Assembly: GCF_006265095.1 (NCBI RefSeq)
Contig: NZ_VCNK01000003.1
Location: 1-64,000, forward strand
From: Phaeobacter sp. B1627
Lineage (GTDB): Bacteria; Pseudomonadota; Alphaproteobacteria; Rhodobacterales; Rhodobacteraceae
Reading direction: 5' to 3'
Length of the DNA: 64,000 nt
A program made the translations under genes and the position numbers. Shown piece after piece: positions 1 to 64,000 of the stretch. The notes beneath the pieces were generated by a model. It was not told where the DNA came from, did not search any database, and saw nothing but the letters and a program-made list of their open reading frames with translations. Each line of letters starts with the position of its first letter. Position 1 is the first letter of the stretch.

Positions 1-38
1 CGTTGGGCCTGGCGCCGCGCTGGCGCGCGGCGTGCGCT
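1..38 (+). repeat. GC-rich dispersed hairpin element, copy A
   Basis: The lead CGTTGGGCCTGGCGC runs into a hairpin with arms CGCCGCGC at 13-20 and GCGCGGCG at 25-32. The same lead and hairpin recur at 56981-57018, and the lead recurs inverted at 6854-6867. The element lies about 130 bp past the stop of the minus-strand aminotransferase gene, so it may act as a terminator. It may be cut by the window edge. Positions 39-168 show nothing else I can support. Confidence 0.5.
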
Positions 39-168
39 TGTTGCGGGCCTATTGGCTGGGACCGGCAAAAGCTGCGCGCGGCTCAGGTGCGAGTCAGGTG
101 CCGCGCGGATATTGCCCCGGATTCTGTCAGAAGGGTGGTGCTGGGCCTGCCCGGCCTTCCGGGGCGTT

Positions 169-1392
169 TCACGCGGCTTCGCGGGCCAGGCTCTCGTCGA
201 GGGCAGACAGCAGGATATCCGCGATGATATCAAGCTCTTCCCGGGTCAGGCGCACCGGCAGCCGCACATCGCAGGCCTTCATCAGCATGGCCCGGGTTTC
301 GGGCAGCTCGGGCAGATCGGAAAGGAACTGCCAGTTCCAGAACGCGCGTGCATTGTCGGTGGAGCGGCCGAAGATCTGCACCTTGACCCCGCGTGCGGCG
401 GTTGCGGCGGCAAAGGCCTCAATCTGGGGCTCGGTCAGGCCGACGAGATTGAACTGGATCGAATCCGGGGCGCGCTGTTCCGGCGCCAGCGGCGCAGGGA
501 CGTCAAAATGCGGGTGGCGGTTGAGCCGCCCCGCCACGTAATCGTGGTTCCGCAGCCCATCGGCAACCCTGCGGGCCAGTTCGGGAATCTGCGGGCGAAT
601 GACGGCCGCCGAAAGGTTGCTGAGGCGCAGATTGTAGAGCGGCAACTGGTTCTGCCAGCGGGCAAAGGCGGCGGTCAGCTCGGCTCCGGCGTCGCCACGG
701 GGGGCTGCGTGTTTCTGCCAGTTGTGCTCATAGGCGCCGGACATGATGACGGCACGGGCGATCAGGTCGGGATCATCGGTGATCATGATGCCGCCTTCGC
801 CGGCGTTCAGCATCTTGTAGGACTGAAAGGAAAAACACCCGATCCGGCCCAGGGTGCCGATGTTGCGGCCATGCCATGTGGTGCCGAGCGAATGCGCCGC
901 GTCCTCGATGACGGGAATGTCACGGGCGTCGCATAGGGCCATGATCGCATCCATGTCGGAGGTATGACCGCGCATGTGCGAAATGATCACCGCCGAAATA
1001 TTGTCATCAATGCGAGCCTCGAAGTCGGCCATATTGATGCGATAATTCTCGCTCACCTCGCACAGTACGGGGACGCAGTCGGCATGCACGACGGAGGACG
1101 GCACGGCGGCGAAGGTGAAGGCGGGGATCAGGACGCGGGCGTCGCGGGGCAGGTCGAGCGCCTTCAGCGACAGGAACAGGGCCGCTGAACAAGACGAGAC
1201 CGCCAGCGCATATCTGGACCCGAGGAGTTCGGCAAATTCCGTTTCCAGCAGGGCCACAGGCGCGTCCTGCGGTGCGGTATAGCGAAACAGGTCGCCGGAT
1301 TGCAGCAGGGCCTCGATTGCTATGCGCGCGGCTTCCGGGATTGGTTCGCCCTGATGGACATTTGGAACTTGCGCAGGTGTGATATGGCTCAT
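169..1392 (-). CDS. DegT/DnrJ/EryC1/StrS-family PLP-dependent aminotransferase
   Basis: This 407-residue protein has the fold-type I aminotransferase pattern of the DegT/DnrJ/EryC1/StrS family. Visible landmarks are the cofactor-binding stretch around SSCSAALFLSLKAL (residues 66-79), the cofactor Asp in VIEDAAHSLG (Asp164, with His167 where many members have Gln), and the Schiff-base lysine in SFQSYKMLNAGEGG (Lys193). Family members usually aminate keto-sugars or cyclitols using glutamate or glutamine. No sugar-nucleotide or polysaccharide gene lies nearby. It follows a polyamine/glutamylation cluster on the same strand after a 260-bp gap and has its own promoter, so an amine-metabolic role is possible but unproven. 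The substrate cannot be read from the sequence. Confidence 0.85.
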   Translation of the reverse strand: MSHITPAQVPNVHQGEPIPEAARIAIEALLQSGDLFRYTAPQDAPVALLETEFAELLGSRYALAVSSCSAALFLSLKALDLPRDARVLIPAFTFAAVPSSVVHADCVPVLCEVSENYRINMADFEARIDDNISAVIISHMRGHTSDMDAIMALCDARDIPVIEDAAHSLGTTWHGRNIGTLGRIGCFSFQSYKMLNAGEGGIMITDDPDLIARAVIMSGAYEHNWQKHAAPRGDAGAELTAAFARWQNQLPLYNLRLSNLSAAVIRPQIPELARRVADGLRNHDYVAGRLNRHPHFDVPAPLAPEQRAPDSIQFNLVGLTEPQIEAFAAATAARGVKVQIFGRSTDNARAFWNWQFLSDLPELPETRAMLMKACDVRLPVRLTREELDIIADILLSALDESLAREAA

Positions 1393-1422
1393 ATTTCAAA
1401 TTCCTGAATTCATCCTTTCAAT

Positions 1423-1451
1423 ATTATAAAACAATGGCGCCAAAATGCCAA
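1423..1451 (-). promoter_or_regulatory. Sigma-70-like promoter of the DegT aminotransferase gene
   Basis: Read on the minus strand, TTGGCA (1451-1446) is followed by a 17-bp spacer and a perfect TATAAT (1428-1423). The start codon at 1392 would then follow a leader of roughly 25 nt with an AGGA-like ribosome site. This is the cleanest promoter match I see in the window. It implies that the aminotransferase is not simply the last gene of the upstream operon. Confidence 0.65.
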
Positions 1452-1652
1452 GGATTCCGGTGGCTGCAGGGCCTGTGCGGGGTCGGTTCGGGTGGAAATT
1501 TCACGAAACTGTCGTCTTCGGCCGGGGTGAATGGGGGCGCAAAGCGGGCAATCTCGCGGGATTGGCGGGCGGAATCGGGGTTTGGCCCGGCGCGGGAAAA
1601 TTCCCAAGTTAAGCCAGACGGAATGAAGCCTCAGCGCGGGTCGGGCGCGCGG

Positions 1653-2963
1653 TCAGACACCCAGACGGTCGCGCAGGGCAAACCAGGTCATCGCCAGCGC
1701 CAGCAGGGGGCTGCGCATCCTGGGGCCACCGGGGAAGGGCGTGTTGGGTATGCGCGCCATGGTATTGAAGCCCTCGCTCTGGCCGCAAATGGCCTCGGCC
1801 ATCAGCCGGCCGGCATGGGTCGCGGTGCCAACCCCGTGGCCGGAATATCCGGAGGCGGAGAGGATCCGGGGCGAGAGGCGCGCCAGATAGGGCAGCCGTT
1901 TCATAGTGATAGCGAGGGTGCCGCCCCAGGCGTAGTCGATTTTGACATCCGCCAGATGCGGAAAAATCTCGGTCATGGGGGCGCGGACCTTGGCCGCGAT
2001 ATCGGTGGGAAAGCGGTAGCCGTAGCTTTCTCCGCCGCCGAACAAAAGCCGCCCGTCGTGGCTGAGACGGAAATAGTTCACCACGAATTTGCTGTCGGCG
2101 ACGGCGACGTCGCGGGTCAGGACCCGGGCGGCCTCGGTGCCCAGTGGCTCGGTTGCGGCGACGAAATTGTTGATCGGCATCACGCGCGATGCGACCTGCG
2201 CGTTCAGCCCCCCGAGATAGCCGTTGCAGGCCAGGATCAGATGGTCCGCGCGCACGGTGCCTTCGCCGGTGCGCACCTCGACCTGCGGGCCGTCCTCAAT
2301 GGCGAGAACCTCGCTGCGTTCGTGGATCTGCACCCCGGCGGCGGCGGCGGCGCGGGCCAGGCCGAGCACCAGGTTCAGGGGGTGCAAATGGCCCGCGCCA
2401 TGATCCAGAATGCCGCCCTTGTAGACCGGTGAGGGGCACATGGCATGGCAGGCCTCCGCATCCAGCAGTTCGATCTGGTCATAGCCATAGCTGTCCTGCA
2501 GGTGATGGCCGTAGTCATGCAGGTGGCGCACATCGCGGCGTCCCTCGGCGGTCCAGGCGACACCGGGGGTCAGGTGGCAGTCGATGTCGTGCCGGGCGAT
2601 CAGGTCCTTGACCAGCTGCTTTGCCTCTTCGCCCAAAGCCCAGAGCTTGGCCGCGTCCTCCTTGCCGACCATCCGCTCCAGCACCTGCTGATCCTGCCGC
2701 TGGCCGCTGCCGAGTTGACCGCCGTTGCGGCCCGATGCGCCAAATCCCACCCGCTGGGCGTCCAGAAGCACCACCGACCGGCCGGCTTCGGCCAGATGCA
2801 AGGCGGCAGAGAGGCCGGTGAAACCGCCCCCCACAATGCAGACGTCGGCGCGCAGGCCTCCGTGCAGGCTGGGGTAATGCACCCGGGGCGTGGAGGTGGC
2901 GGCGTACCAGCTGTCGGGATAGGCGCCTGGGCGGTCATTTGCGTGTAGAAGGTTCAGGGCCAT
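1653..2963 (-). CDS. puuB: FAD-dependent amine oxidase, gamma-glutamylputrescine oxidase-like (DAO family)
   Basis: The 436-residue protein has a dinucleotide-binding GGGFTG motif at residues 45-50 after an approximately 35-residue N-terminal stretch. It continues with the GRNGGQLGSG segment and C-terminal ASGYSGHGVGTATHAGRLMAEAI typical of the DadA/OrdL/PuuB branch of the DAO superfamily. PuuB oxidises gamma-glutamylputrescine to the aldehyde. The gene lies 157 bp downstream of a PuuA-like ligase and amidotransferase on the same strand, which supports a role in the gamma-glutamylated polyamine pathway. Sarcosine or other N-alkyl amino-acid oxidase activity cannot be excluded. The 2964-3120 gap shows nothing clear. 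Confidence 0.8.
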   Translation of the reverse strand: MALNLLHANDRPGAYPDSWYAATSTPRVHYPSLHGGLRADVCIVGGGFTGLSAALHLAEAGRSVVLLDAQRVGFGASGRNGGQLGSGQRQDQQVLERMVGKEDAAKLWALGEEAKQLVKDLIARHDIDCHLTPGVAWTAEGRRDVRHLHDYGHHLQDSYGYDQIELLDAEACHAMCPSPVYKGGILDHGAGHLHPLNLVLGLARAAAAAGVQIHERSEVLAIEDGPQVEVRTGEGTVRADHLILACNGYLGGLNAQVASRVMPINNFVAATEPLGTEAARVLTRDVAVADSKFVVNYFRLSHDGRLLFGGGESYGYRFPTDIAAKVRAPMTEIFPHLADVKIDYAWGGTLAITMKRLPYLARLSPRILSASGYSGHGVGTATHAGRLMAEAICGQSEGFNTMARIPNTPFPGGPRMRSPLLALAMTWFALRDRLGV

Positions 2964-3120
2964 GGGTCTATTCCACTGTCGTCTGCCCGCCCGCCATCAC
3001 AGGTGGCCGGGCGGGATTTTGGTACGGGGTGCGGCGCGCGCCCTTGGGCGGTGGCCGGATGGAGGCCGGATGCGCACATGCGGCGCGGACATGCGGCGGT
3101 GGGCAGGGGCTGATCCGGGA

Positions 3121-4488
3121 TCAGACGTTCAGCAGCAGATGTTCGCGTTCCCAGGGGGAGATCACCTGCAGGAACTCCTCGTATTCGGCGCGTTTCACAC
3201 AGCTGTAGACGCGGGCGAATTCCGGCCCAAGCACCTCATGCAGGGCGGTGGCCCCGTCAAAGAGGTCGAGCGCCTGTCCCATGACTTGCGGGATATCGCC
3301 GTCGCCCTCATAGGCGTCGCCTTTGAACTGGCGCGTTGGGCGGCGTTCTTCCATCAGACCGAGATAGCCGCAGGCGAGCGACACCGCGATGCCGAGGTAG
3401 GGGTTGCAATCCATGCCCGCGATGCGGTTTTCGACCCGGCGCGCAGCAGGCCCGGAGAGCGGAATACGGATGCCGGTGGTGCGGTTGTCGCGCGCCCATT
3501 CCAGATTGATCGGGGCGGCGTGGTCCTTCACGTAGCGACGGTAGGAGTTCACATAGGGCGCCATCACCGCAAGACCGGCGGGCATATGGGTCTGCAGCCC
3601 GGCGATGAAATGATAGAATGCATCCGTCTCGCCCCCCTGTGGGCCGGAAAAGATGTTGTCGCCGCTTTCCATGTCGATGATGGAGTGGTGGATATGCATG
3701 GCCGAGCCCGGCTCGTCGGCGATCGGCTTGGCCATGAAGGTGGCGAAACAATCGTGCCGCAGCGCCGCCTCGCGGATCAGCCGTTTGAAGTAGAAGACCT
3801 CGTCCGCGAGCTTGACCGGGTCGCCGTGCAGCAGGTTGATTTCCAGCTGACCGGCGCCGCCCTCCTGGGTGATGCCGTCGATCTCGAACCCCTGTGCCTC
3901 GGCGAAATCATAGATATCGTCGATGACGGGGCCGAATTCATCCACCGCCGTCATGGAATAGGCCTGACGCGCGGCGGCGGGGCGACCGGAGCGGCCCATC
4001 ATCGGTTGAATATCGCGCGCGGGGTCGATGTTGCGCGCCACGAGGAAGAATTCCATCTCCGGTGCGACCACCGGTTTCCAGCCCTGCGCCTCATAGAGGG
4101 CAACGACCCGTTTCAGCACGTTGCGCGGGCTGTAGGGGACGGGGTTGTGATCGCGGTCATAGGCGTCATGGATGACCTGCAGGGTCCAGTCGCCGGTCCA
4201 GGGCGCCGCGGTGGCGGTGCTCATGTCCGGTTTCAGGATCATGTCCTTTTCGATCCAGCCGTCCTCATCCGCGGCATCGGCCCAGTCCCCGGTGATGGTC
4301 TGGTAGAAGATGCTGTCGGGCAGGTGGAAATAGTCCTGCTTGGCAAATTTGGACGCAGGCACGGCCTTGCCCCGGGCGATGCCCGGCAGATCCGAGATGA
4401 CGCATTCAACCTCGTCGAGACGACGGCCCTCCAGATAGGCGGAAGCGGCTTCGGGCAGGGCATCCTGCCAGCGCGGAGGGGTCGACAT
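3121..4488 (-). CDS. puuA: Glutamine synthetase family protein, gamma-glutamylpolyamine synthetase-like
   Basis: The 455-residue protein belongs to the glutamine synthetase family. It shows the metal-binding PEMEFF (Glu144 and Glu146), GQLEINL (Glu216), HIHHS (around His265-268), the RTTGIRIP arginine segment and VENRIAGMDCNPYL near residues 345-360. GlnA would have a much more conserved N-terminal domain, whereas this sequence matches the PuuA/GlnA3-type ligases that join glutamate to amines such as putrescine. Its start codon overlaps the stop of the upstream amidotransferase by one base (TGATG), so the two are translationally coupled. The substrate is inferred from context. Confidence 0.85.
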   Translation of the reverse strand: MSTPPRWQDALPEAASAYLEGRRLDEVECVISDLPGIARGKAVPASKFAKQDYFHLPDSIFYQTITGDWADAADEDGWIEKDMILKPDMSTATAAPWTGDWTLQVIHDAYDRDHNPVPYSPRNVLKRVVALYEAQGWKPVVAPEMEFFLVARNIDPARDIQPMMGRSGRPAAARQAYSMTAVDEFGPVIDDIYDFAEAQGFEIDGITQEGGAGQLEINLLHGDPVKLADEVFYFKRLIREAALRHDCFATFMAKPIADEPGSAMHIHHSIIDMESGDNIFSGPQGGETDAFYHFIAGLQTHMPAGLAVMAPYVNSYRRYVKDHAAPINLEWARDNRTTGIRIPLSGPAARRVENRIAGMDCNPYLGIAVSLACGYLGLMEERRPTRQFKGDAYEGDGDIPQVMGQALDLFDGATALHEVLGPEFARVYSCVKRAEYEEFLQVISPWEREHLLLNV

Positions 4489-5168
4489 CAGGTCCTCACT
4501 TTCTTGAAGAAGTCAGCAATTTCGGTTGCAATGCGGTGGGAGTCGGTCGGCTGGTCCAGAATGTCCGCAGCCGCCTGCAGTTGGTGGGGGGGGACGACGC
4601 CCTTGCCGCGGGTCTGCAGCAGGCCATCGACAAAGCTGCTGCTGAATTCCGGATGCGGCTGCGAGGTCCAGACGTGGTCGCCATAGGCGAGAAAGGCGTT
4701 GCGGCAAAAATCGCTCTCGCCGATGATCCGGGCCTCGGGCGGCAGTTCGACCACCTGATCCTGATGCCAGGCATTGAGGCGAAGCGGTGTGCCGTTCAGG
4801 CTGTATTCGGTGTTGCCGACGCTCCAGCCGCCGTCGAATTTCGCCACCCGCCCGCCGAGCGCCTGCGCGATCACCTGGTGGCCAAAGCAGATGCCGACCA
4901 GCGGCATCCGGCGGTGGTGGATCTCGCGGATCAGCGCCTCCAGCTGCGGGATCCATGGGAGGTCCTCGTAGGCACCGTGTTTGGAGCCGGTGATCAGCCA
5001 GGCATCTGCGACCCCGGCATCGGCGGGGAATTCGCCGTCAACCACCGGAAAGGTTTCGAATGTGAACCCCTGGCCGTCGAGCAGCTGGCGAAACATGACA
5101 TCATAGTCGCCGCTGGCGGCGGTCAATTCGTCAGGCGCGTGGCCGGTTTGCAGAATGCCGATCTTCAT
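4488..5168 (-). CDS. Class I glutamine amidotransferase-like protein (GATase1)
   Basis: This 226-residue protein is a single GATase1 domain. The nucleophile lies in LVGICFGHQV (Cys94) and the His-Glu pair in PHPEF (His172, Glu174), so the triad is complete. It resembles the GMP-synthase-like amidotransferases that stand alone rather than a fused synthetase. Placed between two glutamine-synthetase-like ligases, it probably hydrolyses gamma-glutamyl intermediates, the role PuuD plays in Escherichia coli. It is not an obvious PuuD orthologue, so I leave the symbol empty. Confidence 0.85.
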   Translation of the reverse strand: MKIGILQTGHAPDELTAASGDYDVMFRQLLDGQGFTFETFPVVDGEFPADAGVADAWLITGSKHGAYEDLPWIPQLEALIREIHHRRMPLVGICFGHQVIAQALGGRVAKFDGGWSVGNTEYSLNGTPLRLNAWHQDQVVELPPEARIIGESDFCRNAFLAYGDHVWTSQPHPEFSSSFVDGLLQTRGKGVVPPHQLQAAADILDQPTDSHRIATEIADFFKKVRT

Positions 5169-5223
5169 AGGTCACCAAATATGATCAAAATACAGGGGGC
5201 GCCGGAGGGCACCATGGTGCGGA

Positions 5224-6543
5224 TCATACGGACTCCAGCCAGGAGAGCCAATGCGAGTCCTGAGGTTTGGCGGTAAAACCGGCCAGCTCCTGTCGTTTGG
5301 TCATGACGAGATTGCGGATCGCCATGGGCGGCAGGATGCGCGCGATCAGGGGGCTGTTTTCGAACAGGTCGATGGCCTCTCCCCAATCCGAGGCGAGCTG
5401 CGGCAGCCCTTCGATCTCATAGATGTTGCCGTCGGAGGGCGGGGGCGGTGTCATCGCGTCCTCAATGCCCACCAGCGCGGCCCCGAGCACGGTTGCCAGC
5501 ATCAGATAGGGGTTGATGTCGCCGCCAGAGACCCTGTGCTCGATCCGCCGGGCCTTGTGATTGCCACCGGGGATGCGGATGGCGGCGGTGCGGTTCTCAT
5601 AGGCCCAGGCGGCAGAGGTCGGGGCGTGTGCGCCGGGCACCAGCCGGGCGTAGGAGTTGCCATGGGGCGCGAAAACCAAGGTGCTGTCGCGCATGGCCGC
5701 GAGGCAGCCGGCGACCGCTGAATGCAGGGCCGGTGTGCCTTCTGGGCCGCCGTTGTCAAAGATGTTTGCGCCAGTCTCGTCGGTGACCGAGAAATGGACA
5801 TGCATGCCGTTGCCGGCTTCGGCGTCATAGGGTTTGGCCATGAAGGTGGCGGCAAAGCCGTGTTTGCGGGCGATGCCCTTGACCAGCGCCTTGAAGAGCC
5901 AGGTATCGTCGGCTGCGCGCATGGCGTCCTGATGGATCAGATTGATTTCGAACTGGCCCAGACCGGCTTCGGAAATCGCGTCCTGGGCGGGGATGTCCAT
6001 GGCCTCGGCGCCGTCATAGAGATCGGTGAAGAAGGCGTCATAGGCGTCGAGTTCGGCAATGGAGAGGACCGATTGCTGGTCCAATGCGCGCCCTGTCAGC
6101 GGGTCGATCGGCGGCAGCGGCTGGGCGCCGCCGTCGTCGATCAGGATGAACTCCAGCTCGGTGGCGGCGCTGACGGACCAGCCGCGGTCGCTGTAGCGCT
6201 GCATCACATGAGACAGCACCTGACGCGGATCGCCGAGGAAGGGGCGGCCATCTTCGAGCATCATGGTCATTGGCACCAGGGCGGAGGGAGTGGCAAGCCA
6301 GGGCATCGGCACGGCGCCGCGCTCCGTGGGCATCAGGATGCCGTCGGCGTCACCGGTTTCAAACACCAGCGGACTGTCTTCGATATCGCGCCCCCAGATG
6401 TCCACGTTGAGAACGGAGAGCGGCATCCGGGCGGCGCCCTCTCCGAGTTTGTCCGCCAGACCGGCCGGAAGGCGTTTGCCGCGCATCTGACCGTTGAGGT
6501 CGCAGGCGGCGATACGGATAGTTCTGAGCGCAGAGAGGTCCAT
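5224..6543 (-). CDS. Second glutamine synthetase family protein (gamma-glutamyl ligase)
   Basis: This 439-residue paralogue of the 3121-4488 ligase has ATELEFIL, GLGQFEINL, GNGMHVHFS, RTAAIRIPGG and the segment VSGGDINPYL, so all glutamine-synthetase metal and glutamate sites appear present. An upstream ATG at 6570 is in frame, but ATG 6543 is preceded at 8 bases by AGGAG, so I start there (MDLSALRTI). Two divergent ligases in one operon suggest two amine substrates, or a step requiring both. It is the first gene of the amidotransferase-ligase-oxidase operon, 55 bp before the amidotransferase. Confidence 0.85.
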   Translation of the reverse strand: MDLSALRTIRIAACDLNGQMRGKRLPAGLADKLGEGAARMPLSVLNVDIWGRDIEDSPLVFETGDADGILMPTERGAVPMPWLATPSALVPMTMMLEDGRPFLGDPRQVLSHVMQRYSDRGWSVSAATELEFILIDDGGAQPLPPIDPLTGRALDQQSVLSIAELDAYDAFFTDLYDGAEAMDIPAQDAISEAGLGQFEINLIHQDAMRAADDTWLFKALVKGIARKHGFAATFMAKPYDAEAGNGMHVHFSVTDETGANIFDNGGPEGTPALHSAVAGCLAAMRDSTLVFAPHGNSYARLVPGAHAPTSAAWAYENRTAAIRIPGGNHKARRIEHRVSGGDINPYLMLATVLGAALVGIEDAMTPPPPSDGNIYEIEGLPQLASDWGEAIDLFENSPLIARILPPMAIRNLVMTKRQELAGFTAKPQDSHWLSWLESV

Positions 6544-6570
6544 GCGCGTGCTCCTTGTCTTGTTGGCCAT

Positions 6571-6989
6571 ACTTTGGCGCGGGTCGAGGAGACTGGCAAG
6601 AGAATTTGATCAAAAATAGGGATCCGGTGGGGGCGAGACCGTGAGGCTGCATGCCAATCCAGCGCTGCGAGGTCGTCAGGCAGTTGGCGCGCGCGGACAG
6701 GTGGGGCGCGCGGACAGGGGCGGGAGGTGGCCCCTTGGCTTGTCGGCGGGTGCCAGGAGGGTTGGTAGTGACCCGATCTGGGAGGGAGGTGTTTCGCTTC
6801 GGGCTTTGCCCGAAGCGACCGCGGTGGCGCGCGCCCTGCGGGCGCGCGCCACCGCGCCAGGCCCAACCGTCGGAGAGGTGCGCCCCGAGGGCGCGCATCG
6901 GCCGGCGGGCGGGAGCGCCCCCCTCGCTCGATAGAGGGAAGACCCCGGTGATAGTAGAAGAAAGGCCCCCGTGGCGGGAACCTTTGGTC
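6571..6989. other. Gene-free spacer rich in hairpins
   Basis: This 419-bp gap separates the 3' end of the amino-acid transporter operon from the start of the glutamylation operon, both on the minus strand. It contains two adjacent near-perfect hairpins (6795-6817 and 6821-6855) and an inverted copy of the dispersed lead sequence (6854-6867). I see no gene I would support in it; open frames across it are GC-driven. Confidence 0.6.
6795..6855. repeat. Two tandem perfect hairpins, probable terminator/REP-like element (copy C)
   Basis: Hairpin 1 has 10-bp arms CGCTTCGGGC (6795-6804) and GCCCGAAGCG (6808-6817) with loop TTT. Hairpin 2 has perfect 16-bp arms (6821-6836 and 6840-6855, GCGGTGGCGCGCGCCC and its complement) with loop TGC. 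Immediately after, GCGCCAGGCCCAAC (6854-6867) is the inverse of the lead seen at 1-15 and 56981-56995. The pair sits about 135 bp past the permease stop at 6990, fitting a transcription end or mRNA-stabilising role. Confidence 0.6.
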
Positions 6990-7796
6990 TCAGCGAATGA
7001 GCTGCGGTCTGACCTTGACCTTTTGGCGTCGGTCCCGCGGCAGGTGTCGGTTCAGATAGCTGTTGATGCCCCCGAACACCGTGATCACCACCAATGTCAG
7101 CAGAATGAAATAGAAGGCCAGGATCGGATAGGGCACGAACGGATTGAAGGTCTTGTCCGCGAAATAATTTGCATAGTAGAGCGCATCGCCCTGCTGTCGC
7201 CAGGCGGGAAAGCCCGAGAAGAACACCAGCGTTGTAGCGTGGAACAGAAAGATCGCCTCATTGGTATAGGCAGGCCAGGCAAGCCGCATCGCGGTTGGCC
7301 ACATGATCCGCCGAAAGCGCACCCAGCCCGACATGCCGTAGGCATCGGCGGCCTCGATATCGCCTTTGGGGATCGAGCACAGGGCACCGTAAAAGATCTG
7401 TGCCGAATAGGCGGAGGTGTTGAGGAACAGCACGATCAGCGCCCCCATCCAGGCCGAGGACAGCAGGTTGAACACCGGAGAGACGCTCTTCAGGGACAGG
7501 AACAGGAAATAGGCAAAGAAGAACTGGATGAACAGCGGCGAACCACGGAATACGAAGATAAAGCCATTGGCGGGTCTGCGCAGCCAGGGCCGTGCCGAGG
7601 TCTTGGCCACGGCCAATGCGTTGGCAAAGAAGAAACCGGCCACGATGGCCAGCAAGCCGAAGTAGATATTCCACAGAAGACCGGAGCCGATCAGCACGAA
7701 TTGGTCGCAAAGGGTGAAGTCACTGCGCGGCAGCAGGCGCTCGCCGTAGCCGAGCGACCGGAAGGCATAGGCCTGAAGTGTCTCAAGGCAGGTCAT
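6990..7796 (-). CDS. Polar amino-acid ABC transporter permease (HisM/HisQ type)
   Basis: The 268-residue membrane protein has several hydrophobic segments and the permease EAA loop EAADAYGMSGWVRFRRIMWP near residues 150-170, which contacts the ATPase. It overlaps the upstream permease by 4 bases (ATGA, 7793-7796), so the two are co-translated as a heterodimeric channel. With the binding protein at 8981 and ATPase at 9737 it makes a complete PAAT-family importer. The substrate is not certain. The neighbouring amine-glutamylation operon makes a basic amino acid or amine plausible. Confidence 0.88.
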   Translation of the reverse strand: MTCLETLQAYAFRSLGYGERLLPRSDFTLCDQFVLIGSGLLWNIYFGLLAIVAGFFFANALAVAKTSARPWLRRPANGFIFVFRGSPLFIQFFFAYFLFLSLKSVSPVFNLLSSAWMGALIVLFLNTSAYSAQIFYGALCSIPKGDIEAADAYGMSGWVRFRRIMWPTAMRLAWPAYTNEAIFLFHATTLVFFSGFPAWRQQGDALYYANYFADKTFNPFVPYPILAFYFILLTLVVITVFGGINSYLNRHLPRDRRQKVKVRPQLIR

Positions 7797-8740
7797 GCCG
7801 GTGTCCCTTCTGTCTTCTCATTTCCAGATCCGGTGCCGGGTCCTTTGCCGCGGCCTTTGCGTTGTGCCGCGCCGGCAACTGTGGCCTGACCGTAGGACAG
7901 CCGGCGGGTGATCCGGTCAAGCACCACTTCCGACAGTTTGGTGAAGGCCAGATAGAAGATCAGCAGCGCGAGGAAATACCACATACGCCAGTCGGGGTGC
8001 GGGTAGTCGGTGAACTGCGGCGTCTTCGATCCGCCCAGTTCACGGGCCCAGTAGACGATATCCTCGACCCCGAGCAGAAACAGGAGCGGTGTCGCCTTGA
8101 TCAGGACCATCCAGAGGTTCGACAGGCCCGGCAACGCATAGAGCCACATCTGCGGCACCAGAACGCGCCAGAAGGATTGATGCCGGTTCATACCATAGGC
8201 CTCGGCGGTTTCGACCTGGGCGCGGGGCACCGCACGCATGGCGCCATAGAGGACATTGGCCGCAAAAGCGCCGAAGACGATGGCAAAGGTCAGCACCGCC
8301 AGCGTGAAGCCATAGATCTCATGCATCCATTGCGGCGCGGAATTCAGCGGCATCTTGGCCACCGAACAGACGATGAAATCGTTGCCCTGCCGGATCGGTT
8401 CGTCCCAATCGGGGCATTTGACCTGATGGCGGAGCCACTCCACGCCCTGATCCAGCGCAATCACGAAGAACAGGAAAAACGCGATGTCCGGCACGCCGCG
8501 GACGATGGCGATATAGCCTTTTCCCAGCCAGGCCAGCGGCGCAAACTGCGCGCGCGCGGCAATGGCGCCTCCGAAACCGAAGGCCAGCGCCAGAGGGGCG
8601 GTAATGGCGAGGAGCAGGAGCACGGTGGCGAAGGACATATAGAACGCCATGTGCTTGCCCGTGCTCAGGTAGCATGTCAGCCACCGGACTGTGTCCAGGC
8701 TGGCCGGATCGGAACAGAAGGAAAAAATGGCGGGCCTCAT
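7793..8740 (-). CDS. Polar amino-acid ABC transporter permease
   Basis: From ATG 8740 the protein has 315 residues, beginning MRPAIFSFCSDPASLDT. An upstream extension to 8908 is open but is low-complexity Pro/Ser-rich sequence produced by the intergenic repeats, so I exclude it. The EAA motif ETAEAYGMNRHQSFWRVLVPQ is clear, as are the transmembrane segments around MAFYMSFATVLLLLAITAPLAL. A long periplasmic insertion (FIVCSVAKMPLNSAPQW) separates the first helices, as in several Rhodobacteraceae members. It is separated from the binding-protein gene by a 240-bp gap with a strong hairpin. Confidence 0.83.
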   Translation of the reverse strand: MRPAIFSFCSDPASLDTVRWLTCYLSTGKHMAFYMSFATVLLLLAITAPLALAFGFGGAIAARAQFAPLAWLGKGYIAIVRGVPDIAFFLFFVIALDQGVEWLRHQVKCPDWDEPIRQGNDFIVCSVAKMPLNSAPQWMHEIYGFTLAVLTFAIVFGAFAANVLYGAMRAVPRAQVETAEAYGMNRHQSFWRVLVPQMWLYALPGLSNLWMVLIKATPLLFLLGVEDIVYWARELGGSKTPQFTDYPHPDWRMWYFLALLIFYLAFTKLSEVVLDRITRRLSYGQATVAGAAQRKGRGKGPGTGSGNEKTEGTPA

Positions 8741-8830
8741 CGATTGGAGCGGACCGGAGAGCGGAGGGGCCGGTGCCGCGAGGGCAGGTGGTGGCGCGGG
8801 AGGGCTGCAACTGCTGACGGTTGGCGGGGG

Positions 8831-8899
8831 CTGGGTTGGGTCGGCAGTGGTGAGCAGGCAGGTGTGAGCAGGCTGGGTTGGGTAGGATGGGGAGCAGGC
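8831..8899. repeat. Short direct repeats between binding-protein and permease genes
   Basis: CTGGGTTGGGT occurs at 8831-8841 and 8873-8883. GAGCAGGC occurs at 8852-8859, 8866-8873 and 8892-8899. The pattern looks like an expanded, degenerate slippage repeat and lies inside what would be the leader of the permease cistron. Confidence 0.6.
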
Positions 8900-8926
8900 T
8901 ACGGACACGGATCCCGGATTTTAAGG

Positions 8927-8955
8927 GGAAAGGGGGGCACGCTGCCCCCCTTTCC
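8927..8955 (-). terminator. Intra-operon hairpin 3' of the amino-acid binding-protein gene
   Basis: Perfect 13-bp arms (8927-8939 and 8943-8955; GGAAAGGGGGGCA and its complement) enclose a 3-base loop, 25 nt past the binding-protein stop on the minus strand. No long U tract follows. A stable hairpin at this place usually protects the binding-protein message and attenuates permease expression, giving excess binding protein. Confidence 0.7.
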
Positions 8956-8980
8956 GGTCAGTTCAGCTGAAAGGGGGCGA

Positions 8981-9691
8981 TCACCAGGTGCCGCCGACTT
9001 CCCATTTTACGATCAGATCGTTCAGGGTGCCGTCTTCTTTCATGGAGGCGATGGCGGCGTCGAATTTGCCACGCAGCTCGGCGTCGCTCTCGCGGAAGGC
9101 CATGCCGATCCCGTCACCCAGCATGACGTCTTCGCCCACGAACATCATCTCGGTGGAGGAGACGATCGGCTCGAGGAAGTCCTTGTCCGCCAGAACCGCA
9201 TCCGCTTCGCCTGCGTTGACCGCAGCGACGGTTTCGTCGGGGGTCGGATATTCGACGATTGTGGCGCCGGTGGAGACGACGTGGTTGGCCTGAATGGTTG
9301 CGGTCTGCGCGGCGACAATGCCACCTTCGAGGTCCACATCGGCGGACATCGCAGCATATGCGGAGGGCGACGGCGGCGTGTAGCCCTGGGTGAAGTCGAC
9401 GATTTCCTCACGCTCGGCGGTGATCGACATGCCGGCGATGATGGTATCGTAGTTGCCCGACAGCAGGTTCGGAATGATCGAATCCCAGTCGTTGGTGACC
9501 CATTCACAGGTCAGCTCGGCGCGCTTGCACAGCTCGTCGCCCAGCTCGCGCTCAAACCCGTCGACTTCACCGGCATCGTTGATGAAGTTGTACGGAGGGT
9601 AGGCGCCCTCGGTGCCGAGGCGCACGGTGTCAGCCAGCGCAAAGGATGCGGTCATGGCCAGTGCGGCAGAGCCAAGAAGCAATGATTTCAT
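8981..9691 (-). CDS. Periplasmic amino-acid-binding protein of the ABC transporter
   Basis: The 236-residue protein begins with a Sec signal peptide, MKSLLLGSAALAMTASFALA, cleaved after residue 20. The mature protein is a type II periplasmic binding protein (SBP_bac_3): LGTEGAYPPYNFINDAGEVDGFE is followed by DWDSIIPNLLSGNYDTIIAGMSITAERE and ends KWEVGGTW. These segments line the amino-acid alpha-carboxylate and amino site in HisJ/ArgT-like proteins. It is followed by the strong hairpin at 8927-8955. Confidence 0.9.
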   Translation of the reverse strand: MKSLLLGSAALAMTASFALADTVRLGTEGAYPPYNFINDAGEVDGFERELGDELCKRAELTCEWVTNDWDSIIPNLLSGNYDTIIAGMSITAEREEIVDFTQGYTPPSPSAYAAMSADVDLEGGIVAAQTATIQANHVVSTGATIVEYPTPDETVAAVNAGEADAVLADKDFLEPIVSSTEMMFVGEDVMLGDGIGMAFRESDAELRGKFDAAIASMKEDGTLNDLIVKWEVGGTW

Positions 9692-9736
9692 GGTGGTACT
9701 CCCGTTGGGTTTGTTGGTCTGGTTGTTGGGTTGTGA

Positions 9737-10516
9737 CTATTGTGCCTGTCGGGTGGAGGACAGGAACACCTTCAGTCTTTCGCTGCGGGTGTTTCCGAAG
9801 ATCTCGTCAGGGCAGCCCTGTTCCTCGATCAGGCCCTTGTGCAGGAACACGATCTGGTTGGACACATCCGCCGCCAGACGCATGTCGTGGGTGACGATCA
9901 GCATGGTGCGGCCTTCGGCGGCGAGATCCTTGATGACGCGCACCACTTCCTGTTCCAGTTCCGGATCAAGCGCGGAGGTGGGTTCGTCAAACAGCAGCGC
10001 CTCGGGTTCCATACACAGGGCCCGCGCGATGGCCGCCCGCTGTTGCTGACCACCGGAGAGCTGGGCCGGATAGACATCACATTTGTCAGCGATGCCCACC
10101 TTGTCGAGATATTTGCGGGCGGAGGCCTCGACCTCGTCGCGGTCGCGTTTGAGGACCGTCAGCGGGGCCTCCATCACATTCTGCAGGATCGTCATATGCG
10201 ACCAGAGATTGAACTGCTGGAACACCATCGACAGATTGGTCCGGATGCGCAGAACCTGCCGGGCATCGGAGGGATGGCGGTTCTGCCCCTCGCCACGCCA
10301 GTTGATCGGTTCGCCCTTGAACAGGATCTCGCCCTGCTGGCTGTCCTCCAGCAGGTTGCAGCAGCGCAGCAGCGTCGATTTGCCGGAGCCGGAGGAGCCG
10401 ATGAGCGAGACGACGTCGCCGCGTTTGGCGGTGATATCCACCCCTTTGATCACTTCAAGGTCGCCGTAGGATTTGTGCAATCCGCGGATTTCGAGAACGG
10501 GGGTGTCTTTGGTCAA
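9737..10516 (-). CDS. Amino-acid ABC transporter ATP-binding protein (HisP type)
   Basis: The 259-residue ATPase has Walker A GSSGSGKST (about residues 37-45), a Q loop in VFQQFNLWSHMT, signature LSGGQQQR, Walker B ALLFDEPTSALDPE and the switch His in IVTHDM. The HisP-like insertion after Walker A (LEDSQQGEILFKGEPINWRG) is present. It is the first gene of the four-gene transporter operon, 45 bp upstream of the binding-protein gene. The 164-bp gap upstream (10517-10680) shows no strong feature. Confidence 0.92.
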   Translation of the reverse strand: MTKDTPVLEIRGLHKSYGDLEVIKGVDITAKRGDVVSLIGSSGSGKSTLLRCCNLLEDSQQGEILFKGEPINWRGEGQNRHPSDARQVLRIRTNLSMVFQQFNLWSHMTILQNVMEAPLTVLKRDRDEVEASARKYLDKVGIADKCDVYPAQLSGGQQQRAAIARALCMEPEALLFDEPTSALDPELEQEVVRVIKDLAAEGRTMLIVTHDMRLAADVSNQIVFLHKGLIEEQGCPDEIFGNTRSERLKVFLSSTRQAQ

Positions 10517-10680
10517 GGTCTTTTCGCCCGGTTGTTATTCAAAGTAGGCTCTATTGGAACAACTTTCCGGGCGAATGCAATGCGCAAAGGGGGCGGAACA
10601 GCCGGCAAATCGCCGATTTCGCGGCGTAACCTTCCGGAAGGAACAACTCTTGGGCAGCAGTCTTTGGCGTCAGCGCGCAC

Positions 10681-11469
10681 TCAGGACCGCTCGGAGGTTG
10701 CGCGTTCGCGGTTCAGACGGTCCAGCACCAGCGTCGGCCCCGGAGGTGTCGGAATGGCGAGGTAATCGCTGGGCGTCAGGTGGATGATTTTCTTCAGGTG
10801 CAAGGTCTTGCGGTGGTCTTCGGACAGCGCCGCGAGACCGGCCTGCAGGGCTGCAAAGATCGCGGCGACGTTTTCGCCCAATGCGGTGATGAAGGGCAGC
10901 GCCGGTGTCGGCTCCGTCCGTTCCAGTTCGCAGAGCTGACCGGTCAGATCGGGATCGTAGTCCTGCAGCATCTGAAAGGTGAGGGCGTCGATGGTTGCAA
11001 AATCCGCGCGCCCCTCGGCCACCGCCAGCGCAGAGGCCCGGTGGCCACCGGTTTCGACCAATTCGCCGGGCAGGATGTCCTCTGCCCGCATCCGCTGCAT
11101 CGCGGCCGCCCAGCCGGATTGCGACAGGGGGTCGTTATAGGCAAAGCGACTGCCGGCAAAGGCAGAAAAGCGGGTGCCTTCCTGATCCTTGCGGGCGATC
11201 AGGACGCTGTTGTAATGCCCTTCGGGACAGCCGGGCAGGCCGTAATCCGGGGTGCCGACAAGCTCCACATTGCCGTAGAGGCGGGCGCGATAGGGCAGGC
11301 CGCAGGTCTGGGCCAACAACAGTTGCGGCGCGCGCCATGCCTCCCAGAGATCCACATCGCGGCTGAGATGCTCCGGGCCGCGGCCCAGTTCGGCGCGGAT
11401 CGCCTGCCAGAAGGCGTCATTCGCCGCAGCCGTCTCCGGGCGGTCGTACATTGGCAACAGCGCAATCAT
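10681..11469 (-). CDS. PhnD-like phosphate/phosphonate-binding-fold protein without signal peptide
   Basis: The 262-residue protein resembles PhnD/PstS-type type II binding domains: MIALLPMYDRPE as first strand, ELVGTPDYGLPGCPEGHYNSVLIAR, then FAGSRFAYNDPLSQSGWAAAM, the usual 'NDPxSxSG' ligand loop, and FATIDALTFQML. Unlike PhnD it starts directly with the first strand and has no signal peptide or transmembrane segment, so it appears cytoplasmic. Its ATG overlaps the TerB-like gene stop by 4 bases. No permease or ATPase for phosphonate uptake is adjacent. It may be a soluble sensor rather than a transporter component. Confidence 0.7.
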   Translation of the reverse strand: MIALLPMYDRPETAAANDAFWQAIRAELGRGPEHLSRDVDLWEAWRAPQLLLAQTCGLPYRARLYGNVELVGTPDYGLPGCPEGHYNSVLIARKDQEGTRFSAFAGSRFAYNDPLSQSGWAAAMQRMRAEDILPGELVETGGHRASALAVAEGRADFATIDALTFQMLQDYDPDLTGQLCELERTEPTPALPFITALGENVAAIFAALQAGLAALSEDHRKTLHLKKIIHLTPSDYLAIPTPPGPTLVLDRLNRERATSERS

Positions 11470-11909
11470 AATTGAGTCTCCGCCCTCTGTCGCGCCTTGG
11501 CGCTGTCTACATCATTCACCCCGAGGAGGTTTGCCGCCAACCGGATCAGCGCGTCCTCGCCGTCGTCGCGCTGGCCGTCGGCCAATGCAACCTGCCAGAG
11601 CGATTCGACCACGCCGCTGCGCTCCTGATAGGGGACCGCGTCCTTGATCGCGCGTGTGAAGCGGACGGTGTCCGGGGCTTCGGCCTCCAGTCCTTCGCCC
11701 TGTTCGCGCAGGATCTGCACCGCGCCGCGATCGAGGCCAAACCGGGCGCCGAGGATGCGGTCGATCCGGTCCCGTTCCACATCGGCATAGGCGTTGTCAG
11801 AGCGGGCCAGGCGCACCAGAAGTGCAGTCAGCGCAAGGCGGGCATCCTCGTCGGGCAGGATTGCAGGCGCCGGGGCCAGCAGCTTGTCGAGGAAGTCCTT
11901 GAACATCAT
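11466..11909 (-). CDS. TerB-like (tellurite-resistance B family) protein, copy 1
   Basis: The 147-residue protein is an all-alpha TerB-like domain: DEDARLALTALLVRLARSDNAYADVERDRIDRILGARF carries the acidic metal-binding helices, and ALADGQRDDGEDALIRLAANLLGV is the second TerB repeat. TerB-like domains are acidic metal-binding bundles found in stress, membrane and secretion contexts. It overlaps both neighbours by 4 bases (11466-11469 and 11906-11909), so three genes form one translationally coupled unit. No other ter genes are nearby, so tellurite resistance is not implied. Confidence 0.75.
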   Translation of the reverse strand: MMFKDFLDKLLAPAPAILPDEDARLALTALLVRLARSDNAYADVERDRIDRILGARFGLDRGAVQILREQGEGLEAEAPDTVRFTRAIKDAVPYQERSGVVESLWQVALADGQRDDGEDALIRLAANLLGVNDVDSAKARQRAETQL

Positions 11910-12376
11910 TTCCCCTCCTGTGTCGCCAGCTGATCCGTGAGCTTGCTGCGCGCCTTTTCGCGGGCGCGCTTGTTGTCCATCACCGACAGCCCCATCGCCT
12001 TGCAGGCGTCGCCGACGATGCGGATTTCGCCTTCATGTTCCAGATTGTCGGCCAGCACCACCTGCCACAGGGCATCCAGCGCCGCCAGGCGTTCCTCCAG
12101 ACCGGTGGTCTCCCGGATCAGCCGGGCAAAGGTGTCGGTCTCGGGCGCGGCCGCGTGCAGCTTTTCGCAGGTGGCGCGGACCTTGGCCGCCTCGATGGCG
12201 TTGTGGCCGTAGAGCTGCGCCAGAATACGGTCGATCAGGCTGATTTCTTCCAGCTGGTAGTCCCGGTCAGACTGGGCAATGCGCACCAGCAATGCCCCGA
12301 GTGCGAGTTCCGCATCGGGATCCGGCAGACGCAGGTTCTGCGGCGGGCGAAAAGCCTGAAACAGCTTCTTCAGCAT
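11906..12376 (-). CDS. TerB-like protein, copy 2
   Basis: Starting at ATG 12376 the protein has 156 residues: MLKKLFQAFRPPQNLRLPDPDAELALGALLVRIAQSDRDYQLEEISLIDRIL. Longer in-frame starts exist but run through the end of the upstream gene. The layout matches copy 1, including the acidic second repeat VVLADNLEHEGEIRIVGDACKAMGL, so the pair arose by tandem duplication and has diverged. Both copies begin with a short Phe/Leu-rich N-terminus that could touch the membrane. Confidence 0.75.
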   Translation of the reverse strand: MLKKLFQAFRPPQNLRLPDPDAELALGALLVRIAQSDRDYQLEEISLIDRILAQLYGHNAIEAAKVRATCEKLHAAAPETDTFARLIRETTGLEERLAALDALWQVVLADNLEHEGEIRIVGDACKAMGLSVMDNKRAREKARSKLTDQLATQEGK

Positions 12377-12398
12377 CAAAAACTCCTCTCGCGCGGGC

Positions 12399-12692
12399 TC
12401 AGCCGTCGTAGCCTTCGATAATTTCCATATCCCCGGTCGACACCGGATCGCGCAGGGCCTTGGCCGCCTGATAGGCAACACTGTCATAGCAGGCTTTGGC
12501 CGTCGCAAAATCCTTGAATTCAATAACGACGGTGCGCGACCTCAGGCTGCCCTCGCGAATTTCCTTCGGACCACCCCGGACCAGAAACCGGGCGCCGTAT
12601 TCGGAGAAGGGGGCGGCGTTGGCTGCAATGTATTCTTTATAACGGTCGATGTCGTCCACATCCACATGCGCGACCCAATAGCCTTTTGTCAT
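12399..12692 (-). CDS. DUF1330 domain-containing protein
   Basis: From the internal ATG (MTKGYWVAHVDVDDIDRYKEYI) the protein has 97 residues, a single ferredoxin-like alpha/beta DUF1330 domain. Characteristic segments are YIAANAAPFSEYGARFLVRGG and RTVVIEFKDFATAKACYDS. The molecular function of this family is unknown. It lies 22 bp upstream of the TerB pair on the same strand and may share the transcript. The 229-bp gap above it holds the valS terminator candidate. Confidence 0.85.
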   Translation of the reverse strand: MTKGYWVAHVDVDDIDRYKEYIAANAAPFSEYGARFLVRGGPKEIREGSLRSRTVVIEFKDFATAKACYDSVAYQAAKALRDPVSTGDMEIIEGYDG

Positions 12693-12859
12693 GTTATCCC
12701 TCACCTGAAGCCGGGCCGGTCATCCGGCCTCTCTCGTTTCGCGCACCAAGCTGAACCAGATCGCGCCACTTGGCAATCTCCACCTATAGGCGATCCGCGA
12801 CAATTTCACGGGGAAACCGCAGTTTTGTCCAGCCAATAAGCCACTATCTTGCAACAGTA

Positions 12860-12886
12860 TTCGCCCGGACGCGCGGCCCGGGCGAA
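12860..12886 (-). terminator. Hairpin downstream of valS
   Basis: Nine-base arms TTCGCCCGG (12860-12868) and CCGGGCGAA (12878-12886) with a 9-base loop lie about 50 nt past the valS stop. No U tract follows on the minus strand, so termination strength is uncertain; a T-run (ATTCATTCATTTTTT) flanks the other side. Confidence 0.45.
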
Positions 12887-12933
12887 ATTCATTCATTTTT
12901 TGCGATCCGGCCGTCGATTGCGCAGCCGATTGC

Positions 12934-15900
12934 TCAGTCGATCTCAGAGAGCCGCCCGAGTGCCTCTTTGATACGCAGTTCTTCCTCTTCGCGGGCGCTC
13001 AGGTTCTCGCGGGCTTCTTCGACCACCTCATCGGGGGCGCTGGCGATGAACTTCGGATTGTTGAGCCGCCCCCGCAGGCCGCCGAGTTCCTTGGCGAGTT
13101 TGCCGAGGGTCTTTTCCAGCCGGGCTTTTTCGGCATCGATGTCGATGATATCGGCCAACGGCAGCAGGAACGAGGCCCCCGGCGCAGAGATCGACACGCA
13201 GCCCTTGGGCGCACTGTCCACATGGGTCAGGCTCTCGATCCGGGCGAGGCGTTTGATCAGCGTCTGGTTGGCATCCCAGGCGGCCTGTCCGGCGGCGTCG
13301 ATCTCGGTCACCAGCATCTCGACCTTGAGGCCGGCGGGCACATGCATCTGGGCGCGGGCGGAGCGGGTGTTCTCGATCACCGAAATCACCCAGTTCATCT
13401 CCGCATCGGCGGCGGGGTTGACCAGATCTGCCGATGTGTAGCTGGGCCAGTCGCCATGGACGAGCATCTTGGCGCGGTCGCCGGTCATGCCCCAGAGCTC
13501 TTCGGTGATGAAGGGCATGATCGGGTGCAGCAGGATCATGCATTGATCCATCACCCAGCGCATCGTCTCGCGGGTCTCGGCCTGAGCGCTCGCGTCCTCG
13601 CCCTGCAGGAGCGGTTTGGACAGCTCCACATACCAGTCACAGACCTTGCCCCAGACAAACCCATAGAGCGCCTGCGCCGCGTCATTGAACCTGAACGCTG
13701 CCAGCGCCTCGTCCACCGCCTCGCGCACGCGGGCGGTTTCGCCCAGGATCCAGGCGTTGACGGCGGCCTTGGGCGCCAGTTGCTCCACGGTGAGCTGCGG
13801 CACGCTGTCGGCAAAGACCTCGTTCATCTCGGCAAAGCGCACGGCGTTCCAGAGCTTGGTGCCGAAGTTGCGATAGCCCGCGATGCGCTGCATGTCGAGT
13901 TTCAGCACACCGCCGAGCGAGGCCATGGAGGCATTGGTGAACCGCAGCGCATCGGCGCCGTATTCGTCGATGATCTCCAGCGGGTCGACGACGTTGCCGG
14001 TGGATTTCGACATCTTCTTGCCCTTGGCGTCGCGCACAAGCCCATGCAGGTAGACGGTATCGAAGGGGATCTGATCCACAACGGCGAGCTGCATCATCAT
14101 CATCCGGGCCACCCAGAAAAACAGGATGTCCTGACCGGTGATCAGCGTCGAGGTGGGGAAATATTTCGAGGTCTCCTCGGTCCATTCGGGCCAGCCCAGC
14201 GTGCCGATGGGCCAGAGCCCGGACGAGAACCAGGTGTCCAGCACGTCGGGGTCGCGGAACATCGGCACCTGCATCGGCCCCTCAAAGCTGCGGATGGTGC
14301 CTTCGTTGCGCACGTCCATCAGTTTGCGCTGCTCGATCAGAACCTCGGCGGCCTCGGTCTGATCGGCGACAATGCGGAATTCGGTGCCTTCGGCGGACTG
14401 CAGGCGCGCCTTTTCCAGCGCTTCGGCCTCGGTCGCGGCGCAGATCGGATACCAGTCGTCCTCGCCGGGGATATACCAGACCGGGATCTGATGCCCCCAC
14501 CAGAGCTGGCGCGAAATGCACCAGGGTTCGATGTTTTCCAGCCAGTGGAAATAGGTCTTTTCGCCGGACTCCGGGATGATTTTCACATCACCGTTGCGCA
14601 CCGCATCGAGCGCCGGGCCGACAATCTTGTCGGTCTCGACGAACCACTGATCGGTCAGCATCGGCTCGATCACCACTTTGGAGCGGTCGCCAAAGGGCTG
14701 CATGATCGGCTTGTTCTCGACCAGGGGCAGGGTTTGGGGGACCTCGGTCTCATTGCCGTCCTCATCCTTCACCGTGGTGGTGACGGTGTGCATGACGGCG
14801 AGGCCTTCGTCGGTGATTTCCTGCACCACCCGCTTGCGCGCCTCAAACCGGTCGAGCCCGCGCAGGTGATCGGGGACGAGGTTGATGGCGTCCACGTCGT
14901 TTTCGGTGAATGCAGCGCCCCCGGACAAATAGGCCTGTGCATGGGCCTGCGCCTTGGCGGCGTCTTCGGCATAGGGCGCGCCATCGTCCCGCATCGCGCC
15001 TTTCATGTCCATCAGGCGGTACATGGGGATGCCGCCGCGCTTGGCGACCTGATAGTCGTTGAAATCATGCGCGCCGGTGATTTTCACCGCGCCGGAGCCG
15101 AACTCGGGGTCGGGATATTCATCGGTGATGATGGGGATCAGGCGGCGGTGTTCCTTGGGTCCGACGGGAATTTCGACCAGCTTGCCGACGATGGGCGCAT
15201 AGCGTTCATCATCGGGGTGCACCGCAACCGCGCCGTCGCCCAGCATGGTCTCGGGGCGGGTGGTGGCGATGGCGATATAGTCGCGTGTCTCCTCCAGCGT
15301 GACGTTGCCGTTCTCGTCCTTTTCCACATAGGTATAGGTCGCGCCATTGGCCAGCGGGTATTTGAAGTGCCACATATGGCCGGGGGTCTCGATGTTCTCG
15401 ACCTCAAGATCGGAAATCGCGGTCTCAAAATGCGGATCCCAGTTCACCAGCCGTTTGCCGCGATAGATCAGGCCCTTGTTGAACATCTCCACAAAGACCT
15501 TGATCACCGCATCGTGGAAATTGGGCGAGTTCTCATGGCCTGTGCGCGTGTCGCCCGCTGCCCCCGCCATGGTGAAGGCGGTGCGGTCGAAATCGCACGA
15601 CGCGCCGAGGCGTTTGAGCTGGTTGATGATGGTGCCGCCAGACTGCTCTTTCCATTCCCAGATCTTGGCGAGGAAATCAGGACGGCTGAAATCAGTGCGT
15701 TTCTTGCCCTCTTTGGCCAGCTCGCGCTCCACCACCATCTGCGTCGCAATGCCTGCGTGGTCGCATCCCGGCTGCCAGAGGGTGTCAAAGCCCTGCATGC
15801 GCTTCCAGCGGATCAGGATATCCTGCAGCGTGTTGTTGAAAGCATGCCCCATATGCAGCACGCCGGTGACGTTCGGCGGCGGGATCATGATGCAATAGGT

Positions 15901-16011
15901 CGAGGCACCGGGGCGTGCGTTGGCACCGGCGGTAAAGCAGCCCGCCTGTTCCCAGGCGGCGAAGAGGCGGCTTTCGGCCTCTGATGCGTTGAATGTTTTT
16001 TCCAGTGCCAT
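12934..16011 (-). CDS. valS: Valyl-tRNA synthetase
   Basis: The 1025-residue class I synthetase charges tRNA-Val. It has the HIGH-type motif HMGH (residues 53-56) within [17 protein letters not shown], the KMSKS motif in [14 protein letters not shown], an editing domain containing [11 protein letters not shown], the [13 protein letters not shown] segment, and a C-terminal coiled coil ([23 protein letters not shown]). The length exceeds many bacterial ValRS (about 880-950) because of insertions typical of alphaproteobacteria. It stands alone on the minus strand; no T-box or other leader is evident. Confidence 0.97.
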
Positions 16012-16369
16012 ATCGGTTGCCCCGTCCGTCGTCTTGCGTCTGATGTGAGTGGCGTGTGGTCACGCGTCTGGCATCCCATAGCGAATGGGGCGTCAAAGGG
16101 GAAGTCTGGAACCGCGCCCGCCGCGCTCTGCGGTTGCAACCGCGCGCGCTCCGACCCAACGCGCTCCGACCGAAAGTGGGCTATCCGGCTGCGAGCCGGC
16201 CAGACTGCTTGCCCGATTGCGTGCCAAATCGCCCGCGAGATCGCCGTTTGAACAGACAGCGCGCGGCGCCCGGACAAATTTCCGTCTCCTGTTCAGGGCG
16301 ATCACTGGACAACCGCGCAGGGCGTATTAGGGTCCGCCACAACAGACAGATGTGCGAGGGAGCGGTCAC
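16012..16369. other. Divergent spacer between valS and the CoxL-like gene
   Basis: The 358-bp gap must hold promoters for both divergent genes. I see no convincing -35/-10 pair, riboswitch or T-box. Just before the CoxL-like gene, GCGAGGGAGCGG provides a good ribosome site 5-6 bases before ATG 16370. Confidence 0.5.
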
Positions 16370-18679
16370 ATGGACATACGTGTCGAGAAGTTCGGGAAAA
16401 GTCAGCCGATGACGCGGGTCGAGGATCAGCGGTTTCTCACCGGGCAGGGGCGCTATATCGAGGACACCCGGCCGGAGGGGGCCCTGACGGCCTTTGTGTT
16501 CCGCAGCCCGGTCGCCCATGCGGTCATCACCGAGCTGAATGTAGAGGAGGCGCGCGCATCGGAAGGGGTGCATCTGGTGCTGACGCTGGCCGATCTGCAG
16601 GCGGCCGGGATCGAGGCGAAACTGGACGGCGCGCTGGTCAAGAACATCGACGGCAGTTCCGCTGCCGCCCCGGTGCGCCCGGCGCTGGCCGGAGACCGGG
16701 TGCGCTATGTCGGCGAACCGGTGGCCGTGGTGGTGGCCGAGACCGCGGAACAGGCCCGCGATGCGGCAGAACTGATTGAATTCGACTATGACGATCTGGA
16801 GGTGAAGCTGGATCTGGCGGTGGGCGGGCCGGAAATTCACCCGGAGGCGCCGGACAACCGCGCCTTCAACTGGGGGCTGGGCGACAAGGCGGCCACCGAT
16901 GCGGCCTTTGACGCCGCCGCCCATAGGGTCAGCCTGCAGGTGGTCGACAATCGGATCATCGTGAACTCCATGGAGCCGCGCGGCTGTCATGCGACCTGGG
17001 ACAACGGGCGTCTGCATTTCTACTACGGCGGACAGGGCGTCTGGGGCATGAAGGATCAAATGGTCCGCAAATTGGGGCTCGATCCGGAAAACGTGCATGT
17101 GGTGACACCCGACGTCGGCGGCGGCTTTGGCATGAAGACGATGCCCTATCCGGAGTATTTCTCTGTGGCGCATGCGGCGCGGGTGCTGGAGCGCCCTGTC
17201 GCCTGGGTGTCGGAACGGACCGAAGCGATGCTGAGCGACAATGGCGGCCGGGACCTGACCTCGCTGGCGGAGCTGGCCTTTGATGCGGAGCTGAAGATCA
17301 CCGCCTACCGGGTGCATACGCAGTGCAACCTCGGGGCCTATAATTCCCACTTTGGTCAACCGATCCAGACACAGTTGTTTTCCCGTGTACTGGCCGGGGT
17401 TTATGACATTCAGACTGCCTGGCTGGAGGTCGACGGGATCTATACCAACACCACGCAGGTCGATGCCTACCGGGGCGCGGGACGGCCAGAGGCGATCTAT
17501 GTGCTGGAGCGGGTGATGGACCGGGCGGCCCGTGAATTGGGGGTTGATCCGTCCGAGCTGCGGCGACGGAACTTTATCGCACCACAGAAGTTCCCCTACC
17601 GCACCGTCTCTGACGAGACATATGACGTGGGGGACTTCAATCTCGTGCTTGATCGCCTGATCCAAGAAGCCGATCTGGCCGGATTCGGCGCCCGTCGCGC
17701 GGCGGATGCCGCCGCAGGCCGTTGCCGGGGGGCGGGCCTTTGTTACTATATCGAAAGTATTCTGGGCGATCCTTCCGAGTCCGCGGATGTGGAATTTTTG
17801 GAGGACGGCCGGGTGAACATCTATGTCGGCACGCAGAGCAACGGACAAGGGCATGAAACTGTCTTTGCCAAGTTCCTTGCGGATCAGACCGGCATCCCCG
17901 TGACCGCGATCGACGTGATCCAGGGCGACAGCGACCGCATCGCCAAAGGCGGCGGCACCGGGGGCTCGCGCTCTGTCACCACCCAGGCCAACGCGACGCT
18001 GGCGACGGTGGACAAGATGGTCGCGGCCTTTGCGCCCTTCCTGGCCGAGGAAATGGGCGTTGCGGCAGAGGCTGTCGATTTCGATGGCGAGACCTTTCGT
18101 GCGCCGGGCACCAACCTGACGCCAACCGTGATCGAAGCCGCCGAGCTGGCGCGGGAACGGGGCCGCACGGATCTGCTGCGCCACCGTGCAGAGGCCCGGC
18201 TTGACGGGCGCTCCTTTCCGAACGGGGCGCATCTGGCAGAGATCGTCGTTGACCCGGAAACCGGCCACTCGGTGGTGGACCGCTATACGGTGGTGGACGA
18301 TTTCGGTAATCTGATCAATCCGATGCTGGCCGAAGGTCAGGTTCATGGCGGGGTGGCGCAGGGGCTGGGACAGGCGATGCTGGAGCATGTTGTCTATGAT
18401 CAGGACGGTCAGCTTCTGACCGCGAGCTTCATGGATTACGCGATGCCACGGGCCGGGGATATGCCCTGGGTCGGCTTTACCTCTGAACCGGTGCCATCGA
18501 CGCAGAACCCGATGGGAATGAAAGGCTGCGGCGAGGCGGGCACGGTGGGGGCGCTCGCGGCGGTAGCCAATGCAATGCAGGATGCGCTCTGGGACCGGGG
18601 TATCCGGCAGGTGGACATGCCGTTCACACCAGTCAGAATATGGGAGTTGTTACGGGATGTTCCTCAAGCGGCTGAGTAA
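16370..18679 (+). CDS. Xanthine dehydrogenase-family molybdenum-binding subunit, form-II CoxL-like
   Basis: The 769-residue protein is a molybdopterin-cytosine-dinucleotide hydroxylase large subunit. The active-site loop reads AYRGAGR (residues 366-372), the signature of form-II CoxL-like proteins, not the AYRCSFR of true aerobic CO dehydrogenase. Other landmarks are DVGGGFGMK, QGHET, GGGTGGSRSV and the catalytic glutamate in GCGEAG (Glu722). The start at 16370 (MDIRVEKFGK) is chosen for its ribosome site. No FAD (CoxM) or 2Fe-2S (CoxS) subunit gene is adjacent on either side, so partners must be elsewhere. The substrate is unknown. Confidence 0.88.
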   Translation: MDIRVEKFGKSQPMTRVEDQRFLTGQGRYIEDTRPEGALTAFVFRSPVAHAVITELNVEEARASEGVHLVLTLADLQAAGIEAKLDGALVKNIDGSSAAAPVRPALAGDRVRYVGEPVAVVVAETAEQARDAAELIEFDYDDLEVKLDLAVGGPEIHPEAPDNRAFNWGLGDKAATDAAFDAAAHRVSLQVVDNRIIVNSMEPRGCHATWDNGRLHFYYGGQGVWGMKDQMVRKLGLDPENVHVVTPDVGGGFGMKTMPYPEYFSVAHAARVLERPVAWVSERTEAMLSDNGGRDLTSLAELAFDAELKITAYRVHTQCNLGAYNSHFGQPIQTQLFSRVLAGVYDIQTAWLEVDGIYTNTTQVDAYRGAGRPEAIYVLERVMDRAARELGVDPSELRRRNFIAPQKFPYRTVSDETYDVGDFNLVLDRLIQEADLAGFGARRAADAAAGRCRGAGLCYYIESILGDPSESADVEFLEDGRVNIYVGTQSNGQGHETVFAKFLADQTGIPVTAIDVIQGDSDRIAKGGGTGGSRSVTTQANATLATVDKMVAAFAPFLAEEMGVAAEAVDFDGETFRAPGTNLTPTVIEAAELARERGRTDLLRHRAEARLDGRSFPNGAHLAEIVVDPETGHSVVDRYTVVDDFGNLINPMLAEGQVHGGVAQGLGQAMLEHVVYDQDGQLLTASFMDYAMPRAGDMPWVGFTSEPVPSTQNPMGMKGCGEAGTVGALAAVANAMQDALWDRGIRQVDMPFTPVRIWELLRDVPQAAE

Positions 18680-19742
18680 AGGTGTTCTGGGATGGCTCGG
18701 ACGGCCCCGGCTGCTGTCCGCGCATTCCTCGGAAACCGCTGCCCGCGGGCCGCAATGCCATGTGATCATCCTGGACGGCACCATGTCGACGCTGGAACCG
18801 GGCCATGAGACCCACGCGGGCATGGTCTACCGGCTGTGCAAGGAAATGGGGCCTCGGGTCTCGGTCTATTATGAGGCCGGCGTGCAGTGGACCGCCTGGA
18901 GCAAAACGGCCGATGTGATGGTCGGGCGCGGCATCAACAAAAAGATCCGGCGCGCCTATGGCTATCTGGCGTCGCGCTACCGGCCGGGGGACAAGATCTT
19001 TCTTCTGGGCTATTCGCGGGGGGCCTATGCGGCGCGCTCGCTGGCGGGCGTTTTGGGATCGGTGGGCCTGTTGCGGCAGGAGCACGCGACCGTGCGCAAC
19101 ATCCGCACCGCCTATCGCCATTACCAGATGGGCAGCGGTGCCGAGGTGCGGCAGGCCTTCACCCGCGCCTATTGTCATGACCACACAGAGGTGGAGATGT
19201 TGGGGATCTGGGACACGGTCAAGGCGCTGGGCCTGCGCTTGCCGCTCTTGTGGCGCTGGGCGGATCAGCGTCATGCGTTTCACAACCACCGCCTCGGGCC
19301 ACATGTGAAGGCGGGGTTTCACGCGCTTGCGCTGGACGAGACCCGGGATGTCTACGCCCCGGTCCTGTGGAACAGTGCCGATTGCGCTGAAGGTCAGGTC
19401 GAGCAGGTCTGGTTTCGTGGCACGCATGGGGATGTGGGCGGGCAGTTGGGCGGATGCGAAGAGTCACGGCCGCTTGCCAATATCTCCCTGGTGTGGATGC
19501 TGGAGCGGGCGGAAATGTCGGGCCTGCCCTTGCCCCGCGACTGGCGCATGCGCTTTCCGGTGGACGCGGACGCGCCTTCGGTCGGCACATGGTCAGGCTG
19601 GGGCAAGATCTTCCTGCTGCGCAGCCGCCGCCGGGTGGGCTATGACATCAGCGAAAAAATCCACCCCAGCGCGCATCATGAACCACAGAACAGGCGGCTC
19701 TCCACCTGGCTGAGTGTCTTCATGCGCCATACGCCGCACTAG
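18657..19742 (+). CDS. DUF2235 alpha/beta-hydrolase (Tle1-like phospholipase fold)
   Basis: The 361-residue protein starts inside the 3' end of the CoxL-like gene (23-bp overlap) at MFLKRLSKGVLGWLG. The nucleophile motif is GYSRGAYAARSLAG (Ser120), and the later IWDTVKALG and RGTHGDVGGQLGG segments supply the family Asp and His-containing blocks. DUF2235 occurs in type VI secretion phospholipase effectors (Tle1) and in many stand-alone bacterial proteins. There is no vgrG, PAAR or immunity gene here and no signal peptide, so a housekeeping hydrolase is more likely than an effector. Confidence 0.85.
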   Translation: MFLKRLSKGVLGWLGRPRLLSAHSSETAARGPQCHVIILDGTMSTLEPGHETHAGMVYRLCKEMGPRVSVYYEAGVQWTAWSKTADVMVGRGINKKIRRAYGYLASRYRPGDKIFLLGYSRGAYAARSLAGVLGSVGLLRQEHATVRNIRTAYRHYQMGSGAEVRQAFTRAYCHDHTEVEMLGIWDTVKALGLRLPLLWRWADQRHAFHNHRLGPHVKAGFHALALDETRDVYAPVLWNSADCAEGQVEQVWFRGTHGDVGGQLGGCEESRPLANISLVWMLERAEMSGLPLPRDWRMRFPVDADAPSVGTWSGWGKIFLLRSRRRVGYDISEKIHPSAHHEPQNRRLSTWLSVFMRHTPH

Positions 19743-19793
19743 CGGGCATCTCAAAATGGGGGCGCGGTCCTGAAGGCCCGGACCACCTGTCCC

Positions 19794-19850
19794 GGCCCGA
19801 TCTAGACTGGCCCAATCTAGACTGGCCCGATCTAGCCCGTTCTAGCCTGA
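19794..19850. repeat. 15-bp tandem repeat
   Basis: Units GGCCCGATCTAGACT (19794-19808), GGCCCAATCTAGACT (19809-19823) and GGCCCGATCTAGCCC (19824-19838) are followed by a decayed copy GTTCTAGCCTGA. The array lies in the 284-bp gap between the converging DUF2235 and metF genes, which otherwise shows nothing. Confidence 0.85.
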
Positions 19851-20026
19851 CCAGGACAAGCCTGACCCGACCCAGCGTGACTTGTCCGGGGCCGGGGCAT
19901 CAGGTCATTTGGGGATGGTGCAATGGTCATTGCGTCCTCCGGGGGCCTCCTCTGGCTCCCGGGGGCATCCTCTGCGCGTTTCGCAATCGCGCAGAGGTCA
20001 GGGGGACGCCGGACCGCCAACAAGGT

Positions 20027-20896
20027 TTACGCCACGTTCTCCAGGCGCATCTTCGATTTCACACCCAAGGCGTGGCAGACATCGCGGGTCAGCTCCGGAC
20101 GGTTCAGCGTGTAGAAATGCAGCCGCTTGACGCCGCCCTCAAGCAGCTCGGTGCAGAGTTCGCTGCAGAGCGCGGTGGCCAACAGGTCGGTGCGATCATC
20201 GCGCGCGGCCTTGTCGAAGGCCTCATCCAGCCAGGCCGGGATAGCGGTGCCGCAGCTCTGGGCAAAGCGCCGCACGCCGGTCCAGTTCTCGATCGGCAGG
20301 ATGCCGGGGGTGATCTTGTCGGTGTCAATTCCCGCCTTGGCACAGGTGTCGCGGAACCGAAAGAACGTCTCGGTTTCAAAGAAGAACTGCGTCAGCGCCT
20401 CATCCGCGCCCGCATCCAGCTTGCGCTTCAGCCAGTCGACGTTGGCCTGCGGGCTGGCCGCGTCCGGGTGGCTTTCGGGATAGGCACCGACGCGGAGATT
20501 GAAGCCGCCCTTGTCCGCCAGTGCCTCGATCAGCTCGACAGAGGAGTTGAACCCGTCGGCGCTGGGCGCAAACTGGCCCTGCTCCTTTGGCGGATCACCG
20601 CGCAGGGCGACAATGTCGGTGATGCCCGCTTCGGCGTATTGATCGGCAATCGCGAGGGTCTCCTGACGGGTTGCAGAGACGCAGGTGAGATGCGCGGCGA
20701 CCTTCAGGCCGGAGTTCTTGTGCAACGTGGTCACCGCATCGCGGGTCAGTTCCCGGGTGGTGCCGCCGGCGCCATAGGTCACCGACACGAAACGCGGGGC
20801 CAGGGGCGCCAGGGATTGCACCGTGTCCCAGAGGCGAAACGAGGCCTCAAGGGTCTTGGGCGGAAAAAACTCAAAGGAAATCTCTGGCGTGGTCAC
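20027..20896 (-). CDS. metF: 5,10-Methylenetetrahydrofolate reductase
   Basis: The 289-residue FAD enzyme makes 5-methyltetrahydrofolate for methionine synthesis. Sequence landmarks are the N-terminal SFEFFPPKT with its catalytic glutamate, SVTYGAGGTTRE, ALRGDPP and RVGAYPESHPDA, all standard MetF segments. I choose GTG 20896 (VTTPEISFEFFPP) because AGGAGAG lies 8 bases upstream; an ATG at 20944 would give a 305-residue form with an unlikely N-terminus. It is divergent from a MetR-like regulator with an exact MetR box between them. Confidence 0.95.
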   Translation of the reverse strand: MTTPEISFEFFPPKTLEASFRLWDTVQSLAPLAPRFVSVTYGAGGTTRELTRDAVTTLHKNSGLKVAAHLTCVSATRQETLAIADQYAEAGITDIVALRGDPPKEQGQFAPSADGFNSSVELIEALADKGGFNLRVGAYPESHPDAASPQANVDWLKRKLDAGADEALTQFFFETETFFRFRDTCAKAGIDTDKITPGILPIENWTGVRRFAQSCGTAIPAWLDEAFDKAARDDRTDLLATALCSELCTELLEGGVKRLHFYTLNRPELTRDVCHALGVKSKMRLENVA

Positions 20897-21024
20897 GGTC
20901 TGTCTCTCCTCGGACGGGCGACTGGCGGGGCACGGGCAGGGCATCGTGCCGCAGTCGAGCGCGTCGCTTTTGGGGGTGCAAGTGTCGCTTGCTGTTTGAC
21001 CCCTTGTGTCATGACCGATAACAG

Positions 21025-21037
21025 TGAAGCAAATTCA
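21025..21037. promoter_or_regulatory. MetR box between metF and metR
   Basis: TGAAGCAAATTCA matches the MetR consensus TGAA-N5-TTCA exactly. It lies 35 bp before the metR start and about 130 bp before the metF start, in the 175-bp divergent region, the expected arrangement for homocysteine-responsive control of metF and autoregulation of metR. Confidence 0.75.
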
Positions 21038-21071
21038 TATTTCTCAAGAACAACATGAGGTGCGTCGCAGT

Positions 21072-21977
21072 ATGCATATCGAATTCCGTCACCTTCGCAC
21101 CATCAAGGCGATCCATGAGGCGGGCGGACTGGCGCGGGCTGCGGATCAGTTGAATATCACCCAAAGCGCGCTCAGCCATCAGATCAAGGGCTTGGAGGAG
21201 CAGGCCGGGGTGGAGCTGTTCCGGCGGCGGTCGAAACCGATGAAGCTGTCGGCGGCCGGGATGCGCCTGCTGCGGTTGGCAGAGCAGATCCTGCCGCAGG
21301 TGGAGGCCGCGCAGGCGGAGTTCGCGGCCCTGCGCGACGGCGAGGCGGGGCGGCTGCATATCGCGATCGAATGCCATGCGTGTTTCGAATGGCTGTTCCC
21401 GGTGCTGGAGGGGTTCCGCAAAAGCTGGAGCGACGTGGATGTGGATATCCGCCCCGGTCTCGCCTTTGAGGCCATGCCGGCCCTGCTGCGCGAAGAGGTC
21501 GATCTGGTGGTGTCCTCGGATCCAGAGGACATGCCGGGGGTGACCTTCATCGAGCTGTTTGACTACAATCCCGTCTTTGTTGCCTCCGCCCAGCATCCGC
21601 TGGCGCAAAAACCCTATGTTGAGGCCGAGGATTTCCGGGGCCAGACGCTGATCACCTATCCGGTGGAGCGCACCCGGCTGGATGTGTTCAGCCAATTGCT
21701 GATCCCCGCAGGGGTGGAGCCGGCCGCTATCCGCAAGGTGGAGTTGACGGCGGTCATCCTGTTGCTGGTCGCGTCAAACCGTGGGGTGTCGGTCTTGCCG
21801 GACTGGGTGGTGCGTGAGGTGAAATACTCCTCGGATTATGTGACGCGGCCGTTGACCGAACAGGGCATCACCCGCAGGCTCTATGCCGCGATCCGCAGCG
21901 ACGACGAGGGCAAACCCTATATGCAGGAGCTGATCCGTCTGGCCCGGATCGAGGCGCGCAAGCTGCAGCAGGCCTAG
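21072..21977 (+). CDS. metR: LysR-family regulator, MetR-like
   Basis: The 301-residue protein begins MHIEFRHLRTIKAIHEAGG, with an N-terminal winged helix-turn-helix (residues about 1-60; AADQLNITQSALSHQIKGLEEQ) and a LysR effector domain (from about 90). The effector domain contains the MetR-type IECHACFEWLFPVLEGFR segment. An upstream in-frame start at 21024 is rejected because it would overlap the MetR box. MetR activates met genes with homocysteine as co-effector. The divergent metF and exact binding site make the assignment strong. Confidence 0.9.
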   Translation: MHIEFRHLRTIKAIHEAGGLARAADQLNITQSALSHQIKGLEEQAGVELFRRRSKPMKLSAAGMRLLRLAEQILPQVEAAQAEFAALRDGEAGRLHIAIECHACFEWLFPVLEGFRKSWSDVDVDIRPGLAFEAMPALLREEVDLVVSSDPEDMPGVTFIELFDYNPVFVASAQHPLAQKPYVEAEDFRGQTLITYPVERTRLDVFSQLLIPAGVEPAAIRKVELTAVILLLVASNRGVSVLPDWVVREVKYSSDYVTRPLTEQGITRRLYAAIRSDDEGKPYMQELIRLARIEARKLQQA

Positions 21978-22208
21978 GGGTGGCTCGGCCGGGTCGGGCG
22001 TGGAAGGGCCTGCTGAGGCAGACAGGGGCCAGTGCGAGCCGAGGGAAGGCCCTGTTCCCGGCCATCGGCCCTGTCCGGTGAGCCGCCCATGCGCCCGCTG
22101 CATATCTGAAACTTGCAAAGGGTGCGGCTTCACCACTTGGCAAGGGGGCGCGGGCCGTGTATGGGCACCCTTTGACCGACATCTCCCCCCGCAAGGACAG
22201 CTCATACA

Positions 22209-22994
22209 ATGATTGGCAGCGCAAACCTCAATGTGATGATCAAGGCCGCCCGCAAGGCAGGCCGCTCTCTGGTGAAGGACTTCCGCGAGGTTGAAAACCT
22301 CCAGGTTTCCACCAAAGGGGCCGGAGATTTCGTGAGCCGCGCCGATATTGCCGCCGAGCAGATCCTCAAGGATGAGCTGATGGGCGCGCGCCCGACCTAT
22401 GGCTGGCTGGCCGAAGAAGGCGGCGAGACTCCGGGCGAGGATCCCACCCGCCGCTGGATCGTTGACCCGCTCGACGGCACCACCAACTTCCTGCATGGTC
22501 TGCCCCATTGGGCGGTCTCCATCGCGCTGGAGCACAAGGGGAAAATCGTTGCGGGCGTTATCTTTGACGCCGCCAAGGACGAGATGTTCTTTGCCGAAAA
22601 AGGCACTGGCGCCTGGATGAACGAGACCCGTATCCGTGTCTCTTCCCGTCACCGGATGATCGAGTCGATCTTTGCCACCGGTCTGCCGTTTGCGGGTCGC
22701 TCTGACCTGCCGGAAACGCTGCAGGATCTGGCCCGTCTGATGCCTGCCTGCGCCGGTGTGCGGCGCTGGGGGGCGGCTGCGCTCGATATGGCCTATGTGG
22801 CGGCCGGGCGCTATGAAGGGTTCTGGGAACGGCGCCTGAATGCCTGGGATCTGGCGGCCGGTGTCATCATCGTCAAAGAAGCCGGCGGCCTGTGCGAAGC
22901 GCTGGACCCGGAGGCCTCGATCGTCGAAAGCGGCGAAGTGATCTGTTCCAACGAGCCGATCTTTGAGAACTTCGCTAAAGTTATCCGGACTTAA
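22209..22994 (+). CDS. suhB: Inositol monophosphatase family protein
   Basis: The 261-residue Mg-dependent phosphatase shows the family motifs WLAEEGGE (Glu70), WIVDPLDGTTNF (Asp86, Asp89) and the C-terminal NAWDLAAG (metal Asp near 219). The first hydrolyses inositol monophosphate; in many bacteria SuhB also acts in transcription antitermination. CysQ or histidinol-phosphatase relatives have different motif contexts, so SuhB is the best match. The 231-bp gap before it has no clear operator; an AAGGACAG ribosome site is near the start. Confidence 0.88.
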   Translation: MIGSANLNVMIKAARKAGRSLVKDFREVENLQVSTKGAGDFVSRADIAAEQILKDELMGARPTYGWLAEEGGETPGEDPTRRWIVDPLDGTTNFLHGLPHWAVSIALEHKGKIVAGVIFDAAKDEMFFAEKGTGAWMNETRIRVSSRHRMIESIFATGLPFAGRSDLPETLQDLARLMPACAGVRRWGAAALDMAYVAAGRYEGFWERRLNAWDLAAGVIIVKEAGGLCEALDPEASIVESGEVICSNEPIFENFAKVIRT

Positions 22995-23002
22995 TTCGCC
23001 CT

Positions 23003-23021
23003 CCCGGCACGCGGTGTCGGG
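23003..23021. terminator. Hairpin between convergent suhB and GFA genes
   Basis: Arms CCCGGCAC (23003-23010) and GTGTCGGG (23014-23021) pair over 8 bp with one G-U, loop GCG, directly 3' of the suhB stop and 9 bp from the GFA stop. A second GC palindrome GGGCCGCGGCCC follows. It could serve both directions, but there is no T run. Confidence 0.4.
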
Positions 23022-23029
23022 CCGCGGCC

Positions 23030-23458
23030 CTAGGGGCGGTCAGAGATGTGATTGACCCCGTCGGTCCAGGGGATCCCGCCATCGGTTTCAGCCTGTGCTT
23101 CAGCCTGTGTTTTCGCGTAGGTGCGGGGATTGCCACCGGGCAGACAGGCGAGGTTGACGCCGCATTCCCGTGGGTCTGACCGGCGCTGGTGGTAGAGGTA
23201 GATCCCGCAGGTCTTGCAGAAATAATGCTTCGCGCTGTGGGTGCCCCAGGTGTAGAGCGTCAGGTTCTCCGCGCCCCGCGTCACCCGCAGACTGGCGGTC
23301 AAAGCGGTGACCGCCGCCGCCCCACGGCGCACGCAAAAGGAACAATCGCAGCGGCTGGCAGAGCGGAGCCCCTCGGGAAGCTCGGCCTCAATCTCGACGG
23401 CGCCGCAATGGCAGCTGGCGCGGCAGATGACGGGGGTCGCAACGGGATCGGTCGGCAT
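23030..23458 (-). CDS. GFA (glutathione-dependent formaldehyde-activating)/CENP-V domain protein
   Basis: The 142-residue protein carries the zinc-binding cysteines of the GFA fold: CRASCHCGAVEIE, then CDCSFCVRR, then FCKTCGIYLYHQRR. These are the expected CxCG, CxCxxC and CxxC sets. The family name derives from a formaldehyde-glutathione role in Paracoccus, but most members have unknown substrates. No formaldehyde dehydrogenase lies nearby. It is a single gene, convergent with suhB and upstream of nothing on its strand. Confidence 0.9.
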   Translation of the reverse strand: MPTDPVATPVICRASCHCGAVEIEAELPEGLRSASRCDCSFCVRRGAAAVTALTASLRVTRGAENLTLYTWGTHSAKHYFCKTCGIYLYHQRRSDPRECGVNLACLPGGNPRTYAKTQAEAQAETDGGIPWTDGVNHISDRP

Positions 23459-23551
23459 TGAACTCTCCTCTCTGGTGGCTTCGGGTCGCTATGGCCCAGT
23501 CCGGTTTGCCCAGTTCGTATGGCCCACTTCGGAGAGGGCAGTTCGGAGAGG

Positions 23552-23591
23552 CCGGATCACCTGCCCGGATCACCTGCGCCGGATCATCTAC
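23552..23591. repeat. 13-bp tandem repeat at the rhomboid 3' end
   Basis: CCGGATCACCTGC occurs perfectly at 23552-23564 and 23565-23577, with a third, diverged copy CCGGATCATCTAC from 23579 that overlaps the rhomboid stop codon. Just before it, CAGTTCG and CTTCGGAGAG are also repeated (23490-23550). Confidence 0.8.
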
Positions 23592-24363
23592 TCCAGGGGC
23601 CAGGATGGCGGGGCCGGGACGGGCGTATGGGGCGGGCCACGCGCGGCACCCGGGTTGCACTATATCTGGTTTGCGGGTGCGGCGGATAGCCTTGTGTACG
23701 AGTCCAGTAGCTTGGCCCGCCGCGCGATATCCACAAGGGCACCGTCAGCGCCAGACCGATGAAGAAACCGCCCGCATGCGCCCAATAGGCGACACCCCCC
23801 AGCGCCGGGTCGGCTCCGATTCCGCCGAGAAACTGCATCCCCAGCCACAGGCCCAGCATGATGAAGGCAGGCACCGGGATGACGCGGAAAAACACGATCA
23901 GGATGATCAGGATGTCAACGCGCGCCTTGGGAAACATCAGCAGATAGCCGCCCATGACGCCTGCAATTGCGCCGGAGGCTCCGATCAGGGGGACGTTTGA
24001 TCCGGGCGCCGAGACCACATGCGCCAAGGTCGCGCCGACGCCGCAGATCAGATAGAAGCCAAGGAAGGGCAGGTGGCCCATCTCGTCTTCCATGTTGTCA
24101 CCGAAGATCCACAGAAACAGCATGTTGCCGGCCAGATGCATGAAACCGCCATGGATGAACATGGATGTCAGCAGGGTCAGCGGCGCATCGCCGGACATGA
24201 TCTCTCTCGGCACAGCCGCGAAAGCGCCGTAAAAGGCCGCCAGCCCCTGATCGGTGGTAAAGCTGGTCGTATACCAAAGGTAGCCGAAGATATTGGCCGC
24301 CATCAGCAGGTAGACCACATAGGGTGTACTGCCGGAGGGGTTATGGTCGCGCAATGGAAACAT
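23584..24363 (-). CDS. Rhomboid-family intramembrane serine protease
   Basis: The 259-residue polytopic protein has the rhomboid catalytic dyad: Ser130 in LIGASGAIAGVMGGY and His196 in YWAHAGGFFIG, plus the oxyanion HLAGN (residues 76-80) with a following FGDNMED. Six hydrophobic segments fit the core rhomboid fold, active in the cytoplasmic membrane. The last about 40 residues are Arg/Pro-rich (RVPRVARPIRPSRPRHPG) and coded by GC-rich, repeat-adjacent DNA, so this tail may be a late extension. Substrates are unknown. Confidence 0.93.
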   Translation of the reverse strand: MFPLRDHNPSGSTPYVVYLLMAANIFGYLWYTTSFTTDQGLAAFYGAFAAVPREIMSGDAPLTLLTSMFIHGGFMHLAGNMLFLWIFGDNMEDEMGHLPFLGFYLICGVGATLAHVVSAPGSNVPLIGASGAIAGVMGGYLLMFPKARVDILIILIVFFRVIPVPAFIMLGLWLGMQFLGGIGADPALGGVAYWAHAGGFFIGLALTVPLWISRGGPSYWTRTQGYPPHPQTRYSATRVPRVARPIRPSRPRHPGPWSR

Positions 24364-24449
24364 GCGCAGAAGCTGGGCCGTTCCTGGCCCAGCGTCAAGG
24401 GGTTACACGCCGTTTTGCAAGCAGGCGCGCAGGCGGTGTGGCGGAGGGC

Positions 24450-27400
24450 TCAGGCGTTTCCACCCAGGAGCGCCGCGTTGCCGCCTGCGGCGGTGGTATC
24501 CACGCAGACGTGACGTTCCGCCATCACGCGGGCCTTGTCCGGCAGCCCCGGCACCAAGGGCAGGATGGGGCCGTCACGCTGTGCCAGCGCCTGTTCGATC
24601 TGGCGGCCGGTGGCCTCGTCGCCCCACCAGATCACGCCGGAAATCCCGTCGATGTGCTGCAGGCGATGCAGGTCCATGGCGCCGCTTGCCTCGATCACGG
24701 TGCCGCCGAGGGCGATCACCGCACGGGCCTGTTCTGCCGCGGCGGTGGGACCCGGCCCCATGCACAGCAAGGGCGCGCGGGCCGAGGTGGTCAGCCGGTT
24801 GGATTCGCCGGTCGGGCCGGGCAGGGAGGTGGTGACCGGCGCGGCCGGCGTGCCGCTGGGAGCGGGCAGATCGCTCATGGGTGCGGCCCAGCTGTCGTTG
24901 CTGCTCTGGCGATCCGGGGCGCAGAACCGCGCCAGATAGTGGGGACCGCCGGCCTTTGGACCGGTGCCGGACAGGCCTTCGCCGCCAAAGGGCTGGCTGC
25001 CGACGATGGCCCCGATCTGGTTGCGGTTCACGTATAGGTTGCCCGCCTGCACCCGGTCGCAGACATGCTGCACCCGGTCATCGATCCGGGTGTGCAGGCC
25101 GAAGGTCAGCCCGTAGCCGGTGGCGTTGATGGCATCGATCACCGCGTCAAGCTGGCGGGATTTGAACGTGGCCACATGCAGCACGGGGCCGAAAATTTCC
25201 TCTTTCAGATCGCTGATCCCGTCGATTTCGATCAGGGTGGGGCCGACAAACGTGCCGCCCTGCGGCGCCTGCATTTCCTTCAGCACCCGGCCTTCGCTGC
25301 GGGCGCGCTCGATATGGGCGAGGATCTTCGCGCGGGCGGTCTCGTCGATCACCGGGCCGCTGTCGGTTGCCAGATGCCAGGGGTCGCCCAGCTCGAGCGT
25401 CTCCATCGCGCCTTTCAGCATGGTCAGCACGTCCCGGGCGACATCTTCCTGCAGATAGAGACAGCGCAGCGCCGAACAGCGCTGGCCTGCGGATTGGAAG
25501 GCGCTTTCGATGATCGCTTGTACGGCCTGTTCGGGCAGCGCCGTGGAGTCGACGATCATCGCGTTGAGACCGCCGGTTTCCGCGATCAGCGGCGTGCCGG
25601 GGGCGCAGTGATCGGCCATGGCGGCGCGGATCCGCATCGCAGTGGCGCTGGAGCCGGTAAAGGCCACGCCACCGATCCGGGCATCGCCAGTGATGGCCGC
25701 ACCGATTGTCGATCCGCGACCGGGCAGGAATTGCAGAACCCCGCGCGGGACGCCTGCCTCATGCAGCAGTTCCACCGCGCGAAAGGCCACCAGGGGCGTC
25801 TGCTCGGCGGGTTTGGCCAGCACGGCGTTGCCGGTGGCCAGCGCGGCCGAGACCTGTCCGGTAAAGATCGCCAGCGGGAAGTTCCACGGCGAGATACAGG
25901 TGAAGATCCCGGCCGGTGCCGCGTCGGGAATACGGGCCGCATAGTAGCGCAGGAAATCCACCGCCTCGCGCAGCTCGGCAACGGCGTCCATCTGTGTCTT
26001 CCCGGCCTCGCGCGACAAGAGCGCAAAGAGTTCACCATAGTGGTGCTCATAGAGGTCGGCGGCTTTGTTGAGCACATCCGCACGGGTTGCGGCGGGGGCG
26101 TCCCACGGGGTGGCCGAGGCAACGGCAAGGTCCACATCAGCGGCGCTGGCCTGTGCCACGGTGCCGATCTCGCTCAGGTCGCTGGGGTTGAGGACCGCGA
26201 CAGCCGCGTCGGGCGCGGCCTTTGCCGCGAGCAGCGGTGCGGCCTGCCACTGGTGGTCGCGGAAGGGCGCGCGGGCCGTGTCAATGGCGGCCAGCGTCGG
26301 GGCATGGTGCAGATCGAAGCCTTTGGAATTCCTGCGCTCCGGCAGGAACAGGCCGGGGCCGGTGGGAATATCGGTCGTCAGGTCATCGATATCGAGGAAG
26401 GGATCGGCGGCCACGACCTCGGGCGGCACGTCCTCGTCCACGATCTGATTCACAAAGGAGGAGTTGGCGCCGTTCTCCAGCAGTCGCCGCACCAGATAGG
26501 CCAGCAGATCGCGGTGGGCACCGACGGGGGCATAGATGCGGCAGCGGGTCTTGTTGGCGGCCATCACCATCTGGTGGAGGGTCTCCCCCATGCCATGCAG
26601 CCGCTGAAATTCAAACGCCTGTCCGTCCTGCGCCATATGCAGAATTGCGCTGACCGTATGGGCGTTATGGGTCGCGAACTGCGGATAGATCAGGTCTGTA
26701 TGGGCCAGCAGCTTGCGGGCATTGGCGATATAGGACACATCGGTCAGCGCCTTGGAGGTATAGACCGGGAAGCCATCCACCCCTTCGACCTGCGCGCGTT
26801 TGATCTCGGTGTCCCAATAGGCGCCCTTGACCAGACGCACCATGAAGCGGCGGTCATGGGTCCGGGCCATCACGCAGAGCGCATCAATGGCCAGACCGGT
26901 GCGCGGCCCGAAGGCCTGCACAACCACGCCAAAGCCGTCCCATCCCTTCAGCGCCGGATCGGAGATCACCTCCTCGATCACCTCCAGCGACAGCGACAGC
27001 CGGTCGGCCTCTTCCGCATCGACGTTGAGCCCCATACGCGCGGCCTTGGCCAGGAGCGCCAGCGCCTTGAGTCGGGGCACCAGCTGCTGGCGGACCGACT
27101 CTGTCTTGGCGATCTCATAGCGCGGATGCAGGGCCGAGAGCTTGACCGAGATGCCGGGGTTTTCGCGGATGTCATCGCTGGTACAGGCGCTGGCAATGGC
27201 CGAAATCGCGCGCGAGTAGGCGAGGTGATAGCGCGCGGCATCGGCTTCGGTGCGCGCCGCTTCGCCCAGCATGTCGTAGGAATAGGTGTAGCCCTTGGCC
27301 TCCATGTTGGCGGCCCGCTTCATGGCGGCTTCGATGGTTTCGCCCAGCACGAACTGGCGGCCCATTTCCTTCATCGCGCGCCCGACCGCAGTGCGGATGA

Positions 27401-27857
27401 CCGGCTCGCCCAGCCGTTTGACGGCGCCGCGCAACGCCCCGATCGGACTGCGGTCCTCGTCCAGAACCTTGCCCGTCAGCATCAGCGCCCAGGTGGAGGC
27501 ATTGACCAGCGAAGAGGTGGATTTCCCCAGGTGCCGGCCCCAGTCGGACGGCGCGATCTTGTCTTCGATCAGCGCATCGATGGTGTCGGCATCGGGCACC
27601 CGCAACAGGGCTTCGGCCAGGCACATCAAGGCGACGCCCTCTTCGGTGGAGAGGCCATATTCGGCAAGAAAGACCTCCATCAGGCCGGGCGCGGAATGGC
27701 CGCGGATGTCCTTCACCAGTCGCGCGGCGCGCGCGCAGATGGCGGCGCGGTCCTCCTCCGAGAGGGCGGCCTGCGCCACCAGCGCGTCGCGCATCGCGGA
27801 GTGGTCGACATATGTCCCGGCATCAATCCGGTCGCGCAGCAGAAGGTCACGTGTCAT
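24450..27857 (-). CDS. putA: Bifunctional proline dehydrogenase / L-glutamate-gamma-semialdehyde dehydrogenase
   Basis: The 1135-residue enzyme oxidises proline to glutamate. The FAD proline-dehydrogenase barrel spans about residues 80-470 (with VRLVKGAYWDTEIKRAQ and GAHRDLLAYLVRRLLENGANSSFV) and the aldehyde-dehydrogenase domain about 520-990, with TGSSATAM, ETGGLNAMIVD and the catalytic Cys794 in SAGQRCSALR. There is no ribbon-helix-helix DNA-binding N-terminus as in the 1320-residue Escherichia coli PutA. A separate, divergent Lrp-type regulator at 27970 replaces that function. The C-terminal ~100 residues form the conserved tail. Confidence 0.97.
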   Translation of the reverse strand: MTRDLLLRDRIDAGTYVDHSAMRDALVAQAALSEEDRAAICARAARLVKDIRGHSAPGLMEVFLAEYGLSTEEGVALMCLAEALLRVPDADTIDALIEDKIAPSDWGRHLGKSTSSLVNASTWALMLTGKVLDEDRSPIGALRGAVKRLGEPVIRTAVGRAMKEMGRQFVLGETIEAAMKRAANMEAKGYTYSYDMLGEAARTEADAARYHLAYSRAISAIASACTSDDIRENPGISVKLSALHPRYEIAKTESVRQQLVPRLKALALLAKAARMGLNVDAEEADRLSLSLEVIEEVISDPALKGWDGFGVVVQAFGPRTGLAIDALCVMARTHDRRFMVRLVKGAYWDTEIKRAQVEGVDGFPVYTSKALTDVSYIANARKLLAHTDLIYPQFATHNAHTVSAILHMAQDGQAFEFQRLHGMGETLHQMVMAANKTRCRIYAPVGAHRDLLAYLVRRLLENGANSSFVNQIVDEDVPPEVVAADPFLDIDDLTTDIPTGPGLFLPERRNSKGFDLHHAPTLAAIDTARAPFRDHQWQAAPLLAAKAAPDAAVAVLNPSDLSEIGTVAQASAADVDLAVASATPWDAPAATRADVLNKAADLYEHHYGELFALLSREAGKTQMDAVAELREAVDFLRYYAARIPDAAPAGIFTCISPWNFPLAIFTGQVSAALATGNAVLAKPAEQTPLVAFRAVELLHEAGVPRGVLQFLPGRGSTIGAAITGDARIGGVAFTGSSATAMRIRAAMADHCAPGTPLIAETGGLNAMIVDSTALPEQAVQAIIESAFQSAGQRCSALRCLYLQEDVARDVLTMLKGAMETLELGDPWHLATDSGPVIDETARAKILAHIERARSEGRVLKEMQAPQGGTFVGPTLIEIDGISDLKEEIFGPVLHVATFKSRQLDAVIDAINATGYGLTFGLHTRIDDRVQHVCDRVQAGNLYVNRNQIGAIVGSQPFGGEGLSGTGPKAGGPHYLARFCAPDRQSSNDSWAAPMSDLPAPSGTPAAPVTTSLPGPTGESNRLTTSARAPLLCMGPGPTAAAEQARAVIALGGTVIEASGAMDLHRLQHIDGISGVIWWGDEATGRQIEQALAQRDGPILPLVPGLPDKARVMAERHVCVDTTAAGGNAALLGGNA

Positions 27858-27969
27858 GGAACTACCCCATCGTCAGAGATTTTGCCCAGTATATCGCGAC
27901 GGCTCTGGTCATTTTTCCCGTTGATGGCGATACTGCGGATCAAATGCGTTTATTTACGGAGTGTTTCTG

Positions 27970-28446
27970 ATGCAATCGCGCTTTCCCGGTCTGGACCGTT
28001 TCGATCAGGCGATTCTGCGCGAGCTCAGCCATAATGGCCGGGTGTCGGTGTCGGATCTGTCGCGTGTCATCGGTCTGTCGAAATCGCCGACGCAGGCGCG
28101 GCTGAAGCGGCTGGAGACGGAGGGGATCATCCAGGGCTACCGCGCTCTGATCGACCCCATCCGGCTCGGTCTCGACCATGTGGCCTTTGTGGAGGTGAAA
28201 TTGACCGACACCCGCGAGGCGGCGCTGGCGGCCTTCAATGCGGCTGTGGTTCAGGTGACGGAGATCGAGGAGGTGCATATGCTGGCCTCGCATTTCGACT
28301 ATCTGCTGAAGGTGCGCTGCCGGTCGATGTCCGACTTCCGAGCCGTGCTGGGCGAGAAGATATCCTCGCTGCCGCATGTCTCGTCGACCTCGACCTATAT
28401 GTCGATGCAGACCGTCAAGGACGACGGCGGCCTTGGGCCGATGTGA
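27970..28446 (+). CDS. putR: Lrp/AsnC-family regulator, probable proline-responsive activator of putA
   Basis: The 158-residue protein starts MQSRFPGLDRFDQAILRELSHNGRVSVSDLSRVIGLSKSPTQARLKRLE, an AsnC-type helix-turn-helix (residues about 5-60). It is followed by the RAM effector domain ending in SSTSTYMSMQTVKDDGG. ATG 27970 is chosen over a GTG at 27961 because ACGGAG lies 8 bases before it. The divergent position 112 bp from putA matches PutR of Rhodobacter and Agrobacterium, which activates putA with proline. The operator itself is not obvious to me. Confidence 0.88.
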   Translation: MQSRFPGLDRFDQAILRELSHNGRVSVSDLSRVIGLSKSPTQARLKRLETEGIIQGYRALIDPIRLGLDHVAFVEVKLTDTREAALAAFNAAVVQVTEIEEVHMLASHFDYLLKVRCRSMSDFRAVLGEKISSLPHVSSTSTYMSMQTVKDDGGLGPM

Positions 28447-28460
28447 TCGGGTGGCGTCCT

Positions 28461-28490
28461 GTGTCCAGGCATGTCCTGGAATGTCCTGGC
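28461..28490. repeat. 10-bp tandem repeat after putR
   Basis: GTGTCCAGGC, ATGTCCTGGA and ATGTCCTGGC follow each other 15 bp past the putR stop. The rest of the 290-bp gap to the tRNA gene shows no feature I can support apart from presumably the tRNA promoter. Confidence 0.6.
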
Positions 28491-28736
28491 CGGATGTCGG
28501 TGGGCAGGCGGCGAGCGCCCGGAAGATAATGATGAATTTCTGATTGAACCCATACCGCTGCGCCGCTAGATCTGGCGCCAACGTCGAGTCATGCAGGTCT
28601 TGTGCTGCGATTGGTCTGCTGGGTGAAAGCTGTTGGCTCAGCCGTGTATTTCGCCTTGGCATCAAGATGGCGTGACGCGATGGTCGTATCCGGCGCACTA
28701 TGTGCCGGGAGCGCAAAGGTGAAGACTGCGCCGGAT

Positions 28737-28823
28737 GCGGGCGTGATGGAATGGTAGACATACCAGACTTAAAATCTGTTGGGCCTTGTGCCCGTGTGGG
28801 TTCGAGTCCCACCGCCCGCACCA
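28737..28823 (+). tRNA. tRNA-Leu (UAA anticodon)
   Basis: The 87-nt gene folds as a class II tRNA. Acceptor arms are GCGGGCG (28737-28743) and CGCCCGC (28813-28819), with discriminator A and an encoded CCA (28821-28823). The anticodon loop CTTAAAA gives UAA. A long variable arm (TGGGCCTTGTGCCCG region) and T-arm GGGTTCGAGTCCCAC are clear. No attachment-site duplication of the 3' end is visible in the window. Confidence 0.95.
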
Positions 28824-29148
28824 AATGCCCCGCTTTCCCATAAAGTGATTATATTCCAATGATATAGGCTTTCATTGAATCTCGGGTGTTGAAACGCCCG
28901 ACATGACACTCCGCAAAACTCCCCACAGTGATCTGTTGCAAGGGGCGGGTGCGGCCGGGCGGAATATGGTGGGGCGAAGCTTTCAGGTTTGGATGCCCTT
29001 GAACATGCCGACGACACCGGTAGCGCCGATGCCGCCGATGCCGCCGATGCCGTTGTGTTCCCCGCCAAGTGTTGTGGGCGAAAGCCTGGACCCGGGGGAT
29101 GATGGTGCTCCGGGCGCGGCCTTTTGTTCTGCAGGGCGGGGTTGCCAC
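28824..29148. other. Spacer between tRNA-Leu and the ABC operon end, with a 9-bp repeat
   Basis: The 325-bp gap contains three perfect GCCGATGCC units at 29025-29051. On the minus strand these could read as a Gly-Ile-Gly series ending ...GMFKGIQT before a stop, but there is no start codon or ribosome site upstream, so I do not call a gene. Confidence 0.5.
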
Positions 29149-30162
29149 CTATCTTGCTGTGTCGAGCGCAGAGGTCCCTGTGATCTCGCGTTCCCTGACG
29201 TGGCAGGCCAGCCGATGACCGGGGCTCACCTCAACTGCGATCGGGCGGATCGTCTCGCAGCCGACCTGACGCAGGGGGCAGCGGGTGACGAAAGGACAGC
29301 CCTTGGGCATGTCCATCGGGTTCGGCACGTCGCCCTGTAGCGGCCGTGAGGTCTTGTTGCGTTCGGCCAGCGGATCGGGGATCGGCACCGCGCTCAGCAA
29401 TGCTTCGGTATAGGGGTGGAGCCGATGGGCAAAGAGCGTGTCGGTCGGCGCCTCCTCAACCACGGTGCCGAGGTACAGCACCGCAATCCGGTCGGCGATA
29501 TGCCGGATCACGCTCAGGTCGTGGCTGATGAAGAGGTAGGAAAGACCGAGATCCCGTTGCAGCCGCAGCAGCAGGTTCAGAACCTGGCTCTGGATCGACA
29601 CATCGAGGGCGGAGACAGCCTCGTCGCAGATCACCACGCGGGGCTCCAGGGCCAGCGCGCGGGCGATGACGACCCGCTGGCGCTGGCCGCCGGACAACTC
29701 GTTGGGGTAGCGGTCGTGCTGACCTGTCTGCAGCCCCACAAGCGCCATCAACTCGTCCACACGTTTGCGGCGGTCTGCCCTGTTGCCGACACCGTGGATT
29801 GCCAGCGGTTCGGCAATCGACTGGCCGATGGTCAGCTTGGGGTTGAGCGCCGACACGGGATCCTGAAACACCACCTGCAGGTCGCGCCAAAGCGCCTGAC
29901 GTTCGCGGCCCGTCATTGCGGCGACATTGCGCCCGTCAAAGAGAATTTCCCCCTCGGTCACCGGTGCGAGACCAAGGATGGCATTGCCGGTGGTGGATTT
30001 GCCGCAACCCGACTCGCCCACGATGCCGAGAGTCTCGCCCGCGTTGAGGGTGAAATCAACGCCGTCCACCGCGCGGACGACGGGCCTCTCGCCAAAGAGC
30101 GTGCCAGTGGCGACAGGGAAATGGACCTTGAGGCCCTTCACGGAAAGAAGCGGTTCGTTCAT
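29149..30162 (-). CDS. Dipeptide/oligopeptide-type ABC transporter ATP-binding protein (DppF/OppF type)
   Basis: From ATG 30162 ([16 protein letters not shown]) the protein has 337 residues. It shows Walker [10 protein letters not shown], the Q loop [11 protein letters not shown], signature LSGGQRQR, Walker [15 protein letters not shown] and the C-terminal peptide-transporter domain with Cys residues ([15 protein letters not shown]) that binds an Fe-S or disulfide in this subfamily. Its start overlaps the upstream ATPase stop by 4 bases. It is the last gene of the ten-gene operon starting at 40050. Confidence 0.9.
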
Positions 30163-31139
30163 GCCAGATGCTCCACCTTGTCGGAATGCCAGCAAGCGGA
30201 GGCGTGAGCATCGCCACCTGCGACCGGCTCTAGCGGCGGTCGGGTGGTGCATTGATCCGAGGCAAGCGGGCAGCGGGTGCGAAAGCGGCAGCCCTCGGGC
30301 CATGCCGAGAGGTCGGGGACCGTTCCGCTGATCGAGAAGAGTTCTGTCTTCCGCGGGCCGTCCATACGCGGAATAGTCGCCAGCAGCAGCTTGGTATAGG
30401 GATGCCGGGGCGCGGCGAAAAGGTCATGCACCTCGGCCTGTTCCACGATGCCGCCCCCATACATCACACAGACCCGATCCGCGATCGAGGCGACAACGCC
30501 CATGTCATGGGTAATGATCAGGACCGAGGTCTCCGTCTCGTCGCGGAGCCGCCGCATCAGCTCCAGTATCTGCGCTTGAATCGTCACGTCGAGCGCGGTG
30601 GTCGGTTCATCCGCGATCAGCAGGCGCGGCTTGGCGATCAGCGCCGAGGCAATCATCACCCGCTGGCACATGCCGCCGGACAGCTCTGAGGGCAGTTGCC
30701 GGGCGCGCTGTTCTGGCGCGGGAATACCCACGTCGCGCAACATCTCCACCGCGCGGGTCCAGGCGTCGCGGCGGGTGGCACGACCATGCACGATCAGGCT
30801 CTCGGCCACCTGCGCCCCGACGCTCAGCAACGGATTGAGCGAGGCCACGGGCTCCTGGAAGATCATCGACAGGGATGTCCCGCGCAGCTTTTGCATTGCG
30901 GCGTCGTTTCCCAGATCCAGCAGGTCCCCGTCGAGCGTGGCGGTGCCGCCGGTCTGGCGCACCGAGCCGGAGAGCAGCCCCATGATCGCGAGCGCGGTCA
31001 GGCTCTTGCCCGATCCGCTTTCCCCGACAAGGGCGACGATCTCGCCACGGCCAATCGAAAAATCCACCCCGTCCACCACCGAATGTGGCCCGACGCCAAT
31101 GTCGAGGTCGCGGACCTCCAGCGTTTGCATGTCAGCCAT
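30159..31139 (-). CDS. Dipeptide/oligopeptide-type ABC transporter ATP-binding protein (DppD/OppD type)
   Basis: The 326-residue ATPase has Walker [11 protein letters not shown] loop [11 protein letters not shown], signature LSGGMCQR (an unusual Cys for Gln), Walker [15 protein letters not shown] and the C-terminal [15 protein letters not shown]. It overlaps the gamma-glutamyltransferase stop by 8 bases. It pairs with the 29149 ATPase as the two-nucleotide-domain engine for the DppBC-type permeases further up the operon, from which it is separated by three enzyme genes. Confidence 0.9.
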
Positions 31140-32706
31140 TGCGCCCCCCTTCGGCCGCGCAGGCGGTCCAGGGGTTCACCGGATGCGCCATGCCCGAATT
31201 GAGACCGCCCTTGCGGCTCACGGCGGAGGGAATGGCGAAGAGCACCGGATGCAGGGAATTGGCGCGGATCTCGACCGGATAGGAGCGGCTCACCGTCGCC
31301 GCGACATCCGCTGCGGCGGCCTGATCGACGACAATGGTCGGGTTGGAGCCGTCGATACGGGGCGCGTGGAACGCCTCTTCCAACGACATGCCACGGTCGA
31401 GCACATAGCTGATGATCTGCGCGATGCAGGGAAAAATCTGTCGCCCTCCGGCTGCGCCAATCGCCAATGTGGGCTGGCCGTCGCGGCTGACGATTGCGGG
31501 GCTCATGTTGGCCAGCGGCCGTGCGGCGGGCGCAATGCAGTTGGGCACCCCCTCGCGCGGGTCGAACCACATCATGCCGTTGTTCATCAGCAGGCCGGTG
31601 CGGGGCAGGGTGACTTTTGACCCGAAGCGCGACAGCAGCGTATTGGTGAGCGAGACCATGTTGCCCTGCGCATCAACGACCGAGACATGGCTCGTGCAAT
31701 CGCCATGTGCGCCCGCATGGCCCATTGTTTTCAACCGCTCCTCGTAGGTGGTGCGGATGGCATCGGCATAGACCGCTGCGGCTTGCGCCTCGGAGGCGGC
31801 AGCGGGCAATTGAGCCTCGATACGGGCCAGTGTTTCCAGCAGGCTGGGACCGCCGCAGAGGCCAGGCACCACGGAGACCGTGGTATCGCGGTATTTGCCG
31901 GAGGTTGCCTTGGCCCAGCGGGGCTGAAACCCGGCGAGGTCCTCGCTGTCAATGAAAGAGCCACCGTCCTGCAGGTCGGCGACCAGATCGCGCGCCACTT
32001 CGCCTTCGTAGAAATCTCTTGCGCCCGCGCGGGCGAGCCGACGCAGCATGGCGGCCTTTGCGGGCATCGGCAGGTAGTCGACCTGTTTGCCGTTCGCCAC
32101 CCGCCGGGGTCTGCCATTGTCGAGAAAAAGCCGGGCGCTCTCCGGGAAGCGGGCCAGCCCCTGTGCGTCCACCGCGAGGCAGAGCGAGGTGAACCAGTCA
32201 ATCCGCATCCCGCGCCCGGCGATCTCGATCGCGGGGGCGAGGGCGTCTTCCCACGACAAGGTGCCATATTTTTCGAGCGCGGCGGCAAAGCCCGCGACCG
32301 CCCCGGGCACACAGATCGAAGGATACCCGATCAGGTTCCGGTCGTCCTTGACTGCGGGCCAGTCGAACCAGTCACCGTCGCTGCCGCCGACCAGCGGATA
32401 TTGAGCGCGGTCCATGTTGCGGCTGGCCCGAACGTTGAAATCGAGCGTATCGATCTGGCCCCCATCGGCGGGCGCCCAGAGCAGCAGACCGCCGCCGCCA
32501 ACCCCGCTGAGCCAGGGCTCCACAATCGACAGCACCAAGGCGGTGACGATGGCCGCATCCATCGCGTTTCCGCCATTCTCGAGCACCTTGGCACCCGCCT
32601 CGGCGGCCTCGAAATGCTGTGAGGCGACCAGCCCGTGCGGGCTCACAAGTTGTTTTTTGCTGACCGTCCAGGTCTCTTCGGCGCGGTCGGTCACGACTTG
32701 GTCCAT
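31132..32706 (-). CDS. Gamma-glutamyltransferase family protein
   Basis: The 524-residue N-terminal-nucleophile hydrolase has the autoprocessing threonine in [11 protein letters not shown] (Thr338), dividing it into about 337- and 187-residue subunits. Also present are the [11 protein letters not shown] oxyanion region and the [12 protein letters not shown] substrate block. It lacks a signal peptide, whereas many GGTs are periplasmic, so it probably acts in the cytosol on an imported gamma-glutamyl compound or on a related amide. It overlaps the deacetylase gene by 16 bases, and its position inside an ABC operon supports catabolism of the transported solute. Confidence 0.88.
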
Positions 32707-33575
32707 ACCGGGTGCTCCAACAGCGTTTGGGGAATTTCGGGATTGATCTGGTTATGCTCCATCCCGTGCGCCGCGTGATGGGCGGCGATCTCTGCCACGG
32801 TGGCGACCCAGACGTCGCCTGCCGCGAGCACCTTCTCCAGCAGGCGTTCCAGCATCACCGGGCGGGCACCGCGCCCCGAGATCCAGTCATGCACGGTCAG
32901 CATGAAGAGCGACCCGAAGCGCCGGCTGGCCTCAAATTCCTCAACCCACATGCCGAGGATCTCGTCCGTGCCGCGCGGGGCGGGATCGCCGCCGCCGAGG
33001 AACTTGAAGAAAATCGCGTCATCGGTGCCCCAGCTCACCGGCACCTCGACCACGCCGTCGACCGTATGCGGGGTGTCGAACCCCATCAGCGAGCTGTCGT
33101 AGAAACCGAGGCGCTTCACCTCTGCCAGCATATGCGGCGTCATCTCCCAGGCCGGGGAGCGGAAGCCTTTTGGCGTCTCGCCGGTCTGCTTGCGGAAAAT
33201 CTCGATGGAGGCTTCCAGCATGCGGGTGAACTCCGCGTCAGAGACCTCGGTGACCAGCTCGTGGAAATAGCCGTGCAGCCCGACCTCGTGACCGGCGTCC
33301 ATCAGCGCAGGCAGCATCCAGGGGTGTGCCTCGGCCACCGCCCCTGGAACAAAGAAGCTGCCCTTGACGCCGAGATCCTTCAGGATCGAGCCGATCCGGC
33401 GGATCCCGACGCGCGGGCCGAAATTTCGCTGCTCAAGGTGACTGAGAAGCTGCGGTACATCATGGCGGTTGTTCCACATCCAGGGCGAATGGGCATCCAC
33501 GTCCATGCTGAAGCAAAAGGCCGATGCCTTGCCGTCGGGCCAGGGATAGGGGGCGGGGAGGTCGAGCGTGCTCAT
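32691..33575 (-). CDS. Polysaccharide deacetylase family (CE4/PuuE-like) hydrolase
   Basis: The 294-residue NodB-fold hydrolase has an Asp in FCFSMDVDAHSPWMW (Asp25) and the metal histidines in GLHGYFHE (His101, His105). A conserved FRSPAWEMTP carries the arginine motif, and VHDWISGRG lies near residue 235. Members without signal peptides, as here, act on small amides (for example allantoinase PuuE or N-acyl amides) rather than cell-wall glycans. It overlaps the short-chain dehydrogenase by 4 bases. It is likely a cytosolic amidase for a compound imported by the surrounding transporter. Confidence 0.85.
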   Translation of the reverse strand: MSTLDLPAPYPWPDGKASAFCFSMDVDAHSPWMWNNRHDVPQLLSHLEQRNFGPRVGIRRIGSILKDLGVKGSFFVPGAVAEAHPWMLPALMDAGHEVGLHGYFHELVTEVSDAEFTRMLEASIEIFRKQTGETPKGFRSPAWEMTPHMLAEVKRLGFYDSSLMGFDTPHTVDGVVEVPVSWGTDDAIFFKFLGGGDPAPRGTDEILGMWVEEFEASRRFGSLFMLTVHDWISGRGARPVMLERLLEKVLAAGDVWVATVAEIAAHHAAHGMEHNQINPEIPQTLLEHPVWTKS

Positions 33576-34360
33576 AGCGGGGCCTTTTTGTCCTGATAAA
33601 CGTCCATCGAACCGATAGAATTGCCGCCGTCCACGGTCAGCGTTGCGCCGGTGACGAAACTGGCGGCCTCACTCGCGAGGTAGAGGGCGGCGGGGACCAC
33701 ATCGTCGGCGGTGGAGGCCCGTCCCAGCGGCATGGAGGCGGTGACCCGTTTGACATGTTCCTCGGGCAGGGGACTGGCGGTGGAGCCGGCGGCAAATCCG
33801 GGCTCCAGCGCGTTCACACGGATGCCGTAGCGTGCCAGCTCCAGCCCGTAGCCCTTGGTCAGCCGGTCGAGCGCGGTTTTGGACAGGCTATAGGGGGCCG
33901 CGGTCAGACGCATCTTGCGTGCGGCTCCGGAGGAAATGTTGATCACGCTGCCCTTGCGGTTGGCCCCGATCATCTGGGTCGCGATCCCGCGGGTCATCAG
34001 ATGGACGGCGCGCAGGTTGATGTCGAGGATGCGGTCCCATTGCTCGGCATCGGTGTCGAGGAGGAACCCCGAGGGGTAGACGCCTGCGTTGTTGATGAGC
34101 ACATCGGCCGCCCCCCAGCGTTGGCCGACCTCACTGACGAGGGCGTCAATCGCCTTTGCATCGCGCAGGTCGCAGGCGCAGCCGAAGCTCCCCTCTGCGC
34201 CCAGTTCTGCGGCGAGGGCATCAAGCGCGCTTTGGTCGGTATCGGTCAGGCAGAGCTTGGCGCCCAGCTTGCCAAAACCATCTGCCAGCCAGCGCCCGAC
34301 CACGCCGAGCGCGCCGGTGACGATGACATGTTTGCCTTCAAATTCGGTTCCAAAATTCAT
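33572..34360 (-). CDS. Short-chain dehydrogenase/reductase
   Basis: The 262-residue NAD(P)-dependent enzyme has the cofactor motif TGALGVVG (residues 15-22), the NNAG motif (90-93), the catalytic Ser near 143 and the YxxxK pair Tyr157-Lys161 in PYSLSKTALDR. A C-terminal DGGNSIG completes the classical SDR pattern. The start lies 4 bases from the permease stop. It presumably oxidises or reduces an intermediate from the transported compound; the substrate cannot be inferred from sequence. Confidence 0.9.
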   Translation of the reverse strand: MNFGTEFEGKHVIVTGALGVVGRWLADGFGKLGAKLCLTDTDQSALDALAAELGAEGSFGCACDLRDAKAIDALVSEVGQRWGAADVLINNAGVYPSGFLLDTDAEQWDRILDINLRAVHLMTRGIATQMIGANRKGSVINISSGAARKMRLTAAPYSLSKTALDRLTKGYGLELARYGIRVNALEPGFAAGSTASPLPEEHVKRVTASMPLGRASTADDVVPAALYLASEAASFVTGATLTVDGGNSIGSMDVYQDKKAPL

Positions 34361-34363
34361 GAC

Positions 34364-35230
34364 TTACCGTGACTTAGGGTTGAGGTAGGCGCTGAGGCGG
34401 TCACCAATCAGGTTGACCGACAGCACGAGGAGGAAGAGGCAGAGCCCCGGGAAGGTCGCGATCCACCAGGCGGTGGAGACGTAGTTCCGCCCGACGCTGA
34501 GCATCGCACCCCAGCTCGCGGTGGGGGGCTGGACGCCGAGACCAAGGAAGGACAGGCCCGCCTCAAACAGGACCATCAGGCCGAACTCCAATGTGGCCAC
34601 CACAGCAAGCGGGGCGAGGATGTTTGGCAGGATGTGCAGGAACAGCACCCGCAGGGGCCCCGCCCCCATCGCCCTTGCGAGCCGCACATAGGGCTGGTTT
34701 GATATCGCCAGCGTCTGGCCATAGGCCACGCGGGCATAGCGCGGCCAGCGGGTCAGGGCGAGGACAAGCACCACATTCGTGAAACCGGGGCCCAGGACCG
34801 ACACCATGATGATCGCCAGCAGGATCGCCGGGATCGACAGGAAAATATCAACGAGGCGCATCACAACCACCTCGACCCAGCTGCCGCGATAGCCCGCCAG
34901 CATGCCCAGCGTGATCCCCACTGCGCCCGACAGGATCACCGACAGGACCGCGACCGAAAGCGAGACCCGCGCGCCGTAGATGACACGGCTGAGCAGATCG
35001 CGGCCAAGCTCGTCCGAGCCGAGCAGATAGTAGGTGCCCCGTGCCTCGGTTCCGGGCGGTTTGAGCCGACCCATCAGGTTTTGCGTGTCGGGATTGTAGG
35101 GGGCGATCAAAGGCGCGAAAATCGCCACAATGACCAGGGCGGCGAGGATCGCCACGAAGACGCCTGCGGGAACGCCGCCGTTGGCTTGCGGCAGGAACAG
35201 GCGCCGCCATGTTGCGGTCAGCGCGGTCAT
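34364..35230 (-). CDS. Dipeptide-type ABC permease (DppC)
   Basis: The 288-residue permease has an N-terminal cytoplasmic lead, first helix FVAILAALVIVAIFAPLIAPY and the DppC-typical EAA loop RLARAMGAGPLRVLFLHILPNILAPLAV. It overlaps the partner permease start by 4 bases (35227-35230). Together with the partner permease it forms the translocation channel of the dipeptide/nickel-type transporter whose two ATPases lie further down the operon. Confidence 0.9.
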   Translation of the reverse strand: MTALTATWRRLFLPQANGGVPAGVFVAILAALVIVAIFAPLIAPYNPDTQNLMGRLKPPGTEARGTYYLLGSDELGRDLLSRVIYGARVSLSVAVLSVILSGAVGITLGMLAGYRGSWVEVVVMRLVDIFLSIPAILLAIIMVSVLGPGFTNVVLVLALTRWPRYARVAYGQTLAISNQPYVRLARAMGAGPLRVLFLHILPNILAPLAVVATLEFGLMVLFEAGLSFLGLGVQPPTASWGAMLSVGRNYVSTAWWIATFPGLCLFLLVLSVNLIGDRLSAYLNPKSR

Positions 35231-36153
35231 GCCCGGCCCCCCTTGCGGATGCGCGGATCGACCACGCTATACAGGATATCGGCCACCAGGTTGACGCTGA
35301 TGGTGACAAAGGCGCCCAGCAGGACGATGCCCTGAACCACCACGAAATCGCGGGCTTGTACCGACTGCACGGTGAGCTGCCCCAGGCCGGGCCATGCGAA
35401 GACGGTTTCAACGATCACCGCCCCCGCGAGAAGCTGCGAGATTTCCAGGGCGCTGATCGAGATCACGGGGATCAGCGAGTTCCGGATCAGGTGTTTGCCG
35501 ACCAGCCGCCCGGTGGTGACGCCGCGTGCGCGGGCGGAGCGGATATAGTCCTTCGACATCTCGTCGAGGATCGAACTGCGGGCGATCCGTGCGTAGGTTG
35601 CCATCGACAGCAGCCCCAGCGCGATCGACGGCATGATGAGATGGCTGAAACTGCCCGACCCCGACGGCGGCAGCCAGCGCAGCCAGACCCCGAAGACCAT
35701 GATCATCAGGATGCCGCTCCAGAAGGTCGGCATGCTTTGGGCGCCCAGCACGACCCCCATCAGCAGGTTCGTGGCGCGATACCTGCGCCAGATCGCCATG
35801 GCAAGGCCGACCGGCAAGCCGATCACAAACGCCACAAGGAGCGCCCCGCCGGTCAGTTGCAGCGTATAGGGCAGCCGCGACATGATGATTTCGGTGACGG
35901 CAACATTTTGGACATAGGATGTCCCGAAGTCGAGCCGCAGCATATCCCAGAGGTAGTTCACATATTGGACGACCAGCGGCTGATCGAGGCCGAGCGACCG
36001 GCGCAGGGCGTCGATATCCGCCTGTGTCGCCGTTTCAGGCACCAGCAGGTAGGTGGGATCTCCGGTCAGGCGCTGGATGAAGAACACCAGCGTCATCACG
36101 CCGAAGATCGCCACCAGCGCCTGACCCAGTCTTTGAAGGAGGAAGACTGACAT
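35227..36153 (-). CDS. Dipeptide-type ABC permease (DppB)
   Basis: The 308-residue permease begins with the DppB-typical MSVFLLQRLGQALVAIFGVMTLVFFIQRLTGDP and contains the EAA loop IRSARARGVTTGRLVGKHLIRNSLIPVIS. Six transmembrane segments are visible. It starts 7 bp from the stop of the upstream binding protein (36161), so the binding protein and permease share one message without a hairpin between them. Confidence 0.9.
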   Translation of the reverse strand: MSVFLLQRLGQALVAIFGVMTLVFFIQRLTGDPTYLLVPETATQADIDALRRSLGLDQPLVVQYVNYLWDMLRLDFGTSYVQNVAVTEIIMSRLPYTLQLTGGALLVAFVIGLPVGLAMAIWRRYRATNLLMGVVLGAQSMPTFWSGILMIMVFGVWLRWLPPSGSGSFSHLIMPSIALGLLSMATYARIARSSILDEMSKDYIRSARARGVTTGRLVGKHLIRNSLIPVISISALEISQLLAGAVIVETVFAWPGLGQLTVQSVQARDFVVVQGIVLLGAFVTISVNLVADILYSVVDPRIRKGGRA

Positions 36154-36160
36154 GGCCTGC

Positions 36161-37651
36161 CTATTCGCTCCAGTTCATGCGGTTCAGGAACAGGCTCTCG
36201 TTTGCCGTCGGCGTCCATTCCAGATTTTCCGATGCCCCGTAAAGAGCCACCGCCTGATAGAGCGGCAGGATATAGGCATTGTCGTGAACGATCTGCTGGA
36301 CGTTGCTGTAGGCCTCCATGCGGGTCTCGTCATCCAGCGCGGTGCGCCCTTTTTCCAGCAGGCTGTCGAGGTCCGCGTCATTCACCCGGCTCCAGCTGGA
36401 GGAGGAATGCAGGAGCGGAAACTGGACCCCGTCAACGTCCTGACAGGCGCAGGACCAGCGGCCGAAGCTGAGATAGGGCCGTTCGGACTGCTCCGGCGCG
36501 CGGGCCGCTTGCAGGTAGGTGCTCATGTCGGTCATCGAGATCTCGACGTCAAAGCCCGCTTCGGTGAGCATCTGCTGAATGGCTTGCACGATGCGCTGAT
36601 CGTAGACAGGCGAGGTGGCGAATTGCATCGGCGTGTTGCCCGCGCCGGTTTCCGCGACGATGCGCTTGGCTTCCTCCGGGTCGTAGGGGATCGCCGCTGC
36701 GTCCGCGACGTAGCCGTAGTGCGATGGCGTCGCCATCTGGTGAACCACCGTTTCACCCCCGGCCAAAATACCCTGCACGATGCCCTCGCGGTCGATCGCC
36801 ATGGTGGCCGCCTTGCGGACCTCGGGATCATCAAACGGCGCCCGAATGGTGTTCATGCCCATGAAGGCCACCCGCTCGGTCGGGGCGGTGAGGACCTGAA
36901 TGCCGGATTGGGTCTCAAGCTGCCGCGCGAAATCGCTGTCGATCGACACGATAAGGTCCGCGGTGCCCGCACTCAGATTCGCCACCCGGGTGGAGGCATC
37001 GGGCACGGCGACAAAGGAGACGGTCTCGAACGGGCCGGTATCGCCCCAATAGTTTTCGTTCCGGCTCAGTGTCACGTCCACGCCGCGCTTCCAGCCTTCA
37101 AACGTGAAGGGACCGGAGCCCACGGGAGCCGCGTTGAAGGCCTCGTTCCCGACCGCTTCAACCACGTGTTTGGGCACGACGGAGAGCTTCACAAGCTGTG
37201 CCAGCAGCACCGGGTAGGCACCTTTGGTGGTGAGCGTCACCTCATATTCGCCGGTGGGTTCGGCGCCGATGATCTGGTTGAACTGACCCAGTTGCGGGGA
37301 GCCGAATTCAGGGTTGGTGATGCGCTGGATCGAAAAGGCGACATCCTCCGCCGTCAACGGTTCGCCGTCATGGAAGACCACATCGTCGCGGATCGTCAGC
37401 ACCATCTCGGTGTCTGAAACCTGTTTCCAGTCGGTCGCGATCTGCGGAATGATTTTGCCCGCGTTATCCCGGGTCACGATGTTGTCAAAAATGTTGCGAT
37501 AGACGTAGTAGCTGTCGGGGTTCCACTGTTGGTGCGGGTCCAGCGTGGATGGCTCGTTCACCAGGTTGACGGTGAAGTCCTGCGCCATCAAAGCGGGCGC
37601 GGACAACAGCGTGACAGCGGCGGCGATGCCATGGGTAAATGCACGTATCAT
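36161..37651 (-). CDS. Dipeptide-type ABC substrate-binding protein, paralogue 2
   Basis: The 496-residue SBP_bac_5 (cluster C) protein has a signal peptide MIRAFTHGIAAAVTLLSAPALMA and mature start QDFTVNLVNEPSTLDPHQQWNPDSYYVYRNI. It is clearly a paralogue of the adjacent 37718-39232 gene, sharing the N-terminal block, KLSVVPKHV, LSFGRWSCACQDVDGVQFPLLHSSSSWSRV and the C-terminal SLFLNRMNWSE. The CACQ segment near residue 410 is unusual for this family and shared by both. Two paralogues feeding one permease pair suggest related but different ligands. Confidence 0.9.
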   Translation of the reverse strand: MIRAFTHGIAAAVTLLSAPALMAQDFTVNLVNEPSTLDPHQQWNPDSYYVYRNIFDNIVTRDNAGKIIPQIATDWKQVSDTEMVLTIRDDVVFHDGEPLTAEDVAFSIQRITNPEFGSPQLGQFNQIIGAEPTGEYEVTLTTKGAYPVLLAQLVKLSVVPKHVVEAVGNEAFNAAPVGSGPFTFEGWKRGVDVTLSRNENYWGDTGPFETVSFVAVPDASTRVANLSAGTADLIVSIDSDFARQLETQSGIQVLTAPTERVAFMGMNTIRAPFDDPEVRKAATMAIDREGIVQGILAGGETVVHQMATPSHYGYVADAAAIPYDPEEAKRIVAETGAGNTPMQFATSPVYDQRIVQAIQQMLTEAGFDVEISMTDMSTYLQAARAPEQSERPYLSFGRWSCACQDVDGVQFPLLHSSSSWSRVNDADLDSLLEKGRTALDDETRMEAYSNVQQIVHDNAYILPLYQAVALYGASENLEWTPTANESLFLNRMNWSE

Positions 37652-37684
37652 GGTCTGATCTTTCCTTCAAAGCTGCGGGAATGA

Positions 37685-37709
37685 GGGGCCGTGCATCCGG
37701 CGCGGCCCC
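37685..37709 (-). terminator. Intercistronic hairpin between the two binding-protein genes
   Basis: Arms GGGGCCGTGC (37685-37694) and GCGCGGCCCC (37700-37709) pair over 10 bp with one wobble and a 5-base loop, 8 nt past the stop of the first binding-protein gene. As no T tract follows, it is more likely a 3'-end stabiliser or attenuator than a full terminator. Confidence 0.6.
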
Positions 37710-37717
37710 AGGGCCGG

Positions 37718-39232
37718 TCACTCGGTCCAGCTCATGCGGTTGATGAACAGGCTTTCGTTGGAGGTCGGCTGCCAGTCCAGATTTTCAGCCGCGCCGTAGA
37801 TGATCGCGGCCTGATAGAGCGGCAGAATGTCCGCATCGCTCAGCGCCATGCGATTGATCCGGGCATAGAGCTCCGCGCGTTTGGCCTCGTCCAATTCGCT
37901 GCGGGCCGCGTCCAGCAGAGCGTCGATTTCGCCATCCTTCACCCGGCTCCAGTTGGAAGAGGAATGCAGCAGGGGGTACATGATCCCGTCCGGATCCTGA
38001 CAGGCGCAGGACCAGCGCGAGAAGGTCAGCATCGGTGCCTGCTCCGGAGAGGTTTGCTGATCCTTCAGCCATGTCGCCATGTCGTTGGTTTCGATCGAGA
38101 CCTTCAGCCCCACATCGGTCAGCATCTGTTGGATGGCCTGAACCACGCGCTGATCGAAGACAGGTGACGTCGCCAGTTCGATCTCGGCCTCCGGCGCGGT
38201 CTCCAGCCCGGCAATGAGTTCGCGGGCTTTTTCGGGGTCGTAGTCGAACCCCTCGATGCCCTCGGCCCAGCCGAAATGGGCGGGAGACAGCATCTGGTCG
38301 ACGATCTGCGGATAGCCCCCCAGCAGGCCTTCGACGATGGCTTCGCGGTCGATTGCATGGCCGATCGCCCGGCGCAGGTCCGGCTGGTCGAGCGGCGCAA
38401 GGGCGCTGTTCATCGCGAAATAGGCCACCCGTTCCGTGTTGACGGTGAGGACCTTGCCCTGTCCGCCGTTTTCGACCTGTTGCGCGAGATCGGTGTTCAG
38501 CGTCACCACAAGATCTGCGGCGCCGGCCTGAAGGTCCGCCACGCGGGTCGCCGCATCCGGCACGGCGCGGAAGACGACGGATTCGAACGGACCCTTGTCG
38601 CCCCAGTAGTTGTCATTCTTCGTCACGGTGACCGAGACGCCACGGTCCCAGCTTGAGAAAACATATGGGCCGGAGCCGACCGGGGCTTCGTTGAACTCCG
38701 CCGAGGTCATGGTCGACGCGATATGTTTCGGCACGATCGAGAGTTTCACCAGTTGTGCCAGCAGTGCCGGATAGGCGCCGTCGGTGGTCAGTGTGACCTC
38801 ATTGTCGCCGGTCACCTCGGCCTTGATGATCTTGTTGAACTGACCGAGCTGCGGAGAGGCGAAATCTGTGTCGGTGATCCGTTCGACTGTATAGACCACA
38901 TCCTCAGCCGTGAGCGGCGTGCCGTCGTGAAAAGTCACATCGTCTCGGATGGTGAAGACGGTCTCGGTGTCGCTGATCCGTTTCCATTCGGTCGCAATCT
39001 GCGGCTCAATATCGCCTGCGTCATTGCGGGTTACCATGTTGTCGAAAATATTGCGGTAAATGTAGTAGCTGTCCGGATTCCACTGCTGGTGTGGGTCGAG
39101 CGATGACGGCTCGTTCACCAGATCGACGGTCAGGACGTCCTTTGCATAGGCGGGGGTGAGCGCGGAAATCGCGACCCCCAGGGATAGGGCAATTGGCAGC
39201 GCGAAACGCGCCGCCCTCTTGGTGGCTTTCAT
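37718..39232 (-). CDS. Dipeptide-type ABC substrate-binding protein, paralogue 1
   Basis: The 504-residue SBP_bac_5 protein has a signal peptide ending near PAYA (residue 30) after a twin-hydrophobic lead, and mature DVLTVDLVNEPSSLDPHQQWNPDSYYIYRN. It shares the CACQDPDG segment near 410 and the SLFINRMSWTE C-terminus with the downstream paralogue. Its start overlaps the GntR-regulator stop by 4 bases, so regulator and binding protein are coupled. It is followed by the hairpin at 37685-37709, which should make it the most abundant protein of the operon. Confidence 0.9.
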   Translation of the reverse strand: MKATKRAARFALPIALSLGVAISALTPAYAKDVLTVDLVNEPSSLDPHQQWNPDSYYIYRNIFDNMVTRNDAGDIEPQIATEWKRISDTETVFTIRDDVTFHDGTPLTAEDVVYTVERITDTDFASPQLGQFNKIIKAEVTGDNEVTLTTDGAYPALLAQLVKLSIVPKHIASTMTSAEFNEAPVGSGPYVFSSWDRGVSVTVTKNDNYWGDKGPFESVVFRAVPDAATRVADLQAGAADLVVTLNTDLAQQVENGGQGKVLTVNTERVAYFAMNSALAPLDQPDLRRAIGHAIDREAIVEGLLGGYPQIVDQMLSPAHFGWAEGIEGFDYDPEKARELIAGLETAPEAEIELATSPVFDQRVVQAIQQMLTDVGLKVSIETNDMATWLKDQQTSPEQAPMLTFSRWSCACQDPDGIMYPLLHSSSNWSRVKDGEIDALLDAARSELDEAKRAELYARINRMALSDADILPLYQAAIIYGAAENLDWQPTSNESLFINRMSWTE

Positions 39233-40050
39233 GAGGTCACTCCTTTGTTGGACAGGATCCCGGACTCGTCTGCGACTGTTGTCCCGGGGGTTGCGCCTGT
39301 ATCCGACCTTGACTGGTCGTTGTTGGACGAGGCGTCTTGGGCGTCTGTTGCAACGCCAAGCTCGGTGCGGTTGCGCATCAGGCCCGCAACGGCAAATTCC
39401 TGGAATGCGGCAATATCGGCCATTCGGAGGGCGGCGATCCGTGCGCCGTCGCCAACCGCGGCAGCCTCCACCAGTTTCCGCGCCTCGCAGGCCGCAAGGG
39501 GAGGCAAAGCCGGGGTTTCAAGAAAGCGCAGGATACGTTCGGAGTGGTCCCATAGCCCGGTGAGGAAATGGGTCATCAGATGGTTCCCGACGGTTTCGGA
39601 GAGCAGGTCGAGCAACGCGCGCTCATAGGCGCGCCGCGTTGTGATGCTGGCCGCGTCGCGCTGGTCTGCCAGCACGTCAATCATTTCAGCCAATTCGTTC
39701 AGGCGGTCCAGCGCTGATGCGTCGGGGCGCGCCTCGGCAAGGCAGGACTCCACCTGTCGCCGCGCCGAGATCACATCACCGATCAGCCCGCCGGTGACCG
39801 GAAGCACCTTCCAGCCCGCGCGTCGAATGGGATGTACCAGCCCCTGTGCCGACAACCTCGCCAGTGCGATACGCACGGCGGCGCGGCCCAACCCAAACCG
39901 TTCTGAGAGCTGCGCCTCGGTCGCAATCGAGCCGGGCAGTAGTTCGCATGACTGAACGGCGACCTTCAGCCGGTCCTCGGCAAAGCTGGTTTTCTGCGCG
40001 GGGACAAGCGGGTCGTTTTTGCCCTTGAACGGCGATGTCGGATCAAACAT
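39229..40050 (-). CDS. GntR-family regulator (FadR/FCD subfamily) heading the ABC operon
   Basis: The 273-residue protein has a winged-helix domain (about residues 20-90; GSIATEAQLSERFGLGRAAVRIALARLSAQGLVHP) and an FCD-type all-helical ligand domain from about 110. The C-terminal ~40 residues are Ser/Thr/Asp-rich and look disordered. An AAGGAAG site precedes ATG 40050. It is the first gene of the operon and coupled to the binding protein, so autorepression relieved by the transported compound is likely. The 40095-40130 repeats are candidate operators. Confidence 0.88.
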   Translation of the reverse strand: MFDPTSPFKGKNDPLVPAQKTSFAEDRLKVAVQSCELLPGSIATEAQLSERFGLGRAAVRIALARLSAQGLVHPIRRAGWKVLPVTGGLIGDVISARRQVESCLAEARPDASALDRLNELAEMIDVLADQRDAASITTRRAYERALLDLLSETVGNHLMTHFLTGLWDHSERILRFLETPALPPLAACEARKLVEAAAVGDGARIAALRMADIAAFQEFAVAGLMRNRTELGVATDAQDASSNNDQSRSDTGATPGTTVADESGILSNKGVTS

Positions 40051-40714
40051 GCGATCTTCCTTGGGTTTCCTATAAAGATGCTAAGTGCAAGCTATGAACA
40101 TTTTCAAATGTTATTTTGAACATTTTCAAAGCCACGGTTGCCGAGACCCGGTTTCGGGCGGGGTAGTGCCTGGAATTTAGGCGGCAGATTTTGGGGCGCC
40201 GGGTGTCCTCGGCGCGGCGGCGGGCGGCTGACCTCTGCTCCTGCAGGTCGGCGGTCGTGCCTGGAGAACTATCCGGGAAATTATCCGGTGTGTTGTTCGG
40301 GGTGTCGTTGGGTGTGTTGTCTGGGGGGGGGCGCCTACCACGGCATTGGCATGCCGGTGCGGGGGCGATCAGCACCGAAAGCGTTGCCTGGCTGCCCTAT
40401 GGCCGATCGGGTTGGTGAATGCGTGTCGCGGATCGTTGCTGTCAAGGCTGTAATAATTAGGATGCGAAATCCCTTGGATATGGACCGAATTGGGGATATT
40501 GGGGCCAATTATCGGCGGTGGAGCTAAATACATATTACAAATGTTGACATATTGGCGAAAGGCCTGTAGCTGCAGATGCAATGCTTTTGAACGAGCGGCT
40601 GCGATGCTGCCGGAAGATCCGGGACCGAAGCCGTGCGGCTGCGACGAGCCGGGGGAGAGAGTTGCAACGCCTGCCTGACTATCGGCTGCAAAACGCGAGA
40701 CCATAGGAAAAGAA
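40051..40714. other. Divergent regulatory gap between GntR and RraA genes
   Basis: This 664-bp gap separates two divergent transcription units. Near the GntR gene it contains the direct repeats at 40095-40130. In the middle (40289-40324) three 12-bp units TGTGTTGTTCGG-like form a slippage repeat. An AT-rich stretch around 40440-40560 with TTGACA at 40544-40549 and an AATTGG/CCAATT inverted repeat (40488-40510) is the likely promoter zone for rraA. I see no gene in it. Confidence 0.5.
40095..40130. promoter_or_regulatory. Candidate operator of the GntR regulator (22-bp-phased direct repeat)
   Basis: TGAACATTTTCAAA occurs at 40095-40108 and again at 40117-40130, so the two lie on the same helix face (22-bp period). 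Each copy is itself an inverted TGAA-CATT-TTCA. The pair is about 45 bp upstream of the GntR start in a region otherwise GC-rich. This suits a dimeric FadR-type repressor binding twice. Confidence 0.6.
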
Positions 40715-41440
40715 ATGACCGAGTATACCCTGTCCGACGAGACGCGCGACAAACTGCGCAGTGTTTCCACGGCCTCTGTTGCCACCGCGCTTTATAAACG
40801 CGGGCTACGCAATCAATTCGTGCAGGGCGTCACGCCAGTCGAGCGCAAGCCGGTGACCATGGTCGGTCAGGCCTTCACCCTGCGCTATATCCCGGCGCGC
40901 GAAGACCGCAACCCGATCACGGTCTTTCGCAACCGCGATCACAAACAGCGCGTCGCCGTCGAGACCTGTCCCGAAGGTCACGTCCTGGTGATGGATGCGC
41001 GCAAGGACAGTCGCGCCGCCACGGCCGGCTCAATCCTTGTCACCCGGCTGCAGCAGCGGGGGGTGGCGGGGGTGGTCTCTGACGGCGGTGTGCGCGACGC
41101 GGCGGGCATCGGGGCGCTCGATATGCCTGCCTATTTCGCCTGCGCCTCGGCCCCGACAAACCTGACGCTGCACGAGGCGATCGACATCAATGTCCCGATT
41201 TCCTGCGGCGATGCGGCGGTGTTTCCCGGCGACGTTATGCTGGGCGACGGCGATGGCGTCATGGTCATCCCCGCACATCTCGCGGATGAGATCGCAGCGG
41301 AGTGCAGCGAAATGGAAGCCTATGAGGATTTCGTCCTGGAGCAGGTCAACCAGGGTGCGGGGATCATCGGTCTTTACCCCGGTACCGACGAAGAGAGCAT
41401 CACTAAATTCAACGCATGGCGCGAAAAGACGGGACGATAA
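40715..41440 (+). CDS. RraA-like protein (HMG/CHA-aldolase family)
   Basis: The 241-residue protein belongs to the RraA/MenG fold, with the metal and substrate block VVSDGGVRDAAGIG (Arg127, Asp128) and GDGDGVMVIPAHLADEIAAE. The family contains both RNase E inhibitors and class II aldolases that cleave 4-hydroxy-4-methyl-2-oxoglutarate-type compounds or decarboxylate oxaloacetate. Next to a semialdehyde dehydrogenase and a TctCBA transporter a catabolic aldolase or lyase is more likely than an RNase regulator. The C-terminus is about 15-20 residues longer than Escherichia coli RraA's core. Confidence 0.85.
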   Translation: MTEYTLSDETRDKLRSVSTASVATALYKRGLRNQFVQGVTPVERKPVTMVGQAFTLRYIPAREDRNPITVFRNRDHKQRVAVETCPEGHVLVMDARKDSRAATAGSILVTRLQQRGVAGVVSDGGVRDAAGIGALDMPAYFACASAPTNLTLHEAIDINVPISCGDAAVFPGDVMLGDGDGVMVIPAHLADEIAAECSEMEAYEDFVLEQVNQGAGIIGLYPGTDEESITKFNAWREKTGR

Positions 41441-41442
41441 AC

Positions 41443-42963
41443 ATGACATTTGCCCCCCATGGGAACCACCTGATTGCCGGCAGGCGCGTCGGCGCCGAGA
41501 CGAAGTTTTCCTCCGCTCCGGCCCAGGGCACCGCCTTTGAATATTCAGCCGGATCGCCCGATCTGGTCGCCGAAGCCTGTGCCGCGGCGCATGCGGCATT
41601 CCAGGGCTTTGCCGCGTCCACGCGCGAAGAACGGGCAGTGCTGCTGGACACCATCGCCGCTGAGATCGACGCCCGCGGCGACCAGATCACTGAAATCGGG
41701 ACATCCGAGACCGGGCTGCCCGAGGTCCGGCTTCAGGGCGAGCGTGGCCGCACCACCGGCCAGCTGCGGTTGTTTGCCAGCCACATCCGCGAGGGCACCT
41801 ATCTTGACCGCCGTCATGACACTGCTTTGCCGGATCGCCAGCCATTGCCGCGTCCTGATCTGCGGATGATGCAGCGACCGATCGGCCCGGTTGCTGTGTT
41901 TGGTGCCTCGAACTTCCCGCTGGCCTTTTCCACCGCGGGCGGAGACACGGCGGCAGCGCTTGCCGCAGGGTGTCCGGTCGTGGTCAAAGGCCACGGCGCG
42001 CACCCCGGCACCGGCGAGATTGTCGGAGACGCCATCGTGGCGGCGCTGGACAAGCTTGGCATGGACGGCGGTATTTTCAGCCTCGTCCAGGGCGGCACCC
42101 GCGCGGTCGGCGAAGCCCTCGTTACCGATCCCCGGATCAAAGCGGTTGGTTTCACCGGCAGCCTCGGCGGGGGGCGGGCGTTGTTTGACCTATGTGCCAG
42201 GCGGCCCGAGCCAATTCCGTTCTTTGGCGAGCTGGGCAGCGTGAACCCGATGTTCGTGCTGCCGGCGGCGGCTGCGGCGCGCGCGGGCGATCTTGGCAAG
42301 GGCTGGGCGGGGAGCCTGACCATGGGGGTTGGCCAATTCTGTACCAACCCCGGGATTGCCATTGTCGTGGACGGTCCGGAGGCGGAGACCTTCACGCGCG
42401 CTGCCCGCGACGGGCTCCAGGCTGTTGCCGCGCAGACAATGCTGAGCGATGGCATGGCCGACGCCTATCGCGCCGGCGCGCGCCGCGTGTCGGAGGGGGC
42501 TGGCGTGAAATCGCTGCTGAGCAGCACCAGCGAAGGCCGCTCTGCCGCGCCCTATCTGTTCGACGTTTCGGCCGAAGACTGGATGGCAAACGAAGCGCTG
42601 TCGGAGGAGGTGTTTGGCCCGCTGGGCCTGGTGATCCGGGTGAAAGACGCAGAGCAGATGCAGGCCGTTGCAACCCGTTTCAGGGGGCAGCTGACGGCCA
42701 CGCTGCAGATGGACGAGGGCGACATGGATCTGGCGCGCGCGCTTTTGCCGGTGCTTGAGCAGATGGCCGGACGGGTGCTGGCCAATGGCTTTCCGACCGG
42801 GGTCGAAGTCGCTGACACCATGGTTCATGGCGGACCCTATCCGGCCTCGACCAACTTTGGCGCCACATCGGTCGGCACGCTGTCAATCCGCCGGTTCCTG
42901 CGGCCGGTATGCTATCAAAACCTGCCCGAGGCCCTGTTGCCCGCCGATCTTCGCCCCGTCTGA
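41443..42963 (+). CDS. Aldehyde dehydrogenase, alpha-ketoglutaric semialdehyde dehydrogenase-like
   Basis: The 506-residue NAD(P) enzyme begins MTFAPHGNHLIAGRR two bases past the RraA stop. It shows the ALDH motifs GPVAVFGASNFPLAFS, FTGSLGGG, ELGSVNPMFVLP and catalytic Cys300 in GVGQFCTNPG. Its N-terminus and GQFCTNPG block resemble 2,5-dioxopentanoate (alpha-ketoglutaric semialdehyde) dehydrogenases of sugar-acid and hydroxyproline pathways. Adjacent RraA supports an organic-acid pathway ending in 2-oxoglutarate or pyruvate, though no sugar-acid dehydratase is in the window. Confidence 0.88.
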   Translation: MTFAPHGNHLIAGRRVGAETKFSSAPAQGTAFEYSAGSPDLVAEACAAAHAAFQGFAASTREERAVLLDTIAAEIDARGDQITEIGTSETGLPEVRLQGERGRTTGQLRLFASHIREGTYLDRRHDTALPDRQPLPRPDLRMMQRPIGPVAVFGASNFPLAFSTAGGDTAAALAAGCPVVVKGHGAHPGTGEIVGDAIVAALDKLGMDGGIFSLVQGGTRAVGEALVTDPRIKAVGFTGSLGGGRALFDLCARRPEPIPFFGELGSVNPMFVLPAAAAARAGDLGKGWAGSLTMGVGQFCTNPGIAIVVDGPEAETFTRAARDGLQAVAAQTMLSDGMADAYRAGARRVSEGAGVKSLLSSTSEGRSAAPYLFDVSAEDWMANEALSEEVFGPLGLVIRVKDAEQMQAVATRFRGQLTATLQMDEGDMDLARALLPVLEQMAGRVLANGFPTGVEVADTMVHGGPYPASTNFGATSVGTLSIRRFLRPVCYQNLPEALLPADLRPV

Positions 42964-42974
42964 TATGCGGTCTG

Positions 42975-43015
42975 CCGGATCAGTCCGCCGCCCCTGTGAG
43001 GGCGGGCTGGTCCGG
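42975..43015 (+). terminator. Hairpin after the RraA-ALDH unit
   Basis: Arms CCGGATCAGTCCGCC (42975-42989) and GGCGGGCTGGTCCGG (43001-43015) pair over 15 bp with two G-U, around an 11-base loop, starting 11 bases past the stop. A short TTG follows rather than a T tract. It separates this unit from the TctCBA operon, so both probably have their own promoters. Confidence 0.55.
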
Positions 43016-43595
43016 TTGCAAGGCGGGGGGAGGTTACAACTTTTGACGACTGACCGAGCCGGGGGAGAATACGGGGCAAGCTGGGGGAGAAATCCAGTCT
43101 GAATTTCGCGATATATGTGCATTAGTTGAACAAATATCATGCTCTTGAGGGCAAAAATCACGCCAAAATCGCCATATTTGTGTTGATTTGTAAAATTTGT
43201 GTGCCTAGTGTTACCCAAGCTTCGAAGGCCTCGCCGCAGCAGTCAGGCATCCGGAGAAGCGCCCGGAGAAGCAATGTTGCGAGACGAATGGGGAGGAGCG
43301 CATTGGTCACATTGACGGCACAGGCGAGCGTGTATCCAAGCGCGGGCAGGGCGTGCCCACGCAAGGCGCGCACAAGGCGCACACAGGGATGCACGGCGCG
43401 CGCGCAGGCAGATAGGGATCTGTCAGTGACCCGTGCCTCCGCAGCGCGACAGCCATTTGGCGCAACCCGGTTTCAATTGCGCTGACCACCACCCATGACG
43501 ACGAACCGGCCACCCAGGATTTGCCTGCACCGGGCGACGCATGCACGACGCCAGAGCTTTCTGGCACCCGACATCTGTATAGGAGGAGCAGATCT
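43016..43595. other. Upstream region of the tctCBA operon with helically phased ATTTGT repeats
   Basis: In this 580-bp stretch the AT-rich segment 43090-43215 stands out. ATTTGT occurs at 43176, 43186 and 43195, about one helical turn apart, in ATTTGTGT, ATTTGTAA, ATTTGTGT context. These could be regulator sites (for example for the GntR at 46912) near a promoter. The tctC start has a strong AGGAGGAGC ribosome site. A GC-rich, Ala/Arg-coding frame across 43126-43485 starts with TTG without ribosome site and is not called. Confidence 0.45.
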
Positions 43596-44561
43596 ATGTT
43601 TTACAAAAACCTGAAAACCACCCTTGGTATCGCGCTTGGCGCGGGCGTTCTTTGGGCATCCGTCGCCGCGGCCGAGTTTCCGACCCGCGACATTCGCCTC
43701 ATCGTGCCATGGCCCGCAGGGGGCGGTGCGGACGCGATCTCGCGCAAAATCAGCAATATCGCCGAGCAGGATCTGCCGAAATCCATCTATGTGGAAAACA
43801 TCGCCGGCGCCGTCACCGCGACCGGTCTGATCCAGATGACCAATGCCCGTCCCGATGGCCATACCGTCGGTGTGATGACCTATGACAGCGTCATCACCCT
43901 GCCGCGCGGCCAGATGGTGCCGGGGTATGCGCTCGACAACATGAAGCTGATCGCGCGGGTCACCTCGGAGGCCGATGCCATTGTTGTCTCCAAACATTCG
44001 GGCATCGAGAGCTTTGAGGATCTGGTGGCCCGGGCGCGGGCAAACCCCGGCGAGCTGCGCGTCGGCGTGGCGCCGAAAGAGTCTGGTCCGTATCTTTCGG
44101 TGATGCAACTGGAAAAACTGCTCGACGTTGATTTCAACGTGATCACCTATGCCGGGTCCTCCAGCGCCGAAGCCGAAGCGCTGCTGTCGGGCGAATTGGA
44201 TGCGGCGATTTCCAGCCTTGGCGATTTCAGCGGCCTGCTGTCCTCCGGCGATGCCAAAGGCGTGGTCGAGCTGACATCGGTGCAGAACGCGACCTACACC
44301 GATGTTCCAACGCTGAAATCCAAAGGGCACGACCTGCAAACCGGGTCCTTCATCGTGCTGGCAGCGCCAGCCAACACACCGGATGATGCGGTCGAAACGC
44401 TGGAAGCCACTTTCAAGGCCGCCTACGACAGTGCGGAATTCCAGGACTGGCTGGCACAGATCGGCGTGACCGCCGATTGGCTGGGCTCCGAGGAGGTGGG
44501 GCCTTGGGTTGACGCACTGCAGGACAAGACGTTCACGCTGATGGACGAACTGGGCCTTTAA
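43596..44561 (+). CDS. tctC: Tripartite tricarboxylate transporter substrate-binding protein (TctC)
   Basis: The 321-residue periplasmic protein has a signal peptide MFYKNLKTTLGIALGAGVLWASVAAA and mature EFPTRDIRLIVPWPAGGGAD, the hallmark of the Bug/TctC family with its carboxylate-coordinating PWPAGGG loop. It binds dicarboxylates or other organic acids and delivers them to TctAB. ATG 43596 follows AGGAGGAGC. The hairpin at 44575-44606 lies directly after it. Confidence 0.93.
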   Translation: MFYKNLKTTLGIALGAGVLWASVAAAEFPTRDIRLIVPWPAGGGADAISRKISNIAEQDLPKSIYVENIAGAVTATGLIQMTNARPDGHTVGVMTYDSVITLPRGQMVPGYALDNMKLIARVTSEADAIVVSKHSGIESFEDLVARARANPGELRVGVAPKESGPYLSVMQLEKLLDVDFNVITYAGSSSAEAEALLSGELDAAISSLGDFSGLLSSGDAKGVVELTSVQNATYTDVPTLKSKGHDLQTGSFIVLAAPANTPDDAVETLEATFKAAYDSAEFQDWLAQIGVTADWLGSEEVGPWVDALQDKTFTLMDELGL

Positions 44562-44574
44562 TCCTGCACGCGAC

Positions 44575-44606
44575 CCATGTCTCCGGTCGACATGCCGGAG
44601 ACATGG
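44575..44606 (+). terminator. Intercistronic hairpin between tctC and tctB
   Basis: Perfect 12-bp arms CCATGTCTCCGG (44575-44586) and CCGGAGACATGG (44595-44606) enclose an 8-base loop (44587-44594), 13 nt past the tctC stop. No U tract follows, and tctB starts 148 bp later. It probably protects the tctC message, keeping the soluble binding protein in excess over the membrane subunits. Confidence 0.7.
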
Positions 44607-44753
44607 CCATGGCGGCGCCAGCGACGCAGAGGATCGCGCGGCTGGCCAACCGCCGGTTTTATTCTGCACCGGGGGCCCTGGTGCCACGGTTTCCCCCGCA
44701 CCGACTGCCGCCCGGCGCCGGCGGCCCCATCACACCCAGTCCGGGAGACGGCG

Positions 44754-45239
44754 ATGTTCTTGAACAGGCAAATGGTATTTCTGTGTGTCACTCTTGCAGT
44801 GTCTGCCGGCTATCTGGTGACGGCCCTGAGACTGGGCGCACCGATTGCCGAAAGCGGGCTGACGCCCGCGTTCTTTCCGATCCTTGTCGGCGGTGCGGCG
44901 ATCGTGTTTTGCAGCATCCTGATCCTGCAGGCGCTGCGGGCCGAGCGAGAGGCTCCGGCAAAGGGCGCCCCGGATGAGGAGCAGGATGAGGCACCGGAAA
45001 ACGAGGCGCAAGGCTACACCCATGTCTGGGTAGTGGTGGCGATCTTCTTCTACATCGTGGCGTTCAGGCCACTGGGCTATTTCATATCATCGGGCCTCTT
45101 CGTCTTTGCGCTGATCCTGCTGTTCTCAAATGTCGAGAAGCTGATCCTCAAGGGGGTCATCACGGCTGCAATCGTCGGGGTTGCCTATGTCATGTTCCAG
45201 CAATTGTTCGGGGTCCGGCTCCCGACACTATGGGGTTGA
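44754..45239 (+). CDS. tctB: Small membrane subunit of the tripartite tricarboxylate transporter (TctB)
   Basis: From MFLNRQMVFLCVTLAVSAGYLV the protein has 161 residues and four hydrophobic segments typical of TctB, with an acidic cytosolic loop (GAPDEEQDEAPENEAQG) between helices 2 and 3. ATG 44754 has GGGAGACGGCG upstream; longer starts would extend into Arg-rich intergenic sequence. The stop is 3 bp before tctA. Confidence 0.85.
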   Translation: MFLNRQMVFLCVTLAVSAGYLVTALRLGAPIAESGLTPAFFPILVGGAAIVFCSILILQALRAEREAPAKGAPDEEQDEAPENEAQGYTHVWVVVAIFFYIVAFRPLGYFISSGLFVFALILLFSNVEKLILKGVITAAIVGVAYVMFQQLFGVRLPTLWG

Positions 45240-45242
45240 ACC

Positions 45243-46769
45243 ATGGATTTCATCTTCCTCGTTTTCAGCAGCTTTTCCCTGTTGGCGGATCCGATCAACT
45301 TCACCTACGTCATCCTCGGCTTTGTGATCGGGACGATTTTCGCCGCCATTCCCGGGCTGACCGCGACGCTGGCGATGGCTCTGCTGTTGCCACTGACGTA
45401 TTCGCTCAGCGTGGAGACGGCGCTGATGGCCTGCGCCAGCATCTATATGGCCGGCATGTGCGGTGGCTCGATCACCGCCACCACGATCAATATCCCCGGC
45501 GCGCCCTCGTCGATGATGACGGCGCTTGATGGCTATCCCATGCAGCTGCAGGGAAAAGGCGCACTCGCGCTGGGGCATGCGGCGCTGGGGTCGATGTTTG
45601 GCGGCGCGGTGGGGGCGCTTTTGCTGATCGCGCTTGCCCCCTTTGTGGCCGAACTGTCGCTTTTGGTGAAAACCACGGGCAAATTCTCGCTGCTGGCCTT
45701 TGCGCTGATCGTTGTGGTGATTGCGCAGCGCGGCCGGATTCCGCAGGCCGGTCTGGCAGCCTGTATCGGCCTCATGCTGGCCACTGTCGGGCTTGACGCG
45801 ATGGAGCCGATCACCCGCTTCACCTATGGCTATTCCAACCTGACCGCAGGGATCGACCTGATGCCTGTGATCATTGGCACTTTTGCCATTGCCGAAGTGC
45901 TGACCCAGGCCTGCGCGCGTATCGATATCAGCGCCGCCACCGAAGCCGCCAACAAGGTCAAAATCCGCCGCCGCGATTTCCTGCCGCCGCTGGCGGAGAT
46001 CCGGCAAATCGGCTTCAGATGCTATTTCAAATCCTGCCTGATCGGCTATTTCGTCGGCACTTTGCCGGGTGCAGGGGGGTCGATGGGATCGTTCCTGGCC
46101 TATACCGAAGCGGTGCGCACCTCCTCCGAGCCGGAGACATTCGGCAAGGGCAACCCGAAGGGCATCGCCGCATCGGAAAGCGCCAATAACGCAGTCTGTG
46201 GCGGGGCGATGGTGCCGATGCTGACCTTTGGCATTCCGGGCGATCCGATCACTGCGATCATGCTGGGCGTTCTGGTCATCAACGGCATTCAGCCGGGGCC
46301 GCAGTTGATGGCTGACCAGGCGGGGCTGATCGCCCCGATGCTGGCGGCCCTGCTGTTCAGTGCTGTGGTGTTGATCCCTCTGACCCTGTGGTTGATCGGG
46401 CCGTATTTCATCAAAATCGTCTCGGTCCGCAAGGATGTGCTTTACGCCGTGATCGCGCTTCTGGCCGTCGTGGGCAGCTATGTCGCAACCTTTTCGACCT
46501 TTCAGATGTTCATGGCGCTTGGCATGGGGGTTCTGGCCTTTTACCTGCGGCGCAATGGCTTTCCGGTGATCACCATGCTGCTGGGCTATATCCTTGGGCC
46601 AAATCTGGAAGAGTTCCTGCGCCGCTCCCTGGCCTTGTCAAACGGCGATGCGACGACGTTTTTCACCAACCTCGACAGCCTGTTCTTTGTCGTGCTGACG
46701 CTGGTCTTCGTCTACTTCCTGGTGATCCGCAAACCGGCAAAACCATCCGCCGTTGCCGGGTCCGGCTAG
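45243..46769 (+). CDS. tctA: Large membrane subunit of the tripartite tricarboxylate transporter (TctA)
   Basis: The 508-residue permease has about 12 hydrophobic segments and the family motifs GTIFAAIPGLTATLAMALLLPLTY and GTLPGAGGSMGSFLAYTEAVRTSSEPETFGKG near residue 260, with GAMVPMLTFGIPGDP at about 325. It carries the ion-coupled translocation path of the TctABC transporter. Imported substrates are citrate- or tartrate-like organic acids in known cases; here the adjacent RraA and aldehyde dehydrogenase suggest a dicarboxylic or sugar acid. Confidence 0.95.
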   Translation: MDFIFLVFSSFSLLADPINFTYVILGFVIGTIFAAIPGLTATLAMALLLPLTYSLSVETALMACASIYMAGMCGGSITATTINIPGAPSSMMTALDGYPMQLQGKGALALGHAALGSMFGGAVGALLLIALAPFVAELSLLVKTTGKFSLLAFALIVVVIAQRGRIPQAGLAACIGLMLATVGLDAMEPITRFTYGYSNLTAGIDLMPVIIGTFAIAEVLTQACARIDISAATEAANKVKIRRRDFLPPLAEIRQIGFRCYFKSCLIGYFVGTLPGAGGSMGSFLAYTEAVRTSSEPETFGKGNPKGIAASESANNAVCGGAMVPMLTFGIPGDPITAIMLGVLVINGIQPGPQLMADQAGLIAPMLAALLFSAVVLIPLTLWLIGPYFIKIVSVRKDVLYAVIALLAVVGSYVATFSTFQMFMALGMGVLAFYLRRNGFPVITMLLGYILGPNLEEFLRRSLALSNGDATTFFTNLDSLFFVVLTLVFVYFLVIRKPAKPSAVAGSG

Positions 46770-46911
46770 GCGTTCGGGCCCAGATCGTCCCCTTTCCCAG
46801 GCCGCAGGCGCACCCCTCTTCAAGTCCCGCGCCTGCGGCCTCTGTATTTCAGGCCGCGTGGCCTGTAAAAGGGACGGAGTACGCGCCCGGTATACACATA
46901 AGGAGATCACG

Positions 46912-47613
46912 GTGTCAGAGACACGGCGTCCCTCATTGGCAGATCAAGTCTACGATCAGCTGCTGACAAAGATCCTCGAAGAGGAATACCCGGTCCACAG
47001 TCGCTTGCCGACCGAGGAGATGCTGGCCGAAAGCTTCGGTGTGTCGCGGCCGGTTGTGCGCGGGGCGCTGTCGCGGCTGCGGGACGACGGTATCGTGCAA
47101 TCGCGCCGTGGCTCGGGGAGCTACGTGCTGCGCCGTCCCGACCGCGAACTCATCAGCTTTGTGCCGCTGGAATCGGTATCGGACGTGCAGCGCTGTTACG
47201 AGTTTCGGATTGATGTCGAAGGCGCGGCAGCAGCCTGGGCCGCGCGGCGGCGCGACGAAGAGGATCTGGCGGCGATGGATGCAGCCTATCAGGTGATGGA
47301 GCAGACCTATCAGCAGAATGCGCTTGGCGTGGATGCCGATCAACGGCTGCATCTGGCGGTGGCCCGGGCATCCAAGAACCCGTTTTTCTCCTCTGTGCTG
47401 GAGTCCCTGCACGAGCAAATTGCCTATGGGGTGAAGCTGTCGCGCTCGCTGACCCTTCTTGATGCCCCCGGGCGGCAGGAGCTGGTGCTGGCAGAGCATC
47501 GCGCGGTGCTGGACGCGATCCGTCTGAAACAGCCCGAGGTGGCGCAAGCGACAATGCGCCATCACATCACAGCCGCCAAGGACCGGATGTTCGTGGGCAC
47601 TCAGGAGGACTGA
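46912..47613 (+). CDS. GntR-family regulator (FadR/FCD subfamily) of the Tct operon
   Basis: Start GTG 46912 (VSETRRPSLADQVYDQLLTKI) follows AAGGAGATCACG, giving 233 residues. The winged helix (about residues 10-75; LPTEEMLAESFGVSRPVVRGALSRLRDDGI) and the FCD helical domain (about 90-225) with FRIDVEGAAAAWAA and DQRLHLAVARASKNP are clear; the last contains a metal-ligating His. It lies 142 bp after tctA on the same strand and likely controls the RraA-ALDH and Tct units in response to their substrate. Confidence 0.9.
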   Translation: MSETRRPSLADQVYDQLLTKILEEEYPVHSRLPTEEMLAESFGVSRPVVRGALSRLRDDGIVQSRRGSGSYVLRRPDRELISFVPLESVSDVQRCYEFRIDVEGAAAAWAARRRDEEDLAAMDAAYQVMEQTYQQNALGVDADQRLHLAVARASKNPFFSSVLESLHEQIAYGVKLSRSLTLLDAPGRQELVLAEHRAVLDAIRLKQPEVAQATMRHHITAAKDRMFVGTQED

Positions 47614-47661
47614 GATCACCCCAGATCGCGTGATCACGGCAGGGGTGTGACACCGGTCTCG

Positions 47662-47755
47662 TGAGCCGGCCGTCTGAGCCAGCCGCCTGAGCAACCGCCT
47701 GAGCCAGCCGCCTTGCCCAATGCGCCTGAACCAATAGGCCTGGGCCAAGACGTCC
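47662..47755. repeat. Degenerate 13-bp tandem array
   Basis: Seven units of 12-15 bp follow each other: TGAGCCGGCCGTC, TGAGCCAGCCGCC, TGAGCAACCGCC, TGAGCCAGCCGCC, TTGCCCAATGCGCC, TGAACCAATAGGCC, TGGGCCAAGACGTCC. With the next array it fills most of the 332-bp gap between the GntR and Lrp genes, which converge. Variability increases toward the 3' end. Confidence 0.7.
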
Positions 47756-47809
47756 TGAGAGGGCCTGTCCGTTTTGGCCTTGTCCCGAACCCGCCAAAAG
47801 ACCGGTGGC

Positions 47810-47890
47810 AAAGAAAGACTCGCATCAAAGAAAGACTGGCACCAAAGAAAGACTGGCACCAAAGAAAGAAGGCACCAAGGAAGGACTGTC
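47810..47890. repeat. 17-bp tandem array
   Basis: Units AAAGAAAGACTCGCATC (47810-47826), AAAGAAAGACTGGCACC twice (47827-47843, 47844-47860), a 16-bp variant AAAGAAAGAAGGCACC (47861-47876), then AAGGAAGGACTGTC. It is not CRISPR: there are no spacers. The purine-rich strand could hinder transcription entering the converging genes. Confidence 0.85.
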
Positions 47891-47945
47891 GGGGGAGGCG
47901 GCCGCGGGGGCGGCGTCGCATGGGGCCGTCAGAGAGGTGGCTCCC

Positions 47946-48404
47946 TCATATCGGCAGGGCCGGTGTCTCGCGCAGGGACCGCACGACCAATGACGAGGTG
48001 TAATTGCGGATCGCGATATCGCTGTAGGTGTCGAGGAAATTATAGATGTATTCTGTATAGGCCTCGGCGGTGCGGAACTTGGCGATCATGATGAAGTCGA
48101 ACTCGCCGGTGGTGAGGTAGCAGGTCACCACCTCAGGCTGGCTTTGCAGGCGCCGAACGAGGCGCTGATCGACACCGGATGCATCCTGCGCCAGCTTGAT
48201 CATGAAGATCCCCGTGACGGTGAACCCAAGGATGGCGGGATCGAGCACCGCGCGCCGCGCCGCAATCGCACCGGATGCCTCGAGCGCCTTGATCCGCCGG
48301 TGACAGCTGGCCACCGAAAGGCTCACCCGCTCGCTGATCGCTTCGAGAGAGAGCGAACAGTCCTCCTGCAGGACGCGTAGGATGGCGAGATCGGTATCTG
48401 GCAT
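47946..48404 (-). CDS. Lrp/AsnC-family regulator divergent from the tyrosinase cluster
   Basis: From MPDTDLAILRVLQEDCSLSLEAISERVSLSVASCHRRIKALEASGAI the protein has 152 residues: an AsnC helix-turn-helix and a RAM effector domain (TVTGIFMIKL, EVVTCYLTTGEFDFIMIAKF). A longer frame from 48446 lacks a ribosome site. It is 113 bp and divergent from the tyrosinase gene. Lrp/AsnC proteins usually bind amino acids, so an aromatic amino acid such as tyrosine as effector is a reasonable hypothesis. Not identified further. Confidence 0.85.
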   Translation of the reverse strand: MPDTDLAILRVLQEDCSLSLEAISERVSLSVASCHRRIKALEASGAIAARRAVLDPAILGFTVTGIFMIKLAQDASGVDQRLVRRLQSQPEVVTCYLTTGEFDFIMIAKFRTAEAYTEYIYNFLDTYSDIAIRNYTSSLVVRSLRETPALPI

Positions 48405-48406
48405 TA

Positions 48407-48469
48407 TTTTTCTCTGTCGGGTCAACGGCCAGAACATTCTTACCACGATCGGCGGGAATGTGAGAAAAA
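48407..48469. promoter_or_regulatory. Candidate Lrp-family control region before the tyrosinase gene
   Basis: Two nested, non-concentric inverted repeats lie in the 113-bp divergent gap: TTTTTCTC (48407-48414) with GAGAAAAA (48462-48469), and ACATTC (48434-48439) with GAATGT (48456-48461). Lrp-family sites are loose inverted repeats, so this is suggestive only. Confidence 0.35.
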
Positions 48470-48517
48470 ATTTGCACGGTATGCGTGTATCATGGTGGCG
48501 TTGCTATGGGGGGAACA

Positions 48518-50284
48518 ATGATCACCGCGAAACCGACATGGGTCGATGACATTCAGGGCCTTTTTGCCGCGCCCTTCTGGTTGCCGCCAGAGGATCGTGC
48601 CAAGGTCGGCCAGGGCTGGCTGGGATGCATGCGCGGCTACCTGATCGACCTGGCCGACTACGACTCCGTGCGTGAGTGGTCGGTGACGATCTATGACCAC
48701 CTGATCTCGCGATCTATGCCGCTGACGGACGATACCCGCCAGTTCTGGCCGCTCGACGCGCTTGAGACGTTCCGGCTCTGGGTCAATCAGGGATGGCGGC
48801 GCGATGCCCATGCACCCTTTGACGAGGCGCCGCGCATTCCCAAACCTGCAGTTCCGCGGGGCAAACTGCGCATGCGTCGCGACCTTGCCGCGATGAGCGC
48901 CGCCGAGATCGATGACTTCCGCGCCCGGCTTGACGATGTGATGGACATTGGCAATCCCGCGCCAACCGCGCCCTGGCAAAAGTGGGCCTATATCCACACC
49001 AACTGGTGCCTGCATTATCAGGAGGCCTTCGCGCTGTGGCACCGCGCCTACCTCGTCTATCTGGAGAACCTGCTGGGCTGCGCCATCCCCTACTGGGATT
49101 TCATGGCTGCAGACGCCAGCAAGCCCGATAGCCCACAGGCGGGGCTGCCGCAGGCTTTTCTGGATGAAACCTATGTCCACCCGGGGACCCGGGAAACCCG
49201 TCCCAACCCGCTGCGGTTCGCCGCCGCCAAGGACGGCCAGTCCAAATACTGCGCGGCGACGGGCAAGCGTGGCGGCGATTGCCTCTATGTGCACCGCGAC
49301 CCGCTGTTCTACACCCGGGGCGACGACCACCGCGCCGAACGCGCGCGGCTTTTTGCCATGGCGGGGCTGTTCCAGCAGCAGGTGGTCGATGCGCTTGCCT
49401 TTGACACCTTCAGCGTGCCGCAGGGCAGCCCCGGCTTTCCATGGGCCAATATCCCGGCCTTCACCCCGCCGCAGCCCGACAAGGACTATCCCTACCGGGA
49501 CCAGAATTTTGACGGCGCCTTCGAGCAGCCACATGACAATTATCACGGCTGGATCGGGCCGGACATGGCCGACAACGCCTATACCGCCTTTGATCCGGTG
49601 TTCATCTCCTATCATGCCAATATCGACCGGATGCTGGAGCGTTGGATCCGCAGCCATCCGGTGGCGCAGTATTCGGTCGGTGTGCCGCTGCGCCCCTTTG
49701 TCGGGCAGGACGCGGCCGTGATCAATGAGCGGACCAGCGAGCTCTGGCGTTACACGACGCTGGGCGACATGGCGCAGGACAGTCGGCACATTGGCTACGA
49801 CTACGGCCCGCCCGCAGCGCCACAGTTCAAGGGCGCGCAGCACAGCGGCGGCCGGGGCGCTGTTGCCGCCGCCGCTGGCGCAACCCATGCGGCCTGGGTG
49901 ATCTTTGACGGGGTGCGCTGCACGCACGACAGCTATGCCATCGATGTGTTCCTGGGCGGTGAGGCGGGGCAGGCGGGGGCGGAGAACCCGGCCTACGTCG
50001 GGCGGTTCAGCCGCATCGGCATGGGCATCCAGGACGACAAGGGCCGCTGCATCCGCCATGGCGTCAGCCGGATGCTGGATGCCGCTCCGGCCGCGCGGGC
50101 GCTTGGCCTGCCGACGGGCAGCGATCCGGGGTTGGCGATCCGGGTCACGCATCTGCACGAAAACCGCGAGGTGACGCCCGACGAATACCGAACGTTGCCG
50201 GGGTTCGTTCCCTTCTTTCACTGGGGTGACGCGCGCTGCGCCCCGATCGACAAAGGGGCGCCCGGCCAGTGCTGCAGCGCCTGA
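48518..50284 (+). CDS. Tyrosinase / polyphenol oxidase family protein
   Basis: Starting at ATG 48518 (ribosome site GGGGGGA 6 bases before) the protein has 588 residues. It is a type-3 copper oxidase: CuA ligands His160, His166 and His175 (the last two spaced H-x8-H in LHYQEAFALWH) and CuB ligands His339, His343 (HDNYH) and His366 in DPVFISYHANIDR. Cys164 precedes His166 as Cys-X-His, the arrangement that forms a thioether in fungal tyrosinases. The His usually before the third CuB ligand is Tyr365. There is no signal peptide, so it is cytoplasmic unless exported with a partner. A ~110-residue N-terminal extension has no motif I know. The C-terminal part (about 435-588) resembles the polyphenol-oxidase C-domain. 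It is the first gene of a three-gene unit and could oxidise phenols or tyrosine residues. Confidence 0.85.
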   Translation: MITAKPTWVDDIQGLFAAPFWLPPEDRAKVGQGWLGCMRGYLIDLADYDSVREWSVTIYDHLISRSMPLTDDTRQFWPLDALETFRLWVNQGWRRDAHAPFDEAPRIPKPAVPRGKLRMRRDLAAMSAAEIDDFRARLDDVMDIGNPAPTAPWQKWAYIHTNWCLHYQEAFALWHRAYLVYLENLLGCAIPYWDFMAADASKPDSPQAGLPQAFLDETYVHPGTRETRPNPLRFAAAKDGQSKYCAATGKRGGDCLYVHRDPLFYTRGDDHRAERARLFAMAGLFQQQVVDALAFDTFSVPQGSPGFPWANIPAFTPPQPDKDYPYRDQNFDGAFEQPHDNYHGWIGPDMADNAYTAFDPVFISYHANIDRMLERWIRSHPVAQYSVGVPLRPFVGQDAAVINERTSELWRYTTLGDMAQDSRHIGYDYGPPAAPQFKGAQHSGGRGAVAAAAGATHAAWVIFDGVRCTHDSYAIDVFLGGEAGQAGAENPAYVGRFSRIGMGIQDDKGRCIRHGVSRMLDAAPAARALGLPTGSDPGLAIRVTHLHENREVTPDEYRTLPGFVPFFHWGDARCAPIDKGAPGQCCSA

Positions 50285-50310
50285 AATGCGACCAGATGGA
50301 GAGAACAGAG

Positions 50311-52047
50311 ATGACGACTTTTGACCGTTTCACAACGCCGGCCCATCAGGGACCGAAAGACTACGACATGCTGGGCCTGCCGAAGAGCCAGCTGGAGGCC
50401 TTCCAGCAGGGCTGGTCCGGCAATGTCAACGGCTGGACCAACTCGGCCCTGACTGGCGACCCGTGGTCCAGCCTGAACGACGCGCCGCGCACCGGGTATT
50501 TCAACCCGCTGACCGACGGTGGCCTCGGCACCGGGGGCGATGCCGTGGTGTCCTGGGTTCCCTTCCCGAACCGTCTGATCGCCTTTCTGACGCAGGCGGG
50601 GATCGTTGAGGGCGGCCAGCTGAGCGCGCCGCTTTCCCTGAACGAGGTCTATGCACTGGCCGATACCGGCAGTTTCACACAGGGCGGCAACCGCTTTTTC
50701 CTCAACCCGGTACAGCACGGCCAGGACGAGCTGCAGATCCCCGCCGAGCGCTGCCCGCAGGTGAATTGGTCCGGGAAATACGTGCCATTCTCGCCGAACG
50801 GGCCGCGCGGCTGGCAGGACGAATATTGCGAATGGTCGATTGAACGCAATCAAGCAGGCAAGATGCAGGCGATCAACTTCACCTGTGAGAACCCGGCCTA
50901 TTACCTGACCATGTGGCGCCAGAACCCCGAGGCGGTGCTGGGCCTCTATCAGAGATATGCGGATCCGGCTGTGCGCATGGAGGATCTTTTCCTGTGCTAC
51001 AGCGTCGATCAGCCGACCGGTCAAAAGGGCGAGCCGGTGGTCGATCCCACCACCGGCTTTCCCGCCTATGATCCGACGAATAAATGGAACAATGGCCCGG
51101 TGCGGGTGCCCGGATCCTGGGGCGGGGCGATGCATCTGACATCGCCGCCCAACACGCTGTCGGCCGAAATCTACCTGGCCGCCGCCGCGACAATCCCGCG
51201 CTCTGACACGGCCAGCCAGAACCCGCAGACCCTGATCTGCTGCGCGAAATATGGCCAGAACTTCCGCAACTCGGACCCGAATATCGGCTTCAATGCCAAT
51301 GCTGCAGCCTACAAAGGGATGATCACGCTGACCGATCCGGTCGGGCTATACATTCAGCAGCCGCAGGATTTCTCGACCTGGAAAGGCCCGAACGGCGAGG
51401 ATCTCACGGAGTTCTGGCAGATTTTGCGCGGCACCGCAGGCACCGGGCCGAGCGGCTCGGATCAGATCCTGCATGCGCAGTTCGCAATCCCCGCAGATGC
51501 CGGTTTCACGATCGAGGACTGCACCATCAACGGCCAGCCGATTTCCAGTGTTGCGATCATTCTGAACCAGATGAAGATCGCTCTGTCGGTCAGCCTGCGC
51601 CCCCCTCCCGGGCCGTCGGCCCCGGTGCCTTGTGTCACCGACAGGACGACGGGCGTGCAGCCCTGGCCGGTACAGTTGCTGCCCGAATCCCTGTTCTACG
51701 GGCAATCGCCCAGCGACCTGCCGGCGCTTCTGCACCCAGGCAAGGAGAACCGCTTCGTGCTGATTGTGCAGGGCGCGGACAAGTCCACGACCGCGCAGAA
51801 CGCCCGCATCCAGTTTTCCGACCCGAATATCACTGCCACGGTCGAAACCTTCCTGAAGGATGCGGCGGCGGTGCCCGGACAGACCGACGGCGGCACGACG
51901 CAGGGCTATATCATGACCGTGAGCACAGGCAGCGGGGCTCAGCCCGGGCCGGTGCAAATCCGCGCGTTGAACCCGGGCGAGGGGCCCGACCCATCCCCCG
52001 AAGACCACCCGTGGGAATATGGGCTGGCCATGGTGCCGCAGTCCTGA
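50311..52047 (+). CDS. Uncharacterised 578-residue protein of the tyrosinase cluster
   Basis: I do not recognise this family. ATG 50311 follows GGAGAG by 8 bases and 26 bp after the tyrosinase stop; longer starts overlap that gene. There is no signal peptide or transmembrane helix. Eight cysteines (residues 148, 173, 192, 229, 310, 311, 404, 441) and the aromatic-rich blocks WQDEYCEWSIERN (168-180) and FTCENPAYY (190-198) stand out. The central part is glycine/proline-rich with beta-like spacing; the C-terminal third (from about 455) looks like a beta-sandwich (ENRFVLIVQGADKSTTA). It could be a substrate, chaperone or partner of the tyrosinase, but this rests only on position. Confidence 0.75.
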   Translation: MTTFDRFTTPAHQGPKDYDMLGLPKSQLEAFQQGWSGNVNGWTNSALTGDPWSSLNDAPRTGYFNPLTDGGLGTGGDAVVSWVPFPNRLIAFLTQAGIVEGGQLSAPLSLNEVYALADTGSFTQGGNRFFLNPVQHGQDELQIPAERCPQVNWSGKYVPFSPNGPRGWQDEYCEWSIERNQAGKMQAINFTCENPAYYLTMWRQNPEAVLGLYQRYADPAVRMEDLFLCYSVDQPTGQKGEPVVDPTTGFPAYDPTNKWNNGPVRVPGSWGGAMHLTSPPNTLSAEIYLAAAATIPRSDTASQNPQTLICCAKYGQNFRNSDPNIGFNANAAAYKGMITLTDPVGLYIQQPQDFSTWKGPNGEDLTEFWQILRGTAGTGPSGSDQILHAQFAIPADAGFTIEDCTINGQPISSVAIILNQMKIALSVSLRPPPGPSAPVPCVTDRTTGVQPWPVQLLPESLFYGQSPSDLPALLHPGKENRFVLIVQGADKSTTAQNARIQFSDPNITATVETFLKDAAAVPGQTDGGTTQGYIMTVSTGSGAQPGPVQIRALNPGEGPDPSPEDHPWEYGLAMVPQS

Positions 52048-52119
52048 TCCGACGTGCGGCCCCGTGTCAGCTGCGGGGCCCGCGCGATATTCTTTGAACC
52101 CGATCTAGGAGGTGAAGTC

Positions 52120-53673
52120 ATGCTGTCCCTCGCCCGCTCGCTTTCGGGGGCCGCTCTGGCCGCCGGGGTCTACCTCGCACTGGCGGCTCCCGCCCAGGCC
52201 GATTGCACCAGCCAGCTCATTCTCAACCCGGCCTCGCCGCTGTTCCTGACCAGCGACACGCCCTTCCTGAGCACCCAGCCGGATGTGAACTGCTATTCCT
52301 GGCAGATGTTCATCAGCCTGAACTGGCCGGCCGATCCAGACTGGCCGGGGGTGCCTGCGAAAGCGGGAGAGCCAGACCGCAGCGCCGCGATGGCCGATTT
52401 CGGCAAGCCCGGCGGCAGTGGCCAGCCGATGGCGGGGGCGACGGTCTGGGAAAGCTTCATGCCCGCGCCCGGTATCTTCAAGCCGGGCGCGGCGACACCC
52501 GATGCCTGGGGCACGCGGCCGCCCCTGCCGCCATCGTGCAAAAGCACCGGACTGCGCGCTGCCGGGAGCTATCCCAAGGTGCTGACGGCCAGCAGCAAGG
52601 CGGCGGTCCATCCAAGGCATGGGTTCAACCTGACCACCGGCACGCAGGCCTCGCAGTCGGATGAGATCATGGAGGCGGTGGGCGGCTGGCTGACCGATCA
52701 GAGCGGCAAGCTGGTGTTCTTCGAGCGGCTCGTGGGCAAAGCCGAATATGACTATATCGCGGGCTCCGGGCTTTATGACGCGGCGACCCAGATGTCGGTC
52801 GCCACCAATGCCGATGGCACTACGCCGCAGGGGCTGTCGCTGCCTGCCGGTGCGCGCATCCTGCGTCCGCCCTCGACGCCGCAGCCGCAGGAAGAGCTGG
52901 GCGCGTTCGAGCTGAAGGCCGCCTGGCGCGTGCTGACCGGAATGACGGCGCAATACCCGCGCTACCTGACCGCCAGCACCTGGCTGCTGCGGCCCGATAC
53001 CGGGGTCTGCACCCAGGAGGTGGTCGGGCTGGTCGGCCTGCACATCATCCACAAGACCTCGACCTTTCCCGATTTTGTCTGGGCGACCTTTGAACAGGTG
53101 GACAACGTTCAGGAAAAGACCGGCGAAACGCCCCCGCCCGGCGGCTACAGCTTTTTCGACCCGAGCAGCAGCGAAACGCCGAACCAGCCACGCATCAAAT
53201 GCTCGTCCTCCGGCTGCACGGATCTCTTTCCGCGCGATCAGCCGGTTCAGGTGACGCGGGAGGTTCCGACGGTTCAGGCGATGGACAGCCTCAACAGCGC
53301 CGTGCAGTCGCTGATCAAATCGCAAAGCGGCGGTGCGTCGGTGTTTCAGTACTACAAGCTGGTGAATGTCCTGTGGGACGGCGCGCCGACGCCGCCGATG
53401 AACGAACCGGGCGCGAATGCGAAGGTGCCGCTGCACTATGGCAGCTTCGAAAGCCAGGGCAATCAGCCGGTCGCCAATACCACGATGGAGACCTATGCGC
53501 AGAAGGTCGGCGGCGGATCGAACGCCGATGACGCGTCCTGCAACATTTGCCACCGGGGCGCGACCATCGCAGGCAGCTCGACGCTGGCCTCGGATTTCTC
53601 GTTCCTGTTCGGCACTGCGTCCTCGCAGGCATCGGTTCCCGGCGTCACAGTCTCACAGGAGTTCAGACCCTGA
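52120..53673 (+). CDS. Exported 517-residue protein with one C-terminal haem c motif
   Basis: Start ATG 52120 (MLSLARSLSGAALAAGVYLALAAPAQA, cleavage after residue 27) is preceded by AGGAGG. The mature protein starts DCTS and carries a conserved-looking NCYSWQMFISLNWP block (57-70), GVCTQEVVGLVGLHIIHKTSTFPDFVWATFEQVD near 320, and a single CNICH haem c-binding motif at residues 474-478. No Met follows that motif, so the distal axial ligand must come from elsewhere. The family resembles unassigned 'cytochrome c family' proteins of marine bacteria. It probably passes or accepts electrons in the periplasm and is the exported member of the tyrosinase cluster. Confidence 0.75.
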   Translation: MLSLARSLSGAALAAGVYLALAAPAQADCTSQLILNPASPLFLTSDTPFLSTQPDVNCYSWQMFISLNWPADPDWPGVPAKAGEPDRSAAMADFGKPGGSGQPMAGATVWESFMPAPGIFKPGAATPDAWGTRPPLPPSCKSTGLRAAGSYPKVLTASSKAAVHPRHGFNLTTGTQASQSDEIMEAVGGWLTDQSGKLVFFERLVGKAEYDYIAGSGLYDAATQMSVATNADGTTPQGLSLPAGARILRPPSTPQPQEELGAFELKAAWRVLTGMTAQYPRYLTASTWLLRPDTGVCTQEVVGLVGLHIIHKTSTFPDFVWATFEQVDNVQEKTGETPPPGGYSFFDPSSSETPNQPRIKCSSSGCTDLFPRDQPVQVTREVPTVQAMDSLNSAVQSLIKSQSGGASVFQYYKLVNVLWDGAPTPPMNEPGANAKVPLHYGSFESQGNQPVANTTMETYAQKVGGGSNADDASCNICHRGATIAGSSTLASDFSFLFGTASSQASVPGVTVSQEFRP

Positions 53674-54238
53674 GCCAGACGGGTCGCGCCGCTTGATCTC
53701 AAGGAAGGGGGGGGCGTCATATGACTGGTACCCTCTTCTGAACGCGACGCCCCTGGATGCCCCCTGAAGCCCCGTGGCGACCCCTGCGCCGAAGAGGTCC
53801 GGTCGCGCGATACCGGGGCGGGGAGCAGACAGGTGCAGGGCCGCTCCCCCCGCAGCCTGTGTCAGGTGCGCGCGAATTGCGCCCGGTGCGGCCCTTGGGC
53901 TGTCGCCGCGACTGACGCCACTGGGGAGGGGGAGCATTGTTTTCAAAACTGCCGCGCAGGACAGCAGTGGTCGCAGGATGCAGGTCGTTCACGCCGCGAC
54001 CATCGTCATGATGCGGTCGCGATACGCGATTGAGTGCCTGCATTTTGTGCGTCCGGATTTCAACGAGAAATCAAACGGCTGCCGGTCTCGCTACCGGTCT
54101 TCTGCTCTGGGATGTGGCGGAAAACGGGTTGTCGGAAAATTTTACCATTTGATAAAAAATGATCCTGTGGCACTCTGAACGCAACAACTCATAAAAATCT
54201 GTCCAACACATCGTTCACTACCAAGAGGGAGACACCCA
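53674..54238. other. Gap between the tyrosinase cluster and the pyrimidine genes
   Basis: The 565-bp gap has no gene I would support; the open frames across 53.8-54.2 kb are Arg/Pro/Ala-rich. Its last 100 bases become AT-richer and carry the RutR-like site at 54141-54156, with a TTGTCG hexamer just before it (54129-54134). Confidence 0.5.
54141..54156. promoter_or_regulatory. Degenerate RutR-like operator upstream of preT
   Basis: TTTACCATTTGATAAA matches the RutR consensus TTGACCA-N2-TGGTCAA at 11 of 14 fixed positions. It lies 82 bp before preT and overlaps an AT-rich stretch suited to a -10 region. Compare the perfect site at 57900. Confidence 0.5.
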
Positions 54239-55576
54239 ATGGCGAGTAGCCACCAGGCATCCGGAATCCGGCCCGCACGCTTGTCCGCGGCCGAGATTGC
54301 AGACAATTTCGCGGACCTTCACGCGCCGTTCGATGCGCATGAGGCGGCCGTCGCGGCGGATCGTTGTTATTTTTGCTATGATGCGCCCTGCATGACCGCA
54401 TGCCCGACATCGATCGACATCCCGCAGTTCATTCGAGAGATCCAGGCCGGGCATGCGGACAGCGCCGCCAAGACGATTTTCAACCAGAATATCCTCGGCG
54501 GGATGTGCGCGCGGGTCTGCCCGACAGAGACGCTCTGCGAAGAGGTCTGTGTCCGCGAGGTCGCGGAGGGCAAGCCGGTCGAAATCGGGCGCCTGCAGCG
54601 GTTTGCCACCGATCAGATGATGGCCAAGGGCGTGCATCCCTTCTCCCGCGCGGCCCGCACCGGCAAGACGGTGGCCGTTGTGGGGGCGGGCCCGGCGGGT
54701 TTGTCGGCGGCGCATCGTCTGGCGATGAAGGGACACGACGTTGTTGTTTTTGAGGCAAGACCCAAGCCTGGTGGCCTCAATGAGTTCGGGATCGCCGCCT
54801 ACAAGTCCACCGATGGCTTTGCCGCCCGCGAAGTCGCCTGGTTGCTGCAGATCGGTGGGATTTCAATCGAATACGGCAAGGGGATCGGGGTTGGGCTGAC
54901 GCTGTCCGATCTTCAGACCGGCTATGACGCTGTCTTCCTGTCCATCGGGCTGACCGGTGTCAACAGCCTGCGCGCGGCGGGCGAAGACAAGGCCGGCGTG
55001 CGCGATGCGGTTGATTTCATTGCGGAGTTGCGACAGGCCGAAGACCTGACCGCGCTGCCTGTCGGGCGCAATGTTGTGGTGATTGGCGGCGGGATGACGG
55101 CCATTGACGCGGCCGTACAGTCAAAGCTGCTGGGCGCTGAAAACGTCACAATCGCCTATCGTCGCGATCGCAGCGCCATGGGGGCCAGCCGGTTTGAACA
55201 GGATCTTGCGGCGTCCAGAGGCGTCAAGCTGATGTTCAACGTCATGCCCCGCGCGATCCTCGGTGCGGGGGCGGCGGTGGAGATCGAACTGGAGTATACC
55301 GAGGTTGTCGACGGACGTGTTCGCGGCACTGGCGAAACGGTGCGGGTGCTGGCGGATCAGATCTACAAGGCCATCGGGCAGACCCTGCAACAGGCGCCGG
55401 AGGGGCTGGAGATCGACGGCGGCAAGATCAGGGTCGCAGCCGACACCGGGCGGACCTCGGTTGCGGGCGTCTGGGCCGGGGGGGATTGTGCCTCGGGTGG
55501 GGACGATCTGACCGTGACCGCCGTCGCAGAGGGTCGCGATGCGGCCGAGGATATTCACGCAAGCCTGATGGGCTGA
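54239..55576 (+). CDS. preT: NAD-dependent dihydropyrimidine dehydrogenase, small (FAD/Fe-S) subunit
   Basis: The 445-residue flavoprotein has an N-terminal Fe-S domain with two cysteine clusters (Cys43, 46, 51, 55 and Cys90, 94, 100, 104), then the FAD-binding GAGPAG (149-154) and NAD-binding IGGGMTAID motifs. It is the electron-input half (PreT/PydX) of bacterial dihydropyrimidine dehydrogenase, which reduces uracil and thymine with NADH together with PreA. It starts 53 bp before preA; GAGGGAGAC provides the ribosome site. Confidence 0.93.
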   Translation: MASSHQASGIRPARLSAAEIADNFADLHAPFDAHEAAVAADRCYFCYDAPCMTACPTSIDIPQFIREIQAGHADSAAKTIFNQNILGGMCARVCPTETLCEEVCVREVAEGKPVEIGRLQRFATDQMMAKGVHPFSRAARTGKTVAVVGAGPAGLSAAHRLAMKGHDVVVFEARPKPGGLNEFGIAAYKSTDGFAAREVAWLLQIGGISIEYGKGIGVGLTLSDLQTGYDAVFLSIGLTGVNSLRAAGEDKAGVRDAVDFIAELRQAEDLTALPVGRNVVVIGGGMTAIDAAVQSKLLGAENVTIAYRRDRSAMGASRFEQDLAASRGVKLMFNVMPRAILGAGAAVEIELEYTEVVDGRVRGTGETVRVLADQIYKAIGQTLQQAPEGLEIDGGKIRVAADTGRTSVAGVWAGGDCASGGDDLTVTAVAEGRDAAEDIHASLMG

Positions 55577-55629
55577 GCCAGCGGTGACCGGCTTTGCCGG
55601 ACCCAGCAAGCAGAACAAGGAGAGATCAA

Positions 55630-56934
55630 ATGGCTGATCTGACAACAGAGTTTCTCGGCATCACATCACCGAACCCCTTTTGGCTGGCCTCGGCGCCGCC
55701 GACCGACAAGGAATACAACGTTCGCCGCGCCTTTGAGGCGGGCTGGGGCGGGGTGGTCTGGAAGACGCTCGGCGCAGAAGGGCCGCCGGTGGTGAATGTG
55801 AACGGCCCGCGCTACGGCGCAATCTGGGGCGCGGACCGGCGGCTTTTGGGGCTGAACAATATCGAGCTGATCACCGACCGCCCGCTGGACGTGAACCTGG
55901 CCGAGATGACCCGCGTCAAGAAGGACTACCCGGATCGTGCGCTCATTGCCTCGATCATGGTGCCCTGCGAGGAAGCCGCATGGAAGGCGATCCTGCCGCG
56001 GGTGGCGGAAACCAATGCGGATGGGATCGAGCTGAACTTTGGCTGCCCCCATGGCATGGCGGAGCGGGGGATGGGCTCTGCGGTGGGGCAGGTGCCGGAA
56101 TACATCCAGATGGTCACAGAGTGGTGCAAGCAATATTACGACCGGCCGGTGATCGTGAAGCTGACCCCCAACATCACCGACATCCGTCATCCCGCCCGGG
56201 CCGCGCATGCGGGCAATGCCGATGCGGTGAGCCTGATCAATACCATCAACTCCATCACCTCGGTGAATTTGGATGCGATGGCGCCGGAACCGATGATTGG
56301 CGGCAAGGGCACCCATGGCGGCTATTGCGGTCCGGCGGTCAAGCCGATCGCGATGAATATGGTGGCGGAGATTTCCCGCGATCCGCAGACGGCGGGCCTG
56401 CCTATTTCGGCGATTGGCGGGATTACCACATGGCGTGATGCGGCCGAGTTCATCGCGCTGGGGGCCGGGAATGTGCAGGTGTGCACCGCCGCAATGACCT
56501 ATGGGTTCAAGGTGGTTGAGGAAATGATCTCGGGTCTGTCAGACTGGATGGATGAGAAGGGCTACGCTTCTATCGAGGAATTCCGGGGCATGGCGACACC
56601 GAATGTCACGGACTGGCAGTATCTGGATCTGAATTACGTCGCCAAGGCCCGGATCAGTCAGGATGATTGCATCAAATGCGGGCGTTGCTTTGCCGCCTGT
56701 GAGGATACCTCGCATCAGGCCATCGCGATGTCGGCGGACCGCACATTCACCGTGAAGGATGACGAATGTGTGGCCTGCAACCTCTGTGTGAATGTCTGTC
56801 CGATCGAGGGCTGCATCACCATGGAGGAGGTCCCCGTGGGGCAGGTGGATGAACGCACCGGCAGAGTTGTGAGCGGTGACTACAGCAACTGGACGGTGCA
56901 TCCAAACAACCCCTCCGCCGCAGCGGCGCAATAG
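55630..56934 (+). CDS. preA: NAD-dependent dihydropyrimidine dehydrogenase, catalytic subunit
   Basis: The 434-residue FMN protein has a dihydroorotate-dehydrogenase-like barrel with the catalytic cysteine in FGCPHGMAERGMG (Cys139), equivalent to Cys671 of mammalian DPD. Two C-terminal 4Fe-4S motifs follow, CIKCGRCFAAC and CVACNLCVNVC. Start ATG 55630 follows AAGGAGAG; a frame from 55594 would invade the intergenic. With PreT it makes the first step of reductive pyrimidine degradation (uracil to dihydrouracil). Confidence 0.95.
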   Translation: MADLTTEFLGITSPNPFWLASAPPTDKEYNVRRAFEAGWGGVVWKTLGAEGPPVVNVNGPRYGAIWGADRRLLGLNNIELITDRPLDVNLAEMTRVKKDYPDRALIASIMVPCEEAAWKAILPRVAETNADGIELNFGCPHGMAERGMGSAVGQVPEYIQMVTEWCKQYYDRPVIVKLTPNITDIRHPARAAHAGNADAVSLINTINSITSVNLDAMAPEPMIGGKGTHGGYCGPAVKPIAMNMVAEISRDPQTAGLPISAIGGITTWRDAAEFIALGAGNVQVCTAAMTYGFKVVEEMISGLSDWMDEKGYASIEEFRGMATPNVTDWQYLDLNYVAKARISQDDCIKCGRCFAACEDTSHQAIAMSADRTFTVKDDECVACNLCVNVCPIEGCITMEEVPVGQVDERTGRVVSGDYSNWTVHPNNPSAAAAQ

Positions 56935-56955
56935 GGGGGGCTCCCGCCCGTGCGA

Positions 56956-57018
56956 TCTGCATTGAAAATGCAGACCTCCCCGTTGGGCCCGGCGCCGCGC
57001 ATTCGCGCGGCGCTTTGC
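56956..57018. repeat. Tandem hairpins after preA (dispersed element copy B)
   Basis: First hairpin: TCTGCATT (56956-56963) and AATGCAGA (56967-56974) with loop GAA. Second: lead CGTTGGGCCCGGCGC (56981-56995) and arms GCGCCGCGC (56992-57000) with GCGCGGCGC (57005-57013) around ATTC, followed by TTTGCGTTTC. The second is a near-copy of the element at 1-38. Between the converging preA and rutR genes, together they look like a bidirectional terminator. Confidence 0.6.
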
Positions 57019-57148
57019 GTTTCGCCCCGGTGCGCGGTCTGCTGCCAGATCTGCCGACAGGTCAGCCAACAGGTGAGCCGTCCGGCCGACAGTGGGGCCG
57101 TGGCCCGGGGCGTCCGTTTTCACAACAAAACGGCGCAGTCCTGTTCTG

Positions 57149-57763
57149 TCAGCTTTGAGGTGTAAGCATGCGTCGATACAGGGTTTCCAGGAATTCCGAG
57201 GCGCCGTCAAACGGGTCGTCTGGCGTCATCAGAGTGCGCACCTGGACCTCAAAATCCGCATAGTGCTGGGTCAGCGACCAGATCGAGAACAGCAAATGGC
57301 GCGGGTGTACCCGGGCAATCCGTCCCGCGTCCATCCAGCCTAGAAAGACGGCTTCCGTGGCGTCGACCAGCACCCGCAGGTCCGTCGACAGCGCGTCAAT
57401 CATGCGGGGCGCGCCCTGCACGATCTCATTGGCGAACAGGCGGCTTTCTCGTGGCATATCCTTGCTCATCTGCAGCTTGCGCTCCACATAGGCGAGGATC
57501 TCTGCCATTGGGTCGCCGTCGGGGTTGATCTCGCGGAGCGGATCGAGCCAGGTGTCGAGGAGCGCCGAGAGCAGGGCGGTGAAGATCGCGTCTTTGGATG
57601 GGAAGTAGTAGAGAAGGTTGGGTTTTGACAGCCCGGCCGCCGTCGCAATCTGGTCTACCGTCGCGCCACGAAAACCGTTTTGAGAGAACACCTCCAGCGC
57701 GGCCTCGAGAATATTGGCTCGATTGCGTTTCTGGATTCTGGTCGGGCTGCGGTCTTTGGGCAT
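57149..57763 (-). CDS. rutR: TetR-family regulator, RutR-like pyrimidine repressor
   Basis: The 204-residue protein has a TetR DNA-binding domain (about residues 10-60; ILEAALEVFSQNGFRGATVDQIATAAGLSKPNLLYYFPSKD) and a helical ligand domain with the RutR-like ANEIVQGAPRM and IWSLTQHYADFEVQV. The C-terminus ends RMLTPQS. RutR senses uracil and thymine. It is convergent with preA and divergent from the beta-ureidopropionase gene, with a perfect RutR operator in between, which makes the assignment strong. Confidence 0.9.
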   Translation of the reverse strand: MPKDRSPTRIQKRNRANILEAALEVFSQNGFRGATVDQIATAAGLSKPNLLYYFPSKDAIFTALLSALLDTWLDPLREINPDGDPMAEILAYVERKLQMSKDMPRESRLFANEIVQGAPRMIDALSTDLRVLVDATEAVFLGWMDAGRIARVHPRHLLFSIWSLTQHYADFEVQVRTLMTPDDPFDGASEFLETLYRRMLTPQS

Positions 57764-57899
57764 GGGGGCCGGGTCTCTTTGCTTTGGGGACGAACTTAAA
57801 CTCTCGTCGTTTTCGCTCAGTTGTCCAGCAACTCTGATCTAAAACGGCCCGGAAGGCGCGCAATTTCTTGACTGAGTCTGATCTGGTGATAGCGTGAGT

Positions 57900-57915
57900 T
57901 TGACCAGTTGGTCAA
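57900..57915. promoter_or_regulatory. Perfect RutR palindrome between rutR and the ureidopropionase gene
   Basis: TTGACCAGTTGGTCAA is an exact match to the RutR consensus TTGACCA-N2-TGGTCAA, and flanking T/A extend it to 18 bp. It lies in the 298-bp divergent gap. Toward rutR, TTGACC at the edge of the site followed 18 bp later by TATCAC could be a promoter under autorepression; toward the right, TTGACT at 57868-57873 precedes the site. Confidence 0.85.
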
Positions 57916-58061
57916 ATGTATGGTTGCCCGATCCGCAGGATCTGCCCCGGTTGCGGGATATGACAGACCAACGGATCGGCCACTGACCCAGGCTGCAGGC
58001 AGCCGCATTCAACTCATCCCGCAGATGAGGATGGGACCGGCGACAGGGAAGGAAACACGAG

Positions 58062-59312
58062 ATGACGACTCTCGGAAAGAATTTGAAGATCAATGGCGAC
58101 CGTTTGTGGGACAGCCTGATGGAAATGGCCCAGATCGGTCCCGGCGTGGCGGGCGGCAACAACCGCCAGACGCTGACGGATGAAGACGCCGAAGGGCGGG
58201 CCTTGTTCCAGACCTGGTGTGAAGCGGCGGGTCTGACCATGGGGCTCGACACGATGGGCAATATGTTCGCAACCCGCGCAGGCACGGATCCGGATGCGCT
58301 GCCGGTCTATATGGGATCCCACCTCGATACGCAGCCAACGGGCGGCAAATATGACGGTGTGCTTGGTGTGCTGGGCGGGCTGGAAGTCATCCGCACCCTC
58401 AATGACCTCGACATCAGGACCAAGCATCCGATTGTGGTCACCAACTGGACCAACGAGGAAGGCACGCGGTTTGCCCCGGCGATGCTGGCCTCGGGCGTGT
58501 TCGCGGGCAAGCACACGCAGGAATGGGCCTATGGGCGCACTGATGCAGAGGGCAAGACATTCGGCGATGAGCTGAAGCGCATCGGCTGGGTCGGCGATGA
58601 GGCCGTCGGCGCCCGCAAGATGCACGCGATGTTCGAACTTCATATCGAACAGGGGCCAATCCTGGAGGCGGAGAACAAGGACATCGGCGTGGTCACCCAT
58701 GGGCAGGGCCTGTGGTGGCTGCAATGTACGGTGACCGGAAAGGATGCCCATACCGGGTCCACCCCCATGAACATGCGGGTCAATGCCGGGCTTGGCATGG
58801 CGCGCATGACCGAGGCCGCGCATCAGATCGCCATGGCGCATCAGCCGCATGCGGTGGGGGCGGTTGGTCATTGCGACGTCTACCCCAATTCCCGCAATGT
58901 GATCCCCGGCAAGGTGGTGTTCACGGTCGATTTCCGCACGCCCGATCTCGAGAAGCTGACGGCCATGCGGTCCCAGTTCGAATCGCAGGCGAAACAGATC
59001 GCAGAGGATCTGGGGCTTGGGCTTGAGATCGAGCCGGTGGGCCATTTTGACCCGGTCACCTTTGATGCGGGCTGTGTCTCGGCGGTGCGCGATGCGGCAG
59101 AGCGTCTGGGCTACAGTCACATGGATATCGTGTCGGGTGCCGGCCACGATGCCTGCTGGATCAATGATCTGGCACCGACGGCGATGATCATGTGTCCCTG
59201 CGTGGATGGGCTGAGCCATAATGAGGCAGAAGATATATCCAAGGAATGGGCTGCTGCGGGGACGGATGTCATGCTACATGCTGTGCTTGAGACTGCAGAG
59301 ATCGTGGAATAG
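58062..59312 (+). CDS. pydC: N-carbamoyl-beta-alanine amidohydrolase (beta-ureidopropionase), M20 family
   Basis: The 416-residue Zn-dependent amidase has the M20 metal site: His87 and Asp98 in GSHLDTQPTGGKYDG, Glu132/133 in TNEEG, His in ELHIEQGPILE and a C-terminal His in GAGHDA. The dimerisation segment GKDAHTGSTPM is in the middle. It belongs to the HyuC/AmaB/PydC group and performs the last step of reductive pyrimidine degradation, N-carbamoyl-beta-alanine to beta-alanine. The start is 130 bp upstream of the dihydropyrimidinase. Hydantoin-type carbamoylase activity cannot be excluded from sequence. Confidence 0.9.
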   Translation: MTTLGKNLKINGDRLWDSLMEMAQIGPGVAGGNNRQTLTDEDAEGRALFQTWCEAAGLTMGLDTMGNMFATRAGTDPDALPVYMGSHLDTQPTGGKYDGVLGVLGGLEVIRTLNDLDIRTKHPIVVTNWTNEEGTRFAPAMLASGVFAGKHTQEWAYGRTDAEGKTFGDELKRIGWVGDEAVGARKMHAMFELHIEQGPILEAENKDIGVVTHGQGLWWLQCTVTGKDAHTGSTPMNMRVNAGLGMARMTEAAHQIAMAHQPHAVGAVGHCDVYPNSRNVIPGKVVFTVDFRTPDLEKLTAMRSQFESQAKQIAEDLGLGLEIEPVGHFDPVTFDAGCVSAVRDAAERLGYSHMDIVSGAGHDACWINDLAPTAMIMCPCVDGLSHNEAEDISKEWAAAGTDVMLHAVLETAEIVE

Positions 59313-59441
59313 GCGATCATTGAGATAGGGGCGAATGCCCGGTCGCGTCCGCGCGGCACCTCCGGGATACAGGGCCGCAAGACGCCCAGCCGGGGAGACA
59401 AACAAACGGCGCCGCAGCGTCGACCGACAGGGAGTTGTACT

Positions 59442-60896
59442 ATGACCAAAGTCATCAAGAACGGCACGATCGTGACCGCTGATCTGACGTATAAATCCGA
59501 CGTTCTGATTGAGAACGGCGTGATTACGGAAATCGGACCCGATCTGGCAGGCGACGAGGTGCTTGATGCCACCGGTTGTTATGTGATGCCGGGCGGGATC
59601 GATCCGCATACCCACCTTGAGATGCCCTTTATGGGCACATATTCGACCGATGATTTTGAATCCGGCACCCGCGCGGGGCTGGCCGGGGGCACCACGATGG
59701 TGGTGGATTTCGCGCTGCCCAGCCCCGGCGAAAGCCTGCTGGACGCGCTGAAGCGCTGGGACAACAAATCCACCCGCGCCAACTGCGACTATTCCTTTCA
59801 CATGGCGGTGACCTGGTGGGGCGAGCAGGTCTTTGACGAGATGAAGACCGTGATCGAGAGCCGTGGCATCAATACTTTCAAACACTTCATGGCCTACAAG
59901 GGCGCGTTGATGGTGAATGATGACGAGATGTATGCGTCTTTTCAGCGCCTCTCCGAACTTGGCGGCATCGCTATGGTGCATGCTGAAAACGGCGATGTCG
60001 TGGCGGAATTGTCGGCGAAACTGCTTGCCGAGGGCAATACCGGCCCCGAGGCCCACGCCTATTCCCGCCCGCCGCAGGTCGAGGGCGAGGCGACGAACCG
60101 CGCCATCATGATCGCGGATATGGCCGGTGTGCCGCTCTATGTGGTGCATACCTCCTGCGAAGACAGCCACGAGGCCATCCGCCGCGCCCGGATGCAGGGC
60201 AAGCGGGTCTGGGGCGAGCCGCTGATCCAGCATCTGACATTGGATGAGAGCGAATATTTCAACGCGGATTGGGATCACGCAGCCCGTCGTGTGATGTCGC
60301 CGCCGTTCCGCAACAAGCAGCATCAGGACAGCCTTTGGGCCGGTCTGCAATCGGGCTCTCTGTCGGTGGTGGCCACGGACCATTGTGCCTTTTCCACCGA
60401 ACAGAAGCGCTATGGCGTCGGTGATTTCACCAAAATCCCCAATGGCACCGGCGGGCTGGAGGACCGGATGCCGATGCTCTGGACCCATGGCGTCGCCACG
60501 GGGCGTCTGACGCCGAATGAATTTGTGGCCGTAACCTCCACCAATATCGCGAAAATTCTGAACTGCTACCCGAAGAAGGGTGCGGTTCTGGTCGGCGCGG
60601 ATGCGGATCTTGTGGTCTGGGACCCAGCGAAGACAAAAACCATTGCCGCCGCCACGCAGCAATCGGCGATCGATTACAATGTCTTTGAGGGCAAGGAGGT
60701 CAAGGGCTTGCCGCGCTACACGCTGACACGGGGGCAGGTCGCGGTCATGGATGGCGAAATCAAGACCCAGGAAGGCCACGGAAAATTCGTTGAGCGCGCG
60801 CCCAATACGGTGGTGAACACGGCGCTCTCGACCTGGAAGGAGCTCACCGCGCCGCGACCTGTCGAACGGAGTGGAATTCCCGCGACCGGCGTGTGA
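59442..60896 (+). CDS. pydB: Dihydropyrimidinase
   Basis: The 484-residue amidohydrolase has the binuclear metal site of D-hydantoinases: His56 and His58 in GIDPHTH, the carboxylated Lys153 in FMAYKGAL, His180, His236 and Asp313 in VATDHCAFS. It opens dihydrouracil to N-carbamoyl-beta-alanine between PreTA and PydC in the pathway. Its neighbours confirm dihydropyrimidinase rather than allantoinase. GGGAGTTGTACT precedes the start. Confidence 0.95.
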   Translation: MTKVIKNGTIVTADLTYKSDVLIENGVITEIGPDLAGDEVLDATGCYVMPGGIDPHTHLEMPFMGTYSTDDFESGTRAGLAGGTTMVVDFALPSPGESLLDALKRWDNKSTRANCDYSFHMAVTWWGEQVFDEMKTVIESRGINTFKHFMAYKGALMVNDDEMYASFQRLSELGGIAMVHAENGDVVAELSAKLLAEGNTGPEAHAYSRPPQVEGEATNRAIMIADMAGVPLYVVHTSCEDSHEAIRRARMQGKRVWGEPLIQHLTLDESEYFNADWDHAARRVMSPPFRNKQHQDSLWAGLQSGSLSVVATDHCAFSTEQKRYGVGDFTKIPNGTGGLEDRMPMLWTHGVATGRLTPNEFVAVTSTNIAKILNCYPKKGAVLVGADADLVVWDPAKTKTIAAATQQSAIDYNVFEGKEVKGLPRYTLTRGQVAVMDGEIKTQEGHGKFVERAPNTVVNTALSTWKELTAPRPVERSGIPATGV

Positions 60897-60957
60897 TCGC
60901 ATTTCAGACGGGGGCCGAAGAGGTCCCCGTTTTTCTGACCAAGGCAATGAAATAAAT

Positions 60958-61773
60958 ATGAAAACCACTTCTCAGGTAGACAGCGTTCCGAACGCCGCTC
61001 AACCCGTCATCGAAGCCCGCGCGCTGAACCTTGTGTTCGGCTCCGGCGCCACCTCCGTGCAGGCGCTGAAGGACATCAACCTCACCATCGACAAGGGCGA
61101 TTTTGTTTCGTTCATCGGGCCGTCGGGCTGCGGCAAAACCACCTTCCTGCGCTGCATCGCCGCGCTTGAGACCCCCACCGGAGGCAGTCTGACGGTGAAT
61201 GGCATGACGCCCGAAGAGGCCCGCAAACAGCGCGCCTATGGCTATGTCTTTCAGGCGGCGGGGCTCTATCCCTGGCGGACCATCTCAAAGAACATCAAGC
61301 TCCCCCTTGAAATCATGGGATATTCCAAAGCCGAGCAAGACAGGCGCGTGGCCGAGGTGCTGGAGCTTGTCGAGCTTTCGGGCTTTGGCGGCAAGTTTCC
61401 TTGGCAGCTGTCGGGCGGCATGCAGCAGCGCGCGTCCATTGCCCGTGCGCTGGCGTTTGACGCGGATTTGCTGTTGATGGACGAACCCTTCGGCGCCTTG
61501 GACGAGATCGTGCGCGATCACCTCAACGAGCAGCTGCTCAAGCTGTGGGCGCGCACCAACAAGACCATCGGTTTTGTCACGCATTCCATTCCCGAAGCGG
61601 TGTATCTCTCGACCAAGATCGTGGTGATGTCGCCGCGTCCGGGCCGCATCCACGAGATTATCGACAGCCCGTTGCCAAAGGAACGTCCGCTGGACATTCG
61701 CGACTCGGCCGAGTTCATCGAGATCGCCCATCGTGTCCGCGAAGGGCTGCGCGCGGGGCATGGCCATGATTGA
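60958..61773 (+). CDS. ABC transporter ATP-binding protein (nitrate/sulfonate/NMT1 type), pyrimidine operon
   Basis: From MKTTSQVDSVPNAAQPV the protein has 271 residues, with Walker A GPSGCGKTT (54-62), signature LSGGMQQR, Walker B LLLMDEPFGALDE and the SsuB/TauB-like FQAAGLYPWRT Q loop. Starts further upstream would overlap pydB. It lies 61 bp after pydB. With two permeases and an NMT1-like binding protein it forms an importer likely for uracil, thymine, a dihydropyrimidine or a related base; ligand is inferred from the operon. Confidence 0.92.
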   Translation: MKTTSQVDSVPNAAQPVIEARALNLVFGSGATSVQALKDINLTIDKGDFVSFIGPSGCGKTTFLRCIAALETPTGGSLTVNGMTPEEARKQRAYGYVFQAAGLYPWRTISKNIKLPLEIMGYSKAEQDRRVAEVLELVELSGFGGKFPWQLSGGMQQRASIARALAFDADLLLMDEPFGALDEIVRDHLNEQLLKLWARTNKTIGFVTHSIPEAVYLSTKIVVMSPRPGRIHEIIDSPLPKERPLDIRDSAEFIEIAHRVREGLRAGHGHD

Positions 61774-61797
61774 ACAGAAGCGCCGGGAGGGCAGGGG

Positions 61798-62715
61798 ATG
61801 AAGACGGTTTTCTCTGTCCTGACCGTTGTCGCCGGGATCGTGGTGATCTGGTATCTTGCATGTGTTCCGATGAATATCAAAGGCGTGTTGGATCAGGCTC
61901 AGCGCGCGGGCGAAAAGGTTGTGCCGGACACAGCAAACGCCCGTCGTGACGCCGCCGCCCTTGGGTTGGTGGCGAAAAATACGTTTGCGATCAATCGCGT
62001 CTGGTCCGTTGATCGGCCGCGTTTGCCTGCGCCGCATCAGGTGGTGACAGAGCTGTGGCAGACGACGGTGATGAAAAAAGTCACCTCGAAACGCAGTCTC
62101 ATCTACCACGCGCATGTCACGCTGTCCGCGACCCTTCTGGGGTTTGCGCTCGGAACCGGGCTCGGCATCCTGCTGTCGGTCGGGATCGTCCATTCCCGCG
62201 TCATGGATATGTCGGTGATGCCATGGGCCATTGTCAGCCAGACGATTCCGATCATCGCGCTGGCGCCGATGATCATCGTGGTGCTCTATTCGATCGGGGT
62301 GCAGGGTCTCCTGCCCAAGGCGATCATCGCAGCATATCTCAGTTTCTTTCCGGTGGTTGTCGGCATGGTCAAGGGGTTGCGCAGCCCGGATCAGATGCAG
62401 CTTGACCTGATGCGGACCTATGGGGCGTCCGGGGGGCAGCTGTTCTGGAAACTCAGGCTGCCGTCTTCGATGCCCTATCTCTTTGCCTCGCTCAAAATCG
62501 GCATCGCAGCCTCGCTTGTGGGGGCGATTGTGGGCGAATTGCCCACCGGGGCCGTCGCCGGGCTGGGCGCGCGTCTGCTGGCGGGGAGCTACTATGGGCA
62601 GACCGTGCAGATCTGGTCGGCGCTCTTTGCGGCCGCCATCCTCGCGGGGCTGCTGGTGGCGCTTCTGGGATTGGTCGAACGGACCCTGCTGGGGCGGATG
62701 GGGGTGAAGTCATGA
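61798..62715 (+). CDS. ABC transporter permease, pyrimidine operon, first subunit
   Basis: The 305-residue permease has an N-terminal helix FSVLTVVAGIVVIWYLACVP and a ~60-residue soluble stretch before the next helices, unlike SsuC, which starts close to the core. The EAA loop LMRTYGASGGQLFWKLRLPSSMP near residue 205 is typical. It starts 24 bp past the ATPase stop and overlaps the second permease by 4 bases. Confidence 0.88.
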   Translation: MKTVFSVLTVVAGIVVIWYLACVPMNIKGVLDQAQRAGEKVVPDTANARRDAAALGLVAKNTFAINRVWSVDRPRLPAPHQVVTELWQTTVMKKVTSKRSLIYHAHVTLSATLLGFALGTGLGILLSVGIVHSRVMDMSVMPWAIVSQTIPIIALAPMIIVVLYSIGVQGLLPKAIIAAYLSFFPVVVGMVKGLRSPDQMQLDLMRTYGASGGQLFWKLRLPSSMPYLFASLKIGIAASLVGAIVGELPTGAVAGLGARLLAGSYYGQTVQIWSALFAAAILAGLLVALLGLVERTLLGRMGVKS

Positions 62716-63563
62716 CCCTTGTTATGCTTCTGCTCGTCGTTTTGATCTGGGCTCTGGGCTGGTGGATCAATGCGCGCCTCGCCAATGGGGCGCAGTCCGA
62801 GACGCGCGCCGTCAAACTGGCGGTGCCTGCCATCTTCGGGCTGACCCTTCTGATCGTGTGGGAATTGCTGGTGCGGGGCCTTGGGGTGCCGATGGTGATC
62901 CTGCCTGCGCCCTCGCTGATTGCGGCGCGGTTTGCGGGCAGCCTGGCCATTCTCTGGGCCGATTTTTCACAAACCATCCTCAAGGGCGCCCTGGGCGGCT
63001 ATGTCATCGGGTGCGGCGCGGCGGTTCTGACCGCGATCCTCGTGGACCGCAGCGATTTCCTGCGCCGCGGACTGTTGCCGGTCGGCAATTTCGTCGCAGC
63101 CCTGCCCATCGTCGGCACCGCGCCCATTCTGGTGATGTGGTTCGGCTTTGACTGGCAGTCCAAGGCGGCGGTGGTTGTGGTGATGGTGTTCTTTCCCATG
63201 CTGGTGAACACCGTCGCGGGGCTGCGTGAAGCGTCCGATATGCAGCGCGATCTGATGCAGACCTATGCGGCTTCCTACTGGCAGTCTCTGACCAAACTGC
63301 GGTTGCCCGCGGCGCTGCCTTTTGTGTTCAACGGGCTCAAGATCTCGACGACCTTGGCGCTGGTCGGGGCGATCGTGGCCGAGTTCTTCGGCTCGCCCAC
63401 CGTGGGGATGGGGTTTCGAATCTCCACCTCGGTCGGCCAGTTGGCGCTGGATATGGTATGGGCCGAGATCGTGGTCGCGGCCCTTGCGGGCTCGCTGTTT
63501 TACGGGCTGATTGCCGTGATGGAGAAAATGCTGACCTTCTGGCACCCCTCGCAACGAGGCTAG
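62712..63563 (+). CDS. ABC transporter permease, pyrimidine operon, second subunit
   Basis: The 283-residue permease has helices around LVMLLLVVLIWALGWWI and FGLTLLIVWELLVRGLG, and the EAA loop MQTYAASYWQSLTKLRLPAALP near residue 185. The two permeases are clear paralogues and should form a heterodimer. It overlaps the first permease by 4 bases (ATGA). The following 203-bp gap carries a RutR-like site and precedes the binding protein. Confidence 0.88.
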   Translation: MTLVMLLLVVLIWALGWWINARLANGAQSETRAVKLAVPAIFGLTLLIVWELLVRGLGVPMVILPAPSLIAARFAGSLAILWADFSQTILKGALGGYVIGCGAAVLTAILVDRSDFLRRGLLPVGNFVAALPIVGTAPILVMWFGFDWQSKAAVVVVMVFFPMLVNTVAGLREASDMQRDLMQTYAASYWQSLTKLRLPAALPFVFNGLKISTTLALVGAIVAEFFGSPTVGMGFRISTSVGQLALDMVWAEIVVAALAGSLFYGLIAVMEKMLTFWHPSQRG

Positions 63564-63679
63564 CCGGACCCGCGCTTCCGCCTTTCGGTGGTGGCGCGAA
63601 CTGAATGGGGCAGGGCACTGATCTCGTGAGATAAACTCACCCTGTGTCCTGACGCCCAAAGCTTGCGCAGGACGGATTT

Positions 63680-63695
63680 TTTACCGTTTGGACAA
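63680..63695. promoter_or_regulatory. Degenerate RutR-like operator upstream of the binding protein
   Basis: TTTACCGTTTGGACAA matches the RutR consensus at 11 of 14 fixed positions, 72 bp before the start codon of the binding-protein gene. With the sites at 54141 and 57900 it would put each of the three units of the pyrimidine region under one repressor. Confidence 0.5.
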
Positions 63696-63766
63696 CGATA
63701 AAGGTTTTGCTTGGCGGCCGCGTCTCGCGCATGATTATCGCAATAACCAACAGGGAGTTTAATCAT

Positions 63767-64000
63767 ATGAAATACGCGCTCACAGCCGCTGCCATGGCTC
63801 TGATGGCAACCTCCGCCGCTCAGGCTGCGGATGAGGTCAAGTTGCAGTTGAAATGGGTCACCCAGGCACAGTTCGCAGGCTACTATGTCGCCCTCGACAA
63901 GGGCTTTTATTCCGAAGAAGATCTGGACGTGACCATTCTGCCGGGTGGTCCGGATATCGCACCAACCCAGGTGATCGCCGGGGGCGGGGCCGATGTCACG
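63767..64000 (+). CDS. NMT1/THI5-like ABC substrate-binding protein, 3' truncated by window end
   Basis: The first 78 codons are present and the gene continues past the window. MKYALTAAAMALMATSAAQA is a signal peptide, cleavage after residue 20, mature ADEVKLQLKWVTQAQFAGYYVALDKGFYSEEDLDVTIL. The KWVTQAQFAGYY and DKGFYSEEDLDV blocks are the N-lobe of the NMT1/THI5 family, which binds pyrimidine precursors of thiamine and related compounds. CAGGGAG is the ribosome site. It completes the importer of the two permeases and ATPase upstream. Confidence 0.85.
   Translation, partial: MKYALTAAAMALMATSAAQAADEVKLQLKWVTQAQFAGYYVALDKGFYSEEDLDVTILPGGPDIAPTQVIAGGGADVT

Follow-up and report, generated by a model that had tools for sequence, protein, structure and literature searches.

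The locus and its genes

The window (the whole stretch analysed, 64,000 nucleotides of contig NZ_VCNK01000003.1 from Phaeobacter sp. B1627) contains four genes at the places assigned to them in a preliminary description made from the letters alone. They encode a regulator and, divergent from it, a tyrosinase (A), a protein of an undescribed family (B) and an exported protein with one CxxCH motif (C):

47946..48404, - strand: Lrp/AsnC-family regulator P0004, 152 aa, divergent from A (PF13404, 1.3e-14; PF01037, 6.1e-11)
48405..48517, no strand: intergenic stretch from the Lrp gene to A, presumably with control function; weak conservation across seven aligned regions
48518..50284, + strand: A, leaderless hemocyanin-like tyrosinase (type 3 copper protein), 588 aa (PF00264, E 2e-28)
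48698..48700, + strand: His61 of A, candidate sixth copper ligand, kept in 11 of 12 A proteins
49007..49015, + strand: Cys164-Leu-His166 of A, corresponding to the C-x-H motif of molluscan hemocyanin (CLH/CIH in the aligned units); kept in 11 of 12 A proteins
49613..49615, + strand: His366 of A, copper-B ligand with His339 and His343 (by alignment)
50311..52047, + strand: B, leaderless 578-aa protein of an undescribed family, without Pfam, NCBIfam or meaningful PDB sequence match
50806..51588, + strand: B core, residues 166-426, common to the short B proteins; QDEYCEW, FTCENP, GGAMHL and RNSDPNIG lie inside
51589..52044, + strand: C-terminal beta-rich domain of B, weakly Ig-like (AlphaFold model, weak matches), missing from short B
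52120..53673, + strand: C, exported 517-aa protein with one CxxCH, without Pfam, NCBIfam or meaningful PDB sequence match
52120..52203, + strand: signal-peptide-like leader of C, residues 1-28, a hydrophobic N-terminus; cleavage site not predicted
53539..53553, + strand: CNICH, residues 474-478 of C, c-type haem motif; CxxCH in 60 of 60 aligned C

The spacings given earlier, 26 bp between A and B and 72 bp between B and C, were exact, and purine-rich stretches resembling ribosome-binding sites were read by eye ahead of B and of C. Genes were called with a simple ORF scorer and may be missed or mis-started; the 152 residues of P0004 are counted from an ATG, and the longer start of the preliminary description is also open. 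When seven of the regions between the Lrp gene and A were aligned, six columns were invariant. No inverted repeat was common to the five regions searched, and a conserved Lrp operator was not found in either comparison.

The Lrp-A-B-C cassette recurred in six further genomes or plasmids (L002, L003, L004, L008, L101 and G463); the gene set is thus conserved, and its grouping is not due to chance. Paracoccus denitrificans PD1222, a strain well suited to laboratory work, carries the cassette. The combination had been called undescribed, and a full-text literature search (for the A-B-C combination, Paracoccus accessions and locus tags, and tyrosinase gene neighbourhoods) turned up no description of it in the portions of text returned. 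P0004 belongs to the Lrp/AsnC family, with 54.2 bits for the AsnC-type HTH and 42.5 bits for the AsnC ligand-binding domain, both above the cut-off. The Lrp gene occupies the same position in all six further cassettes (the G463 copy has 57% identity), and its divergent placement, pointed out before, is kept in 7/9 A-B-C loci of the window's clade. This placement suggests Lrp control: the divergent regulator would switch the window's set, presumably on an amino-acid signal.

The proteins B and C and their linkage

Neither B nor C matched Pfam or NCBIfam at E ≤ 1, and phmmer and profile searches against the PDB returned nothing usable for either. The AlphaFold model of B (pLDDT 90.3, pTM 0.91) had no Foldseek match in the PDB or BFVD at E ≤ 1e-3, its best rows being weak and mostly Ig-like. 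That B was unrecognised therefore holds, and the model points to a new fold within the limits of the PDB/BFVD comparison. Its description as Cys-rich does not: B contains 8 Cys, 14 Trp and 18 Tyr in 578 residues. Among 84 B sequences, whose tree omits 11 loci that were near-copies or mis-started, 18 residues were identical throughout, 17 of them in the core and the remaining one being Trp82; five Tyr and three Trp were among the 36 columns conserved in ≥97%. No Cys was universal (Cys173 in 80/84, Cys192 in 72/84), which rules out a Cys-Trp or Cys-Tyr crosslink as a family-wide feature. By a simple threshold, a hydrophobic leader was present in two B sequences and absent from 82. A PA-IL/LecA-like C-terminal domain in Bacteroidota B was suggestive only, with PF07828 at E 0.01, below the cut-off, in one of three tested and PDB searches unconfirming.

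For C, the AlphaFold model (pLDDT 84.0) had no Foldseek match in the PDB at E ≤ 1e-3. The C-terminal CxxCH noted earlier, CNICH in the window, is not there by chance, since every one of 60 aligned sequences of C (that of the window among them) has such a motif. Sec export, likewise proposed, agrees with the hydrophobic leader of C and of 50 of the 60 sequences, as judged by our own hydrophobicity threshold and not by a signal-peptide predictor; the ten below it may have wrongly chosen starts. C has 20 invariant columns, with Cys474, Cys477, His478 and His308 among the invariant residues. C thus has the CxxCH and the export signal expected of a c-type cytochrome (60/60; 50/60 by the same threshold). 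A known cytochrome c domain or fold was not found, weak cytochrome matches occurring in at most three of the 60 sequences (best E 0.009), and of the features of MauG and the cytochrome c peroxidases C has one CxxCH, not two, and no PF03150. The motif nevertheless suggests that C carries haem, in a protein without a recognisable cytochrome fold.

The two genes were almost always found together. A search with six peptide patterns of B yielded 101 relatives, and the 79 loci kept from them, a sample found via B, span six phyla. In 76 of these C followed B immediately on the same strand and in one it lay upstream; of the remaining two, one had another exported CxxCH protein (D) and one was cut by a contig end. 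Homologues of A and B were not usually alone or in unrelated contexts in the samples searched. In 13 Chryseobacterium loci B and C overlap by 4 bp. Over 76 pairs the distance matrices of B and C correlated with r 0.93, a value that 0 of 2000 permutations equalled and to which shared ancestry contributes. C-like proteins occur also without B. The distribution of B was patchy (1/198 genomes of the family, 2/289 of the class), and no B was found in phage records or viral contigs (one search each). When 86 neighbours of B-C were surveyed (picked from 173 candidates, from which 26 loci, namely A-B-C loci and near-copies, had already been excluded, and leaving aside the known partners A, D, a second B and the Chryseobacterium tyrosinase), the nearest genes had no Pfam family in common, the most frequent one occurring in 3/86, and secretion genes were not prominent among the 25 commonest families. 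The database entries have broken copies of C in L005 and of both B and C in L037, which were not repaired.

Eleven plasmid loci, out of 20 short-B plasmid hits, were read, and here a short B stood beside other partners. A DyP peroxidase was encoded directly downstream in six (L091, L095, L096, L097, L098 and L100), and a D-like protein in five: D or x beside short B in L087, L088, L089 and L099, and x fused with B in L094. D had a leader and CxxCH in 4/4 (for L053 from an assumed start), and x, its leaderless relative, had neither in 4/4. A remote relationship between C and D was unsupported, as profile comparison aligned only 11 columns, at CxxCH. Since unrelated partners are interchangeable beside B, B is, as judged from gene content, the constant part and its redox partner the variable one. 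Genes may share an operon for common regulation although their products never touch; a fusion was seen once.

The tyrosinase A

A is a tyrosinase with a type 3 copper domain (PF00264, 100.7 bits against a gathering score of 22.6), and its best-scoring PDB matches were multi-domain molluscan hemocyanins, whose scores are summed over repeats. Its assignment to the cytoplasm is supported in that none of 12 A sequences had a hydrophobic N-terminus by the simple threshold. With 35.4 bits it does not reach the MelC2 equivalog cut-off of 450 (NF047834). The canonical copper ligands of A number five (His 166, 175, 339, 343 and 366); at the usual first ligand position, as judged by spacing, there is no His, and a thioether is presumably formed at Cys164-Leu-His166. 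The five ligands plus His61 were retained in 11/12 A proteins. The exception, A of G463, lies inside an intact Lrp-A-B-C locus and has lost all five; at the His61 position it has Phe, yet a His one residue earlier (position 60). This pattern of loss makes His61 a candidate for the missing sixth ligand, weakened by His60 in G463. His160 was kept in 12/12, G463 included. In G463, where the tyrosinase looks dead, a gene for a di-haem CCP_MauG protein (E 6.9e-48) adjoins C; a script found no second relative of it in the other loci.

An A-subfamily gene was present in the fetched flanks of 9/79 B loci and absent from those of 70/79. The subfamily was wholly absent from 29 of 37 B genomes, which were chosen by the analyst from the 79 loci and include the eight known to bear A; in those eight it lay always within the already-known locus. 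Among the 29 is L020, where a distant tyrosinase is encoded close to B. Away from B the subfamily was not found in the samples searched, and within the window's class it occurred in the same two of 289 genomes as B. On the B tree it occupies three separate parts, with four changes. Thus, A is accessory, and B plus C are the core. As A accompanies B on separate parts of the tree, was not found away from it in these samples and can apparently persist as a copper-less pseudoenzyme (G463), it probably also binds B.

A proposed redox module and its alternatives

In the preferred reading, held with somewhat less than even confidence, an undescribed redox module of patchy distribution has B and C at its core, and the copper protein is an accessory to it. 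B, with its putative new fold, would pair with the redox partner encoded beside it, usually C and otherwise D, x or DyP, possibly in a physical complex, and redox chemistry may take place at the invariant Tyr/Trp/Asp/Glu/His set of B. A would be an accessory oxidant that may persist without copper. Gene order, conservation, partner exchange, one x-B fusion and the ligand-less A of G463 were observed directly, as was, within the limits of the search, the lack of a fold match. One difficulty is that B is leaderless in 82/84 and yet C is exported, so that they would be expected to stay apart unless some other route takes B out of the cell interior.

The preliminary description had offered two models, oxidation of a phenolic or tyrosine substrate by A with electrons passing to C, and maturation of B by A; because A is rare at B loci and that of G463 is without canonical ligands, both need changing. 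The conserved gene set stood, and a three-part pathway driven by A was not supported. A reading in which C, D/x, DyP or a tyrosinase oxidises Tyr/Trp of B and installs a protein-derived cofactor, B then being the working enzyme, is unlikely. In its favour, unrelated oxidants swap beside a constant B, five Tyr and three Trp are among the highly conserved columns, LodA-family genes lie near B in four loci (L024, L056, L089 and L097) and radical-SAM genes near short B in five (L089, L094, L095, L098 and L100). MauG installs the protein-derived cofactor of methylamine dehydrogenase, and a CCP_MauG gene adjoins C in G463, where the tyrosinase looks dead. However, B offers no universal Cys for a crosslink, C has one CxxCH where MauG-type enzymes have two, B and C seem to lie in different compartments, and a script detected no second relative of the MauG gene in the other loci. 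That B founds a new enzyme class, with a protein-derived Tyr/Trp radical or quinone cofactor installed by the adjacent oxidant (a new-fold exported c-type haem protein, a DyP peroxidase or a tyrosinase), and that leader-bearing and leaderless pairs are one machine in two compartments, is distinctly unlikely.

Oxidation of a phenolic or amino-acid substrate by A, after which B and C, the periplasmic haem protein, would deal with the electrons or quinones, is improbable. It accords with the joint occurrence of A, B and C beside the Lrp-type regulator (7/9 loci of the clade) and with the ligands kept in 11/12 A proteins; however, most B loci and most of the chosen B genomes are without A, that of G463 lacks the canonical ligands, and tyrosinases, whose electrons go to O2, do not require a cytochrome. 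Quite improbable is an antagonistic role, in which B would be released by an unknown route, the oxidants would make or use quinones or peroxide against competitors and C would protect the producer. The patchy spread is consistent with it, as are the short-B plasmids, many conjugative, with their S8/S53 peptidases, phospholipase D, lipase, LodA-type oxidases and NB-ARC protein, and in L091 the GH108 gene close to B-DyP. The passages available from PMC4417212 describe amino acid oxidases as antimicrobial via H2O2. Against it, the conservation of C seems too high for a typical immunity protein, secretion genes are not prominent among the neighbours, and B was absent from the viral sequences searched. 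A commonplace tyrosinase operon for melanin or copper handling, with two lineage-specific helpers, could appeal to the nature of A and to L020 of Chryseobacterium, where the region upstream of B-C encodes a distant tyrosinase together with the copper chaperone PpoB2, but it is very improbable given the distribution of B-C, mostly without an adjacent A-type tyrosinase, and the low MelC2 score of A.

Should B and C prove to be a redox complex, an entire two-component oxidation system would have gone unnoticed. The two families occur together in six phyla and, in the loci found, are almost always encoded side by side; B is also met beside unrelated oxidants. The interchangeable partners, the x-B fusion and the tyrosinase without copper ligands are direct handles on the B-C model.

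Several known systems resemble parts of it. The combination of an oxidase-type protein with a dedicated partner gene recalls LodA/GoxA with LodB, as far as the text seen of PMC4417212 and PMC3948610 goes, and LodA genes lie near B in the four loci above; B, however, matches neither LodA_N nor LodA_C (PF17990, PF18417), which were also not among the eight families hit by any of 66 B (E ≤ 0.1), and no LodA structure was among the 50 Foldseek rows listed. DyP peroxidases (PF21105/PF20628) are alternative partners of short B, whereas none lies beside B in the window and neither B nor C matched these families. The tyrosinase upstream of B-C in L020 is likewise a type 3 copper enzyme with a helper gene, PpoB2 (PF09948), but it is of another subfamily (28% identity to A in the alignment), and no PpoB2 gene lies between A and B in the window. 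MauG and the di-haem cytochrome c peroxidases (PF03150), in the parts seen of PMC6405878, also combine an exported c-type haem protein with a possible protein substrate; in contrast, C has a single CxxCH and matches neither PF03150 nor any PDB fold. The MelC1/MelC2 operon of Streptomyces (tyrosinase and caddie; cf. the portion seen of PMC6312201) likewise encodes a leaderless tyrosinase and a partner protein. A differs in its score (35 versus 450 bits), and B in its 578 residues and a fold not found in the PDB; B also occurs widely with no tyrosinase next to it and has haem-type proteins as partners.

A conserved gene pair within the cassette

All four genes of the preliminary description exist in the window, and their positions were correct:

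47946-48404, minus strand: Lrp/AsnC regulator, 152 residues, divergent from A
48518-50284, plus strand: tyrosinase A, 588 residues
50311-52047, plus strand: protein B, 578 residues, leaderless
52120-53673, plus strand: CxxCH protein C, 517 residues, leader-bearing

The regulator is a two-domain Lrp/AsnC protein, and A belongs to the tyrosinase family PF00264 (Pfam). Among the PDB matches of A, multi-domain molluscan hemocyanins scored highest (their scores being sums over repeats) and bacterial and fungal tyrosinases ranked lower; the hemocyanin C-x-H motif is present in A. Neither B nor C matched any Pfam or NCBIfam family at E ≤ 1, no meaningful PDB match was obtained for either by single-sequence or profile search, and their relatives gave only weak, scattered matches to Pfam. 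B had been described as Cys-rich, which its composition does not bear out (8 Cys, 14 Trp, and 18 Tyr per 578 residues). AlphaFold models, computed from alignments built here (66 sequences for B, 60 for C), reached pLDDT 90.3 and pTM 0.91 for B, and pLDDT 84.0 and pTM 0.88 for C. Foldseek returned zero PDB matches at E ≤ 1e-3 for either model; the rows listed for B were weak, with query TM-scores around 0.1, and many were Ig-like. No match for B was found in BFVD. "New fold", as used for B and C, means absent from the PDB by Foldseek.

The order Lrp-A-B-C recurs at four further loci (L002, L003, L004, and L008), on a Sinorhizobium sojae plasmid (L101; 62, 61, 58, and 56% identity to the window for A, B, C, and Lrp, respectively), and in genome G463. 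Paracoccus denitrificans PD1222 carries the cassette on plasmid 1 (PDEN_RS23105-23120), annotated as Lrp/AsnC regulator, tyrosinase family protein, hypothetical, and hypothetical. Two Halomonadaceae loci (L006 and L007) contain A-B-C and no match to the window-type Lrp protein. In the aligned cassette regions, the Lrp-A intergenic region was poorly conserved and had no inverted repeat in common; thus, control of the cassette by Lrp is inferred from gene position. The flanks of the window's cassette (43521-46769 and 54239-60896) encode what we take, from reading the sequence, to be a tripartite tricarboxylate transporter, accompanied by a GntR regulator, and a set of pyrimidine-degradation genes; the genes flanking a Paracoccus cassette (L090) differ from these.

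The core is the B-C pair. Scanning one genome per species yielded 101 relatives of B, and 79 loci were retained. C lies directly downstream of B on the same strand at 76 of these and directly upstream at one (L009); at L069, it is replaced by D, an exported CxxCH protein, and the contig of L013 ends just past B. Over 77 downstream pairs, the window's included, the B-C gap is at most 179 bp, bar three (270, 312, and 654 bp, the last being a pair with a broken B), and 13 Chryseobacterium loci have a 4-bp overlap. Hosts of B belong to Pseudomonadota, Bacteroidota, Myxococcota, Cyanobacteriota, Bdellovibrionota, and Vulcanimicrobiota. The distance matrices of B and C correlate (r 0.93, 76 pairs), partly because both proteins follow descent. 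Among 86 nearest-neighbor proteins (known partners excluded), the commonest Pfam family (E ≤ 1e-5) was seen three times; LodA occurred twice, at sister loci (L024 and L056). Weak to moderate relatives of C were present in six other genomes of the family (198 genomes). Three Bacteroidota variants of B (L051, L055, and L079) contain an extra C-terminal domain in their last 147 residues, which weakly resembles PA-IL in one case among the three tested.

Tyrosinase A as an accessory

Tyrosinase A is an accessory tied to B. A gene of its subfamily (at least 48% identity) was present at 9 of the 79 B loci, in the order A-B-C (L002, L003, L004, L006, L007, and L008), as B-C-A (L023), or beside a second B (L057 and L058). 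Within 289 genomes of the class, two have B, and strong matches to A are confined to these two, ten others giving weak tyrosinase-level matches only; within the family (198 genomes), B and a strong A match occurred solely in the window's genome, and four matches to A were weak. In 37 genomes that we selected among B carriers, the A subfamily (at least 50% identity) was found in eight, always within a known B locus, and a further eight gave weak tyrosinase matches, one at the B locus (L020) and seven elsewhere. When the presence of A was mapped onto a B tree of 84 sequences (quick search with SH-aLRT support), four changes were required, a count by which gains and losses are indistinguishable. 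A accompanies B in 9 of 10 rows of a clade uniting Paracoccaceae, Rhizobiaceae, Halomonadaceae, and G463; the remaining occurrences are one among six Nannocystis sequences and two among three Nostoc sequences of a second B type. Rows of short B, a relative lacking the C-terminal domain, have long branches and are placed with uncertainty. The sole A-less row of the window's B clade (L005, 2-1860) has a c-type cytochrome gene and, by our reading, a presumably SCO-like gene upstream of B.

Of 14 Chryseobacterium loci, 9 carry a different tyrosinase upstream of B-C, aligning to A at 28% identity; of the remaining five, one is cut 391 bp upstream of B. This tyrosinase gene is followed by a 255-residue gene, identified at L020 as a PpoB2 copper chaperone. 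A separate locus of the L072 genome (L125), not overlapping its B-C locus, has a LodA-like match next to a distant tyrosinase match.

The A gene of G463 deviates from the other 11 aligned copies:

L126 (G463), about 3533-4870 and 8636-9991: ligand-less tyrosinase and di-haem CCP_MauG gene in or by Lrp-A-B-C

This A (445-449 residues) retains PF00264 at E 4e-10, and in the alignment Cys164 and all five canonical copper ligands (166, 175, 339, 343, and 366) are replaced. The losses at 166 (Met), 175 (Tyr), and 366 (Cys) are clear; His residues are found two positions ahead of 339 and one ahead of 61, where a shifted ligand could be hidden by the alignment. B and C of G463 are intact, C with its CxxCH. 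Because position 61 is kept with the ligands (His in the other 11 A) and lost in G463 (Phe), unlike His160 (12 of 12), His61 is a candidate sixth copper ligand, which the sequence of A otherwise seems to lack. The G463 copy suggests that A can benefit the operon without being catalytic. The di-haem gene lies tail to tail with C, and no relatives of it were found in the other collected loci. The C-terminus of A (window 50230-50284) is, in the 11 ligand-bearing copies, a short tail with Cys residues (CCSA, CCH, CPACH, CHCD, and similar), which possibly binds metal.

Exchange of partners around B

Short B (about residues 1-426) occurs on plasmids of rhizobia, Azospirillum, Mycetohabitans, and cyanobacteria; partners were counted for 11 of 20 plasmid matches. 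A DyP-type peroxidase gene directly follows short B in six of the 11 (L091, L095, L096, L097, L098, and L100), that of L098 having a weak Pfam match and 35% identity to the L096 protein, and that of L091 being called from its annotation and from its 38-40% identity to the other DyP-type proteins. The DyP-type partner of L098 (9977-13501) is fused to leucine-rich repeats. The other five have x, a leaderless relative of D, upstream of B (L087, L088, L089, and L099) or fused to it (L094):

L094, 6970-9834: x-B fusion, 954-residue frame, Azospirillum argentinense plasmid p5
L057, 5365-7164: D
L053, 11181-13082: D
L087, 4068-5711: x
L088, 4083-5738: x

x (490-560 residues) is homologous (29-31% identity, E 1e-48 to 1e-67) to D, a 600-residue protein that accompanies the second B in Nostoc and Enhygromyxa. 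All four D sequences combine a leader with CFDCH or CFACH; the four x sequences lack both leader and CxxC and retain the His. Judged by sequence, D and x are one family in which haem motif and export signal were lost together. Attachment of c-type haem takes place outside the cytoplasm only, and joint loss of Cys and leader is expected if the Cys carry such a haem. The Nostoc order is thus D-B-A, the counterpart of A-B-C.

Several short-B clusters contain LodA-type oxidases, PF12902 ferritin-like proteins (which we take to be VioB-related), radical-SAM and halogenase-like proteins, S8/S53 peptidases, and phospholipase D. C relatives also occur where B is absent, in the vicinity of DyP peroxidase and P450 genes at L081 and next to a GMC oxidoreductase gene at L083. 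These associations may point to oxidative chemistry. The C relative of L081 has one extra CxxCH. A Bradyrhizobium conjugative plasmid (L089, 1657-20955) combines C-like, short B, x, LodA-type, PF12902, radical-SAM, and Trp-halogenase-like genes, with a CHAT gene further along. At L091 (4466-8459), a GH108 gene and a small gene that by our reading may encode a holin (no family match) precede short B and the DyP peroxidase; the two could form a leaderless release route.

Possible roles of B and C

Eighteen residues of B are identical across 84 sequences, among them Trp82, Asp170, Glu171, Tyr172, Trp175, Glu193, Tyr197, Tyr213, Asp225, His275, Asp322, Tyr347, and Arg373, a set that looks like an active site; apart from Trp82, these named residues are predicted to make up a single site. 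In C, Cys474, Cys477, His478, His308, and Tyr412 are kept in 60 of 60 sequences, Cys29 in 59, and Cys58 in 56, which would fit a single putative haem with a second axial ligand, plus a disulfide. C is classed here solely as working like a c-type haem protein, and A as a tyrosinase. With B as the fixed component and unrelated oxidants as its partners, two readings arise: B would supply the substrate site to a redox partner, which is the preferred reading, or, as the more novel one, B itself may be what the partners oxidize. Oxidation of B fits the variety of partners better, whereas a substrate site in B needs fewer assumptions; neither accounts for how leaderless B meets exported C.

The proposal of a novel gene set rested on a real finding, the novelty lying in the B-C pair and not in the tyrosinase. 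Neither core protein falls into a named family or known fold among those searched, and no description of the putative B-C system was found in the literature searched.
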